Assembly: GCA_021821885.1 (NCBI GenBank)
Contig: JAKARO010000002.1
Coordinates: 1-64,000 of the forward strand
Origin: Pseudomonadota bacterium
GTDB lineage: Bacteria > Pseudomonadota > Gammaproteobacteria > Acidithiobacillales > Acidithiobacillaceae
DNA length: 64,000 bases
Reading direction: 5' to 3'
Shown here: piece after piece, positions 1 to 64,000 of the stretch
Position numbering within the stretch: position 1 is the stretch's first letter
How the letters are laid out: every line of letters starts with the position of its first letter
The notes under the pieces: model-generated
The model's input: only the letters and a program-made list of their open reading frames with translations
What the model was told of the DNA's origin: nothing
Databases searched by the model: none
Program-made: the position numbers and the translations under genes

Positions 1-228
1 TCAGGAACTCACGATCGAGGCGCTGCGCGTGGCCATCGGCGGGCGCGATCCAGGCGCCGGACTCGTGCATCACTCCGACAGAGGGTTGCCATACGCCCCG
101 GGGGACTGCCGCAAGATCCTCAAGGCCCGCGGCATCACGGTGCCGATGGGCCGATTGCCGGGACAACGCGCCCATGGAATCGGCAAACGGCACAGTGAAG
201 GTCGAGTGCGTCTATGGCGGTGTAAAGC
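1..228 (+). pseudogene. IS3-family transposase orfB, 3' fragment
   Basis: This is the end of an IS3-type DDE transposase entering from the left edge. Reading forward it contains the integrase-core piece HHSDRG, then a piece resembling the conserved DNAPMES stretch that carries the catalytic Glu. The two lie in different frames, so there is a frameshift near position 150-165. The similarity stops around 225, where a second IS3 fragment begins on the opposite strand. No intact protein can be made. The family call rests on these two motifs and on the matching orfA/orfB remnant next to it. Confidence 0.7.
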
Positions 229-735
229 CGTTCAACGCGCTTGTGCTTGACCGGCTGCCCCGCCTGCCGCAGTTTCAGATAGATCATGCCCGCCCCGTAG
301 CGGCGATGCCGGTGGGCCAGGGCCACGATCTGCCCGCGCAGAGCCATATTGCGGTCGGGCGCCGGCTGGTAGCGATAGGCACTGGCACTCATGCCGGCGA
401 TGCGCAGGGCATGGCGCCCACTCAGCCCGCGATCCGTCAGGTGATGCACCAGTTCGCGGCGTGCCGGTGCCTTCACCACTTTTTTTCAGGGCCTCGCGGG
501 TGATCCCGTTTTCCAGCATCGACTCCGCCAGCAGATTCTTCAGGCGGGCGTTCCCGGCTTCAGGCTCCTTCAGTCGCCTGGCATCCGATACGCTCATGCC
601 GCCGAACCTGCTGCGCCACAGGTAGTAGCTCGCCTCCGGGAAGCCATGCCGGCGGCACAACTCCTTTACCGGCAGGCCGGCTTCCGCCTACCGTAGAAAG
701 CCGATGATCTGTTCTTCTGTGAACCGCTTCTTCAT
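229..735 (-). pseudogene. IS3-family orfA and 5' part of orfB, broken
   Basis: The ATG at 735 begins an orfA (MKKRFTEEQIIGFLR) of the IS3 family. It is stopped after 15 residues by a TAG at 690-688, where relatives usually have a Glu codon. The same frame continues as a helix-turn-helix and coiled region (CRRHGFPEASYYLWRSRFGG, then LLAESMLENG). OrfB follows in another frame from 479 with the normal N-terminal region (HRRYGAGMIYLKLR, KRVERLYTA). It ends where it meets the oppositely oriented 3' fragment near 228. The two fragments may be halves of one element rearranged by inversion, or two different copies. Confidence 0.75.
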
Positions 736-751
736 GTCCAGTCTCCTTCAT

Positions 752-1168
752 CTTCGGGATTGGACTCTAATCTCAGGTGCTACTCAAACCGGGGGGACGT
801 CGGCGCATAGATAATGAGCATCGGCTGGTTTATGCGGTTCAGGATGACACCATCCTGGTTGTCCAGTGCCGATACCATTACTAATCAAATCTGTCTTGTA
901 CCATGTAATCCAAGGTTGGTTTCAACCTCAGAATGTGCACATAGCCGATTTTTGATGCCTCGACTTGAGACTTTCTGCCTGCAAATCTCTGCCCGATATC
1001 TGCGCATCCGGCAAAAATTGGGCAGGATTTTGATGCGCCGGAAAAACTGGACTGCTGCCGTGCGGTTCTTTCCCTCCCGGATTGCGATCGCCAGAACGGC
1101 CATGTGAACCAGAAGTTCCGAACCTGGTCATATATGGAGATTATGGTGATGATTTTTGAGGAGGCAAT
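752..1168. other. Intergenic, no recognised gene
   Basis: The stretch follows the IS3 remnant. Sequence near 765-800 probably includes the outer end of that element. Several short reading frames cross the region on both strands. None has a Shine-Dalgarno sequence with a convincing start or a recognisable domain. A minus-strand frame at 885-1103 has a faint transposase-like look (basic and short), but I cannot support a call. Confidence 0.4.
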
Positions 1169-1672
1169 ATGCAGGAAAGGCATGTCCGGTATCTGAAAAA
1201 AATCACGGGAATGGCTCTGCTGGTACTTGCGGCGGGGGTGGCAGGCGGAATGGCCGCTGCCGCCGTATTCCATGGCCCACACGGACATGCGGTTCCCGTG
1301 CATGTCCAGAAAAGAACCGTCTATTTCCCGGGTGGAGTGATGCAGATTAAGACTGTAAGCTATAGTAGCGGTGTTCCGCAGGCGGAAATGCCGGCAGCCC
1401 GTCTGTCACACCGGCAGGCTGCGGCCATGCTGGAGATGGAGGCCATGCAGATGGCGGTCATGCACCAGATGCTCCAGGTTTCCTCCGGCATGCCGTTCCC
1501 GGGGAAACCGGCATTGCCATCGGCGGTTTTTTTGCCGCCAGATCTGCCAGCCCGGTCGTCGGGGCATGCCGTCCGCTACCAGCCGGAGCAGAAACCGGTT
1601 CTGGTCCACTGGAAACGTAGGGCATCTGGTACGTGGGCAGCAGGAGGCACCGGCCCCCGTATTCCGCTCTGA
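1169..1672 (+). CDS. Small secreted protein of unknown function
   Basis: The gene encodes 167 residues. A good Shine-Dalgarno sequence (GAGGAGG) lies 4-5 bases before the ATG. The N-terminus has basic residues (KK at 10-11) followed by a hydrophobic Ala/Leu/Val stretch at about 15-33, consistent with a signal peptide or a single membrane anchor. The middle is rich in Met, Ala and Gln (MLEMEAMQMAVMHQML) and could form an amphipathic helix. The C-terminal third is Pro-rich. I recognise no domain. It is convergent with umuC and stands alone on its strand. It may be exported, but no role can be inferred. Confidence 0.5.
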   Translation: MQERHVRYLKKITGMALLVLAAGVAGGMAAAAVFHGPHGHAVPVHVQKRTVYFPGGVMQIKTVSYSSGVPQAEMPAARLSHRQAAAMLEMEAMQMAVMHQMLQVSSGMPFPGKPALPSAVFLPPDLPARSSGHAVRYQPEQKPVLVHWKRRASGTWAAGGTGPRIPL

Positions 1673-1754
1673 TCTGCGCAGTATCCCTATCCTGCACCCG
1701 TGCCTGGAGGAGTGGCGTTCTGCCGCTTCTTTCGGATTACAGCTGGCTGCGGTC

Positions 1755-3014
1755 CTAGCGGACTTCCCGCAGATCGGACCAGCGGGTGGTAAAATGCGGT
1801 GAGCATCGGTCCCGTCGCATTTTCCAGTTCTGTGACGACTGGAGGGTTCCCTGGCTGGCAAGCGTTACCGTTCCCCGCCCCAGGGTATGGTTGATCCGGT
1901 CCATGGCTGCCATCAGCCGTTCGGCCCGGTCTCCATCCGTCCGGATGGCATTTTCCTCCAGCAGGTCTCCCTGGACAGGGCCGGGTGCCCGGAGTTCTAG
2001 CAGTATCACACCCGCTTTCCGGTAGCAGCGTTCCGGGTGGTATAGCCGGTCCAGGCCGGTTACGGCTGCCCGGGCCAGCAGGCGGGTATCCGAGGTGGGG
2101 TAGGGAAGCGGGACAGCTGTGACCCCATGCTGGCTGGGGTCTCCCGTCTGGATAAACACCTGGAGGACCAGGGCCACAAGACCTTCCTGGCGAAGCTTTT
2201 CGGCTGCCCGTGCGGTATGGGTGACAACGGCCTCTCTTAGGGGCGCGGGATCAGTTACCCGTTTCCCGAAAGAACGGGAGACAATGATCTGGTGGCGGTT
2301 GGAGGAATGGAGTGCCCTAGGCAGGCAGGGAACGCCATCCAGTTCCCTGCAGGTCCGCTCCAGGATAACGCCAAATCGCCGTCCGATCCAGGAAGGGGTT
2401 GCCCGGCGCAAGTCTTCGGCCGTATGGATGCCCAGGGCCTGCAGATGTGCTGCCCACCGTCGGCCTACCCCCCAGATGTTCCCTACTTCCATCTGCTGCA
2501 GCGCTCTGGAGATTGCTTCCCGGCTCCCCAGGACCAGTACACCTTCGGTTCCCGGGTCCCGCTTTGCCAGGAAACTGGCGGCCTTGGCAAGGGTTCGAGT
2601 TGCTCCAATGCCCACCGATACCGGGATGCCGGTCCACTGCCGCACCCGGTTCCGGATCCTCTTCGCATGGTTCCATGGATCTCGGAATCCATCCAGTTCC
2701 AGGAATGCCTCGTCTATGGAGTAGATCTCGGTTTCCGGGGCAAGGCTGGACAGAACCGACATGACCCTTCGGGACAGGTCCCCATACAGTTCGTAATTGG
2801 AAGAAAAGACCGCAACGTTATGTCGCCCCGCGAGTTCCTGTACCCGAAACCAGGGGGCGCCCATTGGGATGCCAAGGGCCTTGGCTTCGGTATTGCGGGA
2901 AATGATGCAGCCGTCGTTGTTGCTGAGCACAATGACCGGACGTCCCTTTAGGTCCGGGCGGAACAGCTGTTCGCAACTGCAGTAGAAAGAGTTGCAGTCG
3001 ACCAGTGCGTACAC
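1755..3014 (-). CDS. umuC: DNA polymerase V catalytic subunit UmuC
   Basis: This is a 419-residue Y-family translesion polymerase, a normal length for UmuC. The N-terminal palm motif ALVDCNSFYCSCEQLF contains the first catalytic Asp. The second catalytic motif reads YSIDEAFLEL near residue 100. It is followed by helix-hairpin-helix and little-finger regions typical of the family, and the protein ends with the UmuC-type C-terminal extension. It starts 4 bases after the umuD stop, so the two are co-transcribed from the LexA-controlled promoter upstream of umuD. In the known system UmuC joins processed UmuD dimers and RecA to copy damaged DNA. Here the partner UmuD appears unable to cleave itself, which bears on how this polymerase is activated. 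Confidence 0.93.
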   Translation of the reverse strand: MYALVDCNSFYCSCEQLFRPDLKGRPVIVLSNNDGCIISRNTEAKALGIPMGAPWFRVQELAGRHNVAVFSSNYELYGDLSRRVMSVLSSLAPETEIYSIDEAFLELDGFRDPWNHAKRIRNRVRQWTGIPVSVGIGATRTLAKAASFLAKRDPGTEGVLVLGSREAISRALQQMEVGNIWGVGRRWAAHLQALGIHTAEDLRRATPSWIGRRFGVILERTCRELDGVPCLPRALHSSNRHQIIVSRSFGKRVTDPAPLREAVVTHTARAAEKLRQEGLVALVLQVFIQTGDPSQHGVTAVPLPYPTSDTRLLARAAVTGLDRLYHPERCYRKAGVILLELRAPGPVQGDLLEENAIRTDGDRAERLMAAMDRINHTLGRGTVTLASQGTLQSSQNWKMRRDRCSPHFTTRWSDLREVR

Positions 3015-3018
3015 GGAC

Positions 3019-3501
3019 CTAGAGAACCCGGAGGATGCCGGTTACCACACCCCAGATTTCCAGGGACGCGATGCGGGGAATCTGAATGGCAGAAAACCCG
3101 GGATGGGAGGACAGCAGGGCCGTATGTCCATCTTTCCAGTACAGGCGCCGCAGGAGCATCTCTCCCTGGAAAGCAGCGACAATGAGTGTATCATGGCGGG
3201 CTTTCAGGGATCGGTCCACTACCACAATATCTCCGGAAAGAATGCCGTCTCCGTGGAGTGCCTCGCTGCGGGCGCGCAGGAAAAAGGTGGCTGCTGGATG
3301 GCGTACCAGCAGACGTTCCAGGTCTGGATGATCCTCAATATGGTCGTCTGCCGGGCTGGGAAAGCCAGCCGGAACCGGGTGGCTGTACAGTGGGAGGCCA
3401 CCCGGTAGCTGGACGGAAGTTTCCAGCTGGATGGCGGCTTCTCCCCAGAACCGGTAGTGTTCCGGAGATGTCGTGGTGGCGGGCGGATGGCGGATTTTCA
3501 T
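3019..3501 (-). CDS. umuD: UmuD homologue lacking the catalytic Ser and Lys
   Basis: The protein has 160 residues and aligns without gaps to the core of UmuD. The cleavage region AGFPSPADD is kept (Ala45-Gly46 in place of the usual Cys-Gly). The S24/LexA fold is recognisable (TFFLRARSEALHGDG at 72-86, GDIVVVD at 90-96). At the nucleophile position, where UmuD has GDSM, this protein has SEAL, so Ser is replaced by Ala81. At the general-base Lys, where UmuD has TVKKL, it has LLRRL (Arg118). Self-cleavage should therefore be impossible unless a partner cleaves it. The N-terminus is about 20 residues longer than in E. coli. The start at 3501 lies directly on the LexA box, implying a leaderless message. 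A shorter product from a downstream non-ATG start is possible. Confidence 0.85.
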   Translation of the reverse strand: MKIRHPPATTTSPEHYRFWGEAAIQLETSVQLPGGLPLYSHPVPAGFPSPADDHIEDHPDLERLLVRHPAATFFLRARSEALHGDGILSGDIVVVDRSLKARHDTLIVAAFQGEMLLRRLYWKDGHTALLSSHPGFSAIQIPRIASLEIWGVVTGILRVL

Positions 3502-3502
3502 G

Positions 3503-3518
3503 CTGTAATTATATACAG
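3503..3518 (-). promoter_or_regulatory. LexA (SOS) box at umuDC
   Basis: The sequence is CTGT-N8-ACAG with an AT-only centre, matching the proteobacterial LexA consensus. Read on the minus strand, TATAAT overlaps it and lies 6 bases before the umuD ATG. A LexA dimer would cover the -10 element and the presumed transcription start. The only umuD start with a good family match is the ATG one base downstream of the box. Confidence 0.85.
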
Positions 3519-3637
3519 AAAGACCGGCGGGATGGGAAGCGCTCCTGCCGGTAGATCCGGAAAAAACTGTGCCTGGTCCCCGGGATATCCTGCTATTTCT
3601 GGGCCGTAGGGCCAGGTTCCTCCATTTTCCGGGCTGG

Positions 3638-4570
3638 CTATCGGCCCAAAAAACGGACAAGGCGGCTTTTCCGGTCCTTGCCCCCAGTGTTTTTCGCCCG
3701 TTCCCAGTCAGAGCGGAATTGTGCCCGCAATCTGTAGAGATCCCGTCCTTCCAGCAGGAGACCCATTTCCCGGTTTTTGTTCAGGCTCGTGTCCGTAAAA
3801 TTTTCGCTGCCCACAAAGCCAAGACGGCTGCCCGTGACCATTTTGGCATGCATGTAGGGGGATCGGAGGAAGCGTACGCGGACACCATCCCGGCGCAGGA
3901 AGGCGGCATCGTGCCGGTCCTGCCCGCGGAGAGATGAGGGCAGGATCATCCGGAGATGCTGTCCTTTCGCCGCCATGGCCTCCAGGATGGGACGGTAGGG
4001 GCCCAGCTCCTCGCTTTCCACATCTACCGTACCAGGCTGTTCCAGAACCTGGAGCAGCTGCCTTGCGGAGGTTCCGGGCGATAGTACCAGGATACGGTGG
4101 GCCGCCTCTGGAGTGGAAACATGCTGCCAGTCGGCGGAAAAAGTGGCGCGTGCCGCCCAGACTACCCGCGGATTCCGGGTGGTGCAGAGATATTCCCGGT
4201 TTCTGTGGAAAGCAGACCATGAAAAATTTGCCGTACCGATTTCACATTTGTGGCCATTGCAGACATATTTTGCATGGTCAAAAGCGTAATGTTGGCCGGC
4301 GGATTCAAAGCGGGCAGGTGCCGGCTGCACTGCAGCCCCGGTTCCCCGCACTGTCCGGAATTCCTTCCGGATCTTCCATGGGCGCATTCCGTAAGGTTTC
4401 CCTGCCAGGATCACCCGTACACGGACCCCCCTGTGTGTGGCAGAGCGCAGGGCGTCCAGGATCTGGCGGTCGGCCAGATAATAGACGTTCAGGTCAACGG
4501 TGTGCCGGGCTTCCCGAATGACCTGGACGATGGGAGCCGGGCCGGCCATGGGTTCCACATACAGCATCAT
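3638..4570 (-). CDS. Phospholipase D-like domain protein
   Basis: The protein has 310 residues with two PLD-type halves. The first carries HAKYVCNG followed by IGTANFS, the second HAKMVTGS followed by VGSENFTD. These match the HxK and GS/GxxN parts of the HKD motif, but the Asp of HxK(x)4D is missing in both. Catalysis may be weak or altered. The family includes cardiolipin synthases, nucleases and related phosphodiesterases. No signal peptide or membrane segment is visible, so a cytoplasmic nuclease-like role is more likely than lipid synthesis. Its ATG overlaps the stop of the DUF1643 gene by 4 bases (ATGA), so these two are translationally coupled. umuD begins 136 bases downstream with its own promoter. 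Confidence 0.75.
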   Translation of the reverse strand: MMLYVEPMAGPAPIVQVIREARHTVDLNVYYLADRQILDALRSATHRGVRVRVILAGKPYGMRPWKIRKEFRTVRGTGAAVQPAPARFESAGQHYAFDHAKYVCNGHKCEIGTANFSWSAFHRNREYLCTTRNPRVVWAARATFSADWQHVSTPEAAHRILVLSPGTSARQLLQVLEQPGTVDVESEELGPYRPILEAMAAKGQHLRMILPSSLRGQDRHDAAFLRRDGVRVRFLRSPYMHAKMVTGSRLGFVGSENFTDTSLNKNREMGLLLEGRDLYRLRAQFRSDWERAKNTGGKDRKSRLVRFLGR

Positions 4571-5160
4571 CTGTTCTCCCTGCAGTGGATGGTAATGAGC
4601 GGGTCAGCATATCCCCAGTAGCAGGCGTGAAAAGGATACCGGTCCGATCCTTTACGGCCGTTGCGGTATATGGGTCCCGGGTGGCGGGCCAGCATCTCCA
4701 TCACCGCGTCCACGCGGCTGCGGTAGAGGGCCCGGGGGATGCCCGAGGGTCCGCCCCAGGCCACCAGGACGGGGCCCATGCGGTTTAGCGCCTCCTGGAT
4801 GCGGGTATCGTTCTCCGGTCCGGTTACCCGCCCAAGGCCTTCCTTTGCGGCTACCTGGCCAACTTCGGCCGCATCCGTGCCCCGGAACGCAAACAGGTTC
4901 AGTATGTGCAGGCCGGAGATATCCGGAAAATGCCGGAACACGAACTCCGCCGCGGTGCGCACAGTCTTGTCGGCCCTGTCCTGGTCCGCGCTGGAGGGAT
5001 TTTTCAGGATGATCGTGGCATGGGGACCGGAACGTCCGCAGAAGGGAAGCGAAAGGGTATATCGCCAGGTACGGCAGGAGGAAAATTCTGCAGACACCCT
5101 GGACAGGTCTACATAGGGCGCATGCGCCACCTGTCTTCCTATTCTGACCGGATTTTCCAT
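4567..5160 (-). CDS. DUF1643 family protein
   Basis: From the ATG at 5160 the protein has 197 residues. A further ATG at 5250 is in frame, but the segment between does not resemble the family. Diagnostic stretches are the Arg/Leu-rich opening (WRYTLSLPF), ILKNPSSADQDRADKTVR, which corresponds to the family's LNPSTA segment, and LNLFAFRGTDAAEVG. DUF1643 proteins have no assigned biochemical activity and are often found near mobile or defence genes. It is the first gene of a two-gene unit with the PLD-like protein and lies upstream of SOS-controlled umuDC. Confidence 0.75.
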   Translation of the reverse strand: MENPVRIGRQVAHAPYVDLSRVSAEFSSCRTWRYTLSLPFCGRSGPHATIILKNPSSADQDRADKTVRTAAEFVFRHFPDISGLHILNLFAFRGTDAAEVGQVAAKEGLGRVTGPENDTRIQEALNRMGPVLVAWGGPSGIPRALYRSRVDAVMEMLARHPGPIYRNGRKGSDRYPFHACYWGYADPLITIHCRENR

Positions 5161-5611
5161 GGGCCGAGGATGGCGCAACCCGGGAAAAACAGCAAGAAGA
5201 AGCGCGACAGGTGTGTCCGTACCGGGAGTCAGTCCCCAGCCTTGGGGCACGGCACTGGCCTGGGACCGCTACTGGAGGTGGCAGAACATTTCCGGGTACC
5301 AGTTTCTTGCGCAGATAGCGCCGGGGCCTAAGAGGGAAACGGATGGCCTGCGCACCAGGGCAGGTTTTCCCTGTTCTCCGGAGTGGGGCAGCTGTCAGAG
5401 AGGCGGGATCCCCAGTCCGCCGGGCTAGCAGGCTTTTCCGTTTTACGGCCGGATTTCCGGCCAGGAAGATGCAGGCCCGTTCAGGTACATGGCCAGTCTG
5501 TCTGTTAGTTGCCTGCCGCATCGCTGTTGATGCCCACTTCTGGTGCTCCTGCGTGGATCCTCTGTCGTGCAGGCTGTGGGCATGAAGATGCCTGGGGTTG
5601 CCGGTCTCCCA
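5161..5611. other. Intergenic, no recognised gene
   Basis: This interval separates the DUF1643 start from the end of the pfkB pseudogene. Short frames on both strands have no Shine-Dalgarno sequence or domain. It should hold the promoter of the DUF1643-PLD pair, but I see no convincing -35/-10 pair. Confidence 0.4.
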
Positions 5612-6340
5612 TCAGCCTTCCGTCTCCTCCAGAAGCTGGGCATAAAAGACCGGAGAATACGGCAGGGCACCAGGAAGGGTGCATACGGCGGCGGCCAGCC
5701 GTGCGGCAAACCGCAGCCTGGCCAAGGGATCCCATTTCTGGTACAGCCCGTAGAGCCAGCCGGCGGTAAAGGCATCACCAGCCCCAATGGTGTTACGGAT
5801 CCGGACGGGAGATGTCGGAATGGCCTGGAGTTCTCCGGCGTGCCACCAGATAGCTCCGTCGCGATCCTGGGTCAACAGGATTTCCTGCAGTCCGAACCGC
5901 TGCCCAGGAATCTCCAGACATCTGGGGGGATCTGTCCCATGGGGGCAGAACTGTTCCGTGAGCCGTCGCGCAGGGCAAGCGTTCCGTGGTAGAGGAGGCC
6001 GATGGAGGCACCGGCGGTACGGACGGCGCTGTCTGCGTCAACGGCGTCATAGGCCTGGCCGGCAGGGATCGCAAAACACGGGTCTTCGTGTTCCTGAGAA
6101 ATGGTGACGCTGCCCGTAGGGCGGTGAGGATCGGTCTGCAGTCCCCAGCTGGAGAGATTCCATGCCTCCAGAAAAGAATGGATGGGCCGGCTCTCCGGAT
6201 CCTGCCCGATACGGCTGATAAAAAGGGGATGAAGCCCCAGCCCCCAGGTGGCAGGCCACATTGAAGGGGGCTCCGCCGGCATGTCTTTCCCCGTCTATAT
6301 GGTCAAAGAGTGCCTCGCCAAAAAATGACCCAGACGCCAT
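5612..6340 (-). pseudogene. PfkB-family sugar kinase, frameshifted
   Basis: Pieces of a ribokinase/fructokinase-type enzyme run in order on the minus strand but in different frames. The N-terminus is in one frame from 6340 (GEALFDHIDG, HAGGAPFNVACHL, the sugar-binding start). A second frame covers about 6250-5990 (FISRIGQDP, then TGSVTI, then LLYHGTLALRDG). A third from 5875 has the anion-hole and catalytic motif NTIGAGDAFTAG near its start. At least two frameshifts are needed. About 240 codons span the locus against roughly 300 in the family, so part of the centre is also missing. The first frame begins 15 bases after the mscS stop, so the two were probably one operon. Sequencing error could explain a single frameshift but hardly the shortened centre. 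Confidence 0.8.
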
Positions 6341-6355
6341 TCCGGATATTGTCTA

Positions 6356-7021
6356 CTACCGCCCCGACGGCAGATCAGGCTCCGGATTTTCAGGGATGTG
6401 GACGGCGGGTTTTTCTCCGGAGAATTTTTGGGCGGGAATTTGCAGGGAAAGTTCTCCATTTTTCTGCGGCATTGGGCCAATCCGGATAATTTTCTGGAAG
6501 AAAAAATTGTTGGGAAGAATGATGCCGTGTCCTTCTCCATCCCGCAGTTCCGTGAACATCAGGTTCATTCCCGAAACCTTACCTTTCAGATTTTCCGGAA
6601 AAATTTCAATTTCCTGTCCCAGGTGAAATGGCCGCCAGATCCAGAGGAGGAAATGGGCGGCAATATTGCTGATCATCGCCCATGTTGCCAGAAAACCGAC
6701 ACCAATGACGGTCAAAATCCCCAGAAGAGTGGTCCAGAAGGCGGTGACGTTGATCCCCCAGACATTTAGCAGGGCAACCAGAACCAGTCCCCAGAGAAAC
6801 CAGCGTAGAATGCGTTCCGACATATAGGCCCCTTCCTGGCTGAAATGGGCCCTTTCGTAAAAAAACTGCCAGAGGCGATGCCAGGAATTTCGGGCAAAGC
6901 GGATAAAAATGGCACCAAAAATGACCAGCAGGAGGCTGGGAAGAACTTTTCCCATCCAGGGCAAGATGTTCATGTGAATGGGGAGACTGAATCCGCCAAT
7001 TACCAAATTTCCATGGTTCAT
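6356..7021 (-). CDS. MscS-family mechanosensitive channel
   Basis: The protein has 221 residues. Hydrophobic segments lie near residues 25-42, 72-90 and 92-120. The last is the Gly/Ala-rich pore helix (LLGILTVIGVGFLATWAMISN), followed by the beta-domain start (PFHLGQEIEIF) of the MscS family. The vestibule domain is shorter than in E. coli MscS (286 residues), and the extreme C-terminus (PAVHIPENPEP) is Pro-rich and unusual. Such channels release solutes under hypo-osmotic shock at the inner membrane. Downstream lies the broken pfkB gene. Confidence 0.82.
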   Translation of the reverse strand: MNHGNLVIGGFSLPIHMNILPWMGKVLPSLLLVIFGAIFIRFARNSWHRLWQFFYERAHFSQEGAYMSERILRWFLWGLVLVALLNVWGINVTAFWTTLLGILTVIGVGFLATWAMISNIAAHFLLWIWRPFHLGQEIEIFPENLKGKVSGMNLMFTELRDGEGHGIILPNNFFFQKIIRIGPMPQKNGELSLQIPAQKFSGEKPAVHIPENPEPDLPSGR

Positions 7022-7144
7022 GTTTTAAAGATAATAAAATGTTGAGGCGATGGCAAAATACCGTAGTTTTTCCGGAATAGGCTATCCGGCTGCCGCTCCG
7101 GTCTGCAGATGAAGGAAAAGGCGTGGTGGACTGGCCCGGGACGG

Positions 7145-7987
7145 CTATCTCCAGAGGTGCCCGGCGTGGAAGCGCAGATGGTCGGCCAGAAAGGTCGAAA
7201 TAAAATAGTAGCTGTGATCGTAGCCAGGCTGCATGCGGAATTCCAGGGGCTGCTGTGCTTCCCGGCAGGCCGAGGCAAAAATCTCCGGTTTCAGCTGGAG
7301 TTCCAGAAATGGGTCTTTGCTTCCCTGGTCGACCAGAATGGGAGCCGGTATGGGTCCCCGACGGACCAGTTCACTGGCGTCCCAGGCTTTCCAGACTTCG
7401 CGGTCTTCACCCAAGTATCCCTCAAAGGCCTTAACTCCCCAAGGACACCGGGCGGGTGCGCTGACGGGCGCAAATGCCGATACTGAACGGTAGCGGCCTG
7501 GATTGCGAAAGGCACAGACGAGAGCCCCATGCCCTCCCATGGAATGACCGGTAATGCTTTCCCGGCGCAGATCGGCGGGAAAGTGCTGCGCAAGGAGGGC
7601 TGGAAGCTCTTCAGTGACGTAGCGGTACATGCGGTAATGGCGGGACCATGGATCACGTGTGGCATCAAGGTAGAAACCGGCGCCGATCCCGAAATCCCAG
7701 CTCTCGCTTTCCCCGGGGATACCCGTTCCGCGGGGGCTGGTATCTGGTGTTACCAGCAGGATGCCCAGTTCTGACGCCAGACGCTGGGCGCCTCCCTTCA
7801 CCATGAAGGTTTCTTCGGTGCAGGTGAGTCCGGCCAGATAGTAGAGTACCGGAACCCGCTTCCGTTCCGCCTGGGGTGGAAGGTAGAGGGAAAATCGCAT
7901 GGGTGCGTCACAGGCGATGGAGAAATGGTGGTAAAAACGTACCGAACCGCCAAACGAGCAGTGTTCGGACAGCAGTTCCAGGGACAT
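7145..7987 (-). CDS. fghA: S-formylglutathione hydrolase
   Basis: The protein has 280 residues, the usual length of this esterase-D family enzyme. The nucleophile elbow reads GHSMGGHGAL, and the N-terminal MSLELLSEHCSFGGSVRFY is typical. A catalytic Asp (VDQGSKDPF) and His (PGYDHSYYFI) are in place. It hydrolyses S-formylglutathione to formate and glutathione, the step after FrmA. It begins 8 bases after the frmA stop and shares its transcript. No formaldehyde sensor (FrmR-type) gene adjoins the pair. Confidence 0.93.
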   Translation of the reverse strand: MSLELLSEHCSFGGSVRFYHHFSIACDAPMRFSLYLPPQAERKRVPVLYYLAGLTCTEETFMVKGGAQRLASELGILLVTPDTSPRGTGIPGESESWDFGIGAGFYLDATRDPWSRHYRMYRYVTEELPALLAQHFPADLRRESITGHSMGGHGALVCAFRNPGRYRSVSAFAPVSAPARCPWGVKAFEGYLGEDREVWKAWDASELVRRGPIPAPILVDQGSKDPFLELQLKPEIFASACREAQQPLEFRMQPGYDHSYYFISTFLADHLRFHAGHLWR

Positions 7988-7995
7988 GCCGTTCC

Positions 7996-9105
7996 TCAGT
8001 AGGTAATGACCGTACGGATGGATTTCCCCGCGTGCATCAGGTCAAAGGCCTCGTTGATGCGTTCCAGGGGCAGGGCGTGGGTAATCAGGTCGTCAATGTT
8101 GATTTTTCCCTCCATGTACCAGTCGACAATCCTGGGAACATCCGTGCGTCCGCGGGCACCGCCAAACGCCGAACCACGCCAGTTCCGCCCGGTAACCAGC
8201 TGGAAAGGGCGGGTGCTGATTTCCTCTCCGGCGCCCGCAACACCAATGATGACGCTGGTTCCCCAACCCTTGTGTGCGCACTCCAGAGCCTGCCGCATGA
8301 GGGTCGTATTGCCGACACATTCGAAGGTATAGTCGGCACCGCCCCGCGTGAGGCCGACCAGGTGGGGGACCAGATCCCCTTCTGCTTCATCGGGATTCAC
8401 AAAATGGGTCATGCCGAATTTCTCAGCCAGTTCCCGTTTTGCGGGATTTGTGTCCACGCCGACGATCATGTCAGCGCCAGCCATGCGGGCACCCTGAATG
8501 ACATTGAGACCAATGCCCCCCAGTCCGAAAACTGCCACGCGGCTGCCGGGCTCGACTTTCGCAGTGTAGAGGACGGCGCCAATGCCGGTGGTTACACCGC
8601 AGCCGATGTAGCAGACCTTGTCAAAAGGTGCGTCTTCCCGGATCTTGGCGAGGGCAATCTCCGGCAAGACGGTATAGTTGGCAAAGGTGGATGTCCCCAT
8701 GTAGTGGTGCAGCATCTGGCCGTCCAGGGAAAAGCGGCTGGTGCCGTCGGGCATGACCCCGCGCCCCTGGGTAGGACGGATGGCCTGGCACAGGTTGGTT
8801 TTGCGGCTCAGGCAGTATTCGCACTCCCGGCATTCGGGCGTGTAGAGAGGAATGACATGGTCGCCAGGCTGGAGAGAGCGCACTCCTGATCCTACTTCGA
8901 CAACCACCCCTGCTCCCTCATGGCCCAGAATGGCCGGGAAAAGTCCTTCCGGATCCGCACCGGAGAGGGTGTAGGCATCCGTATGGCAGACTCCAGTGGC
9001 CCTGATTTCAACCAGTACCTCGCCTTCCCTGGGCCCAGCCAGCTGCACCGTTTCGACAGAGAGGGGCTGTCCTGCTGCAAAGGCCACCGCCGCACGTACG
9101 TCCAT
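7996..9105 (-). CDS. frmA: S-(hydroxymethyl)glutathione dehydrogenase (class III ADH)
   Basis: The protein has 369 residues. The ATG at 9105 is preceded by AAAGGAG; a longer in-frame start at 9156 has no such site. Catalytic zinc ligands are in [10 protein letters not shown] and GHEGAG. The structural zinc loop is [15 protein letters not shown], and the NAD-binding motif is [12 protein letters not shown]. This is the glutathione-dependent formaldehyde dehydrogenase, NAD-linked and cytosolic, followed in the same operon by fghA. Together they turn formaldehyde to formate. Confidence 0.95.
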
Positions 9106-9221
9106 GATTTCTCCTTTTCGGATCCAGGGATGAGGCGGTTTCCTGCCTCCTTGCACCTTGAAAAAATACCAGCCAGTATGCTATGGAGCATACTGTTTCT
9201 GTAGGGTTTATGGAAGAAGAC

Positions 9222-9881
9222 ATGCAGATACATGCAGACCATGCGCAACGGGTCGTTCTGGATACGGCCAAGCTTCCTTGGCAGCCTTCCCGTGGTGCCG
9301 GGGTGGAGCGGAAGTTGCTGGAACGGCATGGGGGCGAGGAGGGCCGCGCCATTTCGGTCGTCCGCTATGCCAAGGGGGTTGCGTTCCCACAGCACGCCCA
9401 TCCAGGAGGCGAAGAGATCCTTGTTCTGGAGGGCACCTTTGCCGACGAACGGGGAGAATATCCCCGGGGGACATGGCTCCAGAATCCGCCGGGGTCTGTG
9501 CATGCCCCCTACAGTCCGGATGGCTGCATCCTGCTGGTCCGGCTGCGTTTCGCTGTGGCCGGAGAGATGGAAGGGCGTGTGGTCGACACCCGGTCAGCGC
9601 CTTGGTACCCGGGCATGGCGGAGGGGCTGTCCGTGCTTCCCCTGATGGATTCCGGAGGCGTGCACGCGGCCCTTGTCCGATGGGAACCCGGAAGCCGGTT
9701 CCCAGCCCACCGGCATTATGGGGGAGAAGAAATCTATGTGCTCAGCGGGATTTTCGGGGACGAATGGGGTAGCTATCCCCAAGGGACCTGGATGCGCAGT
9801 CCCCATCTGAGCAGCCATGAGCCGTTCAGCCGCTCCGGATGCACTCTCTACGTCCGGACCGGCCATCTGGACTTTCCCTGA
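9222..9881 (+). CDS. Double-cupin protein of the ChrR-like type
   Basis: The protein has 219 residues and contains two repeats of a ChrR-type cupin. The first has FPQHAHPGGEEILVLEG followed by YPRGTWLQNPPGS. The second has FPAHRHYGGEEIYVLSG followed by YPQGTWMRSP. Each carries the HxH...E pattern of metal-binding cupins. I chose MQIHADHAQR as the start because relatives begin this way. In-frame ATG codons at 9183 and 9210 are alternatives. No sigma factor lies beside it, so it is probably a stand-alone metal-binding or detoxification protein, not an anti-sigma factor. It converges on the RND permease gene, 56 bases away. Confidence 0.8.
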   Translation: MQIHADHAQRVVLDTAKLPWQPSRGAGVERKLLERHGGEEGRAISVVRYAKGVAFPQHAHPGGEEILVLEGTFADERGEYPRGTWLQNPPGSVHAPYSPDGCILLVRLRFAVAGEMEGRVVDTRSAPWYPGMAEGLSVLPLMDSGGVHAALVRWEPGSRFPAHRHYGGEEIYVLSGIFGDEWGSYPQGTWMRSPHLSSHEPFSRSGCTLYVRTGHLDFP

Positions 9882-9937
9882 GAGCCGCAATTCTGGCCTG
9901 CACCGGGGGGCAACCACGCAGGCCAAGGAAATTCTTC

Positions 9938-12900
9938 CTAGAGGGACAGGCTGGTGGACTCCTCTGCACGGCCCCGGAGGTCTTTGGCGAGAACCATATA
10001 CATCGCGGGAACCACAAAGAGGGAGAAGAGTGCACCTATGCCGAGGCCCGTAAAAATCACGAGCCCCATCTGGTAACGGGATACGGAACCGGCGCCAGTT
10101 GCCAGGACCAGGGGCACTACGCCCAGGACCATTGCACTGCTTGTCATCAGGATGGGCCGTAAACGGATGCTGGAAGCCTTTTCCACGGCGGAACGTTTGT
10201 CTAGGCCCTCGCGCCGCTGGATTTCATTGGCAAACTGGACGATCAGGATGCCCTGCTTTGCAATGAGCCCGATGAGCGTAATCAGCCCGACTTCCGTATA
10301 AATGTTGATGGAACCGAGGCCAAGACTGATGAAGATGAGGGCACCGCTGATGGACATCGGTACCGTGATCAGCACGATGAGTGGATCGCGGAAGCTTTCA
10401 AACTGGGCAGCAAGCAGGAGATAGATCAGGACAATAGCCAGGATAAAAGTGACCAGAAGGCCTCCTTTTGCCTGCATGTACTGCCGCGACTGGCTTGCAT
10501 AGTTCAGGGAATAGTCCGAAGGCATGATCTTTTCGGCAGTGGTCCGAAAGAACGTAAGCGACTGGCCCATGGTAATCCCGGGTTTGGGTACGGCCTGGAT
10601 GGTGGCCGAATTCAGCTGGTCAAACTGTGGCAGAAACTGCGGTTCCGTGCGGGTGGTGATGGTGACCAGGGTCGACAGCGGTATCATCGCACCTGACGCG
10701 GTGGTGACATAATAATGCATCAGGGCTTCCGGATTGGCCCGGAAATGGTCAGGTACCTGGGGAATGACCTTGTAGCTGCGGCCATTCATGTCAAAACGGT
10801 TGATGTAGTTTCCGCCCAGCAGCGGTTGTAGGTCCTGGGCGATGGCAGCCATAGAAATTCCCAGGTTTCCGGCCAGGTTGCGGTGAATTTTCAGGACAAT
10901 TTCCGGATTGTCGATGCGCAGGTCCTTGGTGACATAAAAGAACATGCCACTGCGATAGGCCGCGGCGATGATCCGGTTCGCCACCTCATCAAGCTTTTTA
11001 TAACCCCCCGGGCTCTGGAGTACGAACTGGACCGGCAGTCCTCCAGCGGAGCCGGGAAGAGGCGGGGGCAGAAAGGAGGCTACCTCCAGGCCCGTGACGT
11101 TCTGGTTGGCTTTCTGGATCTGGGGCTGCAGGGCCATGCTGGTGACACTCCGCTGGCTCCAGGGCTTGAGGCGCAGACCGGCAATTAGGCTATTGGTTCC
11201 GGAACCTCCCCCTACGGAAATACCGGTGACCATGAAAGTTGCTGCCTTTTCCGGATACTTGTCCAGATTGTGCAGGATTTCTTTCCCATAGCGGACCAGT
11301 TCCAGAGGGGTGATGGTCGGTCCACCGGTACCCACGTTGAAAACGATGCCCTGGTCCTCCTGCGGGGCAAGCTCGGATTTGGAGGTCGTATACAGAAAAT
11401 AGATGCTGCAGAACACTACGGCGGCAAACAGCATCGTAACCGGGACATAATTCAGGGAACCATGCAGTAGCCGGTCATAGAACCTGCGCAGACTTTCGAA
11501 ACGCTGGTCGATGAAATGCTCAAAGCCGTGCCCGTGGGCCGGGCGGAGAACCCGGCTGGACAGCATGGGCGAAAGCGTCAGAGCGATCACCATGGATATT
11601 AGGACGCTGGCCACAAGGGTGAAGGCAAACTCGCCAAACAGGCTGCCGGTGAGCCCCCCCATGAACGCGATCGGTGCAAAGACGGCGATCAGGGTGGTGG
11701 ACATGACAATGATCGGGGTGCCCAGTTCCCGCCCGGTCAGAAGGGCGGACTCAAAGGCGGATTTTCCCTCATCGATGTGGCGGTGGACATTCTCTACCAC
11801 GATGATCGCATCATCGACCACAAGACCAATGGCCAGAACAAATGCCAGAAGCGTGATGAGATTGATGGTGAAACCGAGACCCCACATGATCAGTCCGGCC
11901 CCGATGATGGAAAGGGGAATGGCCACAGCAGGAATGAGAATCGCCCGAACTGAGCCAAGGGTCAGGAAAATCACCAGAACCACGACACCGAGGGTGATAC
12001 CGATGGTGGTCAGGACTTCCGTGAGGGAGGCCTTGATGAATACGCTGGCATCGTAGGGGATGGCCTCATGCAGGCCCGGAGGCAGTCCCCGGTCTATTCC
12101 CTTGAGAGCCTTCTTGATCCCGGAAGCCACATTCAGCGAGTTGGCGTTGGGTGATTCCTGGATGCCAATGAAAGCCGCCGGATGGCCATCGAAAAAGGCG
12201 TAGGAGGAATAATCCTGGGCACCAAGCGCCACCCTGGCGACATCCTTGAGCCGTACCAGGGTGTTGCCCGACTGGCTGATCACGAGGTTACGGAACTCGT
12301 GGACATTATGCAGATTGGTGGTGGCTACGATAGTGTTCTGTACCGTTTTTCCCCGTGTCTGACCTACGGCAGAGATGAAATCGTTGACGAGAAGCGCCTG
12401 GGAAACCTGTGCAGCACTGATGCCAAGAGCCGCCATTTTCTGGGGATTGAGCCAGATGCGCATGGCATAGGTATTACCGTTGCCGGCACCCATGGGCAGG
12501 ATCTGGGCCTGGCCGACGCCAGAAACCGTCGCCAGCTGGGGCTGGATCACCCGCAGCAGATAGTCCGTGATCTGCTGCTGGCTCAGTGTATTGCTGTAAA
12601 AGGCAATATACATCAGGTCCGTAGTGTTGCCGACTGTAACGTTGATGACAGGCAGCTGGCTTCCTGTAGGAAGCTGGTCTGTAACCTGCTGCACCTTCGA
12701 CTGTATGTTAGCCAGTGCGGTGCTGGGAGGTGTGTTCAGCTTCATGTAGACAGTAATGGTGGATGTGCCTTCGGCACTGTTGGACGTCATGTAATCGATA
12801 TCCGGGGCGCTGGCGATCACCTTGGCCAGCCTGGTCGTCACAAATCCCTGGACGGTGCTGGGACTGGCTCCCGGGTAGGCAGTGGTGATGGTCACGACCG

Positions 12901-13027
12901 TGTTCACCAGGGCTGGATACTGCCGAACCGTAAGCAGGGAATAGGCATGCAGGCCCAGCAGGAAAATCACCAGGCTCAGGGACATCGCCAGAACCGGGCG
13001 ACGGACAAATATGTCGGTAAATTTCAT
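9938..13027 (-). CDS. RND efflux permease (HAE1 type)
   Basis: This 1029-residue inner-membrane proton/drug antiporter has the size and layout of AcrB/MexB. The N-terminus FVRRPVLAMSLSLVIFLLG is the family signature. TM4 contains the paired Asp of the proton relay (GLVVDDAIIVVENVHRHID). Two large periplasmic loops and twelve membrane segments are inferred from the hydrophobic pattern. It is the last of three co-directional genes (outer-membrane channel, adaptor, permease), starting 10 bases after the adaptor stop. Substrate cannot be read from sequence. HAE1-type pumps usually export hydrophobic compounds, not metals, and the heavy-metal (CzcA) signature is absent. Confidence 0.93.
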   Translation of the reverse strand: MKFTDIFVRRPVLAMSLSLVIFLLGLHAYSLLTVRQYPALVNTVVTITTAYPGASPSTVQGFVTTRLAKVIASAPDIDYMTSNSAEGTSTITVYMKLNTPPSTALANIQSKVQQVTDQLPTGSQLPVINVTVGNTTDLMYIAFYSNTLSQQQITDYLLRVIQPQLATVSGVGQAQILPMGAGNGNTYAMRIWLNPQKMAALGISAAQVSQALLVNDFISAVGQTRGKTVQNTIVATTNLHNVHEFRNLVISQSGNTLVRLKDVARVALGAQDYSSYAFFDGHPAAFIGIQESPNANSLNVASGIKKALKGIDRGLPPGLHEAIPYDASVFIKASLTEVLTTIGITLGVVVLVIFLTLGSVRAILIPAVAIPLSIIGAGLIMWGLGFTINLITLLAFVLAIGLVVDDAIIVVENVHRHIDEGKSAFESALLTGRELGTPIIVMSTTLIAVFAPIAFMGGLTGSLFGEFAFTLVASVLISMVIALTLSPMLSSRVLRPAHGHGFEHFIDQRFESLRRFYDRLLHGSLNYVPVTMLFAAVVFCSIYFLYTTSKSELAPQEDQGIVFNVGTGGPTITPLELVRYGKEILHNLDKYPEKAATFMVTGISVGGGSGTNSLIAGLRLKPWSQRSVTSMALQPQIQKANQNVTGLEVASFLPPPLPGSAGGLPVQFVLQSPGGYKKLDEVANRIIAAAYRSGMFFYVTKDLRIDNPEIVLKIHRNLAGNLGISMAAIAQDLQPLLGGNYINRFDMNGRSYKVIPQVPDHFRANPEALMHYYVTTASGAMIPLSTLVTITTRTEPQFLPQFDQLNSATIQAVPKPGITMGQSLTFFRTTAEKIMPSDYSLNYASQSRQYMQAKGGLLVTFILAIVLIYLLLAAQFESFRDPLIVLITVPMSISGALIFISLGLGSINIYTEVGLITLIGLIAKQGILIVQFANEIQRREGLDKRSAVEKASSIRLRPILMTSSAMVLGVVPLVLATGAGSVSRYQMGLVIFTGLGIGALFSLFVVPAMYMVLAKDLRGRAEESTSLSL

Positions 13028-13037
13028 GACCTGATCC

Positions 13038-14129
13038 TCAAGCCTTTCCGGAATGCTCGATCCGGACCTGCCTGTTGTTGCTGAGCTTGACCTGTCCTTC
13101 GGTGACGACCATCTCGCCAGCCTTTAGTCCGGACAGGATGGCGACCTGTCCATCCCGGTTTTCACCTGGATGGACGATTTGCTGGGTGGCAATCTGTAAG
13201 GCCCTGCCGTTGCGGTTTTCACTGTGCACGACGTAGACGTAATCGCCAAAGGTGTTGTAGGAAATAGCACTGGCCGGGACCGTAACTACATGTTCAAGCT
13301 TGTGCCGGATCACCAAAGCCTCCCCGAACATCCCTGGGCGCAGGACATCCTGGGGATTTGAGAGCGTGGTCTGGACCTGGATCTGGCGGGTCGAGCTGTC
13401 TACGGTCGAACCCAGCGCAGTGATGGTCCCCTGAAAGACGCGGTTACCCGTGGCGTTGCTCGTGAACTGCATTTGTGTCCCCACATGCAGCCGGGCAAGG
13501 TCGGACTGGGGAAGGGTGAAGTCGACATGCAGCGGATTCCAGGACTGCAGGTCGACAATTTCGGTACCAGGGGTCAGGTATTGGCCTAGACTGACCTTGC
13601 GGATACCCAGATGGCCAGTGAAAGGAGCGCGGATTGCCAGTTTGCGCAGGGTCGCCCGGTCGTTTTGGACTTGGGCCTGGTCCGCGGAAAAGGCCGCTTG
13701 GGCGGAATCAAGCTGGGACTGGCTGGCTGCCCGCGTTGCCATCAGCCGGCGGGTGCGGTGAAGATTGATGGCGGCAAGATGCAGGTTAGCCTGGTCCGTA
13801 GCCAGCTGGGCCAGCTGGTTGGTGTTGTCAATCTGGACGAGCAGGGTCCCGGCATGAACCTCCTCGCCGGAATGGAAATGGATTGCCGTGACATTCCCGG
13901 CAATCTGGGTGCTGATGGCCGTGCCTTTCAGGGCAGTCAGGGAGGCGACTGCACGGTATTCAGGATGCCAGGCCTGTCCGGTCACTTTTGCTGCGCTCAC
14001 CGAGAAGACTGGAGCCGGCGCATGGGACATGGCCTTGTGCATCATATGGTTCACGAAAGCCTTGAAGCCGAAAATGCCACCAAAAAGAATGACAAGGCCA
14101 ACGATAACAATTGCAAAAGCTTTTTTCAT
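13038..14129 (-). CDS. RND efflux periplasmic adaptor
   Basis: The protein has 363 residues. An N-terminal membrane anchor covers about 5-25 (FAIVIVGLVILFGGIFGFKAF). A biotinyl-lipoyl half follows (ISTQIAGNVTAIHFHSGEEV), then an alpha-hairpin region rich in Ala/Gln, the second lipoyl half (LAIRAPFTGHLGIRKVSLGQ) and the beta-barrel (LHVDFTLPQSDLARLHVG). It links the permease in the inner membrane to the outer-membrane channel. It lies between those two genes, with 46 bases to the upstream gene. Confidence 0.92.
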   Translation of the reverse strand: MKKAFAIVIVGLVILFGGIFGFKAFVNHMMHKAMSHAPAPVFSVSAAKVTGQAWHPEYRAVASLTALKGTAISTQIAGNVTAIHFHSGEEVHAGTLLVQIDNTNQLAQLATDQANLHLAAINLHRTRRLMATRAASQSQLDSAQAAFSADQAQVQNDRATLRKLAIRAPFTGHLGIRKVSLGQYLTPGTEIVDLQSWNPLHVDFTLPQSDLARLHVGTQMQFTSNATGNRVFQGTITALGSTVDSSTRQIQVQTTLSNPQDVLRPGMFGEALVIRHKLEHVVTVPASAISYNTFGDYVYVVHSENRNGRALQIATQQIVHPGENRDGQVAILSGLKAGEMVVTEGQVKLSNNRQVRIEHSGKA

Positions 14130-14175
14130 GTCCAGTCTCCAGGACCGAGCGGAAATCTGCGAAAGGGTTCGGGAA

Positions 14176-15711
14176 TCAGTCGTGGGCGGGTATCGGGGAA
14201 CTGGCCTTCATCTGTACCGGCTCCGGGGGTTCTGCAACGGCAGGCTGTCCGCTCCACCATCCGCCGCCCAGCGCCACCAGAAGCGCGGCGGTATCCTGGT
14301 AGCGCTGGGACTTGGCCCGAACCACGGCGATCTTGGCCGTGCTATACTGGATCTGGCTGGCCAGCAGCGACAGATAGTCGATGGCTCCGGCCCGGTAGCT
14401 GGCTTCTGAAAGTTTCAGGGCCTGGCGTGCGGCGCCCAAGGATTCTTCCTCGGCTTTCAGGGTTTCGGCATCATGTTCAAGCGCGCGCAGGGAGTCCGCT
14501 ACCTGTTCAAAAGCCCCGAGCACCGTAGCACGGTACTGCTGGTAGGTGACCTCGTAGGCGGCATTGGCCTCAGATTCTTGTGCTTCCAGCTTGCCTCCCT
14601 GGAAGATGGGCTGTGCCAGACTCCCCACCAGACTCCAGATGCTACTGAAGGGATTAAAAAAAAGACCGGGCTGCGAGGCCGTGCTTCCAATAGCGGCGGA
14701 CAGCTGGACGGTTGGGTAGAACTGGGCCCGGGCTTCCCCGATTTTGGCATTGGCCGCTTTCATCTGGGCAAGCGCTGCCTGGATATCTGGGCGCTGTTTC
14801 AGTAGCGTCGAGGGGAGGCTGACGGGAATCTTCCCGGGAAGCGTGATGCTGGCCAGGCGGAATTGGGGGATCCGGGATTGGGCAGGGAATTCACCGACCA
14901 GGATGGCCAGCTGGTGCCGGTATACTGAAAGCTGCTGTTCCAGCGGCGGCAGCGTAGCCATTTGCCCCGCCAGCTGACTCTGCTGGTTGACGACGTTCAG
15001 GTAGGGGACCGCACCGGCCCGGTACTGGTTCTCCGTCAGGGTAAGCAGTTCGTGTTCGTGGGCGATGATGGAATGGGTGGCGGCAATCTGGGCTTGGGTT
15101 GCAGCTGCGTTGACTGCGGCAGTGACGATGTTGCCGGACAGGGTGAGACGCGCTGCTTCAAGTTCCCAGCGCTGGTACTGCACCAGGGCCTCACTGTTCC
15201 GGTAGACCAGCTTGTTAACCCCGAAAATGTCCGGATAATAAGTAACATCCAGACTGCCGGTAATGAGGGAATAATGGAACCCTCCCTTGTTACCGCCAAA
15301 GGCTGCTGCAGAAGCCTTGCTACGGTTCGCCTGCAGCGTACCATTTACCTGGGGATAGAAAATGCTGGCGTTGATCCTGGCAGAAGCCTCGGCCTCCTTC
15401 AGCTGGGCCTGCGCCTGCGCCACCGTGGGGCTGTTTTGAAGACCGGTGGCGACCAGCGCGTTGAGGGCACTGGAATGGAAGAGCTGCCACCACTCGCCAT
15501 CCAGGGTTTTTCCATACAGAAACTGTTGTCCGGTGCCTGCCCTGCCCGAGGTGAAAAGGGTTTTTTCCGGAGCAGAATTTGCGGTATAGGGGGTTTTGTC
15601 CGTAGGAGCGGAAGGTAGCCGCAGTGGCGGTTCAAAACTGCAGGCAGCAAGTGAACCTGCCGTAAGGACACCAATCGTTGCTTTGGTGGTTTTCCGCAAA
15701 AACTGGGCCAT
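14176..15711 (-). CDS. Outer-membrane efflux lipoprotein (NodT/OprM type)
   Basis: From the ATG at 15711 the protein has 511 residues. I chose this start because it opens directly into a signal peptide with lipobox LAAC (acylated Cys at about 24). The frame is open further upstream, but that part overlaps the promoter. Two outer-membrane-efflux repeats follow, each with coiled-coil helices and the family's YRAGA turn (ENQYRAGAVPYLNVV and EASYRAGAIDYLSLL). It forms the TolC-like exit duct for the adaptor and permease encoded downstream. First gene of the operon. Confidence 0.92.
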   Translation of the reverse strand: MAQFLRKTTKATIGVLTAGSLAACSFEPPLRLPSAPTDKTPYTANSAPEKTLFTSGRAGTGQQFLYGKTLDGEWWQLFHSSALNALVATGLQNSPTVAQAQAQLKEAEASARINASIFYPQVNGTLQANRSKASAAAFGGNKGGFHYSLITGSLDVTYYPDIFGVNKLVYRNSEALVQYQRWELEAARLTLSGNIVTAAVNAAATQAQIAATHSIIAHEHELLTLTENQYRAGAVPYLNVVNQQSQLAGQMATLPPLEQQLSVYRHQLAILVGEFPAQSRIPQFRLASITLPGKIPVSLPSTLLKQRPDIQAALAQMKAANAKIGEARAQFYPTVQLSAAIGSTASQPGLFFNPFSSIWSLVGSLAQPIFQGGKLEAQESEANAAYEVTYQQYRATVLGAFEQVADSLRALEHDAETLKAEEESLGAARQALKLSEASYRAGAIDYLSLLASQIQYSTAKIAVVRAKSQRYQDTAALLVALGGGWWSGQPAVAEPPEPVQMKASSPIPAHD

Positions 15712-15736
15712 GTTTGGGGGAGCGCTCCAGATAGTA

Positions 15737-15779
15737 ACCGACCGTTCGGTATAATGCTGGCTTCGCCTTGGGCTGTCAA
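15737..15779 (-). promoter_or_regulatory. Promoter of the RND operon with a TetR-like operator
   Basis: On the minus strand TTGACA (15779-15774) lies 17 bases before CATTAT (15756-15751). Directly after the -10 element is ACCGA-N4-TCGGT (15737-15750), a short inverted repeat of the kind bound by TetR/AcrR-type repressors. Its position over the likely start point fits repression of the efflux operon. No regulator gene is adjacent, so it would act from elsewhere. Confidence 0.6.
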
Positions 15780-15884
15780 CGCAGTCGGGCAGTGTCCAGA
15801 TTTGATTTTTCTCTTCTCCCTTGATTCTACCCCTGCCGGACCGCATATTGCCAGAAGGCATGCTGTATCCATGGAGGAGCGTAA

Positions 15885-16685
15885 ATGTCTCATAGATGGT
15901 TGACTGTTTCTGCCTTCAGCCTGATGCTGCTGGCCCCGGTCGCATGGGCGGCAGGGCCTTCCGTTTCCGAAGTCGTTCAGACGATCCAGGCCGGACATCT
16001 CGACCGTGCACAGACGATGATGAAAGAAGTTTTGGCTGCCCATCCCGGTTCAGCTGAGGCCCAATATGTGGAAGCACGGATTTTGGCCCGCCAGGGACAG
16101 TGGAAATCTGCGCTCCGATATCTGGATCGTGCCAAAAAACTGGATCCGGCCATGTCTTTTGTGAAACCGGACGTTTTTTCCCGTTTTGAAAGGAGTGTGG
16201 TCCGTCATGTACCGGCTGCGGCAGGACAGGGCAGGGCACTCGTGAGTTCTCCCGGAAAGAGGCATGTTTCCGGAGTTGGGGCGGTACTGGCCTGGTTTTT
16301 GGGATTGGTTGCGGTCATCGCCGCTATTTCCTGGCTCATGAGAAGGCGAAGGGAACGCCAGATGTTGGCCTGCCGCACCATGAATACGGGATTTGGAAAT
16401 CCCTATTATGGTCCACAGGGGCAGCCTTTCCCTCCGGGAGGAGGTTCTGCCGGGGTCGGTTCGGGCATTGTTTCCGGCATTGCTACCGGTCTTGGATTGG
16501 GGGCTGGCATGGCTGCAGGTTCGGCGCTAGCCAACAGTCTGTTTGATCCCGATGGGACCGGGAATGTGAACGGACTGGAGGATGGAGGCAATCTGGGCCT
16601 GACCAGCGACAGCTGGGGGGATGATGGATCCTCTTCTTCGGGAGATGGTTTTGGGTTGGGAGATGATGGGGATACTTGGACCTGA
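15885..16685 (+). CDS. TPR-containing membrane protein with Gly-rich tail
   Basis: The protein has 266 residues. A GGAGGAG site lies 5 bases before the ATG. A signal peptide (LTVSAFSLMLLAPVAWAAG) precedes one or two TPR-like helices (residues 26-85; LDRAQTMMKEVLAAHPGSAE, SALRYLDRAKKLDP). A membrane helix lies near residues 128-150, followed by RRRRER. The last 100 residues are rich in Gly and Ser, ending in an acidic Gly/Asp/Ser tail. It looks like an inner-membrane protein with a periplasmic TPR domain and a flexible cytoplasmic tail. It diverges from the RND operon. Function unknown. Confidence 0.65.
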   Translation: MSHRWLTVSAFSLMLLAPVAWAAGPSVSEVVQTIQAGHLDRAQTMMKEVLAAHPGSAEAQYVEARILARQGQWKSALRYLDRAKKLDPAMSFVKPDVFSRFERSVVRHVPAAAGQGRALVSSPGKRHVSGVGAVLAWFLGLVAVIAAISWLMRRRRERQMLACRTMNTGFGNPYYGPQGQPFPPGGGSAGVGSGIVSGIATGLGLGAGMAAGSALANSLFDPDGTGNVNGLEDGGNLGLTSDSWGDDGSSSSGDGFGLGDDGDTWT

Positions 16686-16695
16686 AGCCCTTCTG

Positions 16696-16724
16696 TTGAC
16701 CTGTTTCCTGTCGCCTGGTATCAT
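16696..16724 (+). promoter_or_regulatory. Promoter of tRNA-Arg
   Basis: TTGACC (16696-16701) and TATCAT (16719-16724) are 17 bases apart. The tRNA begins 12 bases after the -10 element. The spacing and position fit a sigma-70 promoter for the tRNA. Confidence 0.65.
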
Positions 16725-16736
16725 GCCGGCACCTTA

Positions 16737-16813
16737 GCGCTCGTAGCTCAGCTGGATAGAGCAACTGACTACGAATCAGTAGGTCGGGAGTTCGAATCTC
16801 TCCGAGCGCGCCA
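16737..16813 (+). tRNA. tRNA-Arg (ACG)
   Basis: This is a 77-base cloverleaf with a GCGCTCG/CGAGCGC acceptor stem, GTTCGAATC in the T loop and anticodon ACG in the loop CTACGAA. CCA is encoded at 16811-16813. A terminator follows, and beyond it lies the foreign segment that ends at tmRNA. The 3' end of a tRNA is a common integration site, but I found no repeat of it elsewhere in the window. Confidence 0.97.
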
Positions 16814-16836
16814 ATCAAATCAAGTAGTTGCATAAG

Positions 16837-16862
16837 GCCAGCGAATTTTCGCCGGCTTTTTT
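16837..16862 (+). terminator. Terminator after tRNA-Arg
   Basis: GCCAGCGAA pairs with TTCGCCGGC with one mismatch around a small loop, followed by TTTTTT. This is a classic rho-independent form. Confidence 0.75.
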
Positions 16863-17757
16863 GTTAAACAGCAACAAACTGAAACTACCTGAAAATACTT
16901 GAAAATATTTCTGGCCATTTCGCGCTACTGTTCCGGATTTGTCCCACGATTTCCGCAATTTTGCCAAAATTTGTCCCATGAAAAAGCGCCATGGGCTATT
17001 TTTATGGCGTTCCAGCACCACCCACCACAGCCAGACAATCCGAACTGCTGATTATCACCCGACCATTTTTTCTCCAGCCCACAGGGAAGGTGAACGGCCG
17101 GTAGGCCCAGGCTTCCCGCGGACCCCTGCAGCATAGGCGTTATTCCGGGACGTTCCAAGCATGTTCAGGCCCGTTCGGGCACCGTCAACAACAGGCAGTG
17201 TCCCATGAGATTTTCATTTTTTTATTTCACGAAATGTCAATCGCATGTTCCGATCGTCAGCGAGGACCCGTACAAACTCCCGCCAACCGCAACCATACCG
17301 GGAATTCGCGGGAGGTGTGTCCACATCGACGACCATGGAAGCATGAATCCGCACCCATCATACCGGGAAAGAAGAAGCCACGGATTCAGGGGATTTTAGA
17401 TAAAAAACGACTGGGAACAGTCGGCCTCTAAAACTGGTGGCGGACGGTTGACCATGTGTCGATGGGCCCACCGGGCTTGCCAACTGCCCCGGCCTGAAGG
17501 CCAGGGTTTCCCGCGCAACCAGATGAGAATGCGGGTAAAATGCTGGTAATGGCGACCAGCCATCGACTGCTTGGCCGGAAAGGACAATGTCCGTTTCCAG
17601 AACTGGGGCAGCCCGTGGACCTGGGTGGGGAGCGCCTATTCCGGGAATTACGTGTGCACGATAAAGCCCGCAGGTTCCATGGCGGCCATTGTGAACGCCG
17701 GGATTCAATACCAGCAGGCTCTATACACTCATGATGAACGGACCGTGAAACGAATGT
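16863..17757. other. Non-coding or decayed foreign DNA
   Basis: The stretch of about 900 bases between the tRNA-Arg terminator and the recombinase remnant contains no gene I can support. A frame at 17571-17759 gives a short peptide with several Trp, Tyr and Gly residues but has no start signal or known domain. The region runs directly into the open C-terminal part of the serine recombinase. It may therefore hold the left edge of the inserted element after deletion of the recombinase 5' half. Confidence 0.4.
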
Positions 17758-18558
17758 GAGGCCAAGCTCATCCGGCACATCTTCCAGCGCTTCGTCGAAC
17801 TCGGCTCCAGCACCGCGCTGATCAAGGAACTGAAACTGGACGGCGTGACGTCCAAGGCGTGGACCACGCAGGACGGCAAGACCCGAGAAGGCAAGCCGAT
17901 CGACAAGGGGCTGATCTACAAGCTGCTCAACAACCGGACCTATCTGGGCGAACTGCGCCACAAAGAGCAGTGGTACCAGGCAGAGCATCCGCCCATCATC
18001 GACCGCGAGCTGTGGGATCAGGTGCACGCCATCCTTGCCACCAACGGTCGAGTACGCGGGAACGCCACCCGGGCGACAGTGCCGTACCTGCTCAAGGGCA
18101 TCGTGTTTGGCAACGATGGTCGCGCCTTGTCGCCGTTTCACACCACCAAGAAGAACGGCCGGCGCTACCGCTACTACGTGCCATAGCGCGAGAACAAGGA
18201 ACACGCGGGCGTGTCCGGGCTGCCGCGACTTCCAGCCGCTGAACTCGAATCCGCCTTTCTGGACCAGCTGCGCTTGATCCTGCGATCGCCGGCTCTCTTG
18301 GGCGATGTCCTGCCGCGCGCCATCGAACTGGACCCCAGCCTCGACGAGGCCAAGGTCACGGTGGCCATGACACGGCTCGACAGCATTTGGGAGCGACCAT
18401 TTCCGGCCGAGCAGACGTGCATCGTCAAGTTGCTGGTCGAGAAGGTGATCGTCTCGCCCACCGATCTCGAGGTCCGACTGCGACCGAACGGCATCGAGCG
18501 GCTGGTGCTCGAGTTGCGGCCTGAGTCAGCCAAGGAAGCAGCGGAGGTGGCAGCATGA
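17758..18558 (+). pseudogene. Large serine recombinase, C-terminal part with internal stop
   Basis: One frame reads the Recombinase domain (AKLIRHIFQRFVELGSSTAL, LIYKLLNNRTYLGELRHKEQ) and the start of the zinc-ribbon region (YLLKGIVFGNDG), then meets a TAG at 18184-18186. It continues in the same frame (RENKEHAGVSGLPRLPAAEL) to the stop at 18558. The N-terminal resolvase domain with the catalytic Ser is absent. The gene is therefore both truncated and interrupted. The final codons overlap the next gene's ATG (ATGA). It probably once mobilised this segment. Confidence 0.85.
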
Positions 18559-19022
18559 ATGAGGTGCGCATCGAAAAGACTGGCCAGCAGGATGTGGTCA
18601 GCACCAGCGATGGTCGGCTGACCCTGTCCGTGCCGATCCAGATCAAGCGGCGTGGCGGTCGCAAGGTGGTGAGACTTCCTGACGGCAATACCTTGAAGCC
18701 CAGGCCCACCAACGACAAACCGACGCCCATTCAAATGGCGCTGGCGCGTGGTCACCGCTGGTTGGCGATGCTGGAGTCCGGGGAAGCAGAAAACCTGACG
18801 GAGGTTGCCGAGCGCGAGAGTATGGATCGGGCTTACGTGAGCCGGATGGTTAACCTCACGACGCTGGCGCCGGACATCGTGGCCGCCATTCTCGACGAAA
18901 CGCTGCCGTCAGAGGTGACGCTATTTGATCTCGCATCCGGCACGCCGCTCCTGTGGGATGAGCAGCGGGCGCAGATTCAGTCCGTGTGCCGTGTTGTCAG
19001 TCTCGCCGAGCCAGACGATTAA
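18555..19022 (+). CDS. ParB/KorB-like HTH protein accompanying the recombinase
   Basis: The protein has 155 residues. Its ATG overlaps the recombinase stop by 4 bases, so it was co-translated with it. Residues 1-50 are basic with short beta-like segments (LTLSVPIQIKRRGGRKVV). Residues 60-115 resemble the ParB/KorB helix-turn-helix (NLTEVAERESMDRAYVSRMV, LAPDIVAAIL). Small proteins like this are often found directly after large serine recombinases. The role is probably DNA binding in excision or regulation, which is inference. The 3' end overlaps the end of the convergent abiEii-like gene by 26 bases. Confidence 0.7.
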   Translation: MNEVRIEKTGQQDVVSTSDGRLTLSVPIQIKRRGGRKVVRLPDGNTLKPRPTNDKPTPIQMALARGHRWLAMLESGEAENLTEVAERESMDRAYVSRMVNLTTLAPDIVAAILDETLPSEVTLFDLASGTPLLWDEQRAQIQSVCRVVSLAEPDD

Positions 19023-20025
19023 TCTCGTCTTGAATCGCTGCGCAGCTCGCCATCACGGTGTCAAAGGTGGGTTGTTCAAAAGCCAGCAGTCCATCTTCCA
19101 GCATGGCTGCGTAGTCCTTCGCCAGCGCGCCCAGTGACGGCCCCTGCGGGATCAACCGGAGATCCCCCGAAGTCGCTTGGAAATAATCGACCTTGCCGCC
19201 GTCGACATCTTTCTCAGCGAAGAACATGGACTTGTGTTCGGCCACTTGCCGCGCCAGCTCGTGATCGCTGGCCGCTGAATCGAAGTGCGTCGTTTTGGCC
19301 AAAGCGGCGAGGTCATACCAGTGGCGTGAATAGCGATCTCCTCGCAGCCGCCCTTGCAGGCAGTACACGTGAGCCGCCGTCGCCTTCTCCCAAAAGGTAC
19401 GCTCTGCCGTCATTACCAAGGGCTGCGCTGTCGGAAATCTCACCCCTTCAATCAGCGGGGCGATGTCACAGGCCACGTGATGTCGCCGATGGGGTTCACC
19501 GGTGGCTCGCGCACCAAACTCCAACTGGATCGTGGCTGCGGCGTAACCTGTTCCCTTCTTGGTCGCCGGATAAGTGATGATGAGCTTGTCACTGTCGTTG
19601 CCGGCCAAGCTCAGCTCGGCTTGCAGTCCGCTGGCCACCAACGCCTGCTCGATGACGGGTTGGACAGTTTGTTCGATCCAGTGCGGCAAGCGGCTGCGTA
19701 CCGCACTGGTGATCTTTTTCTCCTGGCTCGCTGACGCCGGGATAGGATTGCCATCGCGCAACAGATCTGGCACCAGCTCGCGGATGTCGTAAGTCAGATC
19801 AATGTCTTCAGAGAAGCGGTCAATGACCTTGTACACCTTGGACAGTGACGTGCCGCCCTTGAAGGTCAGGCTATCGCCCAGCGGTGAGTCGTAGATTGCG
19901 GACAAGGCCCAGACGACCCAAATGTCTTTTTCCAGCAGGTGTGCTGGCCTGCCACTCCGACCTGCGGCCACCTCAAGGGCTTCGGACTGGTCAGCGGAAC
20001 TGAGTTCAAACCAGGATTCAGGCAT
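18997..20025 (-). CDS. AbiEii/AbiGii-type nucleotidyltransferase toxin
   Basis: The protein has 342 residues. The nucleotidyltransferase signature KGGTSLSKVY, followed by RFSEDIDLTYD, carries the metal-binding Asp pair near residue 75. Members of this family are the toxin part of AbiE systems, type IV toxin-antitoxin pairs that can stop phage growth. The gene starts inside the end of the upstream antitoxin gene (8-base overlap), a typical AbiE arrangement. It is intact, unlike the recombinase beside it. Confidence 0.88.
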   Translation of the reverse strand: MPESWFELSSADQSEALEVAAGRSGRPAHLLEKDIWVVWALSAIYDSPLGDSLTFKGGTSLSKVYKVIDRFSEDIDLTYDIRELVPDLLRDGNPIPASASQEKKITSAVRSRLPHWIEQTVQPVIEQALVASGLQAELSLAGNDSDKLIITYPATKKGTGYAAATIQLEFGARATGEPHRRHHVACDIAPLIEGVRFPTAQPLVMTAERTFWEKATAAHVYCLQGRLRGDRYSRHWYDLAALAKTTHFDSAASDHELARQVAEHKSMFFAEKDVDGGKVDYFQATSGDLRLIPQGPSLGALAKDYAAMLEDGLLAFEQPTFDTVMASCAAIQDEINRLARRD

Positions 20026-20614
20026 GTTCGCTGACCTCGCTCACCGCGCGCGCCATCCAACTGGGCAGGACGGCTCGGGCAGAGCGCATCGCAGCCCATT
20101 CCGCTGGTGGCAATTTGGTGTGAAGCATCTTCAGTGCCGAGGATGCTTGCTCCGGCCCCAGCCAGGAAAGGGCACGGATCGCCATGCCGGCCGGACGCGC
20201 ACCCAGAACCAGCTGCCACCGATTGCCATGCTTGAGTTCAACGGTTCGGTTACCGAGCTGCAATTTGCGTGAGCGCCCCGAGGTCAGGAATACCTCACGG
20301 GTCGGCACCTGGGTGGTCAAACCCAGTGCGTTGGCTTCGGTGGCTCCGTTGGCAACGATCACCTCGCCGCTGGCCGACTCGATGGCCTTGACCACGGCTT
20401 CGGTCGAAGGGGGGCGCGCACCAAAGCGGCTGATCACCGGTGTTGCGTAGGCGCCTCGCCCAACGCGCATCAGCTTGCCTTCGCGTGTCAAACGGGTGAG
20501 GGTCTGATCCACCGCCGCTCTGGAGGCCAGGTGCAGGAACTCTTTGGCCGACAGCAAGCCGCCTTCGGGCAAGGCTTGTGCAGCAGACAAGATGGTTTCA
20601 GCAAGATGGCTCAT
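20018..20614 (-). CDS. AbiEi-like antitoxin / DUF6088 protein
   Basis: The protein has 198 residues. The N-terminal winged-helix part (LLSAKEFLHLASRAAVDQTL, then LMRVGRGAYATP) is typical of AbiEi and DUF6088 proteins, followed by a domain with VIVANGATEANALGL and VFLTSGRSRKLQLGN. In AbiE systems this protein neutralises the toxin indirectly and represses its own operon through inverted repeats. A perfect inverted repeat lies just upstream of the start. First gene of the pair, overlapping the toxin gene by 8 bases. Confidence 0.85.
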   Translation of the reverse strand: MSHLAETILSAAQALPEGGLLSAKEFLHLASRAAVDQTLTRLTREGKLMRVGRGAYATPVISRFGARPPSTEAVVKAIESASGEVIVANGATEANALGLTTQVPTREVFLTSGRSRKLQLGNRTVELKHGNRWQLVLGARPAGMAIRALSWLGPEQASSALKMLHTKLPPAEWAAMRSARAVLPSWMARAVSEVSEHA

Positions 20615-20625
20615 GGTCAGACTCC

Positions 20626-20659
20626 GTTTGTCAGAAGTGTATATCTACTTCTGACAAAC
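20626..20659 (-). promoter_or_regulatory. Operator of the AbiE-type operon (13-bp perfect inverted repeat)
   Basis: GTTTGTCAGAAGT (20626-20638) and ACTTCTGACAAAC (20647-20659) are exact reverse complements with an 8-base spacer that contains TATA. The repeat ends 12 bases before the antitoxin ATG, so a bound dimer would cover the promoter or the start site. AbiEi antitoxins are known to autorepress through inverted repeats in this position. Confidence 0.8.
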
Positions 20660-20951
20660 TGCAAACAACAGGTGAGTGCATGGCGGTGCTGGCCAAGGCC
20701 GAAATCACTGATTGCTTACCGATGCCAAAAAACAACCGTTTGATCAATCAACGCACAAGCTGTTGATTTACATAGGTTGCCTGCGTGTCGCCTGCGGACT
20801 TCGGGCAGTTTTGAGCCGGACAGAAAGGAGAGAGGAATGGCCCGGAGAGAGTGCCATGTGGCCAGACGTGGGCAGCAGGCCTGACTGTCGAAGTCCGCAA
20901 ACCTACTCAGCGTTCCGCGCGTGTTCGCGGGGTCTGGCGGGAGCACATAAG
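20660..20951. other. Intergenic between AbiE operon and tmRNA terminator
   Basis: No gene is supported. An 11-bp inverted repeat TGCGGACTTCG / CGAAGTCCGCA lies at 20793-20803 and 20889-20899, 85 bases apart. A 7-bp pair (AATCAAC/GTTGATT) occurs near 20745-20768. This is the junction side next to ssrA and may hold an attachment-site remnant, but I found no matching repeat at the other side. Confidence 0.4.
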
Positions 20952-20983
20952 AAAAAACCCCAACCGAGAGAGGTTGGGGTTTG
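20952..20983 (-). terminator. Terminator of tmRNA
   Basis: On the minus strand AAACCCCAACC and GGTTGGGGTTT form an 11-bp stem around a short loop, followed by a T run. It lies 5 bases after the CCA end of tmRNA. The stem is also flanked by A residues on the plus side, so it may work in both directions. Confidence 0.9.
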
Positions 20984-20988
20984 AATAT

Positions 20989-21353
20989 TGGTGGAGGCGG
21001 CGGGAATTGAACCCGCGTCCGCAAGACCTAGACCACCGGTTCTACATGCGTAGTTTGTCTTTCGGTTTTAACCCTGGCGGCTTCCGACAAACAGGATGCT
21101 GCCTTGGCGAGCCAGCTTTGATTTTATGCACATCCCACCGGCCAGAATGTACACGATTCCGCGTAAGTCGACCCCCCGCAGGCCTTGCGGCCACCGGACC
21201 CGCGGACAACCCCGGGCGGAGGGCTCACTGCCTAAGCAGCGAGGGCGTAATTGCTGTCGTTGGCAATTATAGATTTGCGACTGGTTTTAAGAGCGAACCG
21301 CAGCTCTGCATGCACCGCTAGCTTCGCGACCTGCGTCGAAGCCGGTCGCCCCC
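20989..21353 (-). ncRNA. ssrA: tmRNA
   Basis: The 5' end reads GGGGGCGACCGGCTTCGACG. The 3' end is tRNA-like, with GGTTCAATTCCCGCC and an encoded CCA. The tag frame reads ANDSNYALAA followed by TAG, at about 21240-21273. Total 365 bases, a normal one-piece tmRNA. It rescues stalled ribosomes with SmpB, which is not in this window. It lies 72 bases downstream of mutS on the same strand, and the foreign AbiE segment lies beyond its 3' end. Confidence 0.97.
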
Positions 21354-21425
21354 TTCATAACAATGAGACTGCAGCGTAACTGTAAAGTTCCAGGAGAAAA
21401 CAGAAAAACCGCACGTTTCCCCAGG

Positions 21426-23978
21426 CTACTGCTGTCTGACCAGTTCCCGGAGTTCATAGAGTATATCCAGAGCCTTTCTGGGTGTACAGCGGTCCGGGTC
21501 GGTTTTTTCCAGAAGGGCAAGGGCGGGATGGTGAAAGGGGGGGCAAAACAGGGGCATCTGGGCTTGAGGTTTCCCTGTGCCGGATGGTGCCGGTGCCGGG
21601 CTCTCGAGTTCGGCGAGCCGCTGGTGGGCGCGGTCCAGTACAGGGTCCGGAAGACCTGCCAGGCGGGCAACCGCCAGGCCATAGCTCCGTGTGGCAGGTC
21701 CATCTTCCACGTGGTGGAGGAAGAGCACCTGGTCGCCTTCGGCGAGGGCGTCGAGATGCACGTTGTGCATGCGGGGATGTGCGAGTTCCGTGAGTTCGAA
21801 ATAGTGTGTGGCAAAAAGCGTGAGGCTTCCCAGCTCTGCCAGATGTTCTGCACAGGCCCAGGCGATGGCCAGTCCGTCAAAAGTGGCAGTCCCCCGACCA
21901 ATTTCGTCCAGTATGATCAGGCTCTCATGTGTAGCCAGATTGAGAATGCGTGCTGCTTCCTGCATTTCCACCATGAAGGTGGAACGGCCGCCGGCCAGAT
22001 CGTCCGCAGCACCAATTCGGGTAAAAATCTGGTCCACGGAACCAATTTCGGCCCTGGTGGCTGGTACCCAGGAGCCAATGTGGGCGAGGTACACGATAAT
22101 TGCCGTCTGCCGCATGTAGGTGGATTTCCCGCCCATGTTGGGTCCGGTAATGACCAGCATGCGCCTGTTCCGGTCCAGATGCAGGCTGTTGGGAACAAAG
22201 CGGGCCCCCATTTCCTGCTCTACCAGCGGGTGACGGCCGGCCTCGATCCACACCCCGGGTTTGCCAGTGAATTCCGGGGCCGACCAGTTCAGGGTAACGG
22301 CCCGTTCCGCGAGGTTGGCCAGGACATCCAGTTGCGCGACCCGTGCGACTGTATCCTGCAGGAATTCCATGTCCAGATGGATTGTTTCGAGCAGGCTGGC
22401 AAAAAGCTGTTTTTCCCGTGCCAGGGCGCGGCTTTCTGCGGACAGGACCTGGTCTTCAATGGTCTTGAGTTCCTCACTGGTGTAGCGCTCGGCATGCCGG
22501 GTACTCTGCCTGCGACGGTAGCCGTCCGGAAGCGGGCCATCGTGGCTGCGGGGAATTTCCAGAAAAAAGCCATGAACCCGGTTGAACTGTACCCGCAGCT
22601 GGGAAATGCCGCTGCGCTCGCGTTCCCGCTTTTCCAGGTCCTGCAGGATGCCCTGGACATTTTTTTCCAGATCCCGCAATCCGTCGAGTTCCATGTCATA
22701 ACCCTGCCGGATATAGTGGCCATCCCGGAGAGTAGGGGGTAATTCCTCCGCAATCGCCCGCTCCAGAAGGAGCCGGAGCGCCGAAAAATTCTCCATCCGG
22801 TTCGGGAAGCGTTCCAGCAGTCCCGGTTCGCCCATTGAGGCTAACACCTCCTGCAGGCCGGGCATGGCCTGCAGAAAATCCCGAAGCTGTCCCAGATCCC
22901 GTGGTACGGCCGACTTTAGGGCTATGCGGGTGAGAACCCGTTCTGTATCTGCAAGTCCCCGGAGCGCATTCCGGAGCCTCCGGTATCGCCCTGCTTCGGC
23001 CAGCACCCGGACGTCACGCTGCCGCTGCTCGAGGAGGGGTCCCTGGCGCAGGGGACGCAGAAGCCAGCGGCGAAGCAGGCGGGCGCCCATGGCTGTCTGG
23101 CACTGCTGCAGCAGCCGCCACAGGCTGGGCCCGTTTTCTTCCTCCCGGGATTTCAGGATTTCCAGCGCCTGCATGGCCCCGGCATCTACACCAAGATGCT
23201 CCGAGTCCCGTTCCACGGAAATGCGCCGTACATGCTCCAGTGGAACTTTCAGCCGGGATTCGGCGTAGTCCAGCAGAGCTGCCGCAGCCCGAAGGGCATG
23301 GGGATGGGATTCGCATCCAAATCCGCGCAGGCGGCTGCCGAAATACCGTTCCAGGATTCGTCCGGCAAAGGCGCTGCTAAAATTCTGTGCGGGCTGGACC
23401 TGCAGCCGGTCTTCGGGGATCCTGCAGGGAAGGAATTCCCTGGTGGCTGTCACCAGTTCGGCGGGTGCCAGCCGGTGCAGGATGTCTCCCAGCTGCCCGG
23501 CGCCAGTGTCCCGGATGTGGAGATGGCCTGCCGAGACGGACAGCGTTGCCAGCCCCCAGACCTCCTGTCCGCCAGCGCAGATGGCGGCGATGACCGGTTC
23601 GCTTTCCGCCTCAAGGAGGGAGGCATCCACAAGGGTCCCGGGGGTGACGACGCGGGTGACTGTCCGTTCCACGGGACCTTTCCCTGCCACTGGATCCCCC
23701 ACCTGTTCGGCTATGGCGACCCGCTCTCCGGCACGCACGAGTTTGGCCAGGTAATTTTCTGCACTGTGGACAGGCACACCGGCCATGGGGATGGGCTTGC
23801 CGCCACTCTGTCCCCTTGCCGTGAGCGCAATCCCCAGAAGGGGAGCCGCCCGCTCGGCATCGGCATAGAAAAGCTCATAGAAGTCGCCCATCCGGAAGAA
23901 AAGGAGGGCATCAGGATTTTGCGCCTTCAGCTCAAGGTACTGCCGGATGACAGGCGTATGCTGTGGGTTGGAAGCCAT
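21426..23978 (-). CDS. mutS: DNA mismatch repair protein MutS
   Basis: From [18 protein letters not shown] the protein has 850 residues (an in-frame ATG 18 bases upstream is possible). The N-terminal mismatch-recognition domain has [16 protein letters not shown] with the Phe-X-Glu pair. The ATPase has Walker [14 protein letters not shown], the Walker B region [13 protein letters not shown] and [11 protein letters not shown]. It binds mismatches and recruits MutL. The ends are intact and the length is normal for MutS1. It is followed on the same strand by ssrA and preceded by the Bax-inhibitor-1 gene, 63 bases away. Confidence 0.97.
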
Positions 23979-24041
23979 GGGCCTAGTGTAACCCATAGTT
24001 GGGGCACCGGGGCAGGTGGCATGCCCCGGCAGGAAGGTGGA

Positions 24042-24746
24042 CTATTCCCGGCTGGTACCGCCAAAAATCTGCAGCAGGGCCATGAACAGGTTGATGATGT
24101 CCAGGTACAGTCCTACCACCAGCAGGACCGGTTCCTGTATGCCACCACGGACCATGCGCTGGGTGTCAAAAATGATCAGGCCACTGAAGACAAGAACCAG
24201 AACACCGGCAATGGCCAGCTGCAGGGCGGGGAGATGCAGGAGAAACATGTTCAGCAGGGAAACACCGATGGCGAGGAGCAGTCCGGTCAGGAGAAATCCT
24301 GCCATGCTGCTGAAGTCGCGCCGGGTAGTCATGGCATAGGCAGACAGGCCGACGAACATGAAGGCCGTGGCTCCAAGCGCCTCGGCCAGAATCTGGGCTC
24401 CGTTGGGCATCCGCAGGTACATTTCGATCGCCGGCCCCATCATCATCCCCATACCAGCCGAGAAGGCAAATACCAGGGGGACGGCAAATGGACTCCGGTG
24501 TGCTCCCGTGTACTGGACCGCGAAGAGGAGGACGAAAGCCCCGATCATGATCAGGAAAGGGTGCTGGTAGGCAAACGGTGAGGTCATTCCGTATACCGCC
24601 GCCAGGGCAGACACCACCAGGGTGGCCGCGAGCAGCGCATAGGTTTTTCCGAGCACCGCCCCAAGGCCCAGACTGCGCCCCTGCGGTGGAGTGTTCCAGG
24701 GGCGCATGCCCTCGGGAAACTGGTAAGGATTCTGGTCGTTGTTCAT
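24042..24746 (-). CDS. Bax inhibitor-1 / YccA-family membrane protein
   Basis: The protein has 234 residues with seven hydrophobic segments from residue 32 to the end. The N-terminus is hydrophilic and Pro/Asn-rich. The Asp pair and the pattern LVLVFSGLIIFDTQRMVRGG near residues 170-195, followed by LYLDIINLFMALLQIFG, are typical of the BI-1 (UPF0005) family. Bacterial members are pH-sensitive calcium-leak channels or FtsH-associated proteins. Which role applies here is unknown. Confidence 0.88.
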   Translation of the reverse strand: MNNDQNPYQFPEGMRPWNTPPQGRSLGLGAVLGKTYALLAATLVVSALAAVYGMTSPFAYQHPFLIMIGAFVLLFAVQYTGAHRSPFAVPLVFAFSAGMGMMMGPAIEMYLRMPNGAQILAEALGATAFMFVGLSAYAMTTRRDFSSMAGFLLTGLLLAIGVSLLNMFLLHLPALQLAIAGVLVLVFSGLIIFDTQRMVRGGIQEPVLLVVGLYLDIINLFMALLQIFGGTSRE

Positions 24747-24976
24747 CAGGCACTCCCGCGTTCAGGCGTGTAGTCGCAATAGTAATATGCGGCCCGTCCG
24801 CGATGGTTGCAAGGGCCAACGGGGGAAAAGGCTGCAGGAAATTGGACTTCCGGAGCGCTTCCTGGTTCCGTCGGCCGCCTCTTCTTTGTGCTACCGGCTC
24901 CTGGTCGGGATCTGGCATGATTGCTCATGGACGGCTGTCCATATACCCTGTGCCCTCCAGGGCAGGAGAATCTGTA

Positions 24977-25639
24977 ATGACGGTACTGATTTTTGATACG
25001 GAAACAACGGGTAAACAGGCACCCGAACTGATCGAGGCCGCCTGGCTGCGGGTCCGGGACCTGCGCGGCCTTGAGGTGGAGGAGCAGTTTGTCCAGAGAT
25101 ACCGGCCCGGCAAGCCCATTGAGCTGGGCGCCCTCGCCGTGCACCACATCCTGGACGAGGATCTCCAGAACTCACCGCCGGCTTCGGAATTCAGGCTGCC
25201 CGAAAACACCGAATATCTTGTAGGCCACAGTATCGATTTTGACTGGGAAGTGATCGGCAGGCCAGATGTCCGCAGGATCTGTACCTACGCCATGAGCCGG
25301 AAGCTCTGGCCGGAGCTGGACAGCCATTCCCAGTCGGCGCTTCTCTACCATTTCAGCAAGGACCGGGTGAAGACCCGCGAAAATCTCCGGAATGCCCATT
25401 CGGCCCTGGCCGATGTGAAGTTCTGCCGGATCATTCTCAACCGGGTTCTCCTGACGGTCCGTCCCGTGTCCTGGGAAGCGCTATGGGAGTTTAGTGAGCG
25501 GGCCCGGATTCCCGACACCATGCCGTTCGGAAAATACCGGGGGGTCAAGATCGGCGATATCCCGGACGACTATCGCCGCTGGGCACTCACCAACCTGAAC
25601 GAGATGGATCCCTACCTGCGGAAGGCCCTGGAAGGCTGA
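24977..25639 (+). CDS. DEDD-type 3'-5' exonuclease with a DUF3820 tail
   Basis: The protein has 220 residues from the ATG at 24977 (GGAG 11 bases upstream). The exonuclease motif I reads LIFDTETTG, with EAAW after it. Motif II is GHSIDFDWEVI, and motif III is HSALADVKFC with His and Asp. The last 40 residues (MPFGKYRGVKIGDIPDDY) match DUF3820, often fused to exonuclease X-like proteins. It probably trims DNA or RNA 3' ends, as ExoX does in mismatch repair. It diverges from the BI-1 gene, and mutS is 1 kb away on the other strand. Confidence 0.85.
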   Translation: MTVLIFDTETTGKQAPELIEAAWLRVRDLRGLEVEEQFVQRYRPGKPIELGALAVHHILDEDLQNSPPASEFRLPENTEYLVGHSIDFDWEVIGRPDVRRICTYAMSRKLWPELDSHSQSALLYHFSKDRVKTRENLRNAHSALADVKFCRIILNRVLLTVRPVSWEALWEFSERARIPDTMPFGKYRGVKIGDIPDDYRRWALTNLNEMDPYLRKALEG

Positions 25640-25645
25640 GGGGCC

Positions 25646-26260
25646 TCAGTCCGTTCCTGCAGAGCGGGCAACCGCGAGCAGCAGGGCCTCGCCGGTTTCT
25701 CTGGCGCTGCGTCCAATGGCAATCAGGCCGTCTTCGTGTCCTGCCATGCGGATAATGCAGGGCAGGGGGGATACGGCTGCAAGCTCCCCCACTGCATGGG
25801 CCATCCCGGGAGTGCCATACCTGGCTCCGGTCGGGGTCGAAGGAATCCCGAGGGTGGCGGCATGGTGCCAGAGCTCCGGCAGATGGGCATGAAAGACAAA
25901 CTGTGCCTCACCGCGTGCCGCGTATGCGGCCGCATGGGTCATGGATTCGGAGGAAGGCATGGCCGGCCCATCCGCACGGATGCAGTTCCGGTCTATATCC
26001 CAGCCGCTGACCAGGGCATAGTGGCTAACACCCAGGTGGGCCAGCCCTCCAGTCTGGGTGGCCGTAATCCAGAAGCCCGCCGGCACGCGGCGGCTCAGGT
26101 TGCCAAACCCGATCCCCCCATAGCGCAGCGGGTCGGCGCCGACCCCACCGATGGCGACCAGCCGGTCGCGCCAGCCACCGGTTTCATCGATAAGCTCCCG
26201 CACCGGTGCCGGGCCAGGAGTCCATTCCAGCCGAAATTTGACGACCCCTTCCTGTTCCAT
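25646..26260 (-). CDS. Class II aldolase/adducin-family protein
   Basis: The protein has 204 residues. Features of the family are a Gly-rich phosphate loop (YGGIGFGNLSRRVPAGFWIT), a Glu after it in SSESMTHAAAY and a zinc site around FVFHAHLPELWHHA. The usual GNxS is kept as GNLS. The C-terminus has the family's IRMAGHEDGLIAIG. Substrate not predictable (fuculose- or methylthioribulose-type aldolases or dehydratases). It begins directly after the smr stop (ATG at 26260), so the two are coupled. Confidence 0.8.
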   Translation of the reverse strand: MEQEGVVKFRLEWTPGPAPVRELIDETGGWRDRLVAIGGVGADPLRYGGIGFGNLSRRVPAGFWITATQTGGLAHLGVSHYALVSGWDIDRNCIRADGPAMPSSESMTHAAAYAARGEAQFVFHAHLPELWHHAATLGIPSTPTGARYGTPGMAHAVGELAAVSPLPCIIRMAGHEDGLIAIGRSARETGEALLLAVARSAGTD

Positions 26261-26689
26261 CTATTTTCCTTTTGGCAATAGCCATTTCTGCAGGAGACGG
26301 TACCACAGGGGTGGCCTGGTTCCTGTCGGTTTTCCTGGTGGAGGTCGGTGACTCAGCCGTTTCACGGGTTTTCCGGCCGCCACGGGTCCGGAACGGGCCG
26401 GGTAGAGATCCACCAGGGTGGCCCCCCAGCCGCTGCGGTCTGCAGCCGTCCGGAACCGTTTTACGGCCGGTTCCTGCTCCAGGAGTGCGTGTACCGTATC
26501 CCGCAGGACCCCTCGTCCCTTGCCATGGACAATCCGGATCTGGAGTATCCCGGCGGTCTGGCACACCTGCAGGTAGTCCCGGACCAGCCCAGGAATTTCC
26601 CGGGGCTGGAAGTGGTGCAGATCCAGGATCCCGTCCAGGACCAGCGGATGGACGGCTTCCCCATTTTCAGGCGATCTGGGCGGCGTCAC
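26261..26689 (-). CDS. Smr-domain protein
   Basis: The protein has 142 residues. The Smr domain (residues 18-95) contains LDLHHFQPREI and IRIVHGKGRGVLRDTVHALL, the LDLHG- and HGxG-type motifs. It ends with a basic Pro/Arg-rich tail. Smr domains cut branched DNA or cleave RNA. Small proteins like this are stand-alone Smr endonucleases. It starts 42 bases after the large FAD/Fe-S dehydrogenase gene and runs into the aldolase gene. Confidence 0.85.
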   Translation of the reverse strand: MTPPRSPENGEAVHPLVLDGILDLHHFQPREIPGLVRDYLQVCQTAGILQIRIVHGKGRGVLRDTVHALLEQEPAVKRFRTAADRSGWGATLVDLYPARSGPVAAGKPVKRLSHRPPPGKPTGTRPPLWYRLLQKWLLPKGK

Positions 26690-26731
26690 GGAAAGTCCAC
26701 GGGCGGGGCTTGCCGGATCGGGAGCCTTCCG

Positions 26732-29700
26732 TCACAGCAGCACGCGCTCGATGCCGCCAGCCCGGACCCGGGCGGCAAACTGCTGGGCCCAGTCGCTTCC
26801 CAGATGCTGCCGGGCGAGTTCCACCACGATATAGTCGGTCTCCAGTCCCGTATCCTCCCGGTAACGGTCCAGCCCCTGCTGGCAGGCCGGGCAGGAGGTC
26901 AGCAGCCGGACATTGCCGTTCTGGGCCCGGTCGCCACCCGTCAGGGTGCGAATCCCCTCCTGCAGGATTTCCTCCTTGCGGAAACGCAGCTGGCTGGCGA
27001 TATCCGGCCGGCTGCTGGCCAGGGTTCCGGCTTCCCCACAGCAGCGTTCAGAGGCCAGGACGTCCTGCCCCAGCAGGCGTTCAGCCACAGTGAGAGGCTT
27101 GTAGGTTTTCATCGGGCTGTGGCAGGGATCGTGGTAGAGGTACTGGACGCCTTCTACCCCTGCCATGGAAACCCCCTTTTCCATCAGGAACTCGTGAATG
27201 TCCAGCAGGCGGCAGCCCGGGAAAATCTGCTGGAACTGGTATTTGAGCAGCTGGTCCATGCAGGTTCCGCAGGAAACAAGGACAGTCCGGATATCAAGGT
27301 AATTCAGGGTGTTGGCCACCCGGTGGAACAGCACCTGATTGCGAACGGAAATTTCCTGCCCCCGGTCTTCCTGCCCGGCGGCCGTCTGGGGATAGCCACA
27401 GCAAAGATAGCCCGGAGGCAGCACGGTCTGGACGCCCACGTCATGGAGCATGGCCAGGGTGGCAAGTCCAATCTCACTGAAGAGACGCTCACTCCCGCAG
27501 CCGGGAAAATAGAAAACGGCCTCGCTGTCGGGTTGGGTGCGGACGGGATCCCGCAGGATCGGAACCGTCTGTGCATCCACAATACCCAGGATCTGGCGCA
27601 TGGTCTGGGCCCCCATGTCCGTTGGGAGCGGTTTGCGCAGGAAATGCACAATTTCGGCCCGGAGAGAGGGTTTCCCAGTGGTGGCTGGTGGCGGGCCCTT
27701 GGGCAGTACCGGCTTCGCTACCGCGTGGGCTGCGGCCTGTAAATGGTAAGCGGTCTGGAGAACCCCCTGGCGCAGGAAATGTACGGTGCGTGGTTCAGTC
27801 GCATTGAGATAGGTGAGGGCCAGGCGGGTTCCTGCAGCCACGGATTTCTCTCCCCGTGCCCGTAGCAGGTTGCGGATGTGGACGGACACCTCGCCAAAAT
27901 CGATGTCTACCGGGCAGGGAGTCATGCACTTGTGGCAGGTGGTGCAGTGGTCCGCGACGTCATCCAGTGCGGCGAAATGCTGCTGCGAAACGCCACGGCG
28001 CGTCTGCTCCTCATACAGGAAGGCCTCAATCAGCAGTCCTGTGGCGAGGATCTTGTTGCGCGGAGAGTAGAGGAGGTTGGCCCGGGGTATGTGGGTCATA
28101 CACACAGGCTTGCATTTTCCGCAGCGGAGACAGTCCTTGATCTCCCGGTTGAGGGAATCCAGTTCATTGGCCTCGAGAATCAGGGCCTCCTGTTCCACCA
28201 GCTGCAGGGAAGGCGTGTACGCCATTTCCAGCCCGGAGCCGGGGAGGAGCTTCCCGGGATTGAATACGCCCTGGGGATCTACTTTTTCCTTGTACTGGCG
28301 GAATGCCTCTATCTTTTCCGGTTCCAGCCAGCGCATTTTGGTGATGCCAATGCCATGTTCACCGGAGATGACGCCACCCAGAGATTTGGCAATCTCCATG
28401 ATCCGGTCCACGACCCGGTCCGCGGTATGCAGCATCTGGTAATCCGAGGACAGGACAGGGATGTTGGTGTGGATGTTGCCATCTCCGGCATGCATGTGGA
28501 GTGCGACGAAAATCCGGGTCCGGCGCAGGCGCTCGTGGATACGCCGGATTTCCGCCAGGACTCCGGTAAAACGTTCCCCGGTGAACAGCTGTTCTAGGGG
28601 GTTGCCAATGGCTTCCCGGTAGCTGATCCGCAGGGTCCGCTGCAGCAGAAGGCGCAGCAGGGTCTGGTCGGAGCCGGTCTTCTGGGAACTGTCTGGGGAC
28701 AGGCCGGCCAGAAAATCACTGGCCGGGAGATCCAGGTTTTCCAGCCAGGCCTGCCAGCGGGCACGGATCTCTGCGAGCAGGGCAAGGGCGGCCTGGCGCT
28801 TCCCGGCCACAATATCCCGTTCTTCCAGGCTTTCCTCATAGTCCTTGGCCTGCCGCAATTCTGGCAGGTCTCCGTGAAGATAGGACACTAGCGCATCGAT
28901 GATGTGGATCTTGTTGGTGATCGACTGCTCGATGTTGATACGCTCGACGGCCCGGGTATATTCCGCCAGGCGGTCCAGCGGAATAACGACATCCTCGTTG
29001 ATCTTGAAGGCGTTGGTGTGGGCGGCAATGGCTGCTGTCCGGCTGCGGTCGGCCCAGAACTGTCGGCGTGATTCAGGGGTTGTTGCTATAAAACCCTCCG
29101 CTCCCCGGGCGTTGGCCAGCCGCACAACCATGGATGCGGCAGCGCCCGCCGCTGCCGCATCGTCGCTGGCGAGTTCCGCGAGGAGCAGCATCTTGGGCCG
29201 TTCCCGCCGGGGGGCCTTGTTGCTGTATTTCACGGCTTTGATGTAGCGTTCGTCCAGATGCTCGAGACCGGTCAGGAGGACGCCAGGGAGGCTCTCGACG
29301 TGATTTTTAACCTCAATGATGGCCTCTACGGCCGGCTCCAGATCCTGGCCGTAGAATTCCAGGCAGATGGTGCGGATATGCCGCGGCATACGGTGCAGGA
29401 TGAACCGTCCCGAAGTAATGATTCCGTCGCAGCCTTCTTTCTGGATTCCAGGCAGTCCGCCCAGGGCCTTGTCCGTGACATCCTTGCCGAGTCCCGGCCG
29501 GCGCAGACTGCTGCCGGGCATTTCCAGGAGTTCTGGTTCTCCGGAAGGGGTATGTCCGTCCGGCCCATAGCGGGAAAGGCGGAACCGCACCTGCTCCTGT
29601 TCATGGATTTTGCCGAGGTTGTGGTCCAGACGCTCGACTTCCAGCCAGGATCCATCTGGTGTAACCATGCGCCATGAGACCAGGTTGTCCAGTGTGGTTC

Positions 29701-30565
29701 CCCAGAGGACGGCCTTTTTCCCGCCGGCATTCATGGCGATGTTGCCGCCGATGGTTGAGGCGTCCAGCGAGGTAGGATCCACCGCAAAGACCAGTCCCTC
29801 CGCTTCAGCGATGTCCGCCACCACCTTGGTAACGACACCGGCACCAGCCGTGATGGTAGGTACGTCCTGTCCGGTACCGGGAAGTCCTGTTCCGATGATT
29901 GCGGAAAGCTGCTCCAGTTTTTCGGTGTTGAGGACGGCGCAGCGGGAGTGGAGGGGGATGGCCCCGCCCGTATAGCCGGTACCCCCGCCCCGGGGAATGA
30001 TGGAGAGGCCCAGATCCCGGCAGGCCTGCACCAGTCGGGCTACCTCGTCCTCATCGGCCGGGTAGAGCACAACAAACGGCAGTTCCACCCGCCAGTCCGA
30101 CGCATCGGTGACGTGGGCTACCCGCGCGTAGGGGCTAAAATCAATGTGGTCTCTTGGCGCGATATGCCAAAACCGTTTTTCTGCCCGATGTCGCAGCGCA
30201 AGCAGGGCGTCGAATTCGGCAATGAACTTCCGTACGGCCTCGCGCGCCTCCTGCAGGAGGCGTTCGACGAGGCCATTGCTGCCAGCACGGCTGCCGATAT
30301 CGTTCAGGCGGTGGTGCAGGGCATTCCACAGAGCAATGCGCCGTTCCCGGTTCCCGGCCAGGTCTTCCTGGATGTAGGGATTGCGGGAGACCACCCACAG
30401 GTCGCCCAGGACCTCAAAAAGCATGCGGGCGGACCGTCCCGTCACCCGCTGGGTCCGCAGGTCCTCCAGGATGCGCCAGGATTCGCTGCCGAGAAAACGG
30501 CGGACGATTTCGGCATCGGAATAGGAGGTATAGTTGTAGGGAATTTCCCGGAGTCGCTCGGTCAT
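26732..30565 (-). CDS. Fused FAD-linked oxidase and Fe-S/CCG oxidoreductase (DUF3683)
   Basis: The protein has 1277 residues. N-terminal residues 1-150 match DUF3683 (MTERLREIPYNYTSYSDAE). An FAD-binding type 4 domain follows (SIIPRGGGTGYTGGAIPLHS), then the C-terminal FAD-oxidase lobe (HMHAGDGNIHTN, SGEHGIGITK). Two 4Fe-4S motifs come next (CLRCGKCKPVC and CTTCHKCMTPCPVD). Two CCG domains end the protein (FYFPGCGSERLF and GYLCCGYPQ; DPCHSPMK and ERCCGEAGTLA). This joins what GlcD and GlcF do as separate subunits and probably oxidises a 2-hydroxyacid such as glycolate or D-lactate, with electrons to the membrane. In an autotroph, glycolate salvage is a plausible use (inference). It starts immediately after panC. 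Confidence 0.88.
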   Translation of the reverse strand: MTERLREIPYNYTSYSDAEIVRRFLGSESWRILEDLRTQRVTGRSARMLFEVLGDLWVVSRNPYIQEDLAGNRERRIALWNALHHRLNDIGSRAGSNGLVERLLQEAREAVRKFIAEFDALLALRHRAEKRFWHIAPRDHIDFSPYARVAHVTDASDWRVELPFVVLYPADEDEVARLVQACRDLGLSIIPRGGGTGYTGGAIPLHSRCAVLNTEKLEQLSAIIGTGLPGTGQDVPTITAGAGVVTKVVADIAEAEGLVFAVDPTSLDASTIGGNIAMNAGGKKAVLWGTTLDNLVSWRMVTPDGSWLEVERLDHNLGKIHEQEQVRFRLSRYGPDGHTPSGEPELLEMPGSSLRRPGLGKDVTDKALGGLPGIQKEGCDGIITSGRFILHRMPRHIRTICLEFYGQDLEPAVEAIIEVKNHVESLPGVLLTGLEHLDERYIKAVKYSNKAPRRERPKMLLLAELASDDAAAAGAAASMVVRLANARGAEGFIATTPESRRQFWADRSRTAAIAAHTNAFKINEDVVIPLDRLAEYTRAVERINIEQSITNKIHIIDALVSYLHGDLPELRQAKDYEESLEERDIVAGKRQAALALLAEIRARWQAWLENLDLPASDFLAGLSPDSSQKTGSDQTLLRLLLQRTLRISYREAIGNPLEQLFTGERFTGVLAEIRRIHERLRRTRIFVALHMHAGDGNIHTNIPVLSSDYQMLHTADRVVDRIMEIAKSLGGVISGEHGIGITKMRWLEPEKIEAFRQYKEKVDPQGVFNPGKLLPGSGLEMAYTPSLQLVEQEALILEANELDSLNREIKDCLRCGKCKPVCMTHIPRANLLYSPRNKILATGLLIEAFLYEEQTRRGVSQQHFAALDDVADHCTTCHKCMTPCPVDIDFGEVSVHIRNLLRARGEKSVAAGTRLALTYLNATEPRTVHFLRQGVLQTAYHLQAAAHAVAKPVLPKGPPPATTGKPSLRAEIVHFLRKPLPTDMGAQTMRQILGIVDAQTVPILRDPVRTQPDSEAVFYFPGCGSERLFSEIGLATLAMLHDVGVQTVLPPGYLCCGYPQTAAGQEDRGQEISVRNQVLFHRVANTLNYLDIRTVLVSCGTCMDQLLKYQFQQIFPGCRLLDIHEFLMEKGVSMAGVEGVQYLYHDPCHSPMKTYKPLTVAERLLGQDVLASERCCGEAGTLASSRPDIASQLRFRKEEILQEGIRTLTGGDRAQNGNVRLLTSCPACQQGLDRYREDTGLETDYIVVELARQHLGSDWAQQFAARVRAGGIERVLL

Positions 30566-31399
30566 CTAGGCTACCACCATGTTGTCGATGAGGCGGACAC
30601 CACCCAGTCTGCCGGCGGCAAGCCAGCGGGCACCCGGTTGTATCCGGGCCAGCGGGGCCAGACTATCGCTGTCGCAGAGTTCGAGATAGTCCATTTTGAA
30701 TCCGGCGTCCTGGAGGTTCTGCATCCCCAGGGACGCCGCTTCCCTGGCCTCTCCGCCCTCCGGCAGGGTGGCCAGCTCCCGCAGCTGTGCGGCCAGAAGG
30801 GGGGCCATCGGGCGCAGTTCTGGTGGGAGCAGGCCGTTGCGGGAACTCAGGGCCAGGCCATCCGCTTCCCTCCTGGTGGGTCCGGCCAGGACATGGACCG
30901 GGAGGTCGAGATCCCGGGCCATCCGCTCAAGGATGCGGTACTGCTGGTAATCCTTCTCTCCCAGGACCAGAAGATCCGGTGTGGCCATGTGCAGCAGCTT
31001 GAGCACGACCGTGCAGACGCCGCTGAAATGGCCGGGCCGGAAAGCGCCACAGAGGCCGCCTGCCAGTCCCGGCGGAGGGAGAATGGTACACCGGTCTGCC
31101 CGGTCTCCCTGGTACATGACCGCGTCCTCTGGCAGAAAAACCGCGTGGCAGCCACTTTCACGAAGTTTCAGGAGATCCTCCGCAGGCGTTCGGGGGTAGC
31201 GGGCAAAATCTTCTTCCGGCCCAAACTGCAGCGGATTGACATAGATACTGGCCAGTACCCGGTCAGCCCGGGAGCGGGCCAGACGAACGAGGGAAAGATG
31301 GCCTTCATGGAGGTTTCCCATGGTGGGAACAAAAGCCAGGCTTCCGCCTTCCTGTCGCTGCCAGTGCCGCAGTGCAGCCGGATCCCGGAAAAGTTTCAT
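30566..31399 (-). CDS. panC: Pantothenate synthetase
   Basis: The protein has 277 residues, full length. The nucleotidyltransferase motif PTMGNLHEGHLSLVRLA, then NPLQFGPEEDFARYPR, is standard. EKDYQQYRILERMARDLDLP and the Arg/Ser region EADGLALSSRN complete the active site. It joins pantoate and beta-alanine with ATP. panB precedes it with no gap, and panD is not in the window. The last gene of the pan pair is followed with no gap by the DUF3683 dehydrogenase. Confidence 0.96.
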   Translation of the reverse strand: MKLFRDPAALRHWQRQEGGSLAFVPTMGNLHEGHLSLVRLARSRADRVLASIYVNPLQFGPEEDFARYPRTPAEDLLKLRESGCHAVFLPEDAVMYQGDRADRCTILPPPGLAGGLCGAFRPGHFSGVCTVVLKLLHMATPDLLVLGEKDYQQYRILERMARDLDLPVHVLAGPTRREADGLALSSRNGLLPPELRPMAPLLAAQLRELATLPEGGEAREAASLGMQNLQDAGFKMDYLELCDSDSLAPLARIQPGARWLAAGRLGGVRLIDNMVVA

Positions 31400-32203
31400 T
31401 TATCCGCCCTCCAGGTGTTCTCCGGGAAACTTGCCGCTACGGACAGCTTCCGCATAATGCGACAGCGCTTCCCCGAGCACCCTGGCACCCGGCGCAAAGG
31501 CCTTTGCAAAAGAGGGAATCCGCCCGCCCAGACCCAGGACATCATGCAGCACCAGAACCTGGGCATCGGTATCCGGACCGGCACCGATTCCAATGACCGG
31601 AACCGGCACCGACCGTGCAATCTCCCTCGCAAGTTCCCCTGGCACCGCTTCCAGCAGGAGGAAACGGGCGCCAGCCCGGGCCAGCTGTTCCGCTTCCTGG
31701 TTCAGGCGGTCGGAAGCTTCGGGTGTGACTCCCTGCCGCTGGAAACGTCCCCACTGGCGCACACGCTGCGGGGTCAGGCCAATGTGGGCGCAGACATTGA
31801 GTCCGCGCTCCGCACAGAAAGATACGGTACCGGCCAGTTCCGCCCCGCCTTCCCACTTGATGACGTCTGCACCGGCCCGCAGCAGCGCCATGGAGGATCT
31901 CCAGGCCTGCTGTGGCGACTCTTCGTAGGTTCCCAGAGGCAGATCGGCAAAGACCAGGCACTCTCCTGCACCGCGGCTGACCATTTCCGTGTGGTAGACC
32001 ATCTGCTGCAGGGTGACACCCAGGGTGTCCTGGTGTCCCTGGATGACCATGCCCAAGGAATCTCCCACGAGGAGTCCGTCCATTCCGGCAGCGGACGCCA
32101 GGGCGGCAAATCCATGGTCATATACTGTCACCAGCGCCCGCTTCCGGCCGCTTTTTTTGTCCCTGAACCAGGCATCAATTTTTTTGGTCACCCAATTCCG
32201 CAC
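31400..32203 (-). CDS. panB: 3-methyl-2-oxobutanoate hydroxymethyltransferase
   Basis: The protein has 267 residues. The TIM-barrel motifs MDGLLVGDSLGMVIQGH, VFADLPLGTYE, VKWEGG (as IKWEGG) and GIGAGPDTDAQVLVLHD match PanB, including the metal-binding Asp and the catalytic Glu in LLLEAVPGEL. The start is a GTG at 32203; an alternative GTG lies 12 bases in. It makes ketopantoate using methylene-tetrahydrofolate, which suits the neighbouring folK. Confidence 0.95.
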   Translation of the reverse strand: MRNWVTKKIDAWFRDKKSGRKRALVTVYDHGFAALASAAGMDGLLVGDSLGMVIQGHQDTLGVTLQQMVYHTEMVSRGAGECLVFADLPLGTYEESPQQAWRSSMALLRAGADVIKWEGGAELAGTVSFCAERGLNVCAHIGLTPQRVRQWGRFQRQGVTPEASDRLNQEAEQLARAGARFLLLEAVPGELAREIARSVPVPVIGIGAGPDTDAQVLVLHDVLGLGGRIPSFAKAFAPGARVLGEALSHYAEAVRSGKFPGEHLEGG

Positions 32204-32392
32204 CGGATGCCCCTGCCTGCAGGCGCGGGGCGGGAAGCGCGGCCTCCTCTGTTTTCAGTATGCATAGCTGTAATGGTGTTTCCCAGATCGGACACATCCA
32301 TATCCGATCAAACAGGTCAGGATTTTACCATGCCCCGGGTTCCCCAGGGAAACCAGTGCTGCCCTGTGCGGGGTCCCATCCAGGGCGGCAGG

Positions 32393-32929
32393 TCATGTAC
32401 GCTCCAGAACCGGGTAGCGTACCGGATGCTCCCTCCTGGCGGGTTTCCCGGCCAGCACCTGGACCGCCTGGTGCTGGACTTTGGGCAGGAAATCCGAAAT
32501 GGCCCCCCGGCCGGGAATCTGCCAGTGGGGGTCGTATTCAGCCAGCGGAACGAGGACAAATGCCCGTTCATGGAGCCGGGGATGGGGCACTACCAGATCC
32601 GGTGTGAGCAGCTGCAGATCACCATAGCTGAGCAGGTCCAGGTCCAGAATCCTGGGCCCCCAGAAAACTTCCTGGGAACGCCGTCTCCCTGCGGCAAATT
32701 CGGTCTGGTGGAGCAGGTCCAGCAGGTCCCTGGGCTGCAGACGGGTAACGGTCCGGATCACAGCGTTGACAAAGGGAGGCTGGCTCACGCCCCCCACCGG
32801 AGCTGTTTCGTACAGGGAGGATGTCCAGAGAACCTCAATCTGCGGACGGCAGCCATCAAGAGCAGCAATGGCCGAAGTCACCTGGTGGCAGGGATCGTCC
32901 AGATTGCTTCCGATGCCGATCCAGGCCAT
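32393..32929 (-). CDS. folK: 6-hydroxymethyl-7,8-dihydropterin pyrophosphokinase
   Basis: The protein has 178 residues from MAWIGIGSNLDDP. This opening is the family N-terminus, so I reject the longer in-frame start at 33022. Other signatures are SSLYETAPVGGVSQPPFVNA and GPRILDLDLLSYGD with the Mg-binding Asp pair, and VVPHPRLHERAFVLVPLAE. It makes the pyrophosphate precursor for dihydropteroate synthase. It follows cca by 5 bases and is 189 bases before panB. Confidence 0.95.
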   Translation of the reverse strand: MAWIGIGSNLDDPCHQVTSAIAALDGCRPQIEVLWTSSLYETAPVGGVSQPPFVNAVIRTVTRLQPRDLLDLLHQTEFAAGRRRSQEVFWGPRILDLDLLSYGDLQLLTPDLVVPHPRLHERAFVLVPLAEYDPHWQIPGRGAISDFLPKVQHQAVQVLAGKPARREHPVRYPVLERT

Positions 32930-32934
32930 CACGG

Positions 32935-34217
32935 TCAAGTCAGGAATCCGTTCTCTTTCAGCCATTTCCGGGCGCCATCCCTGTCTTGGAATTCTCCATT
33001 CCAGCGCGCATCCTGGAGGCACGCAAGCATATGTCCTAGCCCAGGTCCCTGGGGAACGCCCAAGGCCAGCAGGTCATGACCATCCACGGGGACAGCCTCG
33101 AAACGCATCCGTTCCAGGTAGTCCCAGGCGCTTTCCTGCAGGACAGGATCCCCATGGATGGCCAGTGCTGCCAGAATACCTGCGATACCGAGATTGTGCC
33201 AGCAGCGAGCCTTTGCGGCCGGGGTTCCCATACGGGGAAAGTGCTCCGGAAGCCTGCGCAGGAGGGCCAGCTGCCGGGAGCCATGGGGAAAGGACAGCTG
33301 CCAGTGGGACCATTCCTGTTCCGCAGCCCCTTCCCCGAGGAAATATCCGAGCAGCAGCAGAAGACTCTGGCAGCGCACCGGATCCGGCGGGTTGCAGGTT
33401 CCCTGGAACCGCACCAGGACCCGATCCCGGGTAGCCAGGGCCTGCCATAGGCTTTCCGTGGGCCGGTCGACCGGCGGCAGAAGTCCCCCCAGTCCCCAGT
33501 CTCTCAGCGCGGCAAGTGACTGTACCGTGTCCGGGAGGTCCAGAAGCCGCTCCAGTTCCCGCCAGAGCCGGGTTCCGCTAAGCCGGGTAAAAATGTGCTG
33601 CCCGAGGGCTTCTTCAAGGAGGTGGTCTGACCATGGATCCAGACGGAAACCGAGCGTAAGGTGGAAACGTAGGCCGCGGAGAATCCTGGTCGGATCGTCG
33701 AGAAAGGAACGTGGATGCAGTATGGCAAGAACGTTCTTTGCAAGGTCATTTCTGCCCCCATAGGGGTCTTCAAGCCCGCCAAAGGTGTCCGGATCCAGGG
33801 AAATGGCCATGGCATTGATGCGGAAGTCGCGCCGGTACAGGTCCTCCCGAAGGGTGGCCGGCGCGGTGACGGGCAGGGCGGCAGGATGGGGATAGGATTC
33901 CGTCCGGCAGCGAGCCAGATCCCAGACCAGTCCGGTGGGGCTGGCGAGGACCATGGTCCCGAATGCCGAGCGTTTCCGGATCCGGTACCCCTGGCTCCTG
34001 TCCGCCAGCCGGGCAGCAATCCGCTCTGGATCTCCTTCTACGGCAATATCCCAGTCCTGTACGGGGCGGTCCAGGAGAAGATCGCGGACGGCACCTCCGA
34101 CCAGATGGGACCGTACGCCCTCCTGCCGGGAAAGGTCACCGATGAGCCGGAGTTCCCGGATCCGCTCCGGGCTCCAGCGCTGCCCCATCTCCGCCTGAAG
34201 CGCAGGACGCGGGGCGC

Positions 34218-34221
<4 letters not shown>
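32935..34221 (-). CDS. cca: CCA-adding tRNA nucleotidyltransferase
   Basis: The protein has 428 residues. The class II nucleotidyltransferase head has LVGGAVRDLLLDRPVQDWDI with the catalytic Asp pair, then RRDFRINAMAISLD and the RNA-binding GLRFHLTLGF. It lacks the poly(A)-polymerase signature RRFxLxHVxFG, which the upstream pcnB protein has. It adds or repairs tRNA 3' CCA. The HD domain of E. coli Cca is absent, as in many relatives. Its ATG overlaps the pcnB stop by 4 bases. Confidence 0.88.
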
Positions 34222-37361
<3,140 letters not shown>

Positions 37362-37370
37362 CAGGGCACG

Positions 37371-38921
37371 ATGGCCATGACCCAACGCATACTGATCCTG
37401 GATTTTGGTTCCCAGTTTACCCAGCTGATTGCCCGGAGGATCCGGGAAGCCCGCGTGTACTGCGAAATCCATCCCCATCACATGCTGGCTGAAAACATCC
37501 GGCGCTGGGGTCCCCAGGGCATCGTGCTTTCCGGTGGACCTGCCTCGGTCCACGACCAGGAGGCTCCCTCGGTAGACGCCGGGATTTTTTCGCTGGGGAT
37601 TCCCGTTCTCGGAATCTGCTATGGCCTGCAGATCATGACGCATCTTCTGGGTGGCCGGGTGGCGGCCTCCGAGCACAGGGAATATGGCCGGGCGCGGCTG
37701 GAGATCCTGGAGGCTGCCGGGCCCCTGCAGTCCTTTGCTGCCGGCAGCCAGGAAGAGGTCTGGATGAGCCATGGCGACCGTATCGAAAGCCTGCCGGAAG
37801 GTTTCCGGCCCATTGGACGAAGCCCCGGATCGCCGCTGGCCGCCATCGCCGATCCGGTGAGGCATCTATACGGTGTCCAGTTTCATCTGGAAGTGGTTCA
37901 CACCCCCCAGGGCACGCAGATGATTGACGACTTTGTGCGCGGCGTATGTGGCTGCGCTGGGGACTGGACAATGCATTCCTATGCCGAGGTGGCCATTGCC
38001 ACGGTCCGGAGCCAGACATACGGGCCGGGGCGCGTAATTTCCGCGCTGTCTGGCGGGGTCGACTCGGCGGTGGCCTCGGTTCTGGTGCATCGCGCCATCG
38101 GCGACCAGCTGACCTGCATTTTTGTGGACAACGGCCTGCTGCGTCATGGTGAGGCGGAACAGGTGGCCCAAGTGTTCCGCAACTATTTCCATATTCCACT
38201 GCGGGTAGTGGATGCAGGCGCACGGTTTCTGGCTGCCCTCGCCGGGATTACCGATCCGGAGCGGAAACGCAAGATCATCGGAAACCTTTTCATAGAACTG
38301 TTCGAGGAAGAGGCCGCCTCTCTCGGGGGGGCTGATTTTCTGGTCCAGGGTACTCTCTATCCGGATGTCATCGAGTCTGTCTCTTTCCGGGGGCCCAGTG
38401 CCACCATCAAGTCCCACCACAATGTTGGTGGATTGCCGGAACGGATGCGCCTGCGTCTGGTCGAACCGCTGCGGGAACTTTTCAAGGATGAAGTACGCGA
38501 GCTGGGCAGGGAACTGGGCATGCCGGAAGAAATTATACGCCGTCAGCCCTTCCCAGGACCTGGTCTTGCCATCCGCTGCCTGGGAGAGGTAACGGCCGTG
38601 CGCCTTGAGGTGCTGCGCCGCGCCGACCGGATTGTGCTGGAGGAAATCCGTGAGGCGGGCCTGTACGACCATGTCTGGCAGGCTTTTGCGGTCCTGCTCC
38701 CGGTCCGGAGTGTTGGCGTGATGGGCGATGCACGTACATACGACGAAACCATCGCTATCCGGGCTGTAGAATCCAGCGATGGCATGACCGCCGACTGGGT
38801 ACATTTGCCCCATGATCTTCTTGCGCGCATGTCCACCCGGATCATTAATGAGGTCAGTGGAGTGAACCGGGTTGTATACGATATTTCCAGTAAACCGCCT
38901 GCCACGATCGAGTGGGAATGA
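37371..38921 (+). CDS. guaA: GMP synthase (glutamine-hydrolysing)
   Basis: The protein has 516 residues. The class I glutamine amidotransferase domain has GICYGLQIM with the nucleophile Cys and FHLEVVHTP with His and Glu-like positions. The ATP-pyrophosphatase P loop is [10 protein letters not shown]. The C-terminal dimerisation domain ends in [12 protein letters not shown], the normal GuaA end. It makes GMP from XMP and glutamine. Co-transcribed with guaB. Confidence 0.97.
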
Positions 38922-39118
38922 TCTTGGGTCTGCAGGGAGTACCCTGGACGCGCCTGCCATACCAGTTCAAGCCCCTAAAACCGATGGAGAAGGCTGGCAT
39001 GCTGGGGATCTGGTGCCGCTCCTGCCGGATTTGAGAAGCAGTGGGGGTCGGCTTTTCACCCGGGCAGAGGCAGTGCTTTGCATAAGGGGGAAGCGCTGGT
39101 ACGACGGGTTGGGGTCTT

Positions 39119-39679
39119 TCAGGAAGATTTTGGCGGGGTAGCCAGCCGGGAAAGCATAAGCAGGGCGATTCCGTCAAAAATCAGGTTGACACCCACAAAA
39201 ATTCCGACCAGAAAGAGAGAGCCCCTAGGCCAGGTGGCAATGAAGAGGAGTGCGATCAGAATATCGAGAATCCCGCTGAAAATGAACCATGGCCGTCCCA
39301 GACCGCCAAATGCCTTATGGGCGGTAAAATTCCGGTAGGCATCAATCAGGAAATACAGGGTAAAAAGCAGGCCGAGGCTGGCGATCCCGGCGGCTGGTTC
39401 GGCGACGATGATAATGCCGGTTACGAGCAGGAGTACCGGCCGAAGCCAGTCGCCCAGTTGCCGTGCCCGCATCTCAAGGCTATGCACTGCCCAGATGGCT
39501 CCGGCTATAATCAGTATGGCGGCGGTGATTCCCACAGTCAGGGTGGAAAGAAATACCGGGCTGGCAATACCTGCGAGGCCAAACAGGATGAGCAGAACCG
39601 CGACGGGACGCAGAAATTTTCCGAGGTGTTTCTGTTCCATCACAAGCAGGGTCTGGACGTTGGGAGGCTCAAGATTCAA
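39119..39679 (-). CDS. HdeD-family membrane protein
   Basis: The protein has 186 residues with six hydrophobic segments and conserved features of the HdeD/DUF308 family (VLLILFGLAGIASP, GAIWAVHSLEMRAR, AFGGLGRPWFIFSGILDILI). HdeD is linked to acid resistance in E. coli, which would suit an acidophile, but the mechanism is not known. Start choice: TTG at 39679 has GAGG 8 bases upstream, while the ATG at 39640 has no such site but begins closer to the first membrane helix. It is on the opposite strand from guaA and ends 197 bases after it. Confidence 0.8.
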   Translation of the reverse strand: MNLEPPNVQTLLVMEQKHLGKFLRPVAVLLILFGLAGIASPVFLSTLTVGITAAILIIAGAIWAVHSLEMRARQLGDWLRPVLLLVTGIIIVAEPAAGIASLGLLFTLYFLIDAYRNFTAHKAFGGLGRPWFIFSGILDILIALLFIATWPRGSLFLVGIFVGVNLIFDGIALLMLSRLATPPKSS

Positions 39680-39962
39680 TGCAGAATCCTCATTTGCATT
39701 TGGGCGGCTGGAGGAAGTCTAGCACACTTCCCGGCGTGTCCGGCCGGGCCACGGTTCCCGGAGTGGCAGACCCGGTCCATAGGTGCCCGATTTCGAACGG
39801 CCTATCCTGTGTGCAGCTACGGAATTTCCCGAAAGGGATATATCCCGCTGGAAAACTGGGATTCCGCCATGGACAAAAAGGCGCTGATCGCGCATATTAA
39901 GGCGCCAATCGGGCATAGCAGGACAGGCGGTAATTATGGAAGGAAAAATGGGGAAGAAAGTG

Positions 39963-40049
39963 TGGTACCGAGGACTGGATTCGAACCAGCACAAGCTTTC
40001 GCTCACTAGGACCTGAACCTAGCGCGTCTACCAATTCCGCCACCTCGGC
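39963..40049 (-). tRNA. tRNA-Leu (CAG)
   Basis: This is an 87-base class II tRNA. The acceptor stem is GCCGAGG with CCTCGGT (G-U at 1-72), with CCA encoded at 39963-39965. The anticodon loop TTCAGGT gives CAG, and a long variable arm and GGTTCGAATCC in the T arm are present. Its promoter overlaps the start of rnr on the other strand. Confidence 0.97.
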
Positions 40050-40059
40050 AATGAAGAAC

Positions 40060-40088
40060 ATCATCGGTTATCAAGGAGCTTTTGTCAA
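40060..40088 (-). promoter_or_regulatory. Promoter of tRNA-Leu, overlapping the rnr start
   Basis: On the minus strand TTGACA (40088-40083) is 17 bases from GATGAT (40065-40060), and the tRNA begins 10 bases later. The -35 element shares bases with the rnr initiation codon and Shine-Dalgarno spacer, so the two genes share regulatory DNA in a very small space. Confidence 0.7.
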
Positions 40089-42370
40089 TGCCGGAACCTG
40101 AATCCACCCCTTCACTCTGTGATCGGGATCCCATGTATGCCCGGGAAAAAGAAAAATATGAGCATCCCATTGCCAGCCGGGAATACATTCTTGCCTATCT
40201 GCAAGGACATGGGCGTCCGGTAACGCTTGACCGTCTGCTTGAAGAACTCGAAGTTTCCGAAGAGGACCATGAGGCCCTTCGCCGGCGTCTGCGGGCCATG
40301 GAAAGGGATGGGCAGATTGTCCGCAACCGCCGGGGGGCCTATGGCATAGCGGAATCCATGGAACTGATCCGTGGCACCGTCAGTGCCCATCCGGACGGAT
40401 TTGGTTTTCTGGTGCGGGACGATGGCGGGAAGGACCTGTTCATGTCCCCAAGGGAGATGCGCCGGGTTCTGCATGGGGATCTCATTCTGGGAAGGGTGGT
40501 GGGCGAAGACCGCCGGGGGCGTCTGGAAGGTGCTGTGGTACGGGTTCTTGAACATACGCTTCACCAGGTGGTTGGCCGTTTTTTTTCAGATGCCTCTGTT
40601 CACTATGTTGTCCCGGAAGACCGGCGTATCTCCCAGGAATTTGCGGTTGTGGACAATCCTGGCCTGCAGCCGGTGCATGGGCAGATCGTCGTGCTCGAAG
40701 TCGAAAAATACCCGGATGGCCGCAACCTGCCGGAAGGCCGGGTGACCGAAATCCTGGGCGAGCACATGGCCCCCGGGATGGAAGTGGAAATCGCCGTCCG
40801 CACCTATGGACTGCCATTCCACTGGCCCGAAGCGGTTGTGGCAGAGAGCGGGACCCTGTCGCCAGAGGTGCCGGAAGAAATGAAGCAGGGCCGGAAGGAT
40901 ATCCGTGATCTGCCCCTGGTAACCATTGATGGTGCCGATGCCCGGGATTTTGACGATGCCGTGTTTGCGGAGCGTCAGGCAAACGGAGGATTCCATCTTC
41001 ACGTGGCCATTGCCGACGTGGCCAGTTACGTTACCCCAGATTCGGCGCTGGACGCGGAAGCGCGCCTGCGCGGAAATTCTGTCTATTTTCCCCGGCGGGT
41101 CATCCCGATGCTACCGGAAGTTCTTTCCAACGGGTTATGTTCCCTCAATCCCCATGTGGACCGGCTGTGCATGCTCTGCGAGATGGAGCTGGATGCCGCC
41201 GGCAATATCAGCCGTTTCCGCTTCTCACGGGCGGTCATGAGGTCCCGGCGGCGTTTTACCTATGACGAGGTGGCAGCCATTCTGGAAGGAGATCCGGAAC
41301 TTCGGGAGCAGGACCAGGAAATGGTGCCCCATCTGGAAACCCTGCATGCCCTTTTCCTGGCCCTGGCCCAGGCCCGGGAAGCCCGGGGTACTATCGAATT
41401 CGATACCCAGGAAAGCCGGATTCTCTATAACGACCAGGGCCGTATCGACAGCATTGTTCCCCTGCACCGCAATGTGGCACACCGCATTGTGGAAGAATGC
41501 ATGCTCGCCGCCAATGTCTGTGCCGCACAGTTTTTCCGTATCCACGAGTTCCCGATGCTGTACCGTGTGCATCCGGAGCCCAGCGCGGACCGGATCGAGG
41601 ACCTGCGCCGGTTTTTGGGTGAGCTCGGGGTCCCACTGCGTGTTCCGACAAGGCCGCGAAGTGGGGATCTGGCCAAGATTCTGGAACAGACCCGCGAGCG
41701 CAGTGATGCCAGCCTGATCCAGACAGTGATTCTCCGCAGTCTTTCCCAGGCCTACTATACTGTCGACACAGGAGTGCACTTCGGCTTGGCCTTCCCGGCC
41801 TATACCCACTTTACCTCCCCCATACGGCGCTATCCCGACCTGCTGGTCCATAGGGGCATACAGGCCCTGCTGGATGCTGCATCCAGCGGCCATCCGGTGG
41901 AATTTCCAGCCGCCGGGACACTGAAAGACCTGGGACAGCACTGTTCCATGACCGAGCGGCGTGCCGATGAGGCGACCCGTGAGGCCATACAGTGGCTCAA
42001 GTGCGAATTCATGCTGGACAGGACCGGCAGCGAGTTTGAGGGGATTATCACCGGGGTGACCGGATTTGGCCTTTTTGTTGCCCTCCAGGAAGTCAATGTC
42101 GAGGGACTGGTCCACATCAGCACCCTGGGAGAAGACTACTACCATTTTGACAGCCAGCATTACCGGATTGTCGGGGAAAAAAACCGGGAAACCTTCCAGC
42201 TTGGAGATGGGATCCGGGTCCGGCTGGTCCAGGTCAATCTGGATGAGCGCAAGATCGAGTTTGAAAGGGTGATCGAGGAAAAGGCCGCCCGTATACCCAG
42301 AAAGCGCCGACGTACCCCGCGAACCCGGGAAAAGGGGAAATCAGAAGGGGATGTCGCGACCGCCAGCTAG
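40088..42370 (+). CDS. rnr: Ribonuclease R
   Basis: The protein has 760 residues from the ATG at 40088, which has AAGGAG 9 bases upstream. A TTG two codons earlier is in frame but too close to that site. Order: N-terminal winged helix (residues 30-95), cold-shock domains (FGFLVRDDGGKDLFM), the RNB catalytic core with IDGADARDFDDAVFA (catalytic Asp cluster) and FTSPIRRYPDLLVHRG, an S1 domain (FEGIITGVTGFGLFVAL) and a basic tail (PRKRRRTPRTREKGK). It degrades structured RNA 3' to 5' and works with tmRNA on non-stop messages. Its stop overlaps the convergent ppk2 stop. Confidence 0.96.
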   Translation: MPEPESTPSLCDRDPMYAREKEKYEHPIASREYILAYLQGHGRPVTLDRLLEELEVSEEDHEALRRRLRAMERDGQIVRNRRGAYGIAESMELIRGTVSAHPDGFGFLVRDDGGKDLFMSPREMRRVLHGDLILGRVVGEDRRGRLEGAVVRVLEHTLHQVVGRFFSDASVHYVVPEDRRISQEFAVVDNPGLQPVHGQIVVLEVEKYPDGRNLPEGRVTEILGEHMAPGMEVEIAVRTYGLPFHWPEAVVAESGTLSPEVPEEMKQGRKDIRDLPLVTIDGADARDFDDAVFAERQANGGFHLHVAIADVASYVTPDSALDAEARLRGNSVYFPRRVIPMLPEVLSNGLCSLNPHVDRLCMLCEMELDAAGNISRFRFSRAVMRSRRRFTYDEVAAILEGDPELREQDQEMVPHLETLHALFLALAQAREARGTIEFDTQESRILYNDQGRIDSIVPLHRNVAHRIVEECMLAANVCAAQFFRIHEFPMLYRVHPEPSADRIEDLRRFLGELGVPLRVPTRPRSGDLAKILEQTRERSDASLIQTVILRSLSQAYYTVDTGVHFGLAFPAYTHFTSPIRRYPDLLVHRGIQALLDAASSGHPVEFPAAGTLKDLGQHCSMTERRADEATREAIQWLKCEFMLDRTGSEFEGIITGVTGFGLFVALQEVNVEGLVHISTLGEDYYHFDSQHYRIVGEKNRETFQLGDGIRVRLVQVNLDERKIEFERVIEEKAARIPRKRRRTPRTREKGKSEGDVATAS

Positions 42371-43146
42371 GGAGCGATCCGGCCATTACCCAGGAAAACG
42401 GGATTGAAGTCAAAGACAGCATTCCGGTCCGGGGTGACGAGAGACACATCCTTGTCCTGGTATTCGAGGCGGCTCAGGATGTCCCGGATGATTTCGAGGC
42501 GGGCGACTTTTTTGTCGTCCGCCTGCAGGATGGTCCATGGGCAGGTCGCCGTGTGGGTGCGCATGAACATGGTATCCCGTGCTTCACTGTAGTCCTTCCA
42601 GTGATGAAGGGCCTTCTGGTCAATGGGGCTTACTTTCCACTGCTTCAGCGGATCGGTCTGGCGGGCGTCCAGACGGGATTTCTGTTCCGGGCGGCTGATA
42701 TCCAGATAGAATTTCCGCAGATGGATGCCAGACCCGATCAGCATGCTTTCGAGATCGTTGACCTGGAGGAAAAATTCCTCTACCTCCCGGGGCGTGCAGA
42801 AACCCATGACCTTTTCTACCCCCGCCCGGTTATACCAGCTGCGGTTGAAAAGCACGAATTCTGACGCGGCAGGCAGGTGTTCCACGTGCCGCTGAAAATA
42901 CCACTCGCCCTGTTCCCGGTCTGACGGTTTCGGGAGAGCGACCACACGGGTTTCCCGGGGACTCAGGTGGGCAACAATCCTCTTGATGGTCCCGTCCTTG
43001 CCTGCCCCGTCCCGCCCTTCCAGAATGACCAGAATGCGGTCCCGGTTCCGGATGGTCTCGCGTTGCAGTTTTACCAGTTCGATCTGGAGCAGCCGCAGCT
43101 GCTCCCGGTAACTGTTGTTTTCCTTTTCTGGGTGCCCGTGGATCAT
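42367..43146 (-). CDS. ppk2: Polyphosphate kinase 2
   Basis: The protein has 259 residues from the ATG at 43146, which is preceded by AGGAGG. A longer frame begins at 43263 without such a site. Walker A is LEGRDGAGKDG, the lid has PREVEEFF and Walker B-like residues lie in FVLFNRSWYNRAG. It is a single-domain class I PPK2, which uses polyphosphate to phosphorylate nucleoside diphosphates. It is convergent with rnr, sharing the TAG/CTA bases. Confidence 0.93.
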   Translation of the reverse strand: MIHGHPEKENNSYREQLRLLQIELVKLQRETIRNRDRILVILEGRDGAGKDGTIKRIVAHLSPRETRVVALPKPSDREQGEWYFQRHVEHLPAASEFVLFNRSWYNRAGVEKVMGFCTPREVEEFFLQVNDLESMLIGSGIHLRKFYLDISRPEQKSRLDARQTDPLKQWKVSPIDQKALHHWKDYSEARDTMFMRTHTATCPWTILQADDKKVARLEIIRDILSRLEYQDKDVSLVTPDRNAVFDFNPVFLGNGRIAP

Positions 43147-43487
43147 GCCGGTAGTCCTCCTGTGCTGCCGCCTGCAGGACGTATGTAACTCTCCTATGGT
43201 CGAGGCCAGCCGCAGGGATACCCCCTTGTCCGGTGGATTTTTCCTGATGGCCTGGAACAGCATTCCCCCGGGACGGCATGAAAGTCAACAGCAGGGGCCG
43301 AACCCGTCTTTCTGGTAGAACCGTCTTTCCTGCCAGGCTTCTGACCCGGACTGTCCAGGCCAGCAGGGCAGGACTCAAGATTCCGTACTAGAATAAAACC
43401 GAGGGGTGAAGGGGCTGGGAAGACAGCAGATTCTGGCCGCGGGCAGGCTGTCTGCCCGTTTCTTATGACGAAAGGGGGGCTCCGGCA
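43147..43487. other. Divergent interval between ppk2 and the PilZ gene
   Basis: This 340-base stretch contains the Shine-Dalgarno sequence of ppk2 at its left end and AAGGGGGG before the PilZ gene at its right end. A TAGAAT at about 43389-43394 could be the -10 element for the PilZ gene, but no good -35 is present. No gene is supported here. Confidence 0.4.
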
Positions 43488-44234
43488 ATGGGTGAAGTGG
43501 CAGAAAATGTGTGGCGGTCATGCGGCGCGGAGTCCCGGGCTCTGGAGAGCGGCAGGGAAATCATGGAATATCTGCTGGATCTTGAGACCCGGCGGCAGAC
43601 TGTCCAGGTAGGCGATGGCCAGGGAATGGCCGGACTTTTTGCCCGCCTTGCCCGTCTGGGGGCACAGGACATGGTGCTGGTTCCCTGCTGGACCCAGCAG
43701 TCCAGCCTGTCCGAGGCGGCCGCGGCAGAAACGGTGCAGGTGAACGCACCGGGAAAACCCGCATGCGCCACCTTTGATGCTGCTGTACTGGGACAGGATG
43801 TAGAGGGGTTACACCTGGCCTATCCGGAGCAGGTGCGTTTTTCCCGGGAACGGATCCATTCCCGCTATCTGCTGCAGGGCACCGTCGAAGCCGGCTGGTA
43901 CCCCGACCTGGGAAGCCCCATTACGGGAAACGTCATGGACATGGGTCTGGGAGGAATTCTGGCGGGCATGTCCTCTGGTGGACTGCCACAGGCGGATGAA
44001 ATCTGCTGCCCTGGTGGAGCAGGTCTGCTGGAACTGTGCCGGGAAGACGGACGTTCCTGGCGTGGCCGTGCCCGTATACGCCATGTTCAGAAATTCCCCC
44101 CGCAAGAGGAAAATTCCTGGTCTCAGGATGGCGCCCGGTTTCTTCTGCTTGGTTTGGCATTCCAGTATGGGGATGATGGCCAGGTGCGGGAGATGGCCGA
44201 ATTCTCCCAGGGGCTGCTGGGATCTCTGGTCTAG
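43488..44234 (+). CDS. YcgR-like protein with a PilZ domain
   Basis: The protein has 248 residues. The first 115 match the YcgR-type N-terminal fold (VQVGDGQGMAGLFARL, MVLVPC). A PilZ domain follows with RERIHSRYLLQG and GNVMDMGLGGI. The c-di-GMP motif RxxxR...(D/N)xSxxG is only partly kept: the second half reads DMGLGG, with Gly in place of Ser. Binding of c-di-GMP is therefore uncertain. Flagellar or other partner genes are not in the window. The stop is followed by GGGAAAC-N8-GTTTCCC, a weak hairpin. Confidence 0.72.
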   Translation: MGEVAENVWRSCGAESRALESGREIMEYLLDLETRRQTVQVGDGQGMAGLFARLARLGAQDMVLVPCWTQQSSLSEAAAAETVQVNAPGKPACATFDAAVLGQDVEGLHLAYPEQVRFSRERIHSRYLLQGTVEAGWYPDLGSPITGNVMDMGLGGILAGMSSGGLPQADEICCPGGAGLLELCREDGRSWRGRARIRHVQKFPPQEENSWSQDGARFLLLGLAFQYGDDGQVREMAEFSQGLLGSLV

Positions 44235-44312
44235 GGAAACGGCCGGCTGTTTCCCCGGCAGGGGGAGGCACGGGCATCCGGTCCGGTATCCCCCAGGTGG
44301 TTGCTTCTCTTT

Positions 44313-45668
44313 TCATTCTTTCTGGCTGACGTCTGTCACTTGGGCTGTCAGTACGCCCTGATATAGAATTGCCCGAATTTCGGTTCCCGCTGATACCCGG
44401 GTCGTGTCCCGCAGAATCCGCCCTTCCGTATCCTGGACAATGGCGTATCCCCGCTGCAGTACGGCGTTGGGATCTGCCATGCGCAGCGCTGCCAGCAGGG
44501 GTTCCAGATGGCGCTGATGCTGGTCCAGCAGGCGGCGGATGGCGTGTATCAGACGGTCCCTCTGTTTATCCAGACGGCTGTCCAGGTGCCCGAGCCGGAT
44601 TCTGGGATCCATGCGGAAAAGTCGCCATCCTAGCTGGCGGACGCGGTCTCCGGCCTCCAGCAGTTGCCGTTCCATTCCCTGGTGGAGGGCCTGGCGCTGT
44701 ATCTCAAGAAGCATTTTACCACGATGCAGGGTTTCCCCAGGGTGGCGGAGGCGGGAACGGAGATGGTCCAGAGTCTGGGATTCTTCCCGCAGATGGCGTT
44801 CCACGCTGTGGTAAAGTCTTTTTCGGAGTATGGTAATCTGGAAGGAGCATTCCTTCTGGTCCGGAGTGATGGCCTCAGCCGCCGCTGTAGGGGTGGCCGC
44901 ACGCAGGTCGGCCGCCAAATCGGCAATGGTGATATCGGTTTCATGTCCAATCCCGGTCACCACGGGCAGCGGAGAGGAGCGAATGGCCCTGGCGATTCTT
45001 TCATCGTTAAAACACCAGAGATCCTCCAGACTCCCCCCGCCACGGGCCAGAAGAAGGACATCTTCCCGGTTCCTGGCGCCGGCGCGGGCAATGGCAGCAC
45101 AGATCTGCCCGGCTGCCTGGTCGCCCTGGACCAGAACCGGATAGACCGTGATTTCCAGCAGTGGCCATCGCCTGCGCAGTGTTACGCGGATATCGTGAAG
45201 GGCTGCGCCGCTGGCGGAAGTTACGACCGCAACCCTGCGCGGCCAGCGGGGGAGGGAGCGCCTGTTTTCCTCGGCAAATAGTCCTTCCTGGGCAAGCCTG
45301 TCCCGGATGGCCTGGAACTGGGCATGAAGATCACCCTGTCCCAGGTCAGCAAGGGATTCAACTATGAGCTGGAATTCTCCCCGTCCCTCATAGAGGGTGG
45401 GCTGTGCAAGAACCTGGATGCGCATGCCGTCGCGGGGGCGCAGGCGGACCAGGCTACTGCGGTTTCGGAACATGGCGCAGCGGACCTGGGCGCGGCTGTC
45501 CTTGAGGGAAAAATACCAGTGGCCAGAAGCCGGCTGGGAAAAATTTGAAATTTCCCCTTCCACACGGAGGAGGGGAAAGTTGCCCTCGATGATTTCCCGG
45601 ACCACGCTGTTCAGGGCACTGACGCTTAGAACCGGAAAGGAACCGGGGGGTGGGAGAAAATCAGGCAT
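44313..45668 (-). CDS. xseA: Exodeoxyribonuclease VII large subunit
   Basis: The protein has 451 residues. An N-terminal OB fold (LRVEGEISNFSQPASGHWYF) is followed by the catalytic core with RVAVVTSASGAALHDI, LLARGGGSLEDLWCFNDE and GIGHETDITIADLAADLRA. A coiled-coil region lies from about 260 to 390, and the end has the family's LQRGYAIVQD. It degrades single-stranded DNA with many copies of XseB, whose gene is in another part of the window (63230). Confidence 0.95.
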   Translation of the reverse strand: MPDFLPPPGSFPVLSVSALNSVVREIIEGNFPLLRVEGEISNFSQPASGHWYFSLKDSRAQVRCAMFRNRSSLVRLRPRDGMRIQVLAQPTLYEGRGEFQLIVESLADLGQGDLHAQFQAIRDRLAQEGLFAEENRRSLPRWPRRVAVVTSASGAALHDIRVTLRRRWPLLEITVYPVLVQGDQAAGQICAAIARAGARNREDVLLLARGGGSLEDLWCFNDERIARAIRSSPLPVVTGIGHETDITIADLAADLRAATPTAAAEAITPDQKECSFQITILRKRLYHSVERHLREESQTLDHLRSRLRHPGETLHRGKMLLEIQRQALHQGMERQLLEAGDRVRQLGWRLFRMDPRIRLGHLDSRLDKQRDRLIHAIRRLLDQHQRHLEPLLAALRMADPNAVLQRGYAIVQDTEGRILRDTTRVSAGTEIRAILYQGVLTAQVTDVSQKE

Positions 45669-45764
45669 GGGAACTTGATGAAGAGGGCGGAATTTCCTTG
45701 ACCTTATGATGGACAGGATTTAAGGTCAACCCATCTTTTGGCCCCGGCCAGGAAAGGAGACCCT

Positions 45765-46151
45765 ATGGCCCTACTGGAAATCACCCAGCATAATTTTGAG
45801 GCGGTCATCGCCGGAAACGAAATGGTCGTCCTGGATTTCTGGGCTCCATGGTGTGCCCCCTGCAAGGCTTTTGCACCTGTTTTTGAGGCTGCCGCGGAAA
45901 AATATCCAGATATGGTATTCGGCAAGATCAATACCGATGTGGAACAGGAGCTTGGTAGCGCCTTCCAGGTCCGCTCCATACCAACCCTGGCCATATTCCG
46001 CCAGCAGATCGGCATTTTTTCCCAGGCCGGTTCGCTGCCCGCGTCGGCACTGGATCAGGTGCTCCAGCAGGCTTTGGCCCTGGACATGGACCAGGTCCGG
46101 ATGGAAATTGCCCAGCAGCAGGGTGGGCAAGGCAACCCGGGGACTGGCTAA
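45765..46151 (+). CDS. Thioredoxin
   Basis: The protein has 128 residues from the ATG at 45765 (AAAGGAG upstream). The active site reads FWAPWCAPCKAF (Cys-Ala-Pro-Cys in place of the usual Cys-Gly-Pro-Cys). The cis-Pro loop is VRSIPTLAIF. The C-terminus extends about 20 residues with a Gln/Gly-rich end (QQQGGQGNPGTG). No signal peptide, so cytosolic. A monocistronic unit is likely because xseA points the other way and tonB converges. The stop codon lies in the loop of a perfect hairpin. Confidence 0.9.
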   Translation: MALLEITQHNFEAVIAGNEMVVLDFWAPWCAPCKAFAPVFEAAAEKYPDMVFGKINTDVEQELGSAFQVRSIPTLAIFRQQIGIFSQAGSLPASALDQVLQQALALDMDQVRMEIAQQQGGQGNPGTG

Positions 46152-46162
46152 CGCCAGTCCCC
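46139..46162 (+). terminator. 10-bp hairpin at the end of the thioredoxin gene
   Basis: GGGGACTGGC and GCCAGTCCCC form a perfect stem around the loop TAAC, which is the stop codon TAA plus one base. No T run follows closely, so it may be a terminator of weak form or a stem that protects the 3' end. Confidence 0.6.
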
Positions 46163-46308
46163 CAGTTCCAGTATTCTCTTCCCGGGTTTTTGCCCCTCTT
46201 TCCGCTTCTGGCCGGTTAAAAAGCAGATCTACCCGGTCCAGAAAACGCGCTCTCTCCTGGTGATGGTGACCCGGTTCTTGGGGAAGAATCCCTATTCATC
46301 CAGCCGGA

Positions 46309-47202
46309 TCATATGGCACGTACGTGCCGGACCCCCAGGAAATGCATGTCCAGCGGGATCTCGATTCGTGATGTTTCCTTGCGGAGCTGTTTTGAGAATG
46401 GCGTATAGGGAAAGGACAGCCGGATGATGCGCTTGGCCGCTGCATCCAGCGCGGTATTCCCTGAGGATTTGACCACAATGATTTTTTTGAGGTTGCCTTG
46501 GGGATCCAGGACCACCCGGACCTTGAGATGCCCCACCAGGTCTCCTGGATAGTTGAGGTCACCGATCCGTTCGAGCTTCTGGATCCATCCGGCAATATAG
46601 AAACCGGCGACCGGGCCCCGGGGGTTGTGGAATTTCGGCAGGGCCGGGCTGGCCGTGGCCTGGCCGGCGGCCTGGGCAATCTGTTCTTCCAGCCGGCCGA
46701 GATCGACATGTGGCAGGGCACGGGTTGCGCCGCCAGTTTGCTCCTGCTGCCCGGGAGTGGAAGGGGCGGGACGGATTCCACGGTGGGGGGCTGTCCGGGG
46801 CCGGGGTGGCGCAGCGGGAGATTTCCGGCTGGGGGGCGCCGGTCTGGCGGGAGACGTCCTGCCGGTCCGGTGGGGCAGAGTCCTGTGTGGTACGGGCGGA
46901 ACCGGGGTCGCCTTGGGCCGTGCCTGCGGACGGGTAGGAGACAGGGGCGCCGGCATGATCTGGAAACTCCGGTGTTGCAAGCGTCTGCCGGCAAGATGCT
47001 GGGACTGCTGGGGACGGGCGTGTACGAACCACGCCAGAAAGGCGGCAACCAGCAGGGCAGAGAGGAGAAGCCAGGGCACCAGGCCATCTGCCCAGTGGGG
47101 CTTTTCTTCCGGTACCAGAAAATAGAATGGCTGCTGCGTATTCAAGCGGATATCCGCCCCATCACAGGGTCTCAGGCTGCAAACCAGGGTAGATTGAAGC
47201 AT
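46309..47202 (-). CDS. TonB-like energy-transducing protein
   Basis: The protein has 297 residues from the ATG at 47202. A longer frame begins at 47334 but does not match. A single membrane helix near residues 41-62 (LVPWLLLSALLVAAFLAWFV) precedes a long Pro/Arg-rich periplasmic stretch (residues 64-165). The TonB C-terminal domain follows (HLKVRVVLDPQGNLKKIIVV, then LDAAAKRIIRLSFPYTPFS). The N-terminal cytoplasmic part of about 40 residues with several Cys is unusual. No exbBD or receptor gene adjoins. It lies tail to tail with the thioredoxin gene. Confidence 0.8.
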   Translation of the reverse strand: MLQSTLVCSLRPCDGADIRLNTQQPFYFLVPEEKPHWADGLVPWLLLSALLVAAFLAWFVHARPQQSQHLAGRRLQHRSFQIMPAPLSPTRPQARPKATPVPPVPHRTLPHRTGRTSPARPAPPSRKSPAAPPRPRTAPHRGIRPAPSTPGQQEQTGGATRALPHVDLGRLEEQIAQAAGQATASPALPKFHNPRGPVAGFYIAGWIQKLERIGDLNYPGDLVGHLKVRVVLDPQGNLKKIIVVKSSGNTALDAAAKRIIRLSFPYTPFSKQLRKETSRIEIPLDMHFLGVRHVRAI

Positions 47203-48262
47203 TGTCCGGCCGGAGTAAAGCCGTCTGGAACTGGATGCCGGACAGGACATTTCTGGTTCTGTTTGACAGGGACGCAATGTTTGCTCCTCCTGGGGCCAGC
47301 CGAACCCAACCGTTCCAGCCCAGAAAACTGGCAATCTCGAAATTCGATGATATAATAAGATAAAAGGGTACGCATATAATACAAAAGTGGGAGAGCCAGA
47401 AGGAATGGAGCTGATCTGCCGGAAAGAAGAACGAGTGCCAATCCTGCGGACCGGAGACCGGGAGGCTTCCGTAAATTTCCGGACGGATCGGGTCTGGACC
47501 CGCCATGTTGGTTGTCGCTCTGCCTGCCGTTCTTTTCTGGCGAGGGTTTCATCTGCAGGTTCCCATTTTACGGATTTCCGCCTGGCCTTTTGCTCGGAGT
47601 TTTGCTCCAGGAAGAATTTGGTTCCCTTCTGTTCCGGAAAACATGAGTGTCGCGGAGATTCTCCGTCCTGTTACCGGACCGGAAAGGCTGTGTGTCCCGG
47701 GCAAATTCAGGAGGATAGCCGGGGGACCAAAGCCCAGACATTATATAATGTGTATGAGACGTTTCCGGGTGAAGCTGCGCCTGTTCTCCCAGCAGCTTTT
47801 CCCGCGACGGGGCAACCGTTTTCCGGAAAACGCTGGAACGGCTGCTCTCCTTTTCCTGTGGGGAAAGGTTCTGGGGGACGACAGCCGGTTTTCTCGTTTT
47901 CCCCCTCTCTCCAGAACGTTCCCGGGTAGTCCTGGGGAGAAAAAAATGCAACAGGGTGCCCGGAATTTTATGCACCTACTTTACAAGGCTCTTATATTCT
48001 GTATTTAACAGGTGACATTTGTGTTGCGTCATGCATAATGGTAAAACAACGTTATAAGGTTAAACTTTGTTAATAGGAGGATAAAAAAACAGAAATACTG
48101 AATAATGTAATCTGTTTATAAATGGCGTGTTTTATTCCGGTAGTGCTAGGTCGGGGCAAGGTGAACCGGTCTGAGGAGTGAGGAGGAAGAAATACGCCGG
48201 GGTTGGCGGCCCGGGCGGTTCGGCCGGATTCGCCGAAAGAGAACAAAATAGGGAGAACAAAC
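47203..48262. other. Long upstream region of the electron-transfer cluster
   Basis: About 1.06 kb without a supported gene. The left end should hold the tonB promoter; 47345-47385 is very AT-rich with several TATAAT-like stretches. A perfect 16-nt palindrome CGTTTTCCGGAAAACG lies at 47817-47832. From about 47960 to 48130 the DNA becomes AT-rich and contains AGGAGGATAAAAAAAC with no open frame after it. A frame at 47505-48008 is open but has no domain, so I do not call it. Promoters for the cyc2-like gene probably lie in the AT-rich part. Confidence 0.5.
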
Positions 48263-49690
48263 ATGAAGATCACGAACGAAAATCTGCGGAAACGCAGAGG
48301 CAGGATCTGGAAGGGCGTCGGTGCCACCCTTGCCATCGGGGCGGCCATGTACTCGGTCAGCGCCGAGGCTCTGCCGACCTTTGCCCGCCAGACCGGATGG
48401 TCGTGCGCAACCTGCCATACGTCCTATCCACAGCTGACTCCCATGGGGCGGATGTTCAAGCTCCTGGGCTATACCACCTACAACGTGCAGCGGCAGCAGA
48501 AAGTTGAGGCCAAATTTGGCAAGAGCGTTGGTCTGCTGCTGATGCGGCTCTCGCAGTTCTCGGTGTTTGTCCAGGGCGCCTATACCAATGTGAACAATGG
48601 CGCCGCAGGTAACTCCATGACCAATACGGTCAAATTCCCCGAGCAGCTCAGCCTGTTCTACTCCGGGGAGATTACGCCGCATATCGGTGCCTTCATGCAT
48701 CTCACCTACCATGGAACCGGTGGCGGCATAGGCTTTGATGACAGCTCGATTGTCTGGTCCCATCCCTGGAGCCTCGGTACCAACAAGATGCTGATCACCG
48801 CAGTCGACGTAAACAATACCCCTTCGCAGACCGATATCTACAACACGACGCCAGACTGGGTCGCCCCTTTCTATAGTCCGGACACCACCCCGGGCGGACC
48901 GCTTACCTTTATCCAGCAGACCGCGGGTGCCGGTGCCCCTCTCGTGGGTGTCGGGACCTATGAGGCCTACCTGTTCGGTCCGGACAAGGCCAACTGGATT
49001 TACTTCGAGGCGGATGCCTACGCCCCGGGTTACGGTACTGGTGTGACCCCGAACAATGGTGGCAATGCGCCAGGGAATTTCCCCTTTGGAGCCGGCCGTC
49101 TCTCCGGAGTGGCTCCCTATGTCCGTCTGGCCTACCAGCACGACTGGGGCAACTGGAACTGGGAAGTGGGTACCTTTGGCATGTGGAGCCGGGTATACGA
49201 CGCGCCGGGAGATCTCAAAACCGGGCAAACGGACCGTTTTGCTGACTACGATCTCGATACGCAGCTGCAGTGGCTGGATATTGCCAACAACAACAACCTG
49301 ACAGTCCACGCGTCCTGGATCCATGAAGACCAGACCTTTGCGCCGGGAACGGCACTGTCGAGTACGTCCAGCGGCCATCTAAACTCCCTGAATGTCAATG
49401 CGGAGTACTGGTACCACGACCATTATGGCGCGGAGGCCGGTTACCAGAACGTCTGGGGTTCCGCGAATCCGGGTCTGTATGGCACAGGATCTACCATCAG
49501 TGCGAATGGTTCCCCTGATACGACCGACGAATGGATTGAAGCCTCCTATCTCCCCTGGTGGAATACGCGGTTTGCAATCCGTTACACCATCTTCAACAAG
49601 TACCAGGGACTGACGGGAAGCAGCCCCGCCGGAAGCTATGACGCTTCAGCGTTCAATACGCTGCAGCTTCTGGCCTGGCTGGCATTCTAA
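48263..49690 (+). CDS. cyc2: Cyc2-like outer-membrane porin-cytochrome c
   Basis: The protein has 475 residues. GGGAG lies upstream of the ATG. A signal peptide (residues 1-36, ending SAEA) leaves LPTFARQTGWSCATCHTS at the mature N-terminus, with one heme-c site (Cys48, Cys51, His52). The other 400 residues show alternating aromatic/polar beta strands and end in a terminal Phe, as outer-membrane barrels do. This is the fused cytochrome-porin form of Cyc2, which takes electrons from Fe(II) at the cell surface in Acidithiobacillus and other iron oxidisers. Here it heads a run with cytochromes c4 and petABC, not a rusticyanin operon. Other extracellular donors are possible. Confidence 0.82.
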   Translation: MKITNENLRKRRGRIWKGVGATLAIGAAMYSVSAEALPTFARQTGWSCATCHTSYPQLTPMGRMFKLLGYTTYNVQRQQKVEAKFGKSVGLLLMRLSQFSVFVQGAYTNVNNGAAGNSMTNTVKFPEQLSLFYSGEITPHIGAFMHLTYHGTGGGIGFDDSSIVWSHPWSLGTNKMLITAVDVNNTPSQTDIYNTTPDWVAPFYSPDTTPGGPLTFIQQTAGAGAPLVGVGTYEAYLFGPDKANWIYFEADAYAPGYGTGVTPNNGGNAPGNFPFGAGRLSGVAPYVRLAYQHDWGNWNWEVGTFGMWSRVYDAPGDLKTGQTDRFADYDLDTQLQWLDIANNNNLTVHASWIHEDQTFAPGTALSSTSSGHLNSLNVNAEYWYHDHYGAEAGYQNVWGSANPGLYGTGSTISANGSPDTTDEWIEASYLPWWNTRFAIRYTIFNKYQGLTGSSPAGSYDASAFNTLQLLAWLAF

Positions 49691-49707
49691 GGGGAGGAAC
49701 AGAAGCA

Positions 49708-50364
49708 ATGTCTAAATGCAATTCTTTGCGGAAAAGTCTCTCCTTCAGGGGTGCCCTGGCGGGAGCCGGTACTGTGGCGCTGGCCGTACTGTCGGTTTCG
49801 GCTGCGTCGGCTGCCACAAAAGCTCCTCTTCCGATGCCCTCCATCGTGGAGCATTCCTGTATGGTCTGCCATGGTGGTATGGGAGAGAATACGATTTACC
49901 CCATCGTGCCCAGGCTTGCCGGACAGCAGGTCCAGTATCTGGAATGGCAGCTGAAACAGTTCCACAAGCACACCCGTGCGGACCAGAACGGGCAGATCTA
50001 CATGTGGCCGGTGGCCCAGGCACTGACGCCTGCGGACATCAATACGCTGGCGAAGTACTACTCATCCCAGAAGCCCATGCACAGTGAAACCCCAGCAAGG
50101 CCGGAAGCCGCTGCCGGAGAGAAAATCTTCATGAATGGCATCGGTGCCAATGTCCCGGCCTGTATGGCCTGCCACGGTCCGACCGCTGGTGGCATCGGTA
50201 CGTTCCCCCGTCTGGCGGGACAGCGCTACCACTATATCATCCAGCAGCTGAAGTATTTCCACAAAGGCGAACGGGTGAATCCCATCATGCAGCCTATTGC
50301 AGCGGCGCTGACGGTCCCTGAGATGCACGACCTCGCAGCGTACCTGTCCAGTCTGAAGAATTGA
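49708..50364 (+). CDS. Diheme cytochrome c4 family protein
   Basis: The protein has 218 residues. After a signal peptide (ends near SAASA, residue 35) there are two cytochrome c domains, with CMVCHGG at 51-57 and CMACHGP in the second half. The tandem domains and the pattern PRLAGQ...YLEWQLKQF, PRLAGQ...YIIQQLKYF are typical of cytochrome c4. In Acidithiobacillus such proteins (CycA/Cyc1) pass electrons between outer-membrane cytochromes, bc1 and oxidase. It begins 17 bases after the cyc2-like stop. Confidence 0.88.
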   Translation: MSKCNSLRKSLSFRGALAGAGTVALAVLSVSAASAATKAPLPMPSIVEHSCMVCHGGMGENTIYPIVPRLAGQQVQYLEWQLKQFHKHTRADQNGQIYMWPVAQALTPADINTLAKYYSSQKPMHSETPARPEAAAGEKIFMNGIGANVPACMACHGPTAGGIGTFPRLAGQRYHYIIQQLKYFHKGERVNPIMQPIAAALTVPEMHDLAAYLSSLKN

Positions 50365-50426
50365 TGGGCATAAGGACCGGTTCCGGTCCCGTACGGGAAA
50401 AGCAGTTCTGATCCGGTTCTCAAACC

Positions 50427-50448
50427 GGCATGGCCTTCGGGCCATGCC
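50427..50448 (+). promoter_or_regulatory. Hairpin with a UUCG tetraloop between the two cytochrome genes
   Basis: GGCATGGCC and GGCCATGCC form a perfect 9-bp stem closed by TTCG, one of the most stable RNA loops. It lies between the two cytochrome c4 genes, 20 bases before the second ATG. No T run, so it is more likely an RNA stability or processing element than a terminator. Confidence 0.75.
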
Positions 50449-50467
50449 ACCAACCCAAGGTGACTCT

Positions 50468-51226
50468 ATGACAGGAAAAAAGTTGTCGTTGTTCGCGGTA
50501 CCCTGGCTGGTTGCGTTTTCGCTGCCTCCGGCTGCCAGTGCAGCGGTTGCAGCCAAGGCCGTGTCGGGAAAAGCGGTTTCGGCTGCTGTTTCGGCAGCAA
50601 CGGCGTCTTCAGCTTCGGCTGCCGGCGCAGCTTCTGCCAGTAGTACGTCTGCAGCTCCGGCTGCTGCCGCTGCCACAACGGTGGGTGGGGTGCCGGCTAT
50701 CGTACAGTCGACCTGTATGGCCTGCCATGGCATGCAGGGAATTGCCGCCGATGGAGGGATGTTTCCCAACCTGGCGGGTCAGGTACCCCAGTACCTGATG
50801 CGGCAGCTGCACCACTTCCAGACCCATGTCCGCGCGGATCCTGATGCGCCGATCATGTGGGGCATGGCTGCCCCCCTGACGCCTGCCCAGATCAGCCAGG
50901 TTGTGGCATATTTTTCTGCCCAGAAACCGGCCACCGGGCATGTGTATGATGCGAAGCTGGTGGCGGAAGGCCAGAAGCTCTACTACGGCGGACTTCCCGC
51001 GAAGCATATGCCCGCGTGTATGGCCTGCCATGGAACGGGGCTGGCTGGACTTCCTCCCTTCTTCCCGAGACTTGCCGGGCAGAAACGGACCTACGTCATC
51101 AACCAGCTGACCTATTTCAAGAGTGGTCAAAGGGTAGCTACCCATAAAGGAATCATGAACTATATCGCTTCAAGACTGACTCCGCAGCAGATTACCGAGC
51201 TGGCTGCGTTTATTAGATCCCGGTGA
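50468..51226 (+). CDS. cycA: Cytochrome c4-like protein with an Ala/Ser-rich linker
   Basis: The protein has 252 residues. The signal peptide is followed by a low-complexity stretch of about 45 residues made almost only of Ala, Ser, Val and Thr. Two cytochrome domains follow (CMACHGM near residue 86 and CMACHGT in the second half). The gene sits directly before sdr-petABC, the position of cycA in the Acidithiobacillus pet operons. The linker may let the heme domains reach from a membrane-bound or crowded partner (inference). It precedes the short-chain dehydrogenase gene by 6 bases. Confidence 0.85.
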   Translation: MTGKKLSLFAVPWLVAFSLPPAASAAVAAKAVSGKAVSAAVSAATASSASAAGAASASSTSAAPAAAAATTVGGVPAIVQSTCMACHGMQGIAADGGMFPNLAGQVPQYLMRQLHHFQTHVRADPDAPIMWGMAAPLTPAQISQVVAYFSAQKPATGHVYDAKLVAEGQKLYYGGLPAKHMPACMACHGTGLAGLPPFFPRLAGQKRTYVINQLTYFKSGQRVATHKGIMNYIASRLTPQQITELAAFIRSR

Positions 51227-51232
51227 TTTTCT

Positions 51233-52042
51233 ATGAAAATGGATGAAAACGCAAGTCCCGAGAAACCCGGAATGCTGGGTGGCAAAACCATTCTGGTCAC
51301 TGGCGCCGGAGAGGGAATCGGCAAGGCAGTCTCCCTCGAATACGCACGGCAGGGCGCAACTGTCATCCTGCTGGGAAAGACCAAGCGCAATCTGGAAGGG
51401 GTATACGATGAAATAAAAGATTCCGGCTATCCGGAACCGGCCATACTGGTCGTAGACCTGTCCGAGCCCAGGAGCGATGCCTTCAAGACGATTGGGGCAG
51501 CCATCGCCAGTGAATTCGGGAGTCTGGATGGTATTGTCCACAATGCCGCAGAACTGGGCATGCTGACCCCGCTGGAGATGTACGATGGTGATCTGTGGGA
51601 CCAGGTTTTTCAGGTCAATGTGAAGGCCCCTCTGCAGATCCACCAGCAGTGTCTGGGGCTGATGCGGGAAAGCGTCTATGCCTCGATCATCTTTACGACG
51701 GACGAATCGGGCAGAAAGCCGAAGGGGTACTGGGGAGCGTACGGCATCAGCAAGGCTGCGGTTCTCCATATGGGAAAAATGATGGCTATCGAGTATGCCA
51801 ATACGTCCATCCGGGTCAATGTTGTGGATCCCGGACCCTGCAGGACCGGTCTGCGACTCATGACGCATCCCGGAATGCCGATGAAAAGCTATGTTCCCCC
51901 CGAAGCCATCACCGGGATTTATACCCGTCTGATGACCGACGAGGTCCAGGCGCACAATGGGGAGGTCTTTTTTGCCCAGGAGTGGATCAATCCGGAGCTG
52001 GATGACCGGACAGAAAGTGATCTGGCAGCACTGGCACATTAA
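51233..52042 (+). CDS. sdrA: Short-chain dehydrogenase (SdrA type)
   Basis: The protein has 269 residues. The Rossmann motif TGAGEGIGKAV, the VHNAAELG stretch and the catalytic YGISK are present. Ser at the usual position before the Tyr is in TTDESGRK. The gene between a cytochrome c4 and petA is the signature of the Acidithiobacillus pet operons, where it is called sdrA. Its substrate is unknown. No signal peptide, so cytosolic. Confidence 0.85.
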   Translation: MKMDENASPEKPGMLGGKTILVTGAGEGIGKAVSLEYARQGATVILLGKTKRNLEGVYDEIKDSGYPEPAILVVDLSEPRSDAFKTIGAAIASEFGSLDGIVHNAAELGMLTPLEMYDGDLWDQVFQVNVKAPLQIHQQCLGLMRESVYASIIFTTDESGRKPKGYWGAYGISKAAVLHMGKMMAIEYANTSIRVNVVDPGPCRTGLRLMTHPGMPMKSYVPPEAITGIYTRLMTDEVQAHNGEVFFAQEWINPELDDRTESDLAALAH

Positions 52043-52069
52043 TCAGACATCTTTGACAGGACGTTACCC

Positions 52070-52711
52070 ATGACAGAAGACATAAAGAACACCCAGAAAA
52101 GCATAGAACCGCAGACTTCACCTGCGGTGATTACGCGACGCCGCTTCCTTACTGCAATGACAGCTGTGACCGGAACTGCCGTGGCTGGCGCCGTGGTCGT
52201 TCCGATGGTCCAGTCCCTGGAACCCACCGCAGCCGCTTCGGCCCTGGCCACGACCACGGTTGATCTGACTCCCATTGAGCCGGGCATGCAGGTCACGGCC
52301 ATGTGGCAGGAAAAACCGATTATTGTGATCAACCGTACACCAGAGATGCTGGCCACGCTGGATGAGACCATGCAAAAAGGGCTTCTGAAGGATCCCAACT
52401 GCACGGTTCCCCAGCAGCCACCCTACTGCAAGAACAAGTACCGTTCGCGCATACCGGAATGGTATGTGGGGATTCGCATCTGCAACCATCTCTGCTGCAT
52501 TCCCCATTACCGCCCGAAAAAGGGCAGTGTCGCCCCCTGGTGGCTGGGTGGTTTCCACTGCCCGTGCCATGGGTCCATGTATGACCTTTCCTGCCGGGTA
52601 ATCAAGGGTTCTCCCGCCCCCCACAACATGGCCGTGCCAGAGTATGAAATTGACATTGCCAAGAAGAAGGTGGTGGTGACCCATATGTATCCGCTGGCAC
52701 ATCTCTGCTGA
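52070..52711 (+). CDS. petA: Rieske Fe-S subunit of the bc1 complex
   Basis: The protein has 213 residues. A twin-Arg signal/anchor (TRRRFLTAM, helix at 29-49) inserts it in the membrane. Cluster ligands are in CNHLCCIPH (Cys138, His140) and CPCHGSMYD (Cys164, His167), with disulfide Cys143 and Cys166. The usual CTHLGC has become CNHLCC, with an extra Cys at the normal Gly. A 25-residue insertion with Cys111 and Cys120 lies before the cluster region. It starts the petABC run and is followed by petB after 26 bases. Confidence 0.93.
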   Translation: MTEDIKNTQKSIEPQTSPAVITRRRFLTAMTAVTGTAVAGAVVVPMVQSLEPTAAASALATTTVDLTPIEPGMQVTAMWQEKPIIVINRTPEMLATLDETMQKGLLKDPNCTVPQQPPYCKNKYRSRIPEWYVGIRICNHLCCIPHYRPKKGSVAPWWLGGFHCPCHGSMYDLSCRVIKGSPAPHNMAVPEYEIDIAKKKVVVTHMYPLAHLC

Positions 52712-52737
52712 TCCGTGCAAAGGAAAAGGAGGCAAAA

Positions 52738-53952
52738 ATGGGTCTGAAAGAGTGGGTTTACAAGCGGTCTCCGCTTCCTGAAATGTGGCGTGAGCACATG
52801 GCGGAGTACTATGCTCCCAAGAACTTCAATATTTTTTATTACGCAGGGTCTCTCCTGCTACTGATGGTGGCGCTCCAGTTCCTCTCCGGATTTCTGGTTC
52901 TGGCGCATTATATCCCCTCCGCTGAGAATGCCTACAATTCCGTGTTTGGCATCATGTACGATGTGAAATACGGCTGGCTGATGCAGTACATGCACATCGA
53001 CGGGTCTTCACTGATTTTCGTCCTGCTGTATGTGCACATGGCCCGTGGGATGCTCTATGGCTCCTACAAGGCGCCCCGGGAACTGGTCTGGCTGATCGGG
53101 TACACCCTCTATCTGGTGTTTATGGCCGAATCGTTCTTCGGCTACGTGCTGCCCTACTCGAACCTGTCCTATTGGGCGGGAACGGTGATCACCTCCCTGC
53201 TCAAGTCCATACCCTTTATCGGCGGATGGGTCACGACCATTGCCCGCGGTGGTCCGGGCATCAGCGGGGATACCCTGGGCCGTTTCATGGCGCTGCACGT
53301 CACGCTGGTGTTTATCCTGATTCTCGGTCTGATCGCCGTGCACATCCTCTATCTGCACAAGGTTGGTTCGAACAATCCGGACGGCATTGATATCAAGGAA
53401 AACAAGGACAGTGATGGCCATCCGCTGGACGGGATTCCCTTCCATCCATACTATTCCGTCAAGGATCTTTCCGGATTCGGGGTCTGGCTGTTCATTTTTT
53501 CAGCAATCATTTTCTATGCCCCGACGTTCCATCACATCTTTCTTGAGCGCACCATGTCGACCCCGGCCAACGCACTCAAGAGTCTTCCGGATGTGACGCC
53601 ACCCTGGTATCTCTCGCCGTTCTACGCGATGCTCCGCTCCATTCCCAACAAAACGGGCGGTATTCTGGTGATGGTGTTTGCGGTGCTGGTACCTTTCATC
53701 CTGCCCTGGCTGGACCGCAATCCGGTCCGTTCCACCCGGTACCGTCCGGTGACCAGGATCATGCTCATCATCTTCTTTATCAACTTTTTCGTGCTGGCCT
53801 GGGTGGGGGAGCAGCCTCCGCTGCCGAAGTTTTTCCTCACGGAGCGTCTGGGTACGGCAATCTATGTCGGCTTTTTCCTGCTGCTCCCCATCGTGACGAT
53901 GTTTGAGCCCACGCGAAAACCGCCGGCCCGGGTCCGTTACCGTGCACACTGA
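52738..53952 (+). CDS. petB: Cytochrome b of the bc1 complex
   Basis: The protein has 404 residues with at least eight membrane helices and the His pairs of the two hemes on helices B and D. The Qo-site motif that is normally PEWY reads PPWY here (residues 288-291, 53599-53610), followed by LSPFYAMLRSIPNKTGG. The Glu of this motif takes part in proton release during quinol oxidation, so its loss is notable. It may reflect operation at low pH or in the reverse direction (inference). petC follows 30 bases later. Confidence 0.95.
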   Translation: MGLKEWVYKRSPLPEMWREHMAEYYAPKNFNIFYYAGSLLLLMVALQFLSGFLVLAHYIPSAENAYNSVFGIMYDVKYGWLMQYMHIDGSSLIFVLLYVHMARGMLYGSYKAPRELVWLIGYTLYLVFMAESFFGYVLPYSNLSYWAGTVITSLLKSIPFIGGWVTTIARGGPGISGDTLGRFMALHVTLVFILILGLIAVHILYLHKVGSNNPDGIDIKENKDSDGHPLDGIPFHPYYSVKDLSGFGVWLFIFSAIIFYAPTFHHIFLERTMSTPANALKSLPDVTPPWYLSPFYAMLRSIPNKTGGILVMVFAVLVPFILPWLDRNPVRSTRYRPVTRIMLIIFFINFFVLAWVGEQPPLPKFFLTERLGTAIYVGFFLLLPIVTMFEPTRKPPARVRYRAH

Positions 53953-53982
53953 CACCGGCACGCAGAGAAGAAAGGACGATTT

Positions 53983-54684
53983 ATGAAAAAGCTTCTTGTC
54001 ATTGGTACCCTGGTGGCTGGGCTCGGTATGGGGAGTCTGGTGGCGGCGGAGGCAGCAACAGCTCCGGTGCTTATGAAGCCGAAGTACACCTACGACGCCA
54101 AAACCATTATTGCGGGAGCCAAGCTGTTTGCCATGCACTGCATGGTCTGCCACTCTGTCCAGTTTATGCGCTACGAGTTCCTCACCCAGGATCTTGGCAT
54201 GTCCAAGGCAGATGTCCACAAGTACATCATGCTGCCGACTGGAGCGGGATATAAGGCAAACATGATCTCTGCCATGCCGGTCAACATGGCCAGCAAATGG
54301 TTCGGACGCCCACCGCCAGATCTCAGCCAGATGGAGCGTTACAAAAGCCAGGACTGGATCTATACCTACCTGCTTTCGTTCTACCAGGATTCGAAAAGAC
54401 CTTCGGGATGGAACAACCATGTGTTTCCCAACGTGGCCATGCCAGATGTTTTGGCCCCGATAGGCGGGACGTGGAGCAAGGACGGCAAGCTCCTGAAGGC
54501 AGGCGATGAGTCTCAGCAGAAGTTCCGGAAACAGGTGACCGACATTGTCGCTTTCCTGCGGTTCGTTTCGGATCCTTCAGTGGTCCAGCGGCATGAGTTT
54601 GGGCCATGGGTCCTTGGGCTCTTTGCGCTGTTTACGATTTTCGCCTACCTGCTCAAGAAGGCGTACTGGAAGGATGTGAAGTAG
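53983..54684 (+). CDS. petC: Cytochrome c1 of the bc1 complex
   Basis: The protein has 233 residues. Signal peptide (residues 1-24), heme site CMVCHSVQFMRY, the Met-ligand region near AMPVNMASKWFG, and a C-terminal membrane anchor (GPWVLGLFALFTIFAYLLKK). It accepts electrons from the Rieske protein or, in reverse operation, donates to it. It ends the petABC run. The next gene (HiPIP) lies after a 409-base structured interval. Confidence 0.94.
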   Translation: MKKLLVIGTLVAGLGMGSLVAAEAATAPVLMKPKYTYDAKTIIAGAKLFAMHCMVCHSVQFMRYEFLTQDLGMSKADVHKYIMLPTGAGYKANMISAMPVNMASKWFGRPPPDLSQMERYKSQDWIYTYLLSFYQDSKRPSGWNNHVFPNVAMPDVLAPIGGTWSKDGKLLKAGDESQQKFRKQVTDIVAFLRFVSDPSVVQRHEFGPWVLGLFALFTIFAYLLKKAYWKDVK

Positions 54685-54890
54685 GGCGGCTAGCCTGCGG
54701 GTTTCCGGGTGGCATCTGCGCCAGGGGGTACGCAGGCTGGATTGGGAAGGAAAACCGGCTGCCAGTTTGCACGGGCCGGACGTGGTTGCGACAGGATGGC
54801 TCCCCAGTCCCGGACTGGATGGAAATCTGGTGCCAAACGCTCGCCGTCATCAAAGCTGGCGTCGGTTACGGATGTTCCCAGGGGAGAAAA

Positions 54891-54945
54891 TGCACCGCAG
54901 GGTGCACGTTACAAGGTCCGCAAGGACACGGAGCCGAAAGGCTCC
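54891..54945 (+). ncRNA. Three consecutive tetraloop hairpins upstream of the HiPIP gene
   Basis: Within 55 bases the plus strand forms TGCACC-GCAG-GGTGCA (54891-54906), GTCC-GCAA-GGAC (54916-54927) and GGAGCC-GAAA-GGCTCC (54930-54945). Two of the loops are GNRA tetraloops. Further down, CCGCC...GGCGG and TCCCG...CGGGA can pair just before the Shine-Dalgarno sequence of the HiPIP gene. The 409 bases between petC and HiPIP hold no supported gene. I recognise no known riboswitch. It could be a leader or processing region. Confidence 0.5.
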
Positions 54946-55093
54946 ATCTATTCTGGAAACGGCTTTGACAAAGATGATGCGGGGTGTCCCGTACAACTGG
55001 AAGAAGTCGCTGTAGTGCTGTTCTGCCGCCTCCCTGTCCCGAAGTCCGACGGGAAAGGCGGTGCCCCACGGAAAGATGTAAAGGAGAACTGTA

Positions 55094-55411
55094 ATGGAAA
55101 GAAAAAAAGATGGAATTGGGAGCCAAAAACCGCAGGTCATGACGCGTCGTGAGCTGCTCCGTGGAATGGCCGTAACGGCCGGTGTTCTTGCGGCTGGTGC
55201 AGCCGCCGGGATCGGTCCGATTGGTATTGCTGAAGCGGGAAAGTGCCCGGGGATGACGCCCAAGGCGACCCTGCACTATCAGGACCACCCCAATGGAGCA
55301 CAGCACTGCGCGGTGTGTACCAACTTTATCGCTCCAGGCTGCTGCAAGGTTGTGGCTGGTCCGGTTGTTCCGACCGGGTACTGCCTGGCATTTTCCCCCA
55401 AAGCTGCCTGA
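55094..55411 (+). CDS. hip: High-potential iron-sulfur protein (HiPIP/Iro-like), copy 1
   Basis: The protein has 105 residues. AAAGGAG lies before the ATG. A twin-Arg signal (TRRELLRGM, then an Ala/Gly-rich stretch) ends near residue 49. The mature part carries the four-Cys pattern HCAVCTNFIAPGCCKVV...GYC (Cys72, 75, 83 or 84, 97), which holds a 4Fe-4S cluster as in Iro of Acidithiobacillus. An extra Cys51 and the CC pair are unusual. It is a periplasmic electron carrier placed after petABC, as hip is in pet operon II of Acidithiobacillus. A second copy lies at 56231. Confidence 0.88.
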   Translation: MERKKDGIGSQKPQVMTRRELLRGMAVTAGVLAAGAAAGIGPIGIAEAGKCPGMTPKATLHYQDHPNGAQHCAVCTNFIAPGCCKVVAGPVVPTGYCLAFSPKAA

Positions 55412-55433
55412 GGGTATGATCTGAAGGGGTATT

Positions 55434-55459
55434 CCCATCCGGTTCAGGAACCGGATGGG
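55434..55459 (+). terminator. 11-bp hairpin after HiPIP copy 1
   Basis: CCCATCCGGTT and AACCGGATGGG pair perfectly around CAGG. No T run follows (GGAAATAT). It may stop some transcription or protect the upstream message. It lies 22 bases after the HiPIP stop. Confidence 0.6.
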
Positions 55460-55627
55460 GAAATATCCATGGGGCTCTGGTGACCTGCCAGGGCCGGATG
55501 GACAAACAGGCTGCAGGGTGCCTGTCCGGAGGTTCGGTTCTCCCATGGACCGGGAGTGTGGCCGTGCCGGCAGCCTGGAGCCTGGTGTTTCAGCCGGGCC
55601 ATGCTGACCATAAAAAAGGAGTACGCC

Positions 55628-56074
55628 ATGAAGAGAAAAATGACTGTCATTGCGGGTGCTACAGCGGCTGGAATGCTTGCCCTCATGGGCTTGACGGGAA
55701 CGGCCATGGGCGCCGATGCCGGAAAGGTCATGCAGCAGACGATCCATCGCGGTTCCCTGCTTTTTGCCTCCTCTGCCCTTGGGAGTAATGGCCGGTCCTG
55801 CATGACCTGCCACCGGGGGGGAGGCATGGTCCAGGGGCGGCTTCCCAACGGCAAGATCATTCCAAGCCTCAAGGGAGTCGCCGCAAAATTCCCGCAGTAC
55901 AATGCCAAGGCTGGAAAAGTCATCACCCTGGACATGAGAATCAATTCCTGCATCCAGAATGCGCTGGGTGGAATGCCCCTAAGCTACAATGGGAAGAGAA
56001 TGGTGGCCATGGTCTCCTATCTGACTTCCCTGTCGGAGGGAAACCGTATCCAGCTGGCAGGCGCGAAGTCCTGA
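55628..56074 (+). CDS. Single-heme c-type cytochrome
   Basis: The protein has 148 residues. AAAGGAG lies 8 bases before the ATG. Signal peptide (ends near residue 28), heme site CMTCH (Cys58, Cys61, His62), and a second half with RINSCIQNALGGMPLSYNGK and MVAMVSYLTSL that resembles SoxA/SoxX-like cytochromes. A third Cys (in RINSC) is conserved in that group. It probably moves electrons in the periplasm. It lies between two HiPIP copies with a large hairpin after it. Confidence 0.8.
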   Translation: MKRKMTVIAGATAAGMLALMGLTGTAMGADAGKVMQQTIHRGSLLFASSALGSNGRSCMTCHRGGGMVQGRLPNGKIIPSLKGVAAKFPQYNAKAGKVITLDMRINSCIQNALGGMPLSYNGKRMVAMVSYLTSLSEGNRIQLAGAKS

Positions 56075-56133
56075 GGCGGCTGGCCTGAGGCTGCTGTCCG
56101 GAGGCAGGCGGCTGGTGCTGCGATCCTCCGGCA

Positions 56134-56172
56134 GCAGACATCCGGCAGGCAGACTGCCTGCCGGATGTCTGC
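56134..56172 (+). terminator. 19-bp perfect hairpin between cytochrome c and HiPIP copy 2
   Basis: GCAGACATCCGGCAGGCAG and CTGCCTGCCGGATGTCTGC are exact reverse complements with one base between them, so a stem of about 18 bp with a 3-base loop can form. It is followed by CCCCAGGATTTT, not a clean T run. As RNA it would be a very strong stop or processing site. As DNA it could be a palindromic binding site. Confidence 0.75.
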
Positions 56173-56230
56173 CCCCAGGATTTTCCGGGCACAGGGGGTG
56201 TCACCTCGGGAATGGCAAAGGAGAACCACA

Positions 56231-56548
56231 ATGGACACTGAAAAAGATGGAAACGGGAGTCCCAAACTGGAGGTCATGACGCGTCGTAAGCTGCTCCGTG
56301 GAATGGCCGTAACGGCCGGTGTTCTTGCGGCTGGTGCAGCCGCCGGGATCGGTCCGATTGGTATCGCCGAAGCGGGAAAATGCCCCGGCACCACACCCAA
56401 GGCTGCGGTGGCCTACCAGGATCATCCGAATGGCGCAAAGCACTGTGCGACCTGCGCATTTTTTATTGCTCCAGGCTGCTGCAAAGTTGTCGCTGGGCCA
56501 GTTGTTGCGTCTGGATACTGCAAGGCCTTCTCGCCAAAGATGGCCTGA
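56231..56548 (+). CDS. High-potential iron-sulfur protein (HiPIP/Iro-like), copy 2
   Basis: The protein has 105 residues, the same length as copy 1. The signal region (TRRKLLRGM onward) is almost identical to copy 1 at the DNA level. The mature part keeps all Cys (51, 72, 75, 83, 84, 97) but differs at many positions (HCATCAFFIAPGCC, GYCKAF). The two probably work with different partners or potentials. AAAGGAG precedes the ATG. A hairpin with a T-rich arm follows the gene at 56571-56596. Confidence 0.88.
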   Translation: MDTEKDGNGSPKLEVMTRRKLLRGMAVTAGVLAAGAAAGIGPIGIAEAGKCPGTTPKAAVAYQDHPNGAKHCATCAFFIAPGCCKVVAGPVVASGYCKAFSPKMA

Positions 56549-56570
56549 CCGGCCGGGCCGATGGCCGCTG

Positions 56571-56596
56571 CCCCTTTTTCCCCCAGGGAAAAGGGG
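56571..56596 (+). terminator. Hairpin after HiPIP copy 2
   Basis: CCCCTTTTTCCC can pair with GGGAAAAGGGG around CCA with one bulged T. ATTTCTGTCTG follows. This marks the likely end of the electron-transfer cluster. Confidence 0.55.
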
Positions 56597-56757
56597 ATTT
56601 CTGTCTGGGCCGCTACTTGATCCGGCTGCTATCCCGGGCTGCCAAAGGATTGTCGCTATAGCTATAGAGATGTTTTATGATGTTCCGGAATGCTTTCCGG
56701 AGCCTGTATTCTGTCACGGGCCATAAAGGCCGCATCAAGGCATGGAGGATCACCTGA

Positions 56758-57177
56758 ATGGGCAGTAGAGGGTTGTTGATGTCTGGAGTTCCAATCATTG
56801 CGGTGCTTCTGCTGGGTGGGTGCGGGACGGATGGTGGTGCCCAGAAACTCCAGAATGTGGCCTATGAAGGCATGGCCAGCCAGAACCAGATGCAGCAGAT
56901 TGCTGTTCTTCCGCATGCCGTGGCTGCACAGCCGGCCACTGTCCCGCCTTCCGTTTCCGGAGCGTACCAGGCACCTGAAGTGCCCCGCGCTTCCCTGATC
57001 CAGCCGGCTGTTCCACAGGCTTCAGAAGCCGGTGTTACCCTGGGTTCCAGATATCCCTGCGGTCTGGTGATCAAGATCCGTGGCCCGCTGGCCAAGGTTC
57101 AGCGTGGTTACAGAACCTACTGGATTTCTATTTCCAGGCTGAAAACCACTGCCTCGGTGAACCAGTGCGTAGAGTAG
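56758..57177 (+). CDS. Small lipoprotein of unknown function
   Basis: The protein has 139 residues. GGAGG lies 11 bases before the ATG. The signal peptide ends in the lipobox LLGGC (Cys near residue 22). The middle is rich in Ala, Pro, Gln and Val without known domain. The last 45 residues (YPCGLVIKIRGPLAKVQRGY, then YWISISRLKTT) are more ordered and contain two Cys. Probably anchored in the outer membrane. No homologue recognised. Confidence 0.6.
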   Translation: MGSRGLLMSGVPIIAVLLLGGCGTDGGAQKLQNVAYEGMASQNQMQQIAVLPHAVAAQPATVPPSVSGAYQAPEVPRASLIQPAVPQASEAGVTLGSRYPCGLVIKIRGPLAKVQRGYRTYWISISRLKTTASVNQCVE

Positions 57178-57288
57178 CCGCTGTGCCAGCCAATTCCGGG
57201 ATGTTTCTGGCGCACAGGAATCGCAAGGCCGGGAAGCTGCTGCCCGGACAGATCCGGAACCCTAACCGTCCGGAGGGTGGTGACACAG

Positions 57289-57735
57289 ATGAGATGGCGT
57301 GAGCAGGTTTTGCTGTCGGGAGGGCGCGAACTTCCCCAGATCCGGGTCAGCCTGATGGCCTTTTTCCGCCCGCTGGCCATTTTTCTGTTTTCCCTCCTGC
57401 TGTTCTGGGGCGGTACGAGACTCGCGGATATGGCCGGTACGGTCGCCTTGGTCCTGTCCATCATTGACGCCGCTACAGTGGGGGCCCTGTTTTTTTCTAC
57501 AGCCTGCTGGGCGAACGGTACCCAGCTTTTTGTGCGGTATGGGGTGGTGCGGCCGGTCTATGCCTCGGTGGATGCGGCTGATATCCGTGGTATCGGCGTA
57601 GACCAGTCCGCTGCCGGACGGCTGCTGGGTTACGGATCAGTGGTCATTCTTGCCCGGACCGCCGGGATACGGATGCAGTTCATCCACAATCCTGCCGCGG
57701 CTGCAGACCGGATCCGGGAAAGCCTTCAGGCCTAG
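57289..57735 (+). CDS. Membrane protein with a PH-like domain
   Basis: The protein has 148 residues from the ATG at 57289. GTG starts at 57277 and 57280 are alternatives with GGAGG nearby. Two hydrophobic segments (about 20-40 and 50-70) are followed by a bacterial PH (YdbT-like) domain (WANGTQLFVRYGVVRPVYASV, then LLGYGSVVILARTAG). Such proteins sit in the inner membrane with the PH domain in the cytoplasm. Role unknown. Confidence 0.72.
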   Translation: MRWREQVLLSGGRELPQIRVSLMAFFRPLAIFLFSLLLFWGGTRLADMAGTVALVLSIIDAATVGALFFSTACWANGTQLFVRYGVVRPVYASVDAADIRGIGVDQSAAGRLLGYGSVVILARTAGIRMQFIHNPAAAADRIRESLQA

Positions 57736-57885
57736 CCGTAAACCCGGTACCGCTACAGGTAATACCGCACGACCCGCATGGCCAGAATATCCTGGTCATG
57801 CGGAGAGACAGTCCGCGGGAAGGAACGCGGCTGGACCACCATCTGGAATCTGCTATGGCCAGCCAGCTGGCCGGGAGAAGGAGTG

Positions 57886-58482
57886 ATGACAGAATCAGGC
57901 AGGGATTTTGATGCGGTCACCAAAACCATTCACCTGGGCATGGCTACTGTGCTGCCGCTCCAGATGGTGGGCGGACTGTTTGTCCACGATCCCCATACGC
58001 TATGGTATCTGTATGCCCACGAATATCTGGGCATTCTGGCAATTGCGATTCTGCTCGCCAGGTGGCTTTGGATTTATACTGCGAGCCAGGCCAATGTCCT
58101 GTTTCCCTGGGGATCTGACGGAAGAAAAAAAGTACTGGCCGACCTCCGTAACCTGCGTTCCGGCATTCTGCCGGATCACCTATATGGGGTGGGCCTGCCT
58201 GGCTTCTGGCACGGGATCGGGCTGATCGTATATTCCATCCTTGCAGCAACAGGCCTGATCCTGCTGTTTGTGCTTCCCGGCCACCATTCGGTTCTTGGGA
58301 TTTCATCTCACAATTTCCGTCTGTATACAGAGATATCCCTGATCCACAAGATGGCTTCCTATCTTGGATGGGTCTATCTGGCCGGGCATGTCGGTCTGGC
58401 CATTTTTCACCAGATTGCCGGAGACAACGTCCTGGGACGGATGTTTTTCCTTGGGGGACGGCGGAGCGCGTCCGGGCGCTGA
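57886..58482 (+). CDS. Cytochrome b561-type membrane protein
   Basis: The protein has 198 residues. GAAGGAG lies upstream of the ATG. Four hydrophobic helices contain His residues suited to heme b (IHLGM near 16, YAHEYLG near 45, WHGIG near 110, VYLAGHVGLAIFHQI near 165-178). It resembles the b561 / Ni-Fe hydrogenase cytochrome b group. It may link quinones to a periplasmic partner, and its place after the pet/HiPIP cluster suggests a redox role (inference). Confidence 0.78.
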   Translation: MTESGRDFDAVTKTIHLGMATVLPLQMVGGLFVHDPHTLWYLYAHEYLGILAIAILLARWLWIYTASQANVLFPWGSDGRKKVLADLRNLRSGILPDHLYGVGLPGFWHGIGLIVYSILAATGLILLFVLPGHHSVLGISSHNFRLYTEISLIHKMASYLGWVYLAGHVGLAIFHQIAGDNVLGRMFFLGGRRSASGR

Positions 58483-58577
58483 GACCACCCGCCTGTGTAC
58501 AGGGAGCGTTTTTTTGGCACGATTTATGCTTATAATACCTGCATTCCATATTTTCAGATAAAAACCGGAGCAGGACC

Positions 58578-59117
58578 ATGTACGCCTGGATAATCAGCAG
58601 CCTGACAGGAATGGTGCGCGCGACCGCCCCCATCCTCCACCATTATGGACTGGTGGCCATTGTCGCCGTGCTGGTGGCCGAAAACCTGGGCATTATCTTT
58701 GCCCCAGGGGAATCGGTCATCGTAGCGGGAGGATTCTTGGCAGCAAAAGGAGTTCTGTCCATCTGGATGGTCATTCCGGCAGGCATTGTGGCGTCTATTC
58801 TGGGGGGGTATGCGGCCTATGCGCTGGGTAACCGCTATGGCCCGGAGAAAATGCTGCGCTATGGCCGGTACCTGCGTATTACCCCGGCCATGCTGGACCG
58901 GGTACACCGGTTTTTCCAGAGATTTGGCGCTCCGGTAGTGACAGTTGGCCGGTTTGTCATACCGCTCCGCCAGCTGCAGGGTTATGCGGCGGGAGCGGCT
59001 GCCATGGGCTTTGTCCGGTTTGCCGTCTGGAGCGCCGTTGGTGCGGTTCTGTGGGTTTCGGTCTGGGGCCTCGGATCGTGGGCCCTTGCACAACAGATCC
59101 CCGTGCACCTCGCCTGA
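58578..59117 (+). CDS. DedA-family membrane protein
   Basis: The protein has 179 residues. The family motifs are AENLGIIFAPGESVIVAGG near residue 35, GGYAAYALGNRYGPE and RFVIPLRQLQGYAAGAAAMG. Several membrane helices, including re-entrant loops, are inferred. DedA proteins move undecaprenyl-phosphate or other lipids and affect pH and drug tolerance. No clear partner nearby. Confidence 0.88.
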   Translation: MYAWIISSLTGMVRATAPILHHYGLVAIVAVLVAENLGIIFAPGESVIVAGGFLAAKGVLSIWMVIPAGIVASILGGYAAYALGNRYGPEKMLRYGRYLRITPAMLDRVHRFFQRFGAPVVTVGRFVIPLRQLQGYAAGAAAMGFVRFAVWSAVGAVLWVSVWGLGSWALAQQIPVHLA

Positions 59118-59561
59118 GTGCCCGGTACGGTGGAAAAGAGTGGCCCCTGAGCGGGCCTTGATCCGCACGGTTTCCCAGGACACCAGAAGACCTTTCTGCC
59201 ATATCCTGTCCAGGTTTCTTCCCCATAGGCATTTCCGGACGGGAGTTCCCTGGTGGTAACGCCACTGCCGGGTCTGCTTTGGCCGGCTGGTTTCGCCCCG
59301 TGCCCGTCGCTGCCTGCAGGGGGCATGTCGTCAAGGCGTTTCCTGATGGTCAAAAAACGGGAAAATTTCTTTCATTTTTTTCATGCGGTTGGCCAAATCA
59401 CCCGGGATCCGTCGCCCATGGGCAACAGAATGGAATGGTGTTTTCCGCTCTGCTTCTCCAGCAGGGCTGAAATATTGGAGCCAGTGGTGGATTTCTGGCG
59501 CTGGTATGGGTATTGCACTTCACCTTCCCAAGTGTTCTTTCCCCTCTCAAGGAGGATCTGC
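59118..59561. other. Intergenic, no recognised gene
   Basis: An open frame from 59253 runs into the next gene but has no domain or start signal before 59562. The stretch has a T-rich part near 59360-59385. I see no hairpin of terminator type. Confidence 0.4.
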
Positions 59562-59774
59562 ATGTCTGCAGCAAGAGTTTCCGCGACGGTCGTGGCCCTG
59601 GTATCCGTATTTGCCGTAGCCCCCGCTTGTGCCGCACCGGGAGGAGCGGAATCCGGTACGGTGGCCGCCACCTCCAACCGGGTACCCGGCCAGCTGCCGA
59701 TGAGCAAACGGGACGTAGCCTACCGGGTATCACTGGCTGGAGTCCCGTTCCTCCCGGAGGGCGGAGGGCAGTAG
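59562..59774 (+). CDS. Small secreted protein
   Basis: The protein has 70 residues. GGAGG lies 7 bases before the ATG. A signal peptide (ATVVALVSVFAVAPACA, cut near residue 24) leaves a mature part of about 46 residues with no Cys and no known motif. It lies just before the LEA-like lipoprotein gene, so both may act in the envelope. No function is evident. Confidence 0.5.
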   Translation: MSAARVSATVVALVSVFAVAPACAAPGGAESGTVAATSNRVPGQLPMSKRDVAYRVSLAGVPFLPEGGGQ

Positions 59775-59842
59775 CCGTGCCGGGTGATGTTGTGGGATGG
59801 ACGGCAACTTTGCCTTCCGGACGGGAATGGAGAGCAAGGCTG

Positions 59843-60352
59843 ATGCATTTCCGGAGCGTCTCCCTGTTTCTGGCCTTTGGCCTCGTGGCCACCGTTTCGC
59901 TTTCGGGCTGCGCTACTTCCGCAAGGCCCAAGGTCCGGCTGAAGGGTGTGCAGATCCTCACCACAAAGGCCAAAATGGCCCGTCTGGGAATAGACGTGGC
60001 GGTGTACAACCCAAACCGGTTTGCCATTCCGCTTGAGGCAGGACAGGCGACAGTCCGGGCAGATGGAGATGTTGCCGGATGGGGAGCCCTGGCGAAACCC
60101 GTCCGGCTTCCGGCGAGGGAGACTGTAGACGTGATGGTCCCGGTCACCCTTTCCATGGCTTTTGTACAGCAGCACTGGACAGATCTCCTGAGCGCCAGGA
60201 CCCTCACATGGAGTGTGCGGGGTTCAGTATCGGTCCAGGGATTCCCCAGCCCGATCCCTGTGTCCTGGAAAGGCAGTATCCCCCGAAAAACCTTGGAGTA
60301 CCTGGAGGAAATGGAACTGGATCGCCTGCTCCACGGGCAGCCGGGTGGGTGA
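59843..60352 (+). CDS. LEA type 2-like lipoprotein
   Basis: The protein has 169 residues from the ATG at 59843. The lipobox VSLSGC gives an acylated Cys near residue 22. The remainder fits the LEA14/WHy fold (LGIDVAVYNPNRFAIPLEAG, DVMVPVTLSM, SVQGFPSPIPVSWKG). Such proteins occur in the periplasm of many Proteobacteria with no assigned activity. It follows the small secreted protein by 68 bases. Confidence 0.78.
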   Translation: MHFRSVSLFLAFGLVATVSLSGCATSARPKVRLKGVQILTTKAKMARLGIDVAVYNPNRFAIPLEAGQATVRADGDVAGWGALAKPVRLPARETVDVMVPVTLSMAFVQQHWTDLLSARTLTWSVRGSVSVQGFPSPIPVSWKGSIPRKTLEYLEEMELDRLLHGQPGG

Positions 60353-60568
60353 ACGAAGGCCATCGCTGCTATCCCGCCAGGACACCTGGGTGGATTTCTG
60401 CAGCACGGGCAGCAGGTCTGTTCTACACTGTCAGGAAGGATGGAAAGGACTGGGATGAAACCGCCTCCTGGAGGGTGAGCCGGAAATGTCTTCTGCGGGT
60501 TGTTTCCAGGACACATCCGGACATGTAGCGTGACCGGGTTCATTGTCTGAAGGGCAGGGGGGTGAGGG

Positions 60569-61264
60569 ATGGGTGGAACAGGGACAAAAGCCCGGGTCGT
60601 GATTTCCAGGGATGGTCCCTATCTGGTGACAGGAGCGGTGCCCCTTACTGGACAGACTATCGTGACGGATGCCGCAGGGGAAGCAGAGGCGTGGGAAATG
60701 GGCAGGAGCTATCCGGCGCGGGAAAGCTATGCGCTATGCCGCTGCGGGCGTTCGATCAGTAAGCCGTACTGTGATGGCTCGCATCTCGAATCCGGTTTTG
60801 ATGGAACGGAGACGGCCAGCCGCGAAGACTATGCCAGTCAGGCTGAAGTGCTGGAGGGCCTTGGGGGTCTTGCTCTCCTGGATGCGGAAAAACTGTGCGC
60901 GGCCGCCCGTTTCTGCGATCCGCATGGCCAGGTTTGGAACCAGATCTGGCAAACAGATGATCCTGACGTCCGTAACCATTTCCTCCGGCAGGTGGGAAAC
61001 TGTCCGGCCGGACGTCTTGTGGCATGGAACCGGGAGGCTGGGCAGCCCGTTGAGCCAGAGTTTTCTCCCTCGATTGGCGTCGTGGAAGATCCAGCCCAGG
61101 GCTGCAGTGGTCCGCTCTGGTTGCGCGGAGGTGTTGCCCTCGTGTCGTCTGATGGATTCGAATATGCGGTGCGTAATCGCGTTACGCTATGCCGCTGCGG
61201 GGAATCAAGGAACAAGCCTTTCTGTGATGGATCCCACGTTGCAGTGAAATTCTGCGCAGGGTAG
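60569..61264 (+). CDS. Double CDGSH iron-sulfur protein
   Basis: The protein has 231 residues. Two CDGSH 2Fe-2S motifs are present: CRCGRSISKPYCDGSH (Cys57, Cys59, Cys68, His72) and CRCGESRNKPFCDGSH (Cys208, Cys210, Cys219, His223), at the middle and extreme C-terminus. About 130 residues of unknown fold lie between, with three other Cys. CDGSH proteins (mitoNEET type) carry labile 2Fe-2S clusters and respond to redox or iron state. No signal peptide, so cytosolic. No operon partner. Confidence 0.88.
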   Translation: MGGTGTKARVVISRDGPYLVTGAVPLTGQTIVTDAAGEAEAWEMGRSYPARESYALCRCGRSISKPYCDGSHLESGFDGTETASREDYASQAEVLEGLGGLALLDAEKLCAAARFCDPHGQVWNQIWQTDDPDVRNHFLRQVGNCPAGRLVAWNREAGQPVEPEFSPSIGVVEDPAQGCSGPLWLRGGVALVSSDGFEYAVRNRVTLCRCGESRNKPFCDGSHVAVKFCAG

Positions 61265-61566
61265 CGCTGCGCATGCTTTGGATGCGCAGTTGTCAAGGGC
61301 CATGTACTGCAGATTCCAGTGTATTCTGTGGGCAAGCCCATGCCGCTGGAATGGGCGTCCGGTTCTTGTTTGGCTTTGGCGGAATGCGTTTATGTCCCAA
61401 GCCTGAAAGAAATTCTGCACGAAATTCCGTGATCGTAGCAATTTGTGGGTATTGATCCGGAAGAGACTGTATTTCCGGGGCAATCCCATTCTGCATTTTT
61501 CCGTGGTCCGGAACTGTGCGATGAGCCGTGTTCGCCTGGATGCCCATCCCTGGTTATAGGGAACAC
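61265..61566. other. Intergenic, no recognised gene
   Basis: This gap lies between the CDGSH gene and the terminator of tRNA-Glu. Frames on both strands are short and have no ribosome-binding site. Nothing else is visible. Confidence 0.4.
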
Positions 61567-61612
61567 AAAAAACCATGGGCTTCTGCCTGATCGCAGAAGC
61601 CCATGGTTTTTT
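61567..61612 (-). terminator. Terminator of tRNA-Glu
   Basis: AAAAAACCATGGGCTTCTGC pairs with GCAGAAGCCCATGGTTTTTT around a 6-base loop, a perfect 20-bp stem with A/T ends. It works for the tRNA on the minus strand and may also end transcription coming from the CDGSH gene. Confidence 0.92.
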
Positions 61613-61688
61613 TGGCGTCCCCATGGGGGTTCGAACCCCAGTTACCGCCGTGAAAGGGCGGTGTCCTAGGCCACTAGACGATGGGGAC
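61613..61688 (-). tRNA. tRNA-Glu (TTC)
   Basis: This is a 76-base cloverleaf with acceptor GTCCCCA, anticodon TTC within CTTTCAC, T arm GGGGTTCGAACCCC, and an encoded CCA at the 3' end (61613-61615). Its own promoter lies at 61703-61732. An insertion sequence begins 66 bases upstream of the tRNA 5' end. Confidence 0.97.
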
Positions 61689-61702
61689 CAGCGAGTTCGC
61701 GA

Positions 61703-61732
61703 ATCATACCGGTAAAATGCCTTTTAAAGCAA
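61703..61732 (-). promoter_or_regulatory. Promoter of tRNA-Glu
   Basis: On the minus strand TTGCTT (61732-61727) is 18 bases from TATGAT (61708-61703), and the tRNA starts 14 bases later. The promoter lies between the tRNA and the insertion sequence, so the insertion has not removed it. Confidence 0.65.
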
Positions 61733-61753
61733 GACCCAGCCTTGTCCAATATG

Positions 61754-62984
61754 AAATGAGTCTGGAGGGTGCAGGCATATCCACTATAGTAATGAATCTG
61801 AAGCCGGCTCTAAATTTGTTCATGATGGGGGATAAAAACCATCATGAAACCCGAAGATTTGACAAGCATCGACTCGCCTGGAGATTTCCTGTGTGGCACA
61901 CAGGCCGTAGCCTTTACGGTCATCAGCGACAAGGACACCCGCTATCGCTGGATCCGGGACGAGTTGGTCAGGTTTAGCTGCCTATCCTGTTCTCGCCAGC
62001 AGATTACGCGACTGGTGAGCCAATACCGCTGCTGGCGGTCATGGACGAACGTCATGGGACGCCCTGCGGCCCCGCCATGAAGAAGCTTTGCGAGCGTGCC
62101 TATGGGATCTTCGGTCAGGTGGAGTACGAGCGGTTGGCCACGATCTCGGTCAGCCACCTGTACAACTTGCGCAGATCCACGACCTACACCCGGCAGCGGC
62201 GCCACTTCGAGAAGACCCGACCCAGGGTGTCGAGCATCGGGGAGAGACGCAAACCCCGGACCAACGGCAAGCCCGGCTACATCCGCATCGACACCGTTCA
62301 CCAAGGCGACCAGGACAAGCAGAAGGGCGCCTATCATATCAATGCCGTCGACGAGGTGACGCAGTTCGAAGTGGTTTGCAGTGTCGAGAAGATCAGTGAG
62401 CGCTCCCTGATCCCCGCACTGGAGCAGATGCCCGACGCCTTCCCCTTCACCCTGCCCGGCTTCCACTCGGACAATGGCTCGGAATACATCAACAGCCGGG
62501 TTGCCGGGCTACTCGATAAGCTGCGCATTGAGTTTACCAGGTCACGCTCCCGGCACAGCAACGACAATGCATTGGCAGAAAGCAGGAATGCGGCGGTGGT
62601 CAGAAAACAGTTCGGCTACAGTCATATTCCGCAACGTTGGGCGGCGCTGATCAATGACTTCAATCGCGAGCACCTGAACCCCTACCTGGACTTTCACCGC
62701 CCCTGCTTTTTCCCGGAAACCCGCACCGATGCCAAGGGCAAGGAACGCAAGGTCTAGCGCTATGAGAATCTGATGATCCCCTACGACAAACTCAAATCAC
62801 TGCCCGGCGCTAAAGACTGTTTGAAGCCCGGGGTGACCTTTGCCATACTCGACGCCGTTGCTCTGCGGATCAGCGACAACCAGGCGGCGGAGCAGCTCCA
62901 GAAAGCCCGCCAGAAACTCTTCAAAATCATCCATGGACAGACCCAGAAAACCGGCCGGCTCTAACACGCTTCTCCAGACTCATT
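61754..62984 (+). mobile_element. Insertion sequence with 13-bp ends and a 5-bp target duplication
   Basis: The ends are inverted repeats: AATGAGTCTGGAG at 61755-61767 and CTCCAGACTCATT at 62972-62984. ATATG occurs on both sides (61749-61753 and 62985-62989), consistent with a target-site duplication. Length about 1.23 kb. It carries a DDE transposase of the integrase-core type that is broken. It lies between tRNA-Glu and xseB. Confidence 0.8.
61844..62964 (+). pseudogene. DDE transposase (integrase core), frameshifted with an internal stop
   Basis: The first part (MKPEDLTSIDSPGDFLCGTQ to about position 62080) is in a different frame from the catalytic part, so there is a frameshift near 62030-62080. 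The catalytic part has IRIDTVHQGD, FHSDNGSEY and ALAESRNAAVVRKQFGY, the three acidic residues of an rve-type core. TAG at 62755-62757 then stops the frame, but the same frame continues with RYENLMIPYDKLKSLPGAKD to 62964. With both lesions it cannot make an intact enzyme. The motifs fit IS481-type or related integrase-core elements; the exact family is uncertain. Confidence 0.82.
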
Positions 62985-63229
62985 ATATGGATTGGAAAAT
63001 ACTGACCCGGCTTGCGCGGTCGGTGTGGACTGCGGTGCAGGCCGGATGGGGTGCCAGAAAACGGGCTGGAGATGGTGCCCATTTCTCCGGAGATCAGGGC
63101 GTCTGGAGTCTGGTCGTGCGAATTCCGGCGTTCTGCCCAGCTTTTGTTGAATAGACCCGCCCTCGGAGCCAGGATGCGGGATGGTTCTCGCTTGCCCAGG
63201 GGAGGGGGGCTAGTGTTTAATTGGTGCAC

Positions 63230-63502
63230 ATGAAAAAAACCATTTCAGCCGGCAGCGGTGTCCAGAAGGATTCCGGCGGCGATACCCAGGATTTTGCCAG
63301 CACACTGGCTGCACTGGAGCAGACTGTACAGCGTATGGAAGCCGGACAGCTGGGACTGGAGGAATCTGTTGCCCTCTTCCAGCGCGGCGTGGAGCTGGCC
63401 GGTCGTGCCGAGGCCCAGTTGCGTGGCGCAAGGCAGAAAGTCGATCTCCTGCTGGGCGACAGTGACATTCCTTTGCCCCTTCCCGAAGAAGAGGATCAAT
63501 GA
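63230..63502 (+). CDS. xseB: Exodeoxyribonuclease VII small subunit
   Basis: The protein has 90 residues from MKKTISAGSG; a GTG 9 bases earlier is in frame. The coiled-coil region (FASTLAALEQTVQRMEAG, then LEESVALFQRGVELAGRAEA) is typical. It joins XseA to degrade single-stranded DNA. It overlaps the ispA start by 4 bases (ATGA), the usual xseB-ispA arrangement. The insertion sequence ends about 245 bases upstream. Confidence 0.92.
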   Translation: MKKTISAGSGVQKDSGGDTQDFASTLAALEQTVQRMEAGQLGLEESVALFQRGVELAGRAEAQLRGARQKVDLLLGDSDIPLPLPEEEDQ

Positions 63503-64000
63503 ACCCCCAACCGACCGCGAGTCCTGAAACTTTTTCCCATTTCCGTGAGCGTATTGCCCTGCGCGTGGAACGTGTGCTGGAAGAACTGCTGCCGGCGGCC
63601 GATGCCTTCCCGGCGCGCCTGCACGAAGCCATACGCTACAGTACACTGGGTGGCGGGAAACGTATCCGGCCCCTGCTGGTGTATGCGGCCGGTGCCTGCC
63701 TTCAGGTGCACGAAAGTCTGCTGGACCGTCCTGCAGCGGCCCTGGAGATGGTGCATGCCTACTCCTTGGTGCACGACGACCTGCCGGGAATGGACAACGA
63801 TGATCTCCGCCGGGGCCGTCCGACCTGCCACCGCGCCTATGATGAGGCGACGGCGATTCTGGTAGGCGATTCCCTGCTGACGGCGGCCTTCGGGGTCCTG
63901 TCGACTCCCGGGTCCGGTCTTTCGCCACTTCAGCAGATGTCCATGGTCCATGTACTTTCCCAGGCTGCAGGTTCCCGCGGTATGGTGGGTGGACAGGCCA
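63499..64000 (+). CDS. ispA: Farnesyl/geranyl diphosphate synthase, partial
   Basis: The frame runs off the right edge with 167 codons present. The first Asp-rich motif is SLVHDDLPGMDNDDLRRGRP, followed by TCHRAYDEATAILVGDSLLT. The early GGGKRIRPLL binds pyrophosphate. It lengthens isoprenoid chains from IPP and DMAPP, in an operon with xseB (and commonly dxs further on). Confidence 0.94.
   Translation, partial: MNPQPTASPETFSHFRERIALRVERVLEELLPAADAFPARLHEAIRYSTLGGGKRIRPLLVYAAGACLQVHESLLDRPAAALEMVHAYSLVHDDLPGMDNDDLRRGRPTCHRAYDEATAILVGDSLLTAAFGVLSTPGSGLSPLQQMSMVHVLSQAAGSRGMVGGQA

Follow-up and report, generated by a model that had tools for sequence, protein, structure and literature searches.

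Known cytochrome and bc1 loci of Acidithiobacillus

Two operons for bc1 complexes are described for A. ferrooxidans in passages of PMC2754497. The petI operon (cycA1-sdrA1-petA1B1C1) encodes the complex assigned to uphill electron flow. The petII operon (cycA2-sdrA2-petA2B2C2-hip; AFE_2727-2732) also carries hip, and expression of hip, petB2, petA2 and sdrA2 on sulfur exceeds that on Fe(II), with no significant change for cycA2 and petC2. The rus operon has the order cyc2-cyc1-cup-coxBACD-rus, as given in passages of PMC10654088, which also mention lone cyc2 and cyc1 genes in Acidithiobacillus, in some cases with flanking transposases. A second cyc2-cyc1 pair of A. ferrooxidans, cyc2B-cyc1B, appears in passages of PMC7735108 and corresponds by inference to locus L240 of genome G019 in our sample.

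According to the same passages of PMC7735108, petII, Hip, Cyc2B and Cyc1B increase in A. ferrooxidans when it reduces Fe(III) anaerobically on H2; the authors propose that electrons pass via bc1 II and CycA2 to Cyc2. In a 2022 review (PMC8790237, in the passages covered), one path of acidophile Fe(III) respiration with sulfur as donor leads from bc1 II via CycA2 and Hip and ends in "a still unknown reductase"; for other routes, Cyc2 has already been put forward as the Fe(III) reductase (PMC8790237 and PMC7735108, in the passages covered). A 2021 survey found Cyc2 together with pet genes confined to the iron/sulfur clade of Acidithiobacillus (PMC8528912, in the passages covered).

Structure of the gene cluster

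The window, the whole 64,000-nucleotide stretch of Acidithiobacillaceae DNA analysed here, belongs to genome G000. A ten-gene cluster was identified at 48263-56548 from the ORF list and profile searches, with all genes on the plus strand in the order cyc2-cyc1-cycA2-sdrA2-petA2B2C2-hip-cytochrome c-hip. The features of the cluster and its right flank are as follows.

48263..49690, + strand, Cyc2 outer-membrane monohaem cytochrome-porin; 475 aa; assigned by motifs, tree and predicted barrel
49708..50364, + strand, Cyc1-type dihaem cytochrome c4; 218 aa; two CXXCH; Cytochrom_C; Cyc1 branch of the c4 tree, SH-aLRT 97
50444..51226, + strand, CycA2-type dihaem cytochrome c4; 260 aa; two CXXCH; CycA branch, SH-aLRT 99
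51233..52042, + strand, SdrA2-like short-chain dehydrogenase; 269 aa; adh_short E 2e-39; TGAGEGIG and YGISK; petII side of the Sdr tree, 100/100
52070..52711, + strand, PetA, Rieske subunit of the bc1 complex; TIGR01416, 204 bits; cluster ligands present; petII side, 100/100
52738..53952, + strand, PetB, cytochrome b of the bc1 complex, petII type; petII side of the midpoint-rooted tree, 100/100
53983..54684, + strand, PetC, cytochrome c1; PF02167; CMVCH; petII side, 100/100
55094..55411, + strand, HiPIP 1 (Hip/Iro-like); NF041615, 99.9 bits; Tat-like signal by eye
55628..56074, + strand, monohaem cytochrome c with SoxA/TsdA-type domain; 148 aa; PF21342 E 1e-19
56165..56548, + strand, HiPIP 2; NF041615, 87.1 bits; tandem copy of HiPIP 1, 81% DNA identity
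56571..56596, + strand, terminator-like hairpin after the second HiPIP; 11-pair stem
57277..57735, + strand, bPH_2-domain protein, flank; PF03703; 41% to L241_8580
57778..58482, + strand, cytochrome b561-type protein, flank; PF01292; 58% to L241_9133

The initial annotation had proposed these ten genes in this order with no gene on the opposite strand, and all ten were recovered; the opposite-strand ORFs (for example, 48146-49378 and 51170-52039) overlie named genes. Both of its two c4 genes are indeed dihaem cytochromes c4, and their assignment is refined here, the first being placed on the Cyc1 branch, the second on that of CycA.

From Cyc2 through PetC the intergenic gaps are 6-79 bp, and those in the HiPIP/cytochrome part are 409, 216 and 90 bp. 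The hairpin at 56571-56596 has the longest stem of the scan, which returned 21 terminator-like sites in 11.4 kb where 10.5 were expected. Both HiPIPs miss the curated cut-off of 100 bits of NF041615, an equivalog model for Iro/Hip HiPIP, but they are plainly homologous and have Cys residues in a HiPIP-like pattern. Alignment to HiPIP 1 indicates that HiPIP 2 probably starts at 56231. The domain type of the monohaem cytochrome near the cluster end was assigned by profile match.

Identity of the Cyc2 and Cyc1 genes

The cytochrome domain of Cyc2 is defined by AXPXFAR[QK][TY], CXXCH and PXL, followed by a 16-stranded outer-membrane barrel (PMC8406198). The product of the first gene carries ALPTFARQT at 36, CATCH at 48 and PQL at 56. 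Its structural model, built from 53 sequences, has 16 long barrel strands with a mean pLDDT of 78 (an earlier model from 12 sequences had a pLDDT of 40), and the top Foldseek matches of the model are porins and AlgE, with TM-scores of about 0.3-0.6. No match was found for this protein in Pfam and NCBIfam or in a sequence search of the PDB. In a tree of 42 rows it falls within the Acidithiobacillia Cyc2 clade (100/100), in agreement with the Cyc2-like label of the initial annotation, and the possibility that the gene is not a Cyc2 was rejected on this placement. By motif, tree and predicted fold, the first gene of the cluster is a Cyc2. Such a Cyc2 is predicted to sit in the outer membrane and to exchange electrons with extracellular iron. 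Judged by its place in the c4 tree, the first c4 is Cyc1, the usual partner of Cyc2.

Apart from the copy in the sister species G005, the Cyc2 sequences nearest by path to that of the window are the A. ferrooxidans B copies and the copy in G028, with no supported B grouping for the window. The G028 Cyc2 groups with the B copies (100/96), and the Cyc2 body in G024 is of A type. In the c4 tree, the window Cyc1 likewise has no supported grouping with the A. ferrooxidans B copies.

The bc1 complex is of the petII type

The window PetB shares 86% identity with the G019 copy adjoining hip and 65% with the other G019 copy. In the PetA, PetB, PetC and Sdr trees (midpoint rooting, L181 left out), petI and petII are split with 100/100 support in all four and the window lies on the petII side, which rules out petI as the type of its bc1 complex. 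When the distant L181 was added, the PetB tree placed the window outside petI, with no supported fork joining it to petII. A quick c4 tree, which carries a long-branch warning, places the window CycA2 in the CycA branch (SH-aLRT 99) and on the petII side (90); in a smaller tree CycA and Cyc1 are split with 100/100 support and CycA1 and CycA2 are not separated.

The cycA-sdrA-petABC-hip order of the petII operon is present in the window, with the same gene types and with bPH_2 and cytochrome b561 genes downstream in both. The window differs from the A. ferrooxidans operon in having cyc2-cyc1 in front and a SoxA/TsdA-type cytochrome and a second HiPIP behind. The petI operon contains the same five gene types, but it lacks hip and cyc2 and lies on the opposite side of the trees. 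The rus operon also starts with cyc2-cyc1; in the window, however, bc1, c4 and HiPIP genes stand in place of cup, the aa3 oxidase and rusticyanin, so that no cup-coxBACD-rus follows cyc2-cyc1. The cyc2B-cyc1B pair likewise consists of an outer-membrane Cyc2 followed by a dihaem Cyc1, but it has a locus of its own, some 1.2 Mb away from petII in G019 coordinates.

Occurrence in Acidithiobacillaceae

A total of 29 Acidithiobacillaceae genomes were compared, 11 of which have Cyc2; genera were counted by the genus codes of the tool. The block cyc2-cyc1-cycA-sdr-petA-petB was found in five of these 11 (G000, G005, G024, G027 and G028), which represent two genera. It is followed by petC-hip in four of the five; the G028 contig stops within petB. 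That four further genomes, from two genera, carry this Cyc2-to-bc1 block indicates that the cluster is not a product of chance, and rules out that it is unique to the genome of the window. The synteny comparison suggested by the initial annotation revealed one conserved block of Cyc2 and bc1 genes, which A. ferrooxidans keeps apart.

All five block-bearing genomes encode one PetB, of petII type, and no petI cytochrome b was found in them. The remaining six Cyc2-bearing genomes (G011, G014, G019, G020, G022 and G026) have both petI and petII PetB, with Cyc2 elsewhere. A Fisher-type figure for this 5/5 versus 6/6 association, calculated by hand, is about 0.002; it ignores relatedness and is not used as proof. 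In G024, G027 and G028 the block lies next to the left-hand neighbour of petII in G019, a place at which G019 itself lacks cyc2, and the window shares the right flank of the G019 petII locus (bPH_2 and cytochrome b561-type genes). Within the genus code of the window, Cyc2 was found in two of eight genomes.

Rusticyanin, oxidases and other energy genes

Profile searches of the assemblies of G000, G024 and G027 found no rusticyanin over the cut-off. The CuA motif is absent from all five of their COX2 genes (one, three and one, respectively). No bd oxidase was found in G000 and G024, and G027 has one. The sole terminal oxidase found in G000 is a bo3-type quinol oxidase. The genome-wide search for rusticyanin and cox genes that the initial annotation had called for therefore yielded neither a rusticyanin over the cut-off nor a CuA oxidase in this 91% complete assembly, which fits its suggestion that a HiPIP or c4 stands in place of rusticyanin. 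Contigs C2 and C30 of G000 end near breakpoints that match the rus site of G005, and the break adjoins transposase genes. Because of this matching break and the incompleteness of the assembly, rus may be unassembled in G000.

The sister species G005 has two rusticyanins over the cut-off and a CuA aa3 oxidase. Its rus-aa3 locus has no cyc2-cyc1 of its own, suggesting that the cluster Cyc2 there probably also serves Fe(II) oxidation. G000 contains an sHdr-like cluster, from which the organism is likely to be a sulfur oxidizer, and a gene for the 49-kDa subunit of NDH-1. No NiFe hydrogenase was found in G000, so the A. ferrooxidans condition of H2 plus Fe(III) may not apply.

Possible direction of electron flow

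Our preferred explanation, held tentatively and at a little under an even chance, is that the cluster encodes a merged, reversible conduit between iron and quinone, run here mainly from quinol to Fe(III). Such a conduit would join the two A. ferrooxidans loci cyc2-cyc1 and petII-hip, whose genes would be transcribed together, and would link the outer-membrane Cyc2, the periplasmic Cyc1, CycA2 and HiPIPs, the inner-membrane bc1 complex II and the quinone pool. It could probably run in both directions, with the forward direction most likely the main one in the window organism: sulfur-derived quinol would be oxidized by bc1 II with conservation of energy, and electrons would exit via CycA2/HiPIP/Cyc1 and Cyc2 to extracellular Fe(III). 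In its favour are the recurrent block, the single petII-type PetB of the five genomes, the failure to find a rusticyanin over the cut-off or a CuA oxidase in G000, G024 and G027, the sHdr-like cluster and NDH-1 subunit of G000, and the induction of petII, Hip, Cyc2B and Cyc1B in A. ferrooxidans. The carrier order resembles that of the A. ferrooxidans model on H2 (quinone - bc1 II - CycA2 - Cyc1/Hip - Cyc2; PMC7735108, in the passages covered), but that model includes rusticyanin and rests on the expression of scattered loci. Besides the rusticyanin in the model, several points in the same passages count against the conduit: nearly the whole set of rus products is induced as well when Fe(III) is reduced anaerobically, the B copies are much less abundant than the A copies, Hip may be dispensable, and a cited result is that rus inactivation in ferridurans abolished the reduction of Fe(III), although that operon carries cyc2 and cyc1 as well. 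The unsupported B grouping of the window Cyc2 and Cyc1, the A-type Cyc2 body in G024, the rus-aa3 genes of G005, the incomplete G000 assembly and the failure to find a NiFe hydrogenase in G000 were also counted against it. A stricter version, in which bc1 II, CycA2/HiPIP, Cyc1 and Cyc2 would form in these lineages a self-contained quinol-to-Fe(III) chain free of rusticyanin and cytochrome c oxidase, with Cyc2 chiefly a terminal Fe(III) reductase and not an Fe(II) oxidase, is rather unlikely.

The initial annotation was right that Cyc2 is linked to bc1 genes that are separate in A. ferrooxidans; the uphill Fe(II)-to-NAD branch it drew from this linkage is not supported as stated. That model, which we regard as possible but less likely than not, passes electrons from Fe(II) through Cyc2, Cyc1/CycA2/HiPIP and a reversed bc1 II to the quinone pool, NDH-1 and NAD, with a rus-aa3 operon missing from the assembly taking the downhill flow. 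The presence of such genes in G005, the NDH-1 subunit in G000 and the assembly break at the rus site favour it; with a single PetB in the block-bearing genomes, bc1 II would have to carry any uphill flow that starts from Fe(II). However, the bc1 complex is petII and not the petI assigned to uphill flow, four genes of its A. ferrooxidans counterpart are higher on sulfur, and the rise of petII, Hip, Cyc2B and Cyc1B in Fe(III) reduction suggests that electrons may run the opposite way. In addition, three block-bearing assemblies (G000, G024 and G027) gave neither rusticyanin over the cut-off nor a CuA oxidase, so the G000 assembly lacks the downhill branch needed to power uphill flow. Uphill flow as the sole function was set aside, though not refuted; electron transfer from Fe(II) up to NAD is probable in those sisters that carry rus.

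Since the search of G000 returned no terminal oxidase other than the bo3 type, electrons from Cyc2 would have to pass through quinol to reach O2, and an acid-driven proton gradient might push them through a reversed bc1 complex to quinones and on to the bo3-type oxidase. Such Fe(II) respiration without a cytochrome c oxidase is thermodynamically possible in sum by our own estimate from stoichiometry, but it would be costly compared with aa3, has no precedent in the literature passages covered and runs against the forward use indicated by petII induction in A. ferrooxidans; we consider it very improbable. Scarcely more probable is that a mobile cyc2-cyc1 pair landed beside petII, with no common circuit and bc1 II serving another periplasmic acceptor. 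The lone pair in G019, the transposase-flanked genes noted above and G025, which has petII and in which no Cyc2 was found, agree with such an origin. Against it stand the adjacency kept in five genomes of two genera, the tight spacing in the window and the failure to find in G000 a cytochrome c oxidase as alternative acceptor.

Implications for Acidithiobacillaceae

The gene order in five genomes is evidence of a tie between Cyc2-Cyc1 and bc1 II that does not depend on expression data. In A. ferrooxidans, expression data had already led to the proposal of a chain running from bc1 II to Cyc2, which this order supports independently; what is new is the merging of known parts, cyc2-cyc1 and petII-hip, in one cluster. 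By genus codes, Cyc2 with pet genes now extends beyond the Acidithiobacillus clade to which the 2021 survey, in the passages covered, confined it. If the Fe(III)-chain reading is true, the reductase that the petII/Hip pathway still lacks would be Cyc2, and it would be placed also in a genus-level group apart from that of A. ferrooxidans, one where no Cyc2 was found in six of eight genomes. Common to a few uncultured relatives, the arrangement bears on the possible breathing of ferric iron by acidophiles.

Organization of the cyc2-pet gene cluster

Ten genes, all on the + strand, were identified at 48263-56548, bearing out the order and single direction proposed in the initial annotation: cyc2, cyc1, cycA2, sdrA2, petA, petB, petC, and genes encoding a high-potential iron-sulfur protein (HiPIP), a cytochrome c and a second HiPIP. 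The intergenic gaps from cyc2 to petC are 17, 79, 6, 27, 26, and 30 bp, and those after petC are 409, 216, and 90 bp. Several gene starts are preceded by a ribosome-binding-like sequence, and a hairpin of 11 pairs lies 3' of the last gene, at 56571; over the 11.4 kb scanned, 21 terminator-like sites were found against 10.5 expected. Promoter-like matches, one of them at 48012, occur at chance level (6 found, 5.4 expected). The genes cyc2 through petC likely form a single predicted transcript.

The first gene carries the haem-domain motifs of the Cyc2 family, as compared with the available part of PMC8406198. Phylogenetic analysis confirmed it as Cyc2, placing the window copy within the Acidithiobacillia Cyc2 clade (100/100), where it branches deeply with the copy of the sister species G005; the tree does not assign the window copy to the A or B type. 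Its structure model (mean pLDDT 78) has a barrel of 16 long strands, and the nearest Foldseek matches are porins and AlgE. The reading of the next two genes as a pair of c4 cytochromes needed refinement: in a rapidly computed tree that carried long-branch warnings, the second groups with CycA, on its petII side, and the first with Cyc1 (SH-aLRT 97). The Cyc1/CycA split is 100/100 in a later tree.

PetA, PetB, PetC, and Sdr of the window all group with petII in the 100/100 split between petI and petII, the two bc1 operon types, and Rieske ligands, the c1 haem motif, and SDR motifs were found in the window proteins. PetB shares 86% identity with the hip-adjacent copy in G019, the genome taken as A. 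ferrooxidans ATCC 23270, and 65% with the other G019 PetB. An earlier PetB tree including the very distant acidobacterial L181 placed the window copy outside petI, with no supported fork joining petII. At residue 288, the window PetB (52738-53952) has PPWY and both A. ferrooxidans copies have PEWY, the usual motif at the cytochrome b quinol site. The HiPIP genes are tandem duplicates (81% DNA identity), and their products score 99.9 and 87.1 bits, below the cut-off of 100. The right flank of the cluster (bPH_2, cytochrome b561) matches genes after hip in G019. G019 carries petII, petI, and rus in the same order as the locus tags given in the available part of PMC2754497, in keeping with its identification as ATCC 23270.

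Distribution of the cyc2-pet arrangement

Cyc2 was found in 14 of the 57 genomes searched, 11 of which are among the family's 29 genomes. It lies directly upstream of cyc1-cycA-sdr-pet in five of these 11, namely the window's genome (G000), G005, G024, G027, and G028, the last with a contig end within petB. In the remaining six, Cyc2 and PetB either do not share a contig or are separated by about 10 kb or more. All six show both petI and petII types of PetB, and each of the five carriers shows one PetB, of petII type, at a completeness of about 91% (G000), 61% (G005), 90% (G024), 85% (G027), and 81% (G028), with 5% contamination in G027 and G028. G024 and G027 are nearly identical, and the five carriers are therefore not five independent cases.

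A GTDB genome scan kept 80 of 114 Cyc2 relatives with flanks of up to 10 kb. PetB-like sequence occurs in at least five of these 80 loci (the four other carriers and acidobacterial L181), a lower bound because only 51 loci have at least 4 kb downstream of Cyc2. In L181:758-4266, the PetB-like gene (29%) lies about 1.1 kb downstream of Cyc2, possibly an independent Cyc2-cytochrome b link. The locus L244 (G025:C5) holds a petII cluster, and the G025 search results contain neither Cyc2 nor rusticyanin matches; petII may thus exist without any Cyc2. The second Cyc2 in genome G022 (L018/L024, 2182681-2184107) is split over two frames and may be a broken gene or a sequencing error.

The adjacency of cyc2 and petABC is not described in the available parts of PMC8790237, PMC8528912, PMC2754497, PMC10715153, PMC8406198, PMC12113256, PMC7735108, and PMC10654088, the last of which, as far as available, shows cyc2/cyc1 standing alone and the pet operons separate. 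A literature search over titles and the beginnings of abstracts found no description of the arrangement, and an earlier one elsewhere is possible.

Assembly of the block and Cyc2 mosaicism

The gene that borders petII on the left in G019 also stands next to the block in G024, G027, and G028; G019 itself lacks a cyc2 at that place. A further cyc2-cyc1 pair is present in G019 at 1.23 Mb and is taken to be the Cyc2B/Cyc1B of PMC7735108 as described in its available part. In the trees, Cyc1 of G024, G027, and G028 and Cyc2 of G028 group with this pair. The G024 Cyc2 (L154:10001-11542) is a mosaic with a B-type signal peptide and an A-type body: its first 49 aligned residues share 84% identity with the G028 copy and 51% with Cyc2A, and the remainder shares 73-92% with Cyc2A, block by block. 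The block-wise comparison covered the G024 copy, to which the G027 Cyc2 (L156) is 97% identical. Judged from its sequence, this mosaic is evidence of recombination between Cyc2 paralogues, and A-type and B-type bodies may therefore be exchangeable in this setting.

Behind the G024 pet-hip genes, L154:17252-21539 encodes a SoxA/TsdA-type cytochrome, a thioredoxin-like protein, ResB, and one further gene, which resembles the gene after a ResB-like gene near petI in G019. Cytochrome c assembly genes thus follow the G024 cluster.

Oxidases, rusticyanin, and other respiratory genes

The suggestion that the cluster operates without rusticyanin agrees with the gene inventory of G000 (91.5% complete), in which no rusticyanin over the cut-off and no CuA oxidase were found. 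The only rusticyanin-search match was a plastocyanin/azurin-type protein (20 bits). One haem-copper oxidase was found; its subunit II lacks the CuA motif, which points to a bo3-type quinol oxidase. Neither bd oxidase nor NiFe hydrogenase was found in G000. The NDH-1 49-kDa subunit is present, as is a gene cluster encoding HdrB-like, DsrE, GcvH-like, radical SAM, and lipoate-ligase proteins, a set that we take to be typical of sHdr sulfur oxidizers. On the minus strand of the window, 26732-30565 holds a 1277-aa ORF in which the CCG (cysteine-rich) domain is matched twice; G019, G024, and G028 have comparable long ORFs that also match.

G024 has three haem-copper oxidases, and G027 has one plus a bd oxidase; neither a CuA motif nor rusticyanin over the cut-off was found in either genome. 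Rusticyanin was found in G005 and G028. The G005 cup-coxBAC-rus locus (L232:7353-12529) has no cyc2-cyc1 in front, and the only Cyc2 found in this genome (61% complete) sits in the pet cluster. G000 is syntenic with this locus up to L232:6505 and again from L232:14761. Beyond the first match, G000 has transposase genes and a contig end; beyond the second, the contig ends within 297 bp. With contig ends at both borders of the site, rus is likely, but only likely, absent from G000.

Direction of electron flow

The sole PetB found in G000 adjoins Cyc2, and no cytochrome c oxidase was found. We infer that electrons pass between bc1 II, CycA2/HiPIP, Cyc1, and Cyc2. Such a conduit, if reversible, would cover both directions. 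In the reverse mode, electrons would pass from Fe(II) to quinone and NDH-1; this is the uphill route to NAD proposed in the initial annotation, with a HiPIP or c4 replacing rusticyanin.

According to the available part of PMC7735108, petII, Hip, Cyc2B, and Cyc1B all rise in A. ferrooxidans when it oxidizes H2 anaerobically with Fe(III), and the model given there takes electrons via bc1 II and CycA2 to Cyc2; its authors suggest that Hip and rusticyanin/Cyc1 may be interchangeable. The same source contains points that count against a special role of this set: rus products also rise in that condition, the B copies are present in considerably smaller amounts than the A copies, Hip is possibly dispensable, and inactivation of the rus operon in A. 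ferridurans, which it cites, abolished Fe(III) reduction. The inactivated operon itself includes cyc2 and cyc1. Potentials listed in PMC7735108 (available part) are +560 mV for Cyc2, +385/+485 for Cyc1, +510/+430 for CycA, and +550 for Hip (pH 2).

In the forward mode, electrons would flow from quinol through bc1 II to CycA2/HiPIP and Cyc1, then to Cyc2 and Fe(III). Against the quinone and iron potentials that we assume, electron transfer from quinol to the listed carriers would be downhill, and their potentials would be lower than that of Fe(III). On this analysis, forward flow is favoured for the window's genome, because petII, Hip, Cyc2B, and Cyc1B rise under Fe(III) reduction in A. ferrooxidans, and the uphill route is placed second there. 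The uphill route would be favoured where rusticyanin exists, in G005 and G028, because no second PetB was seen in these genomes.
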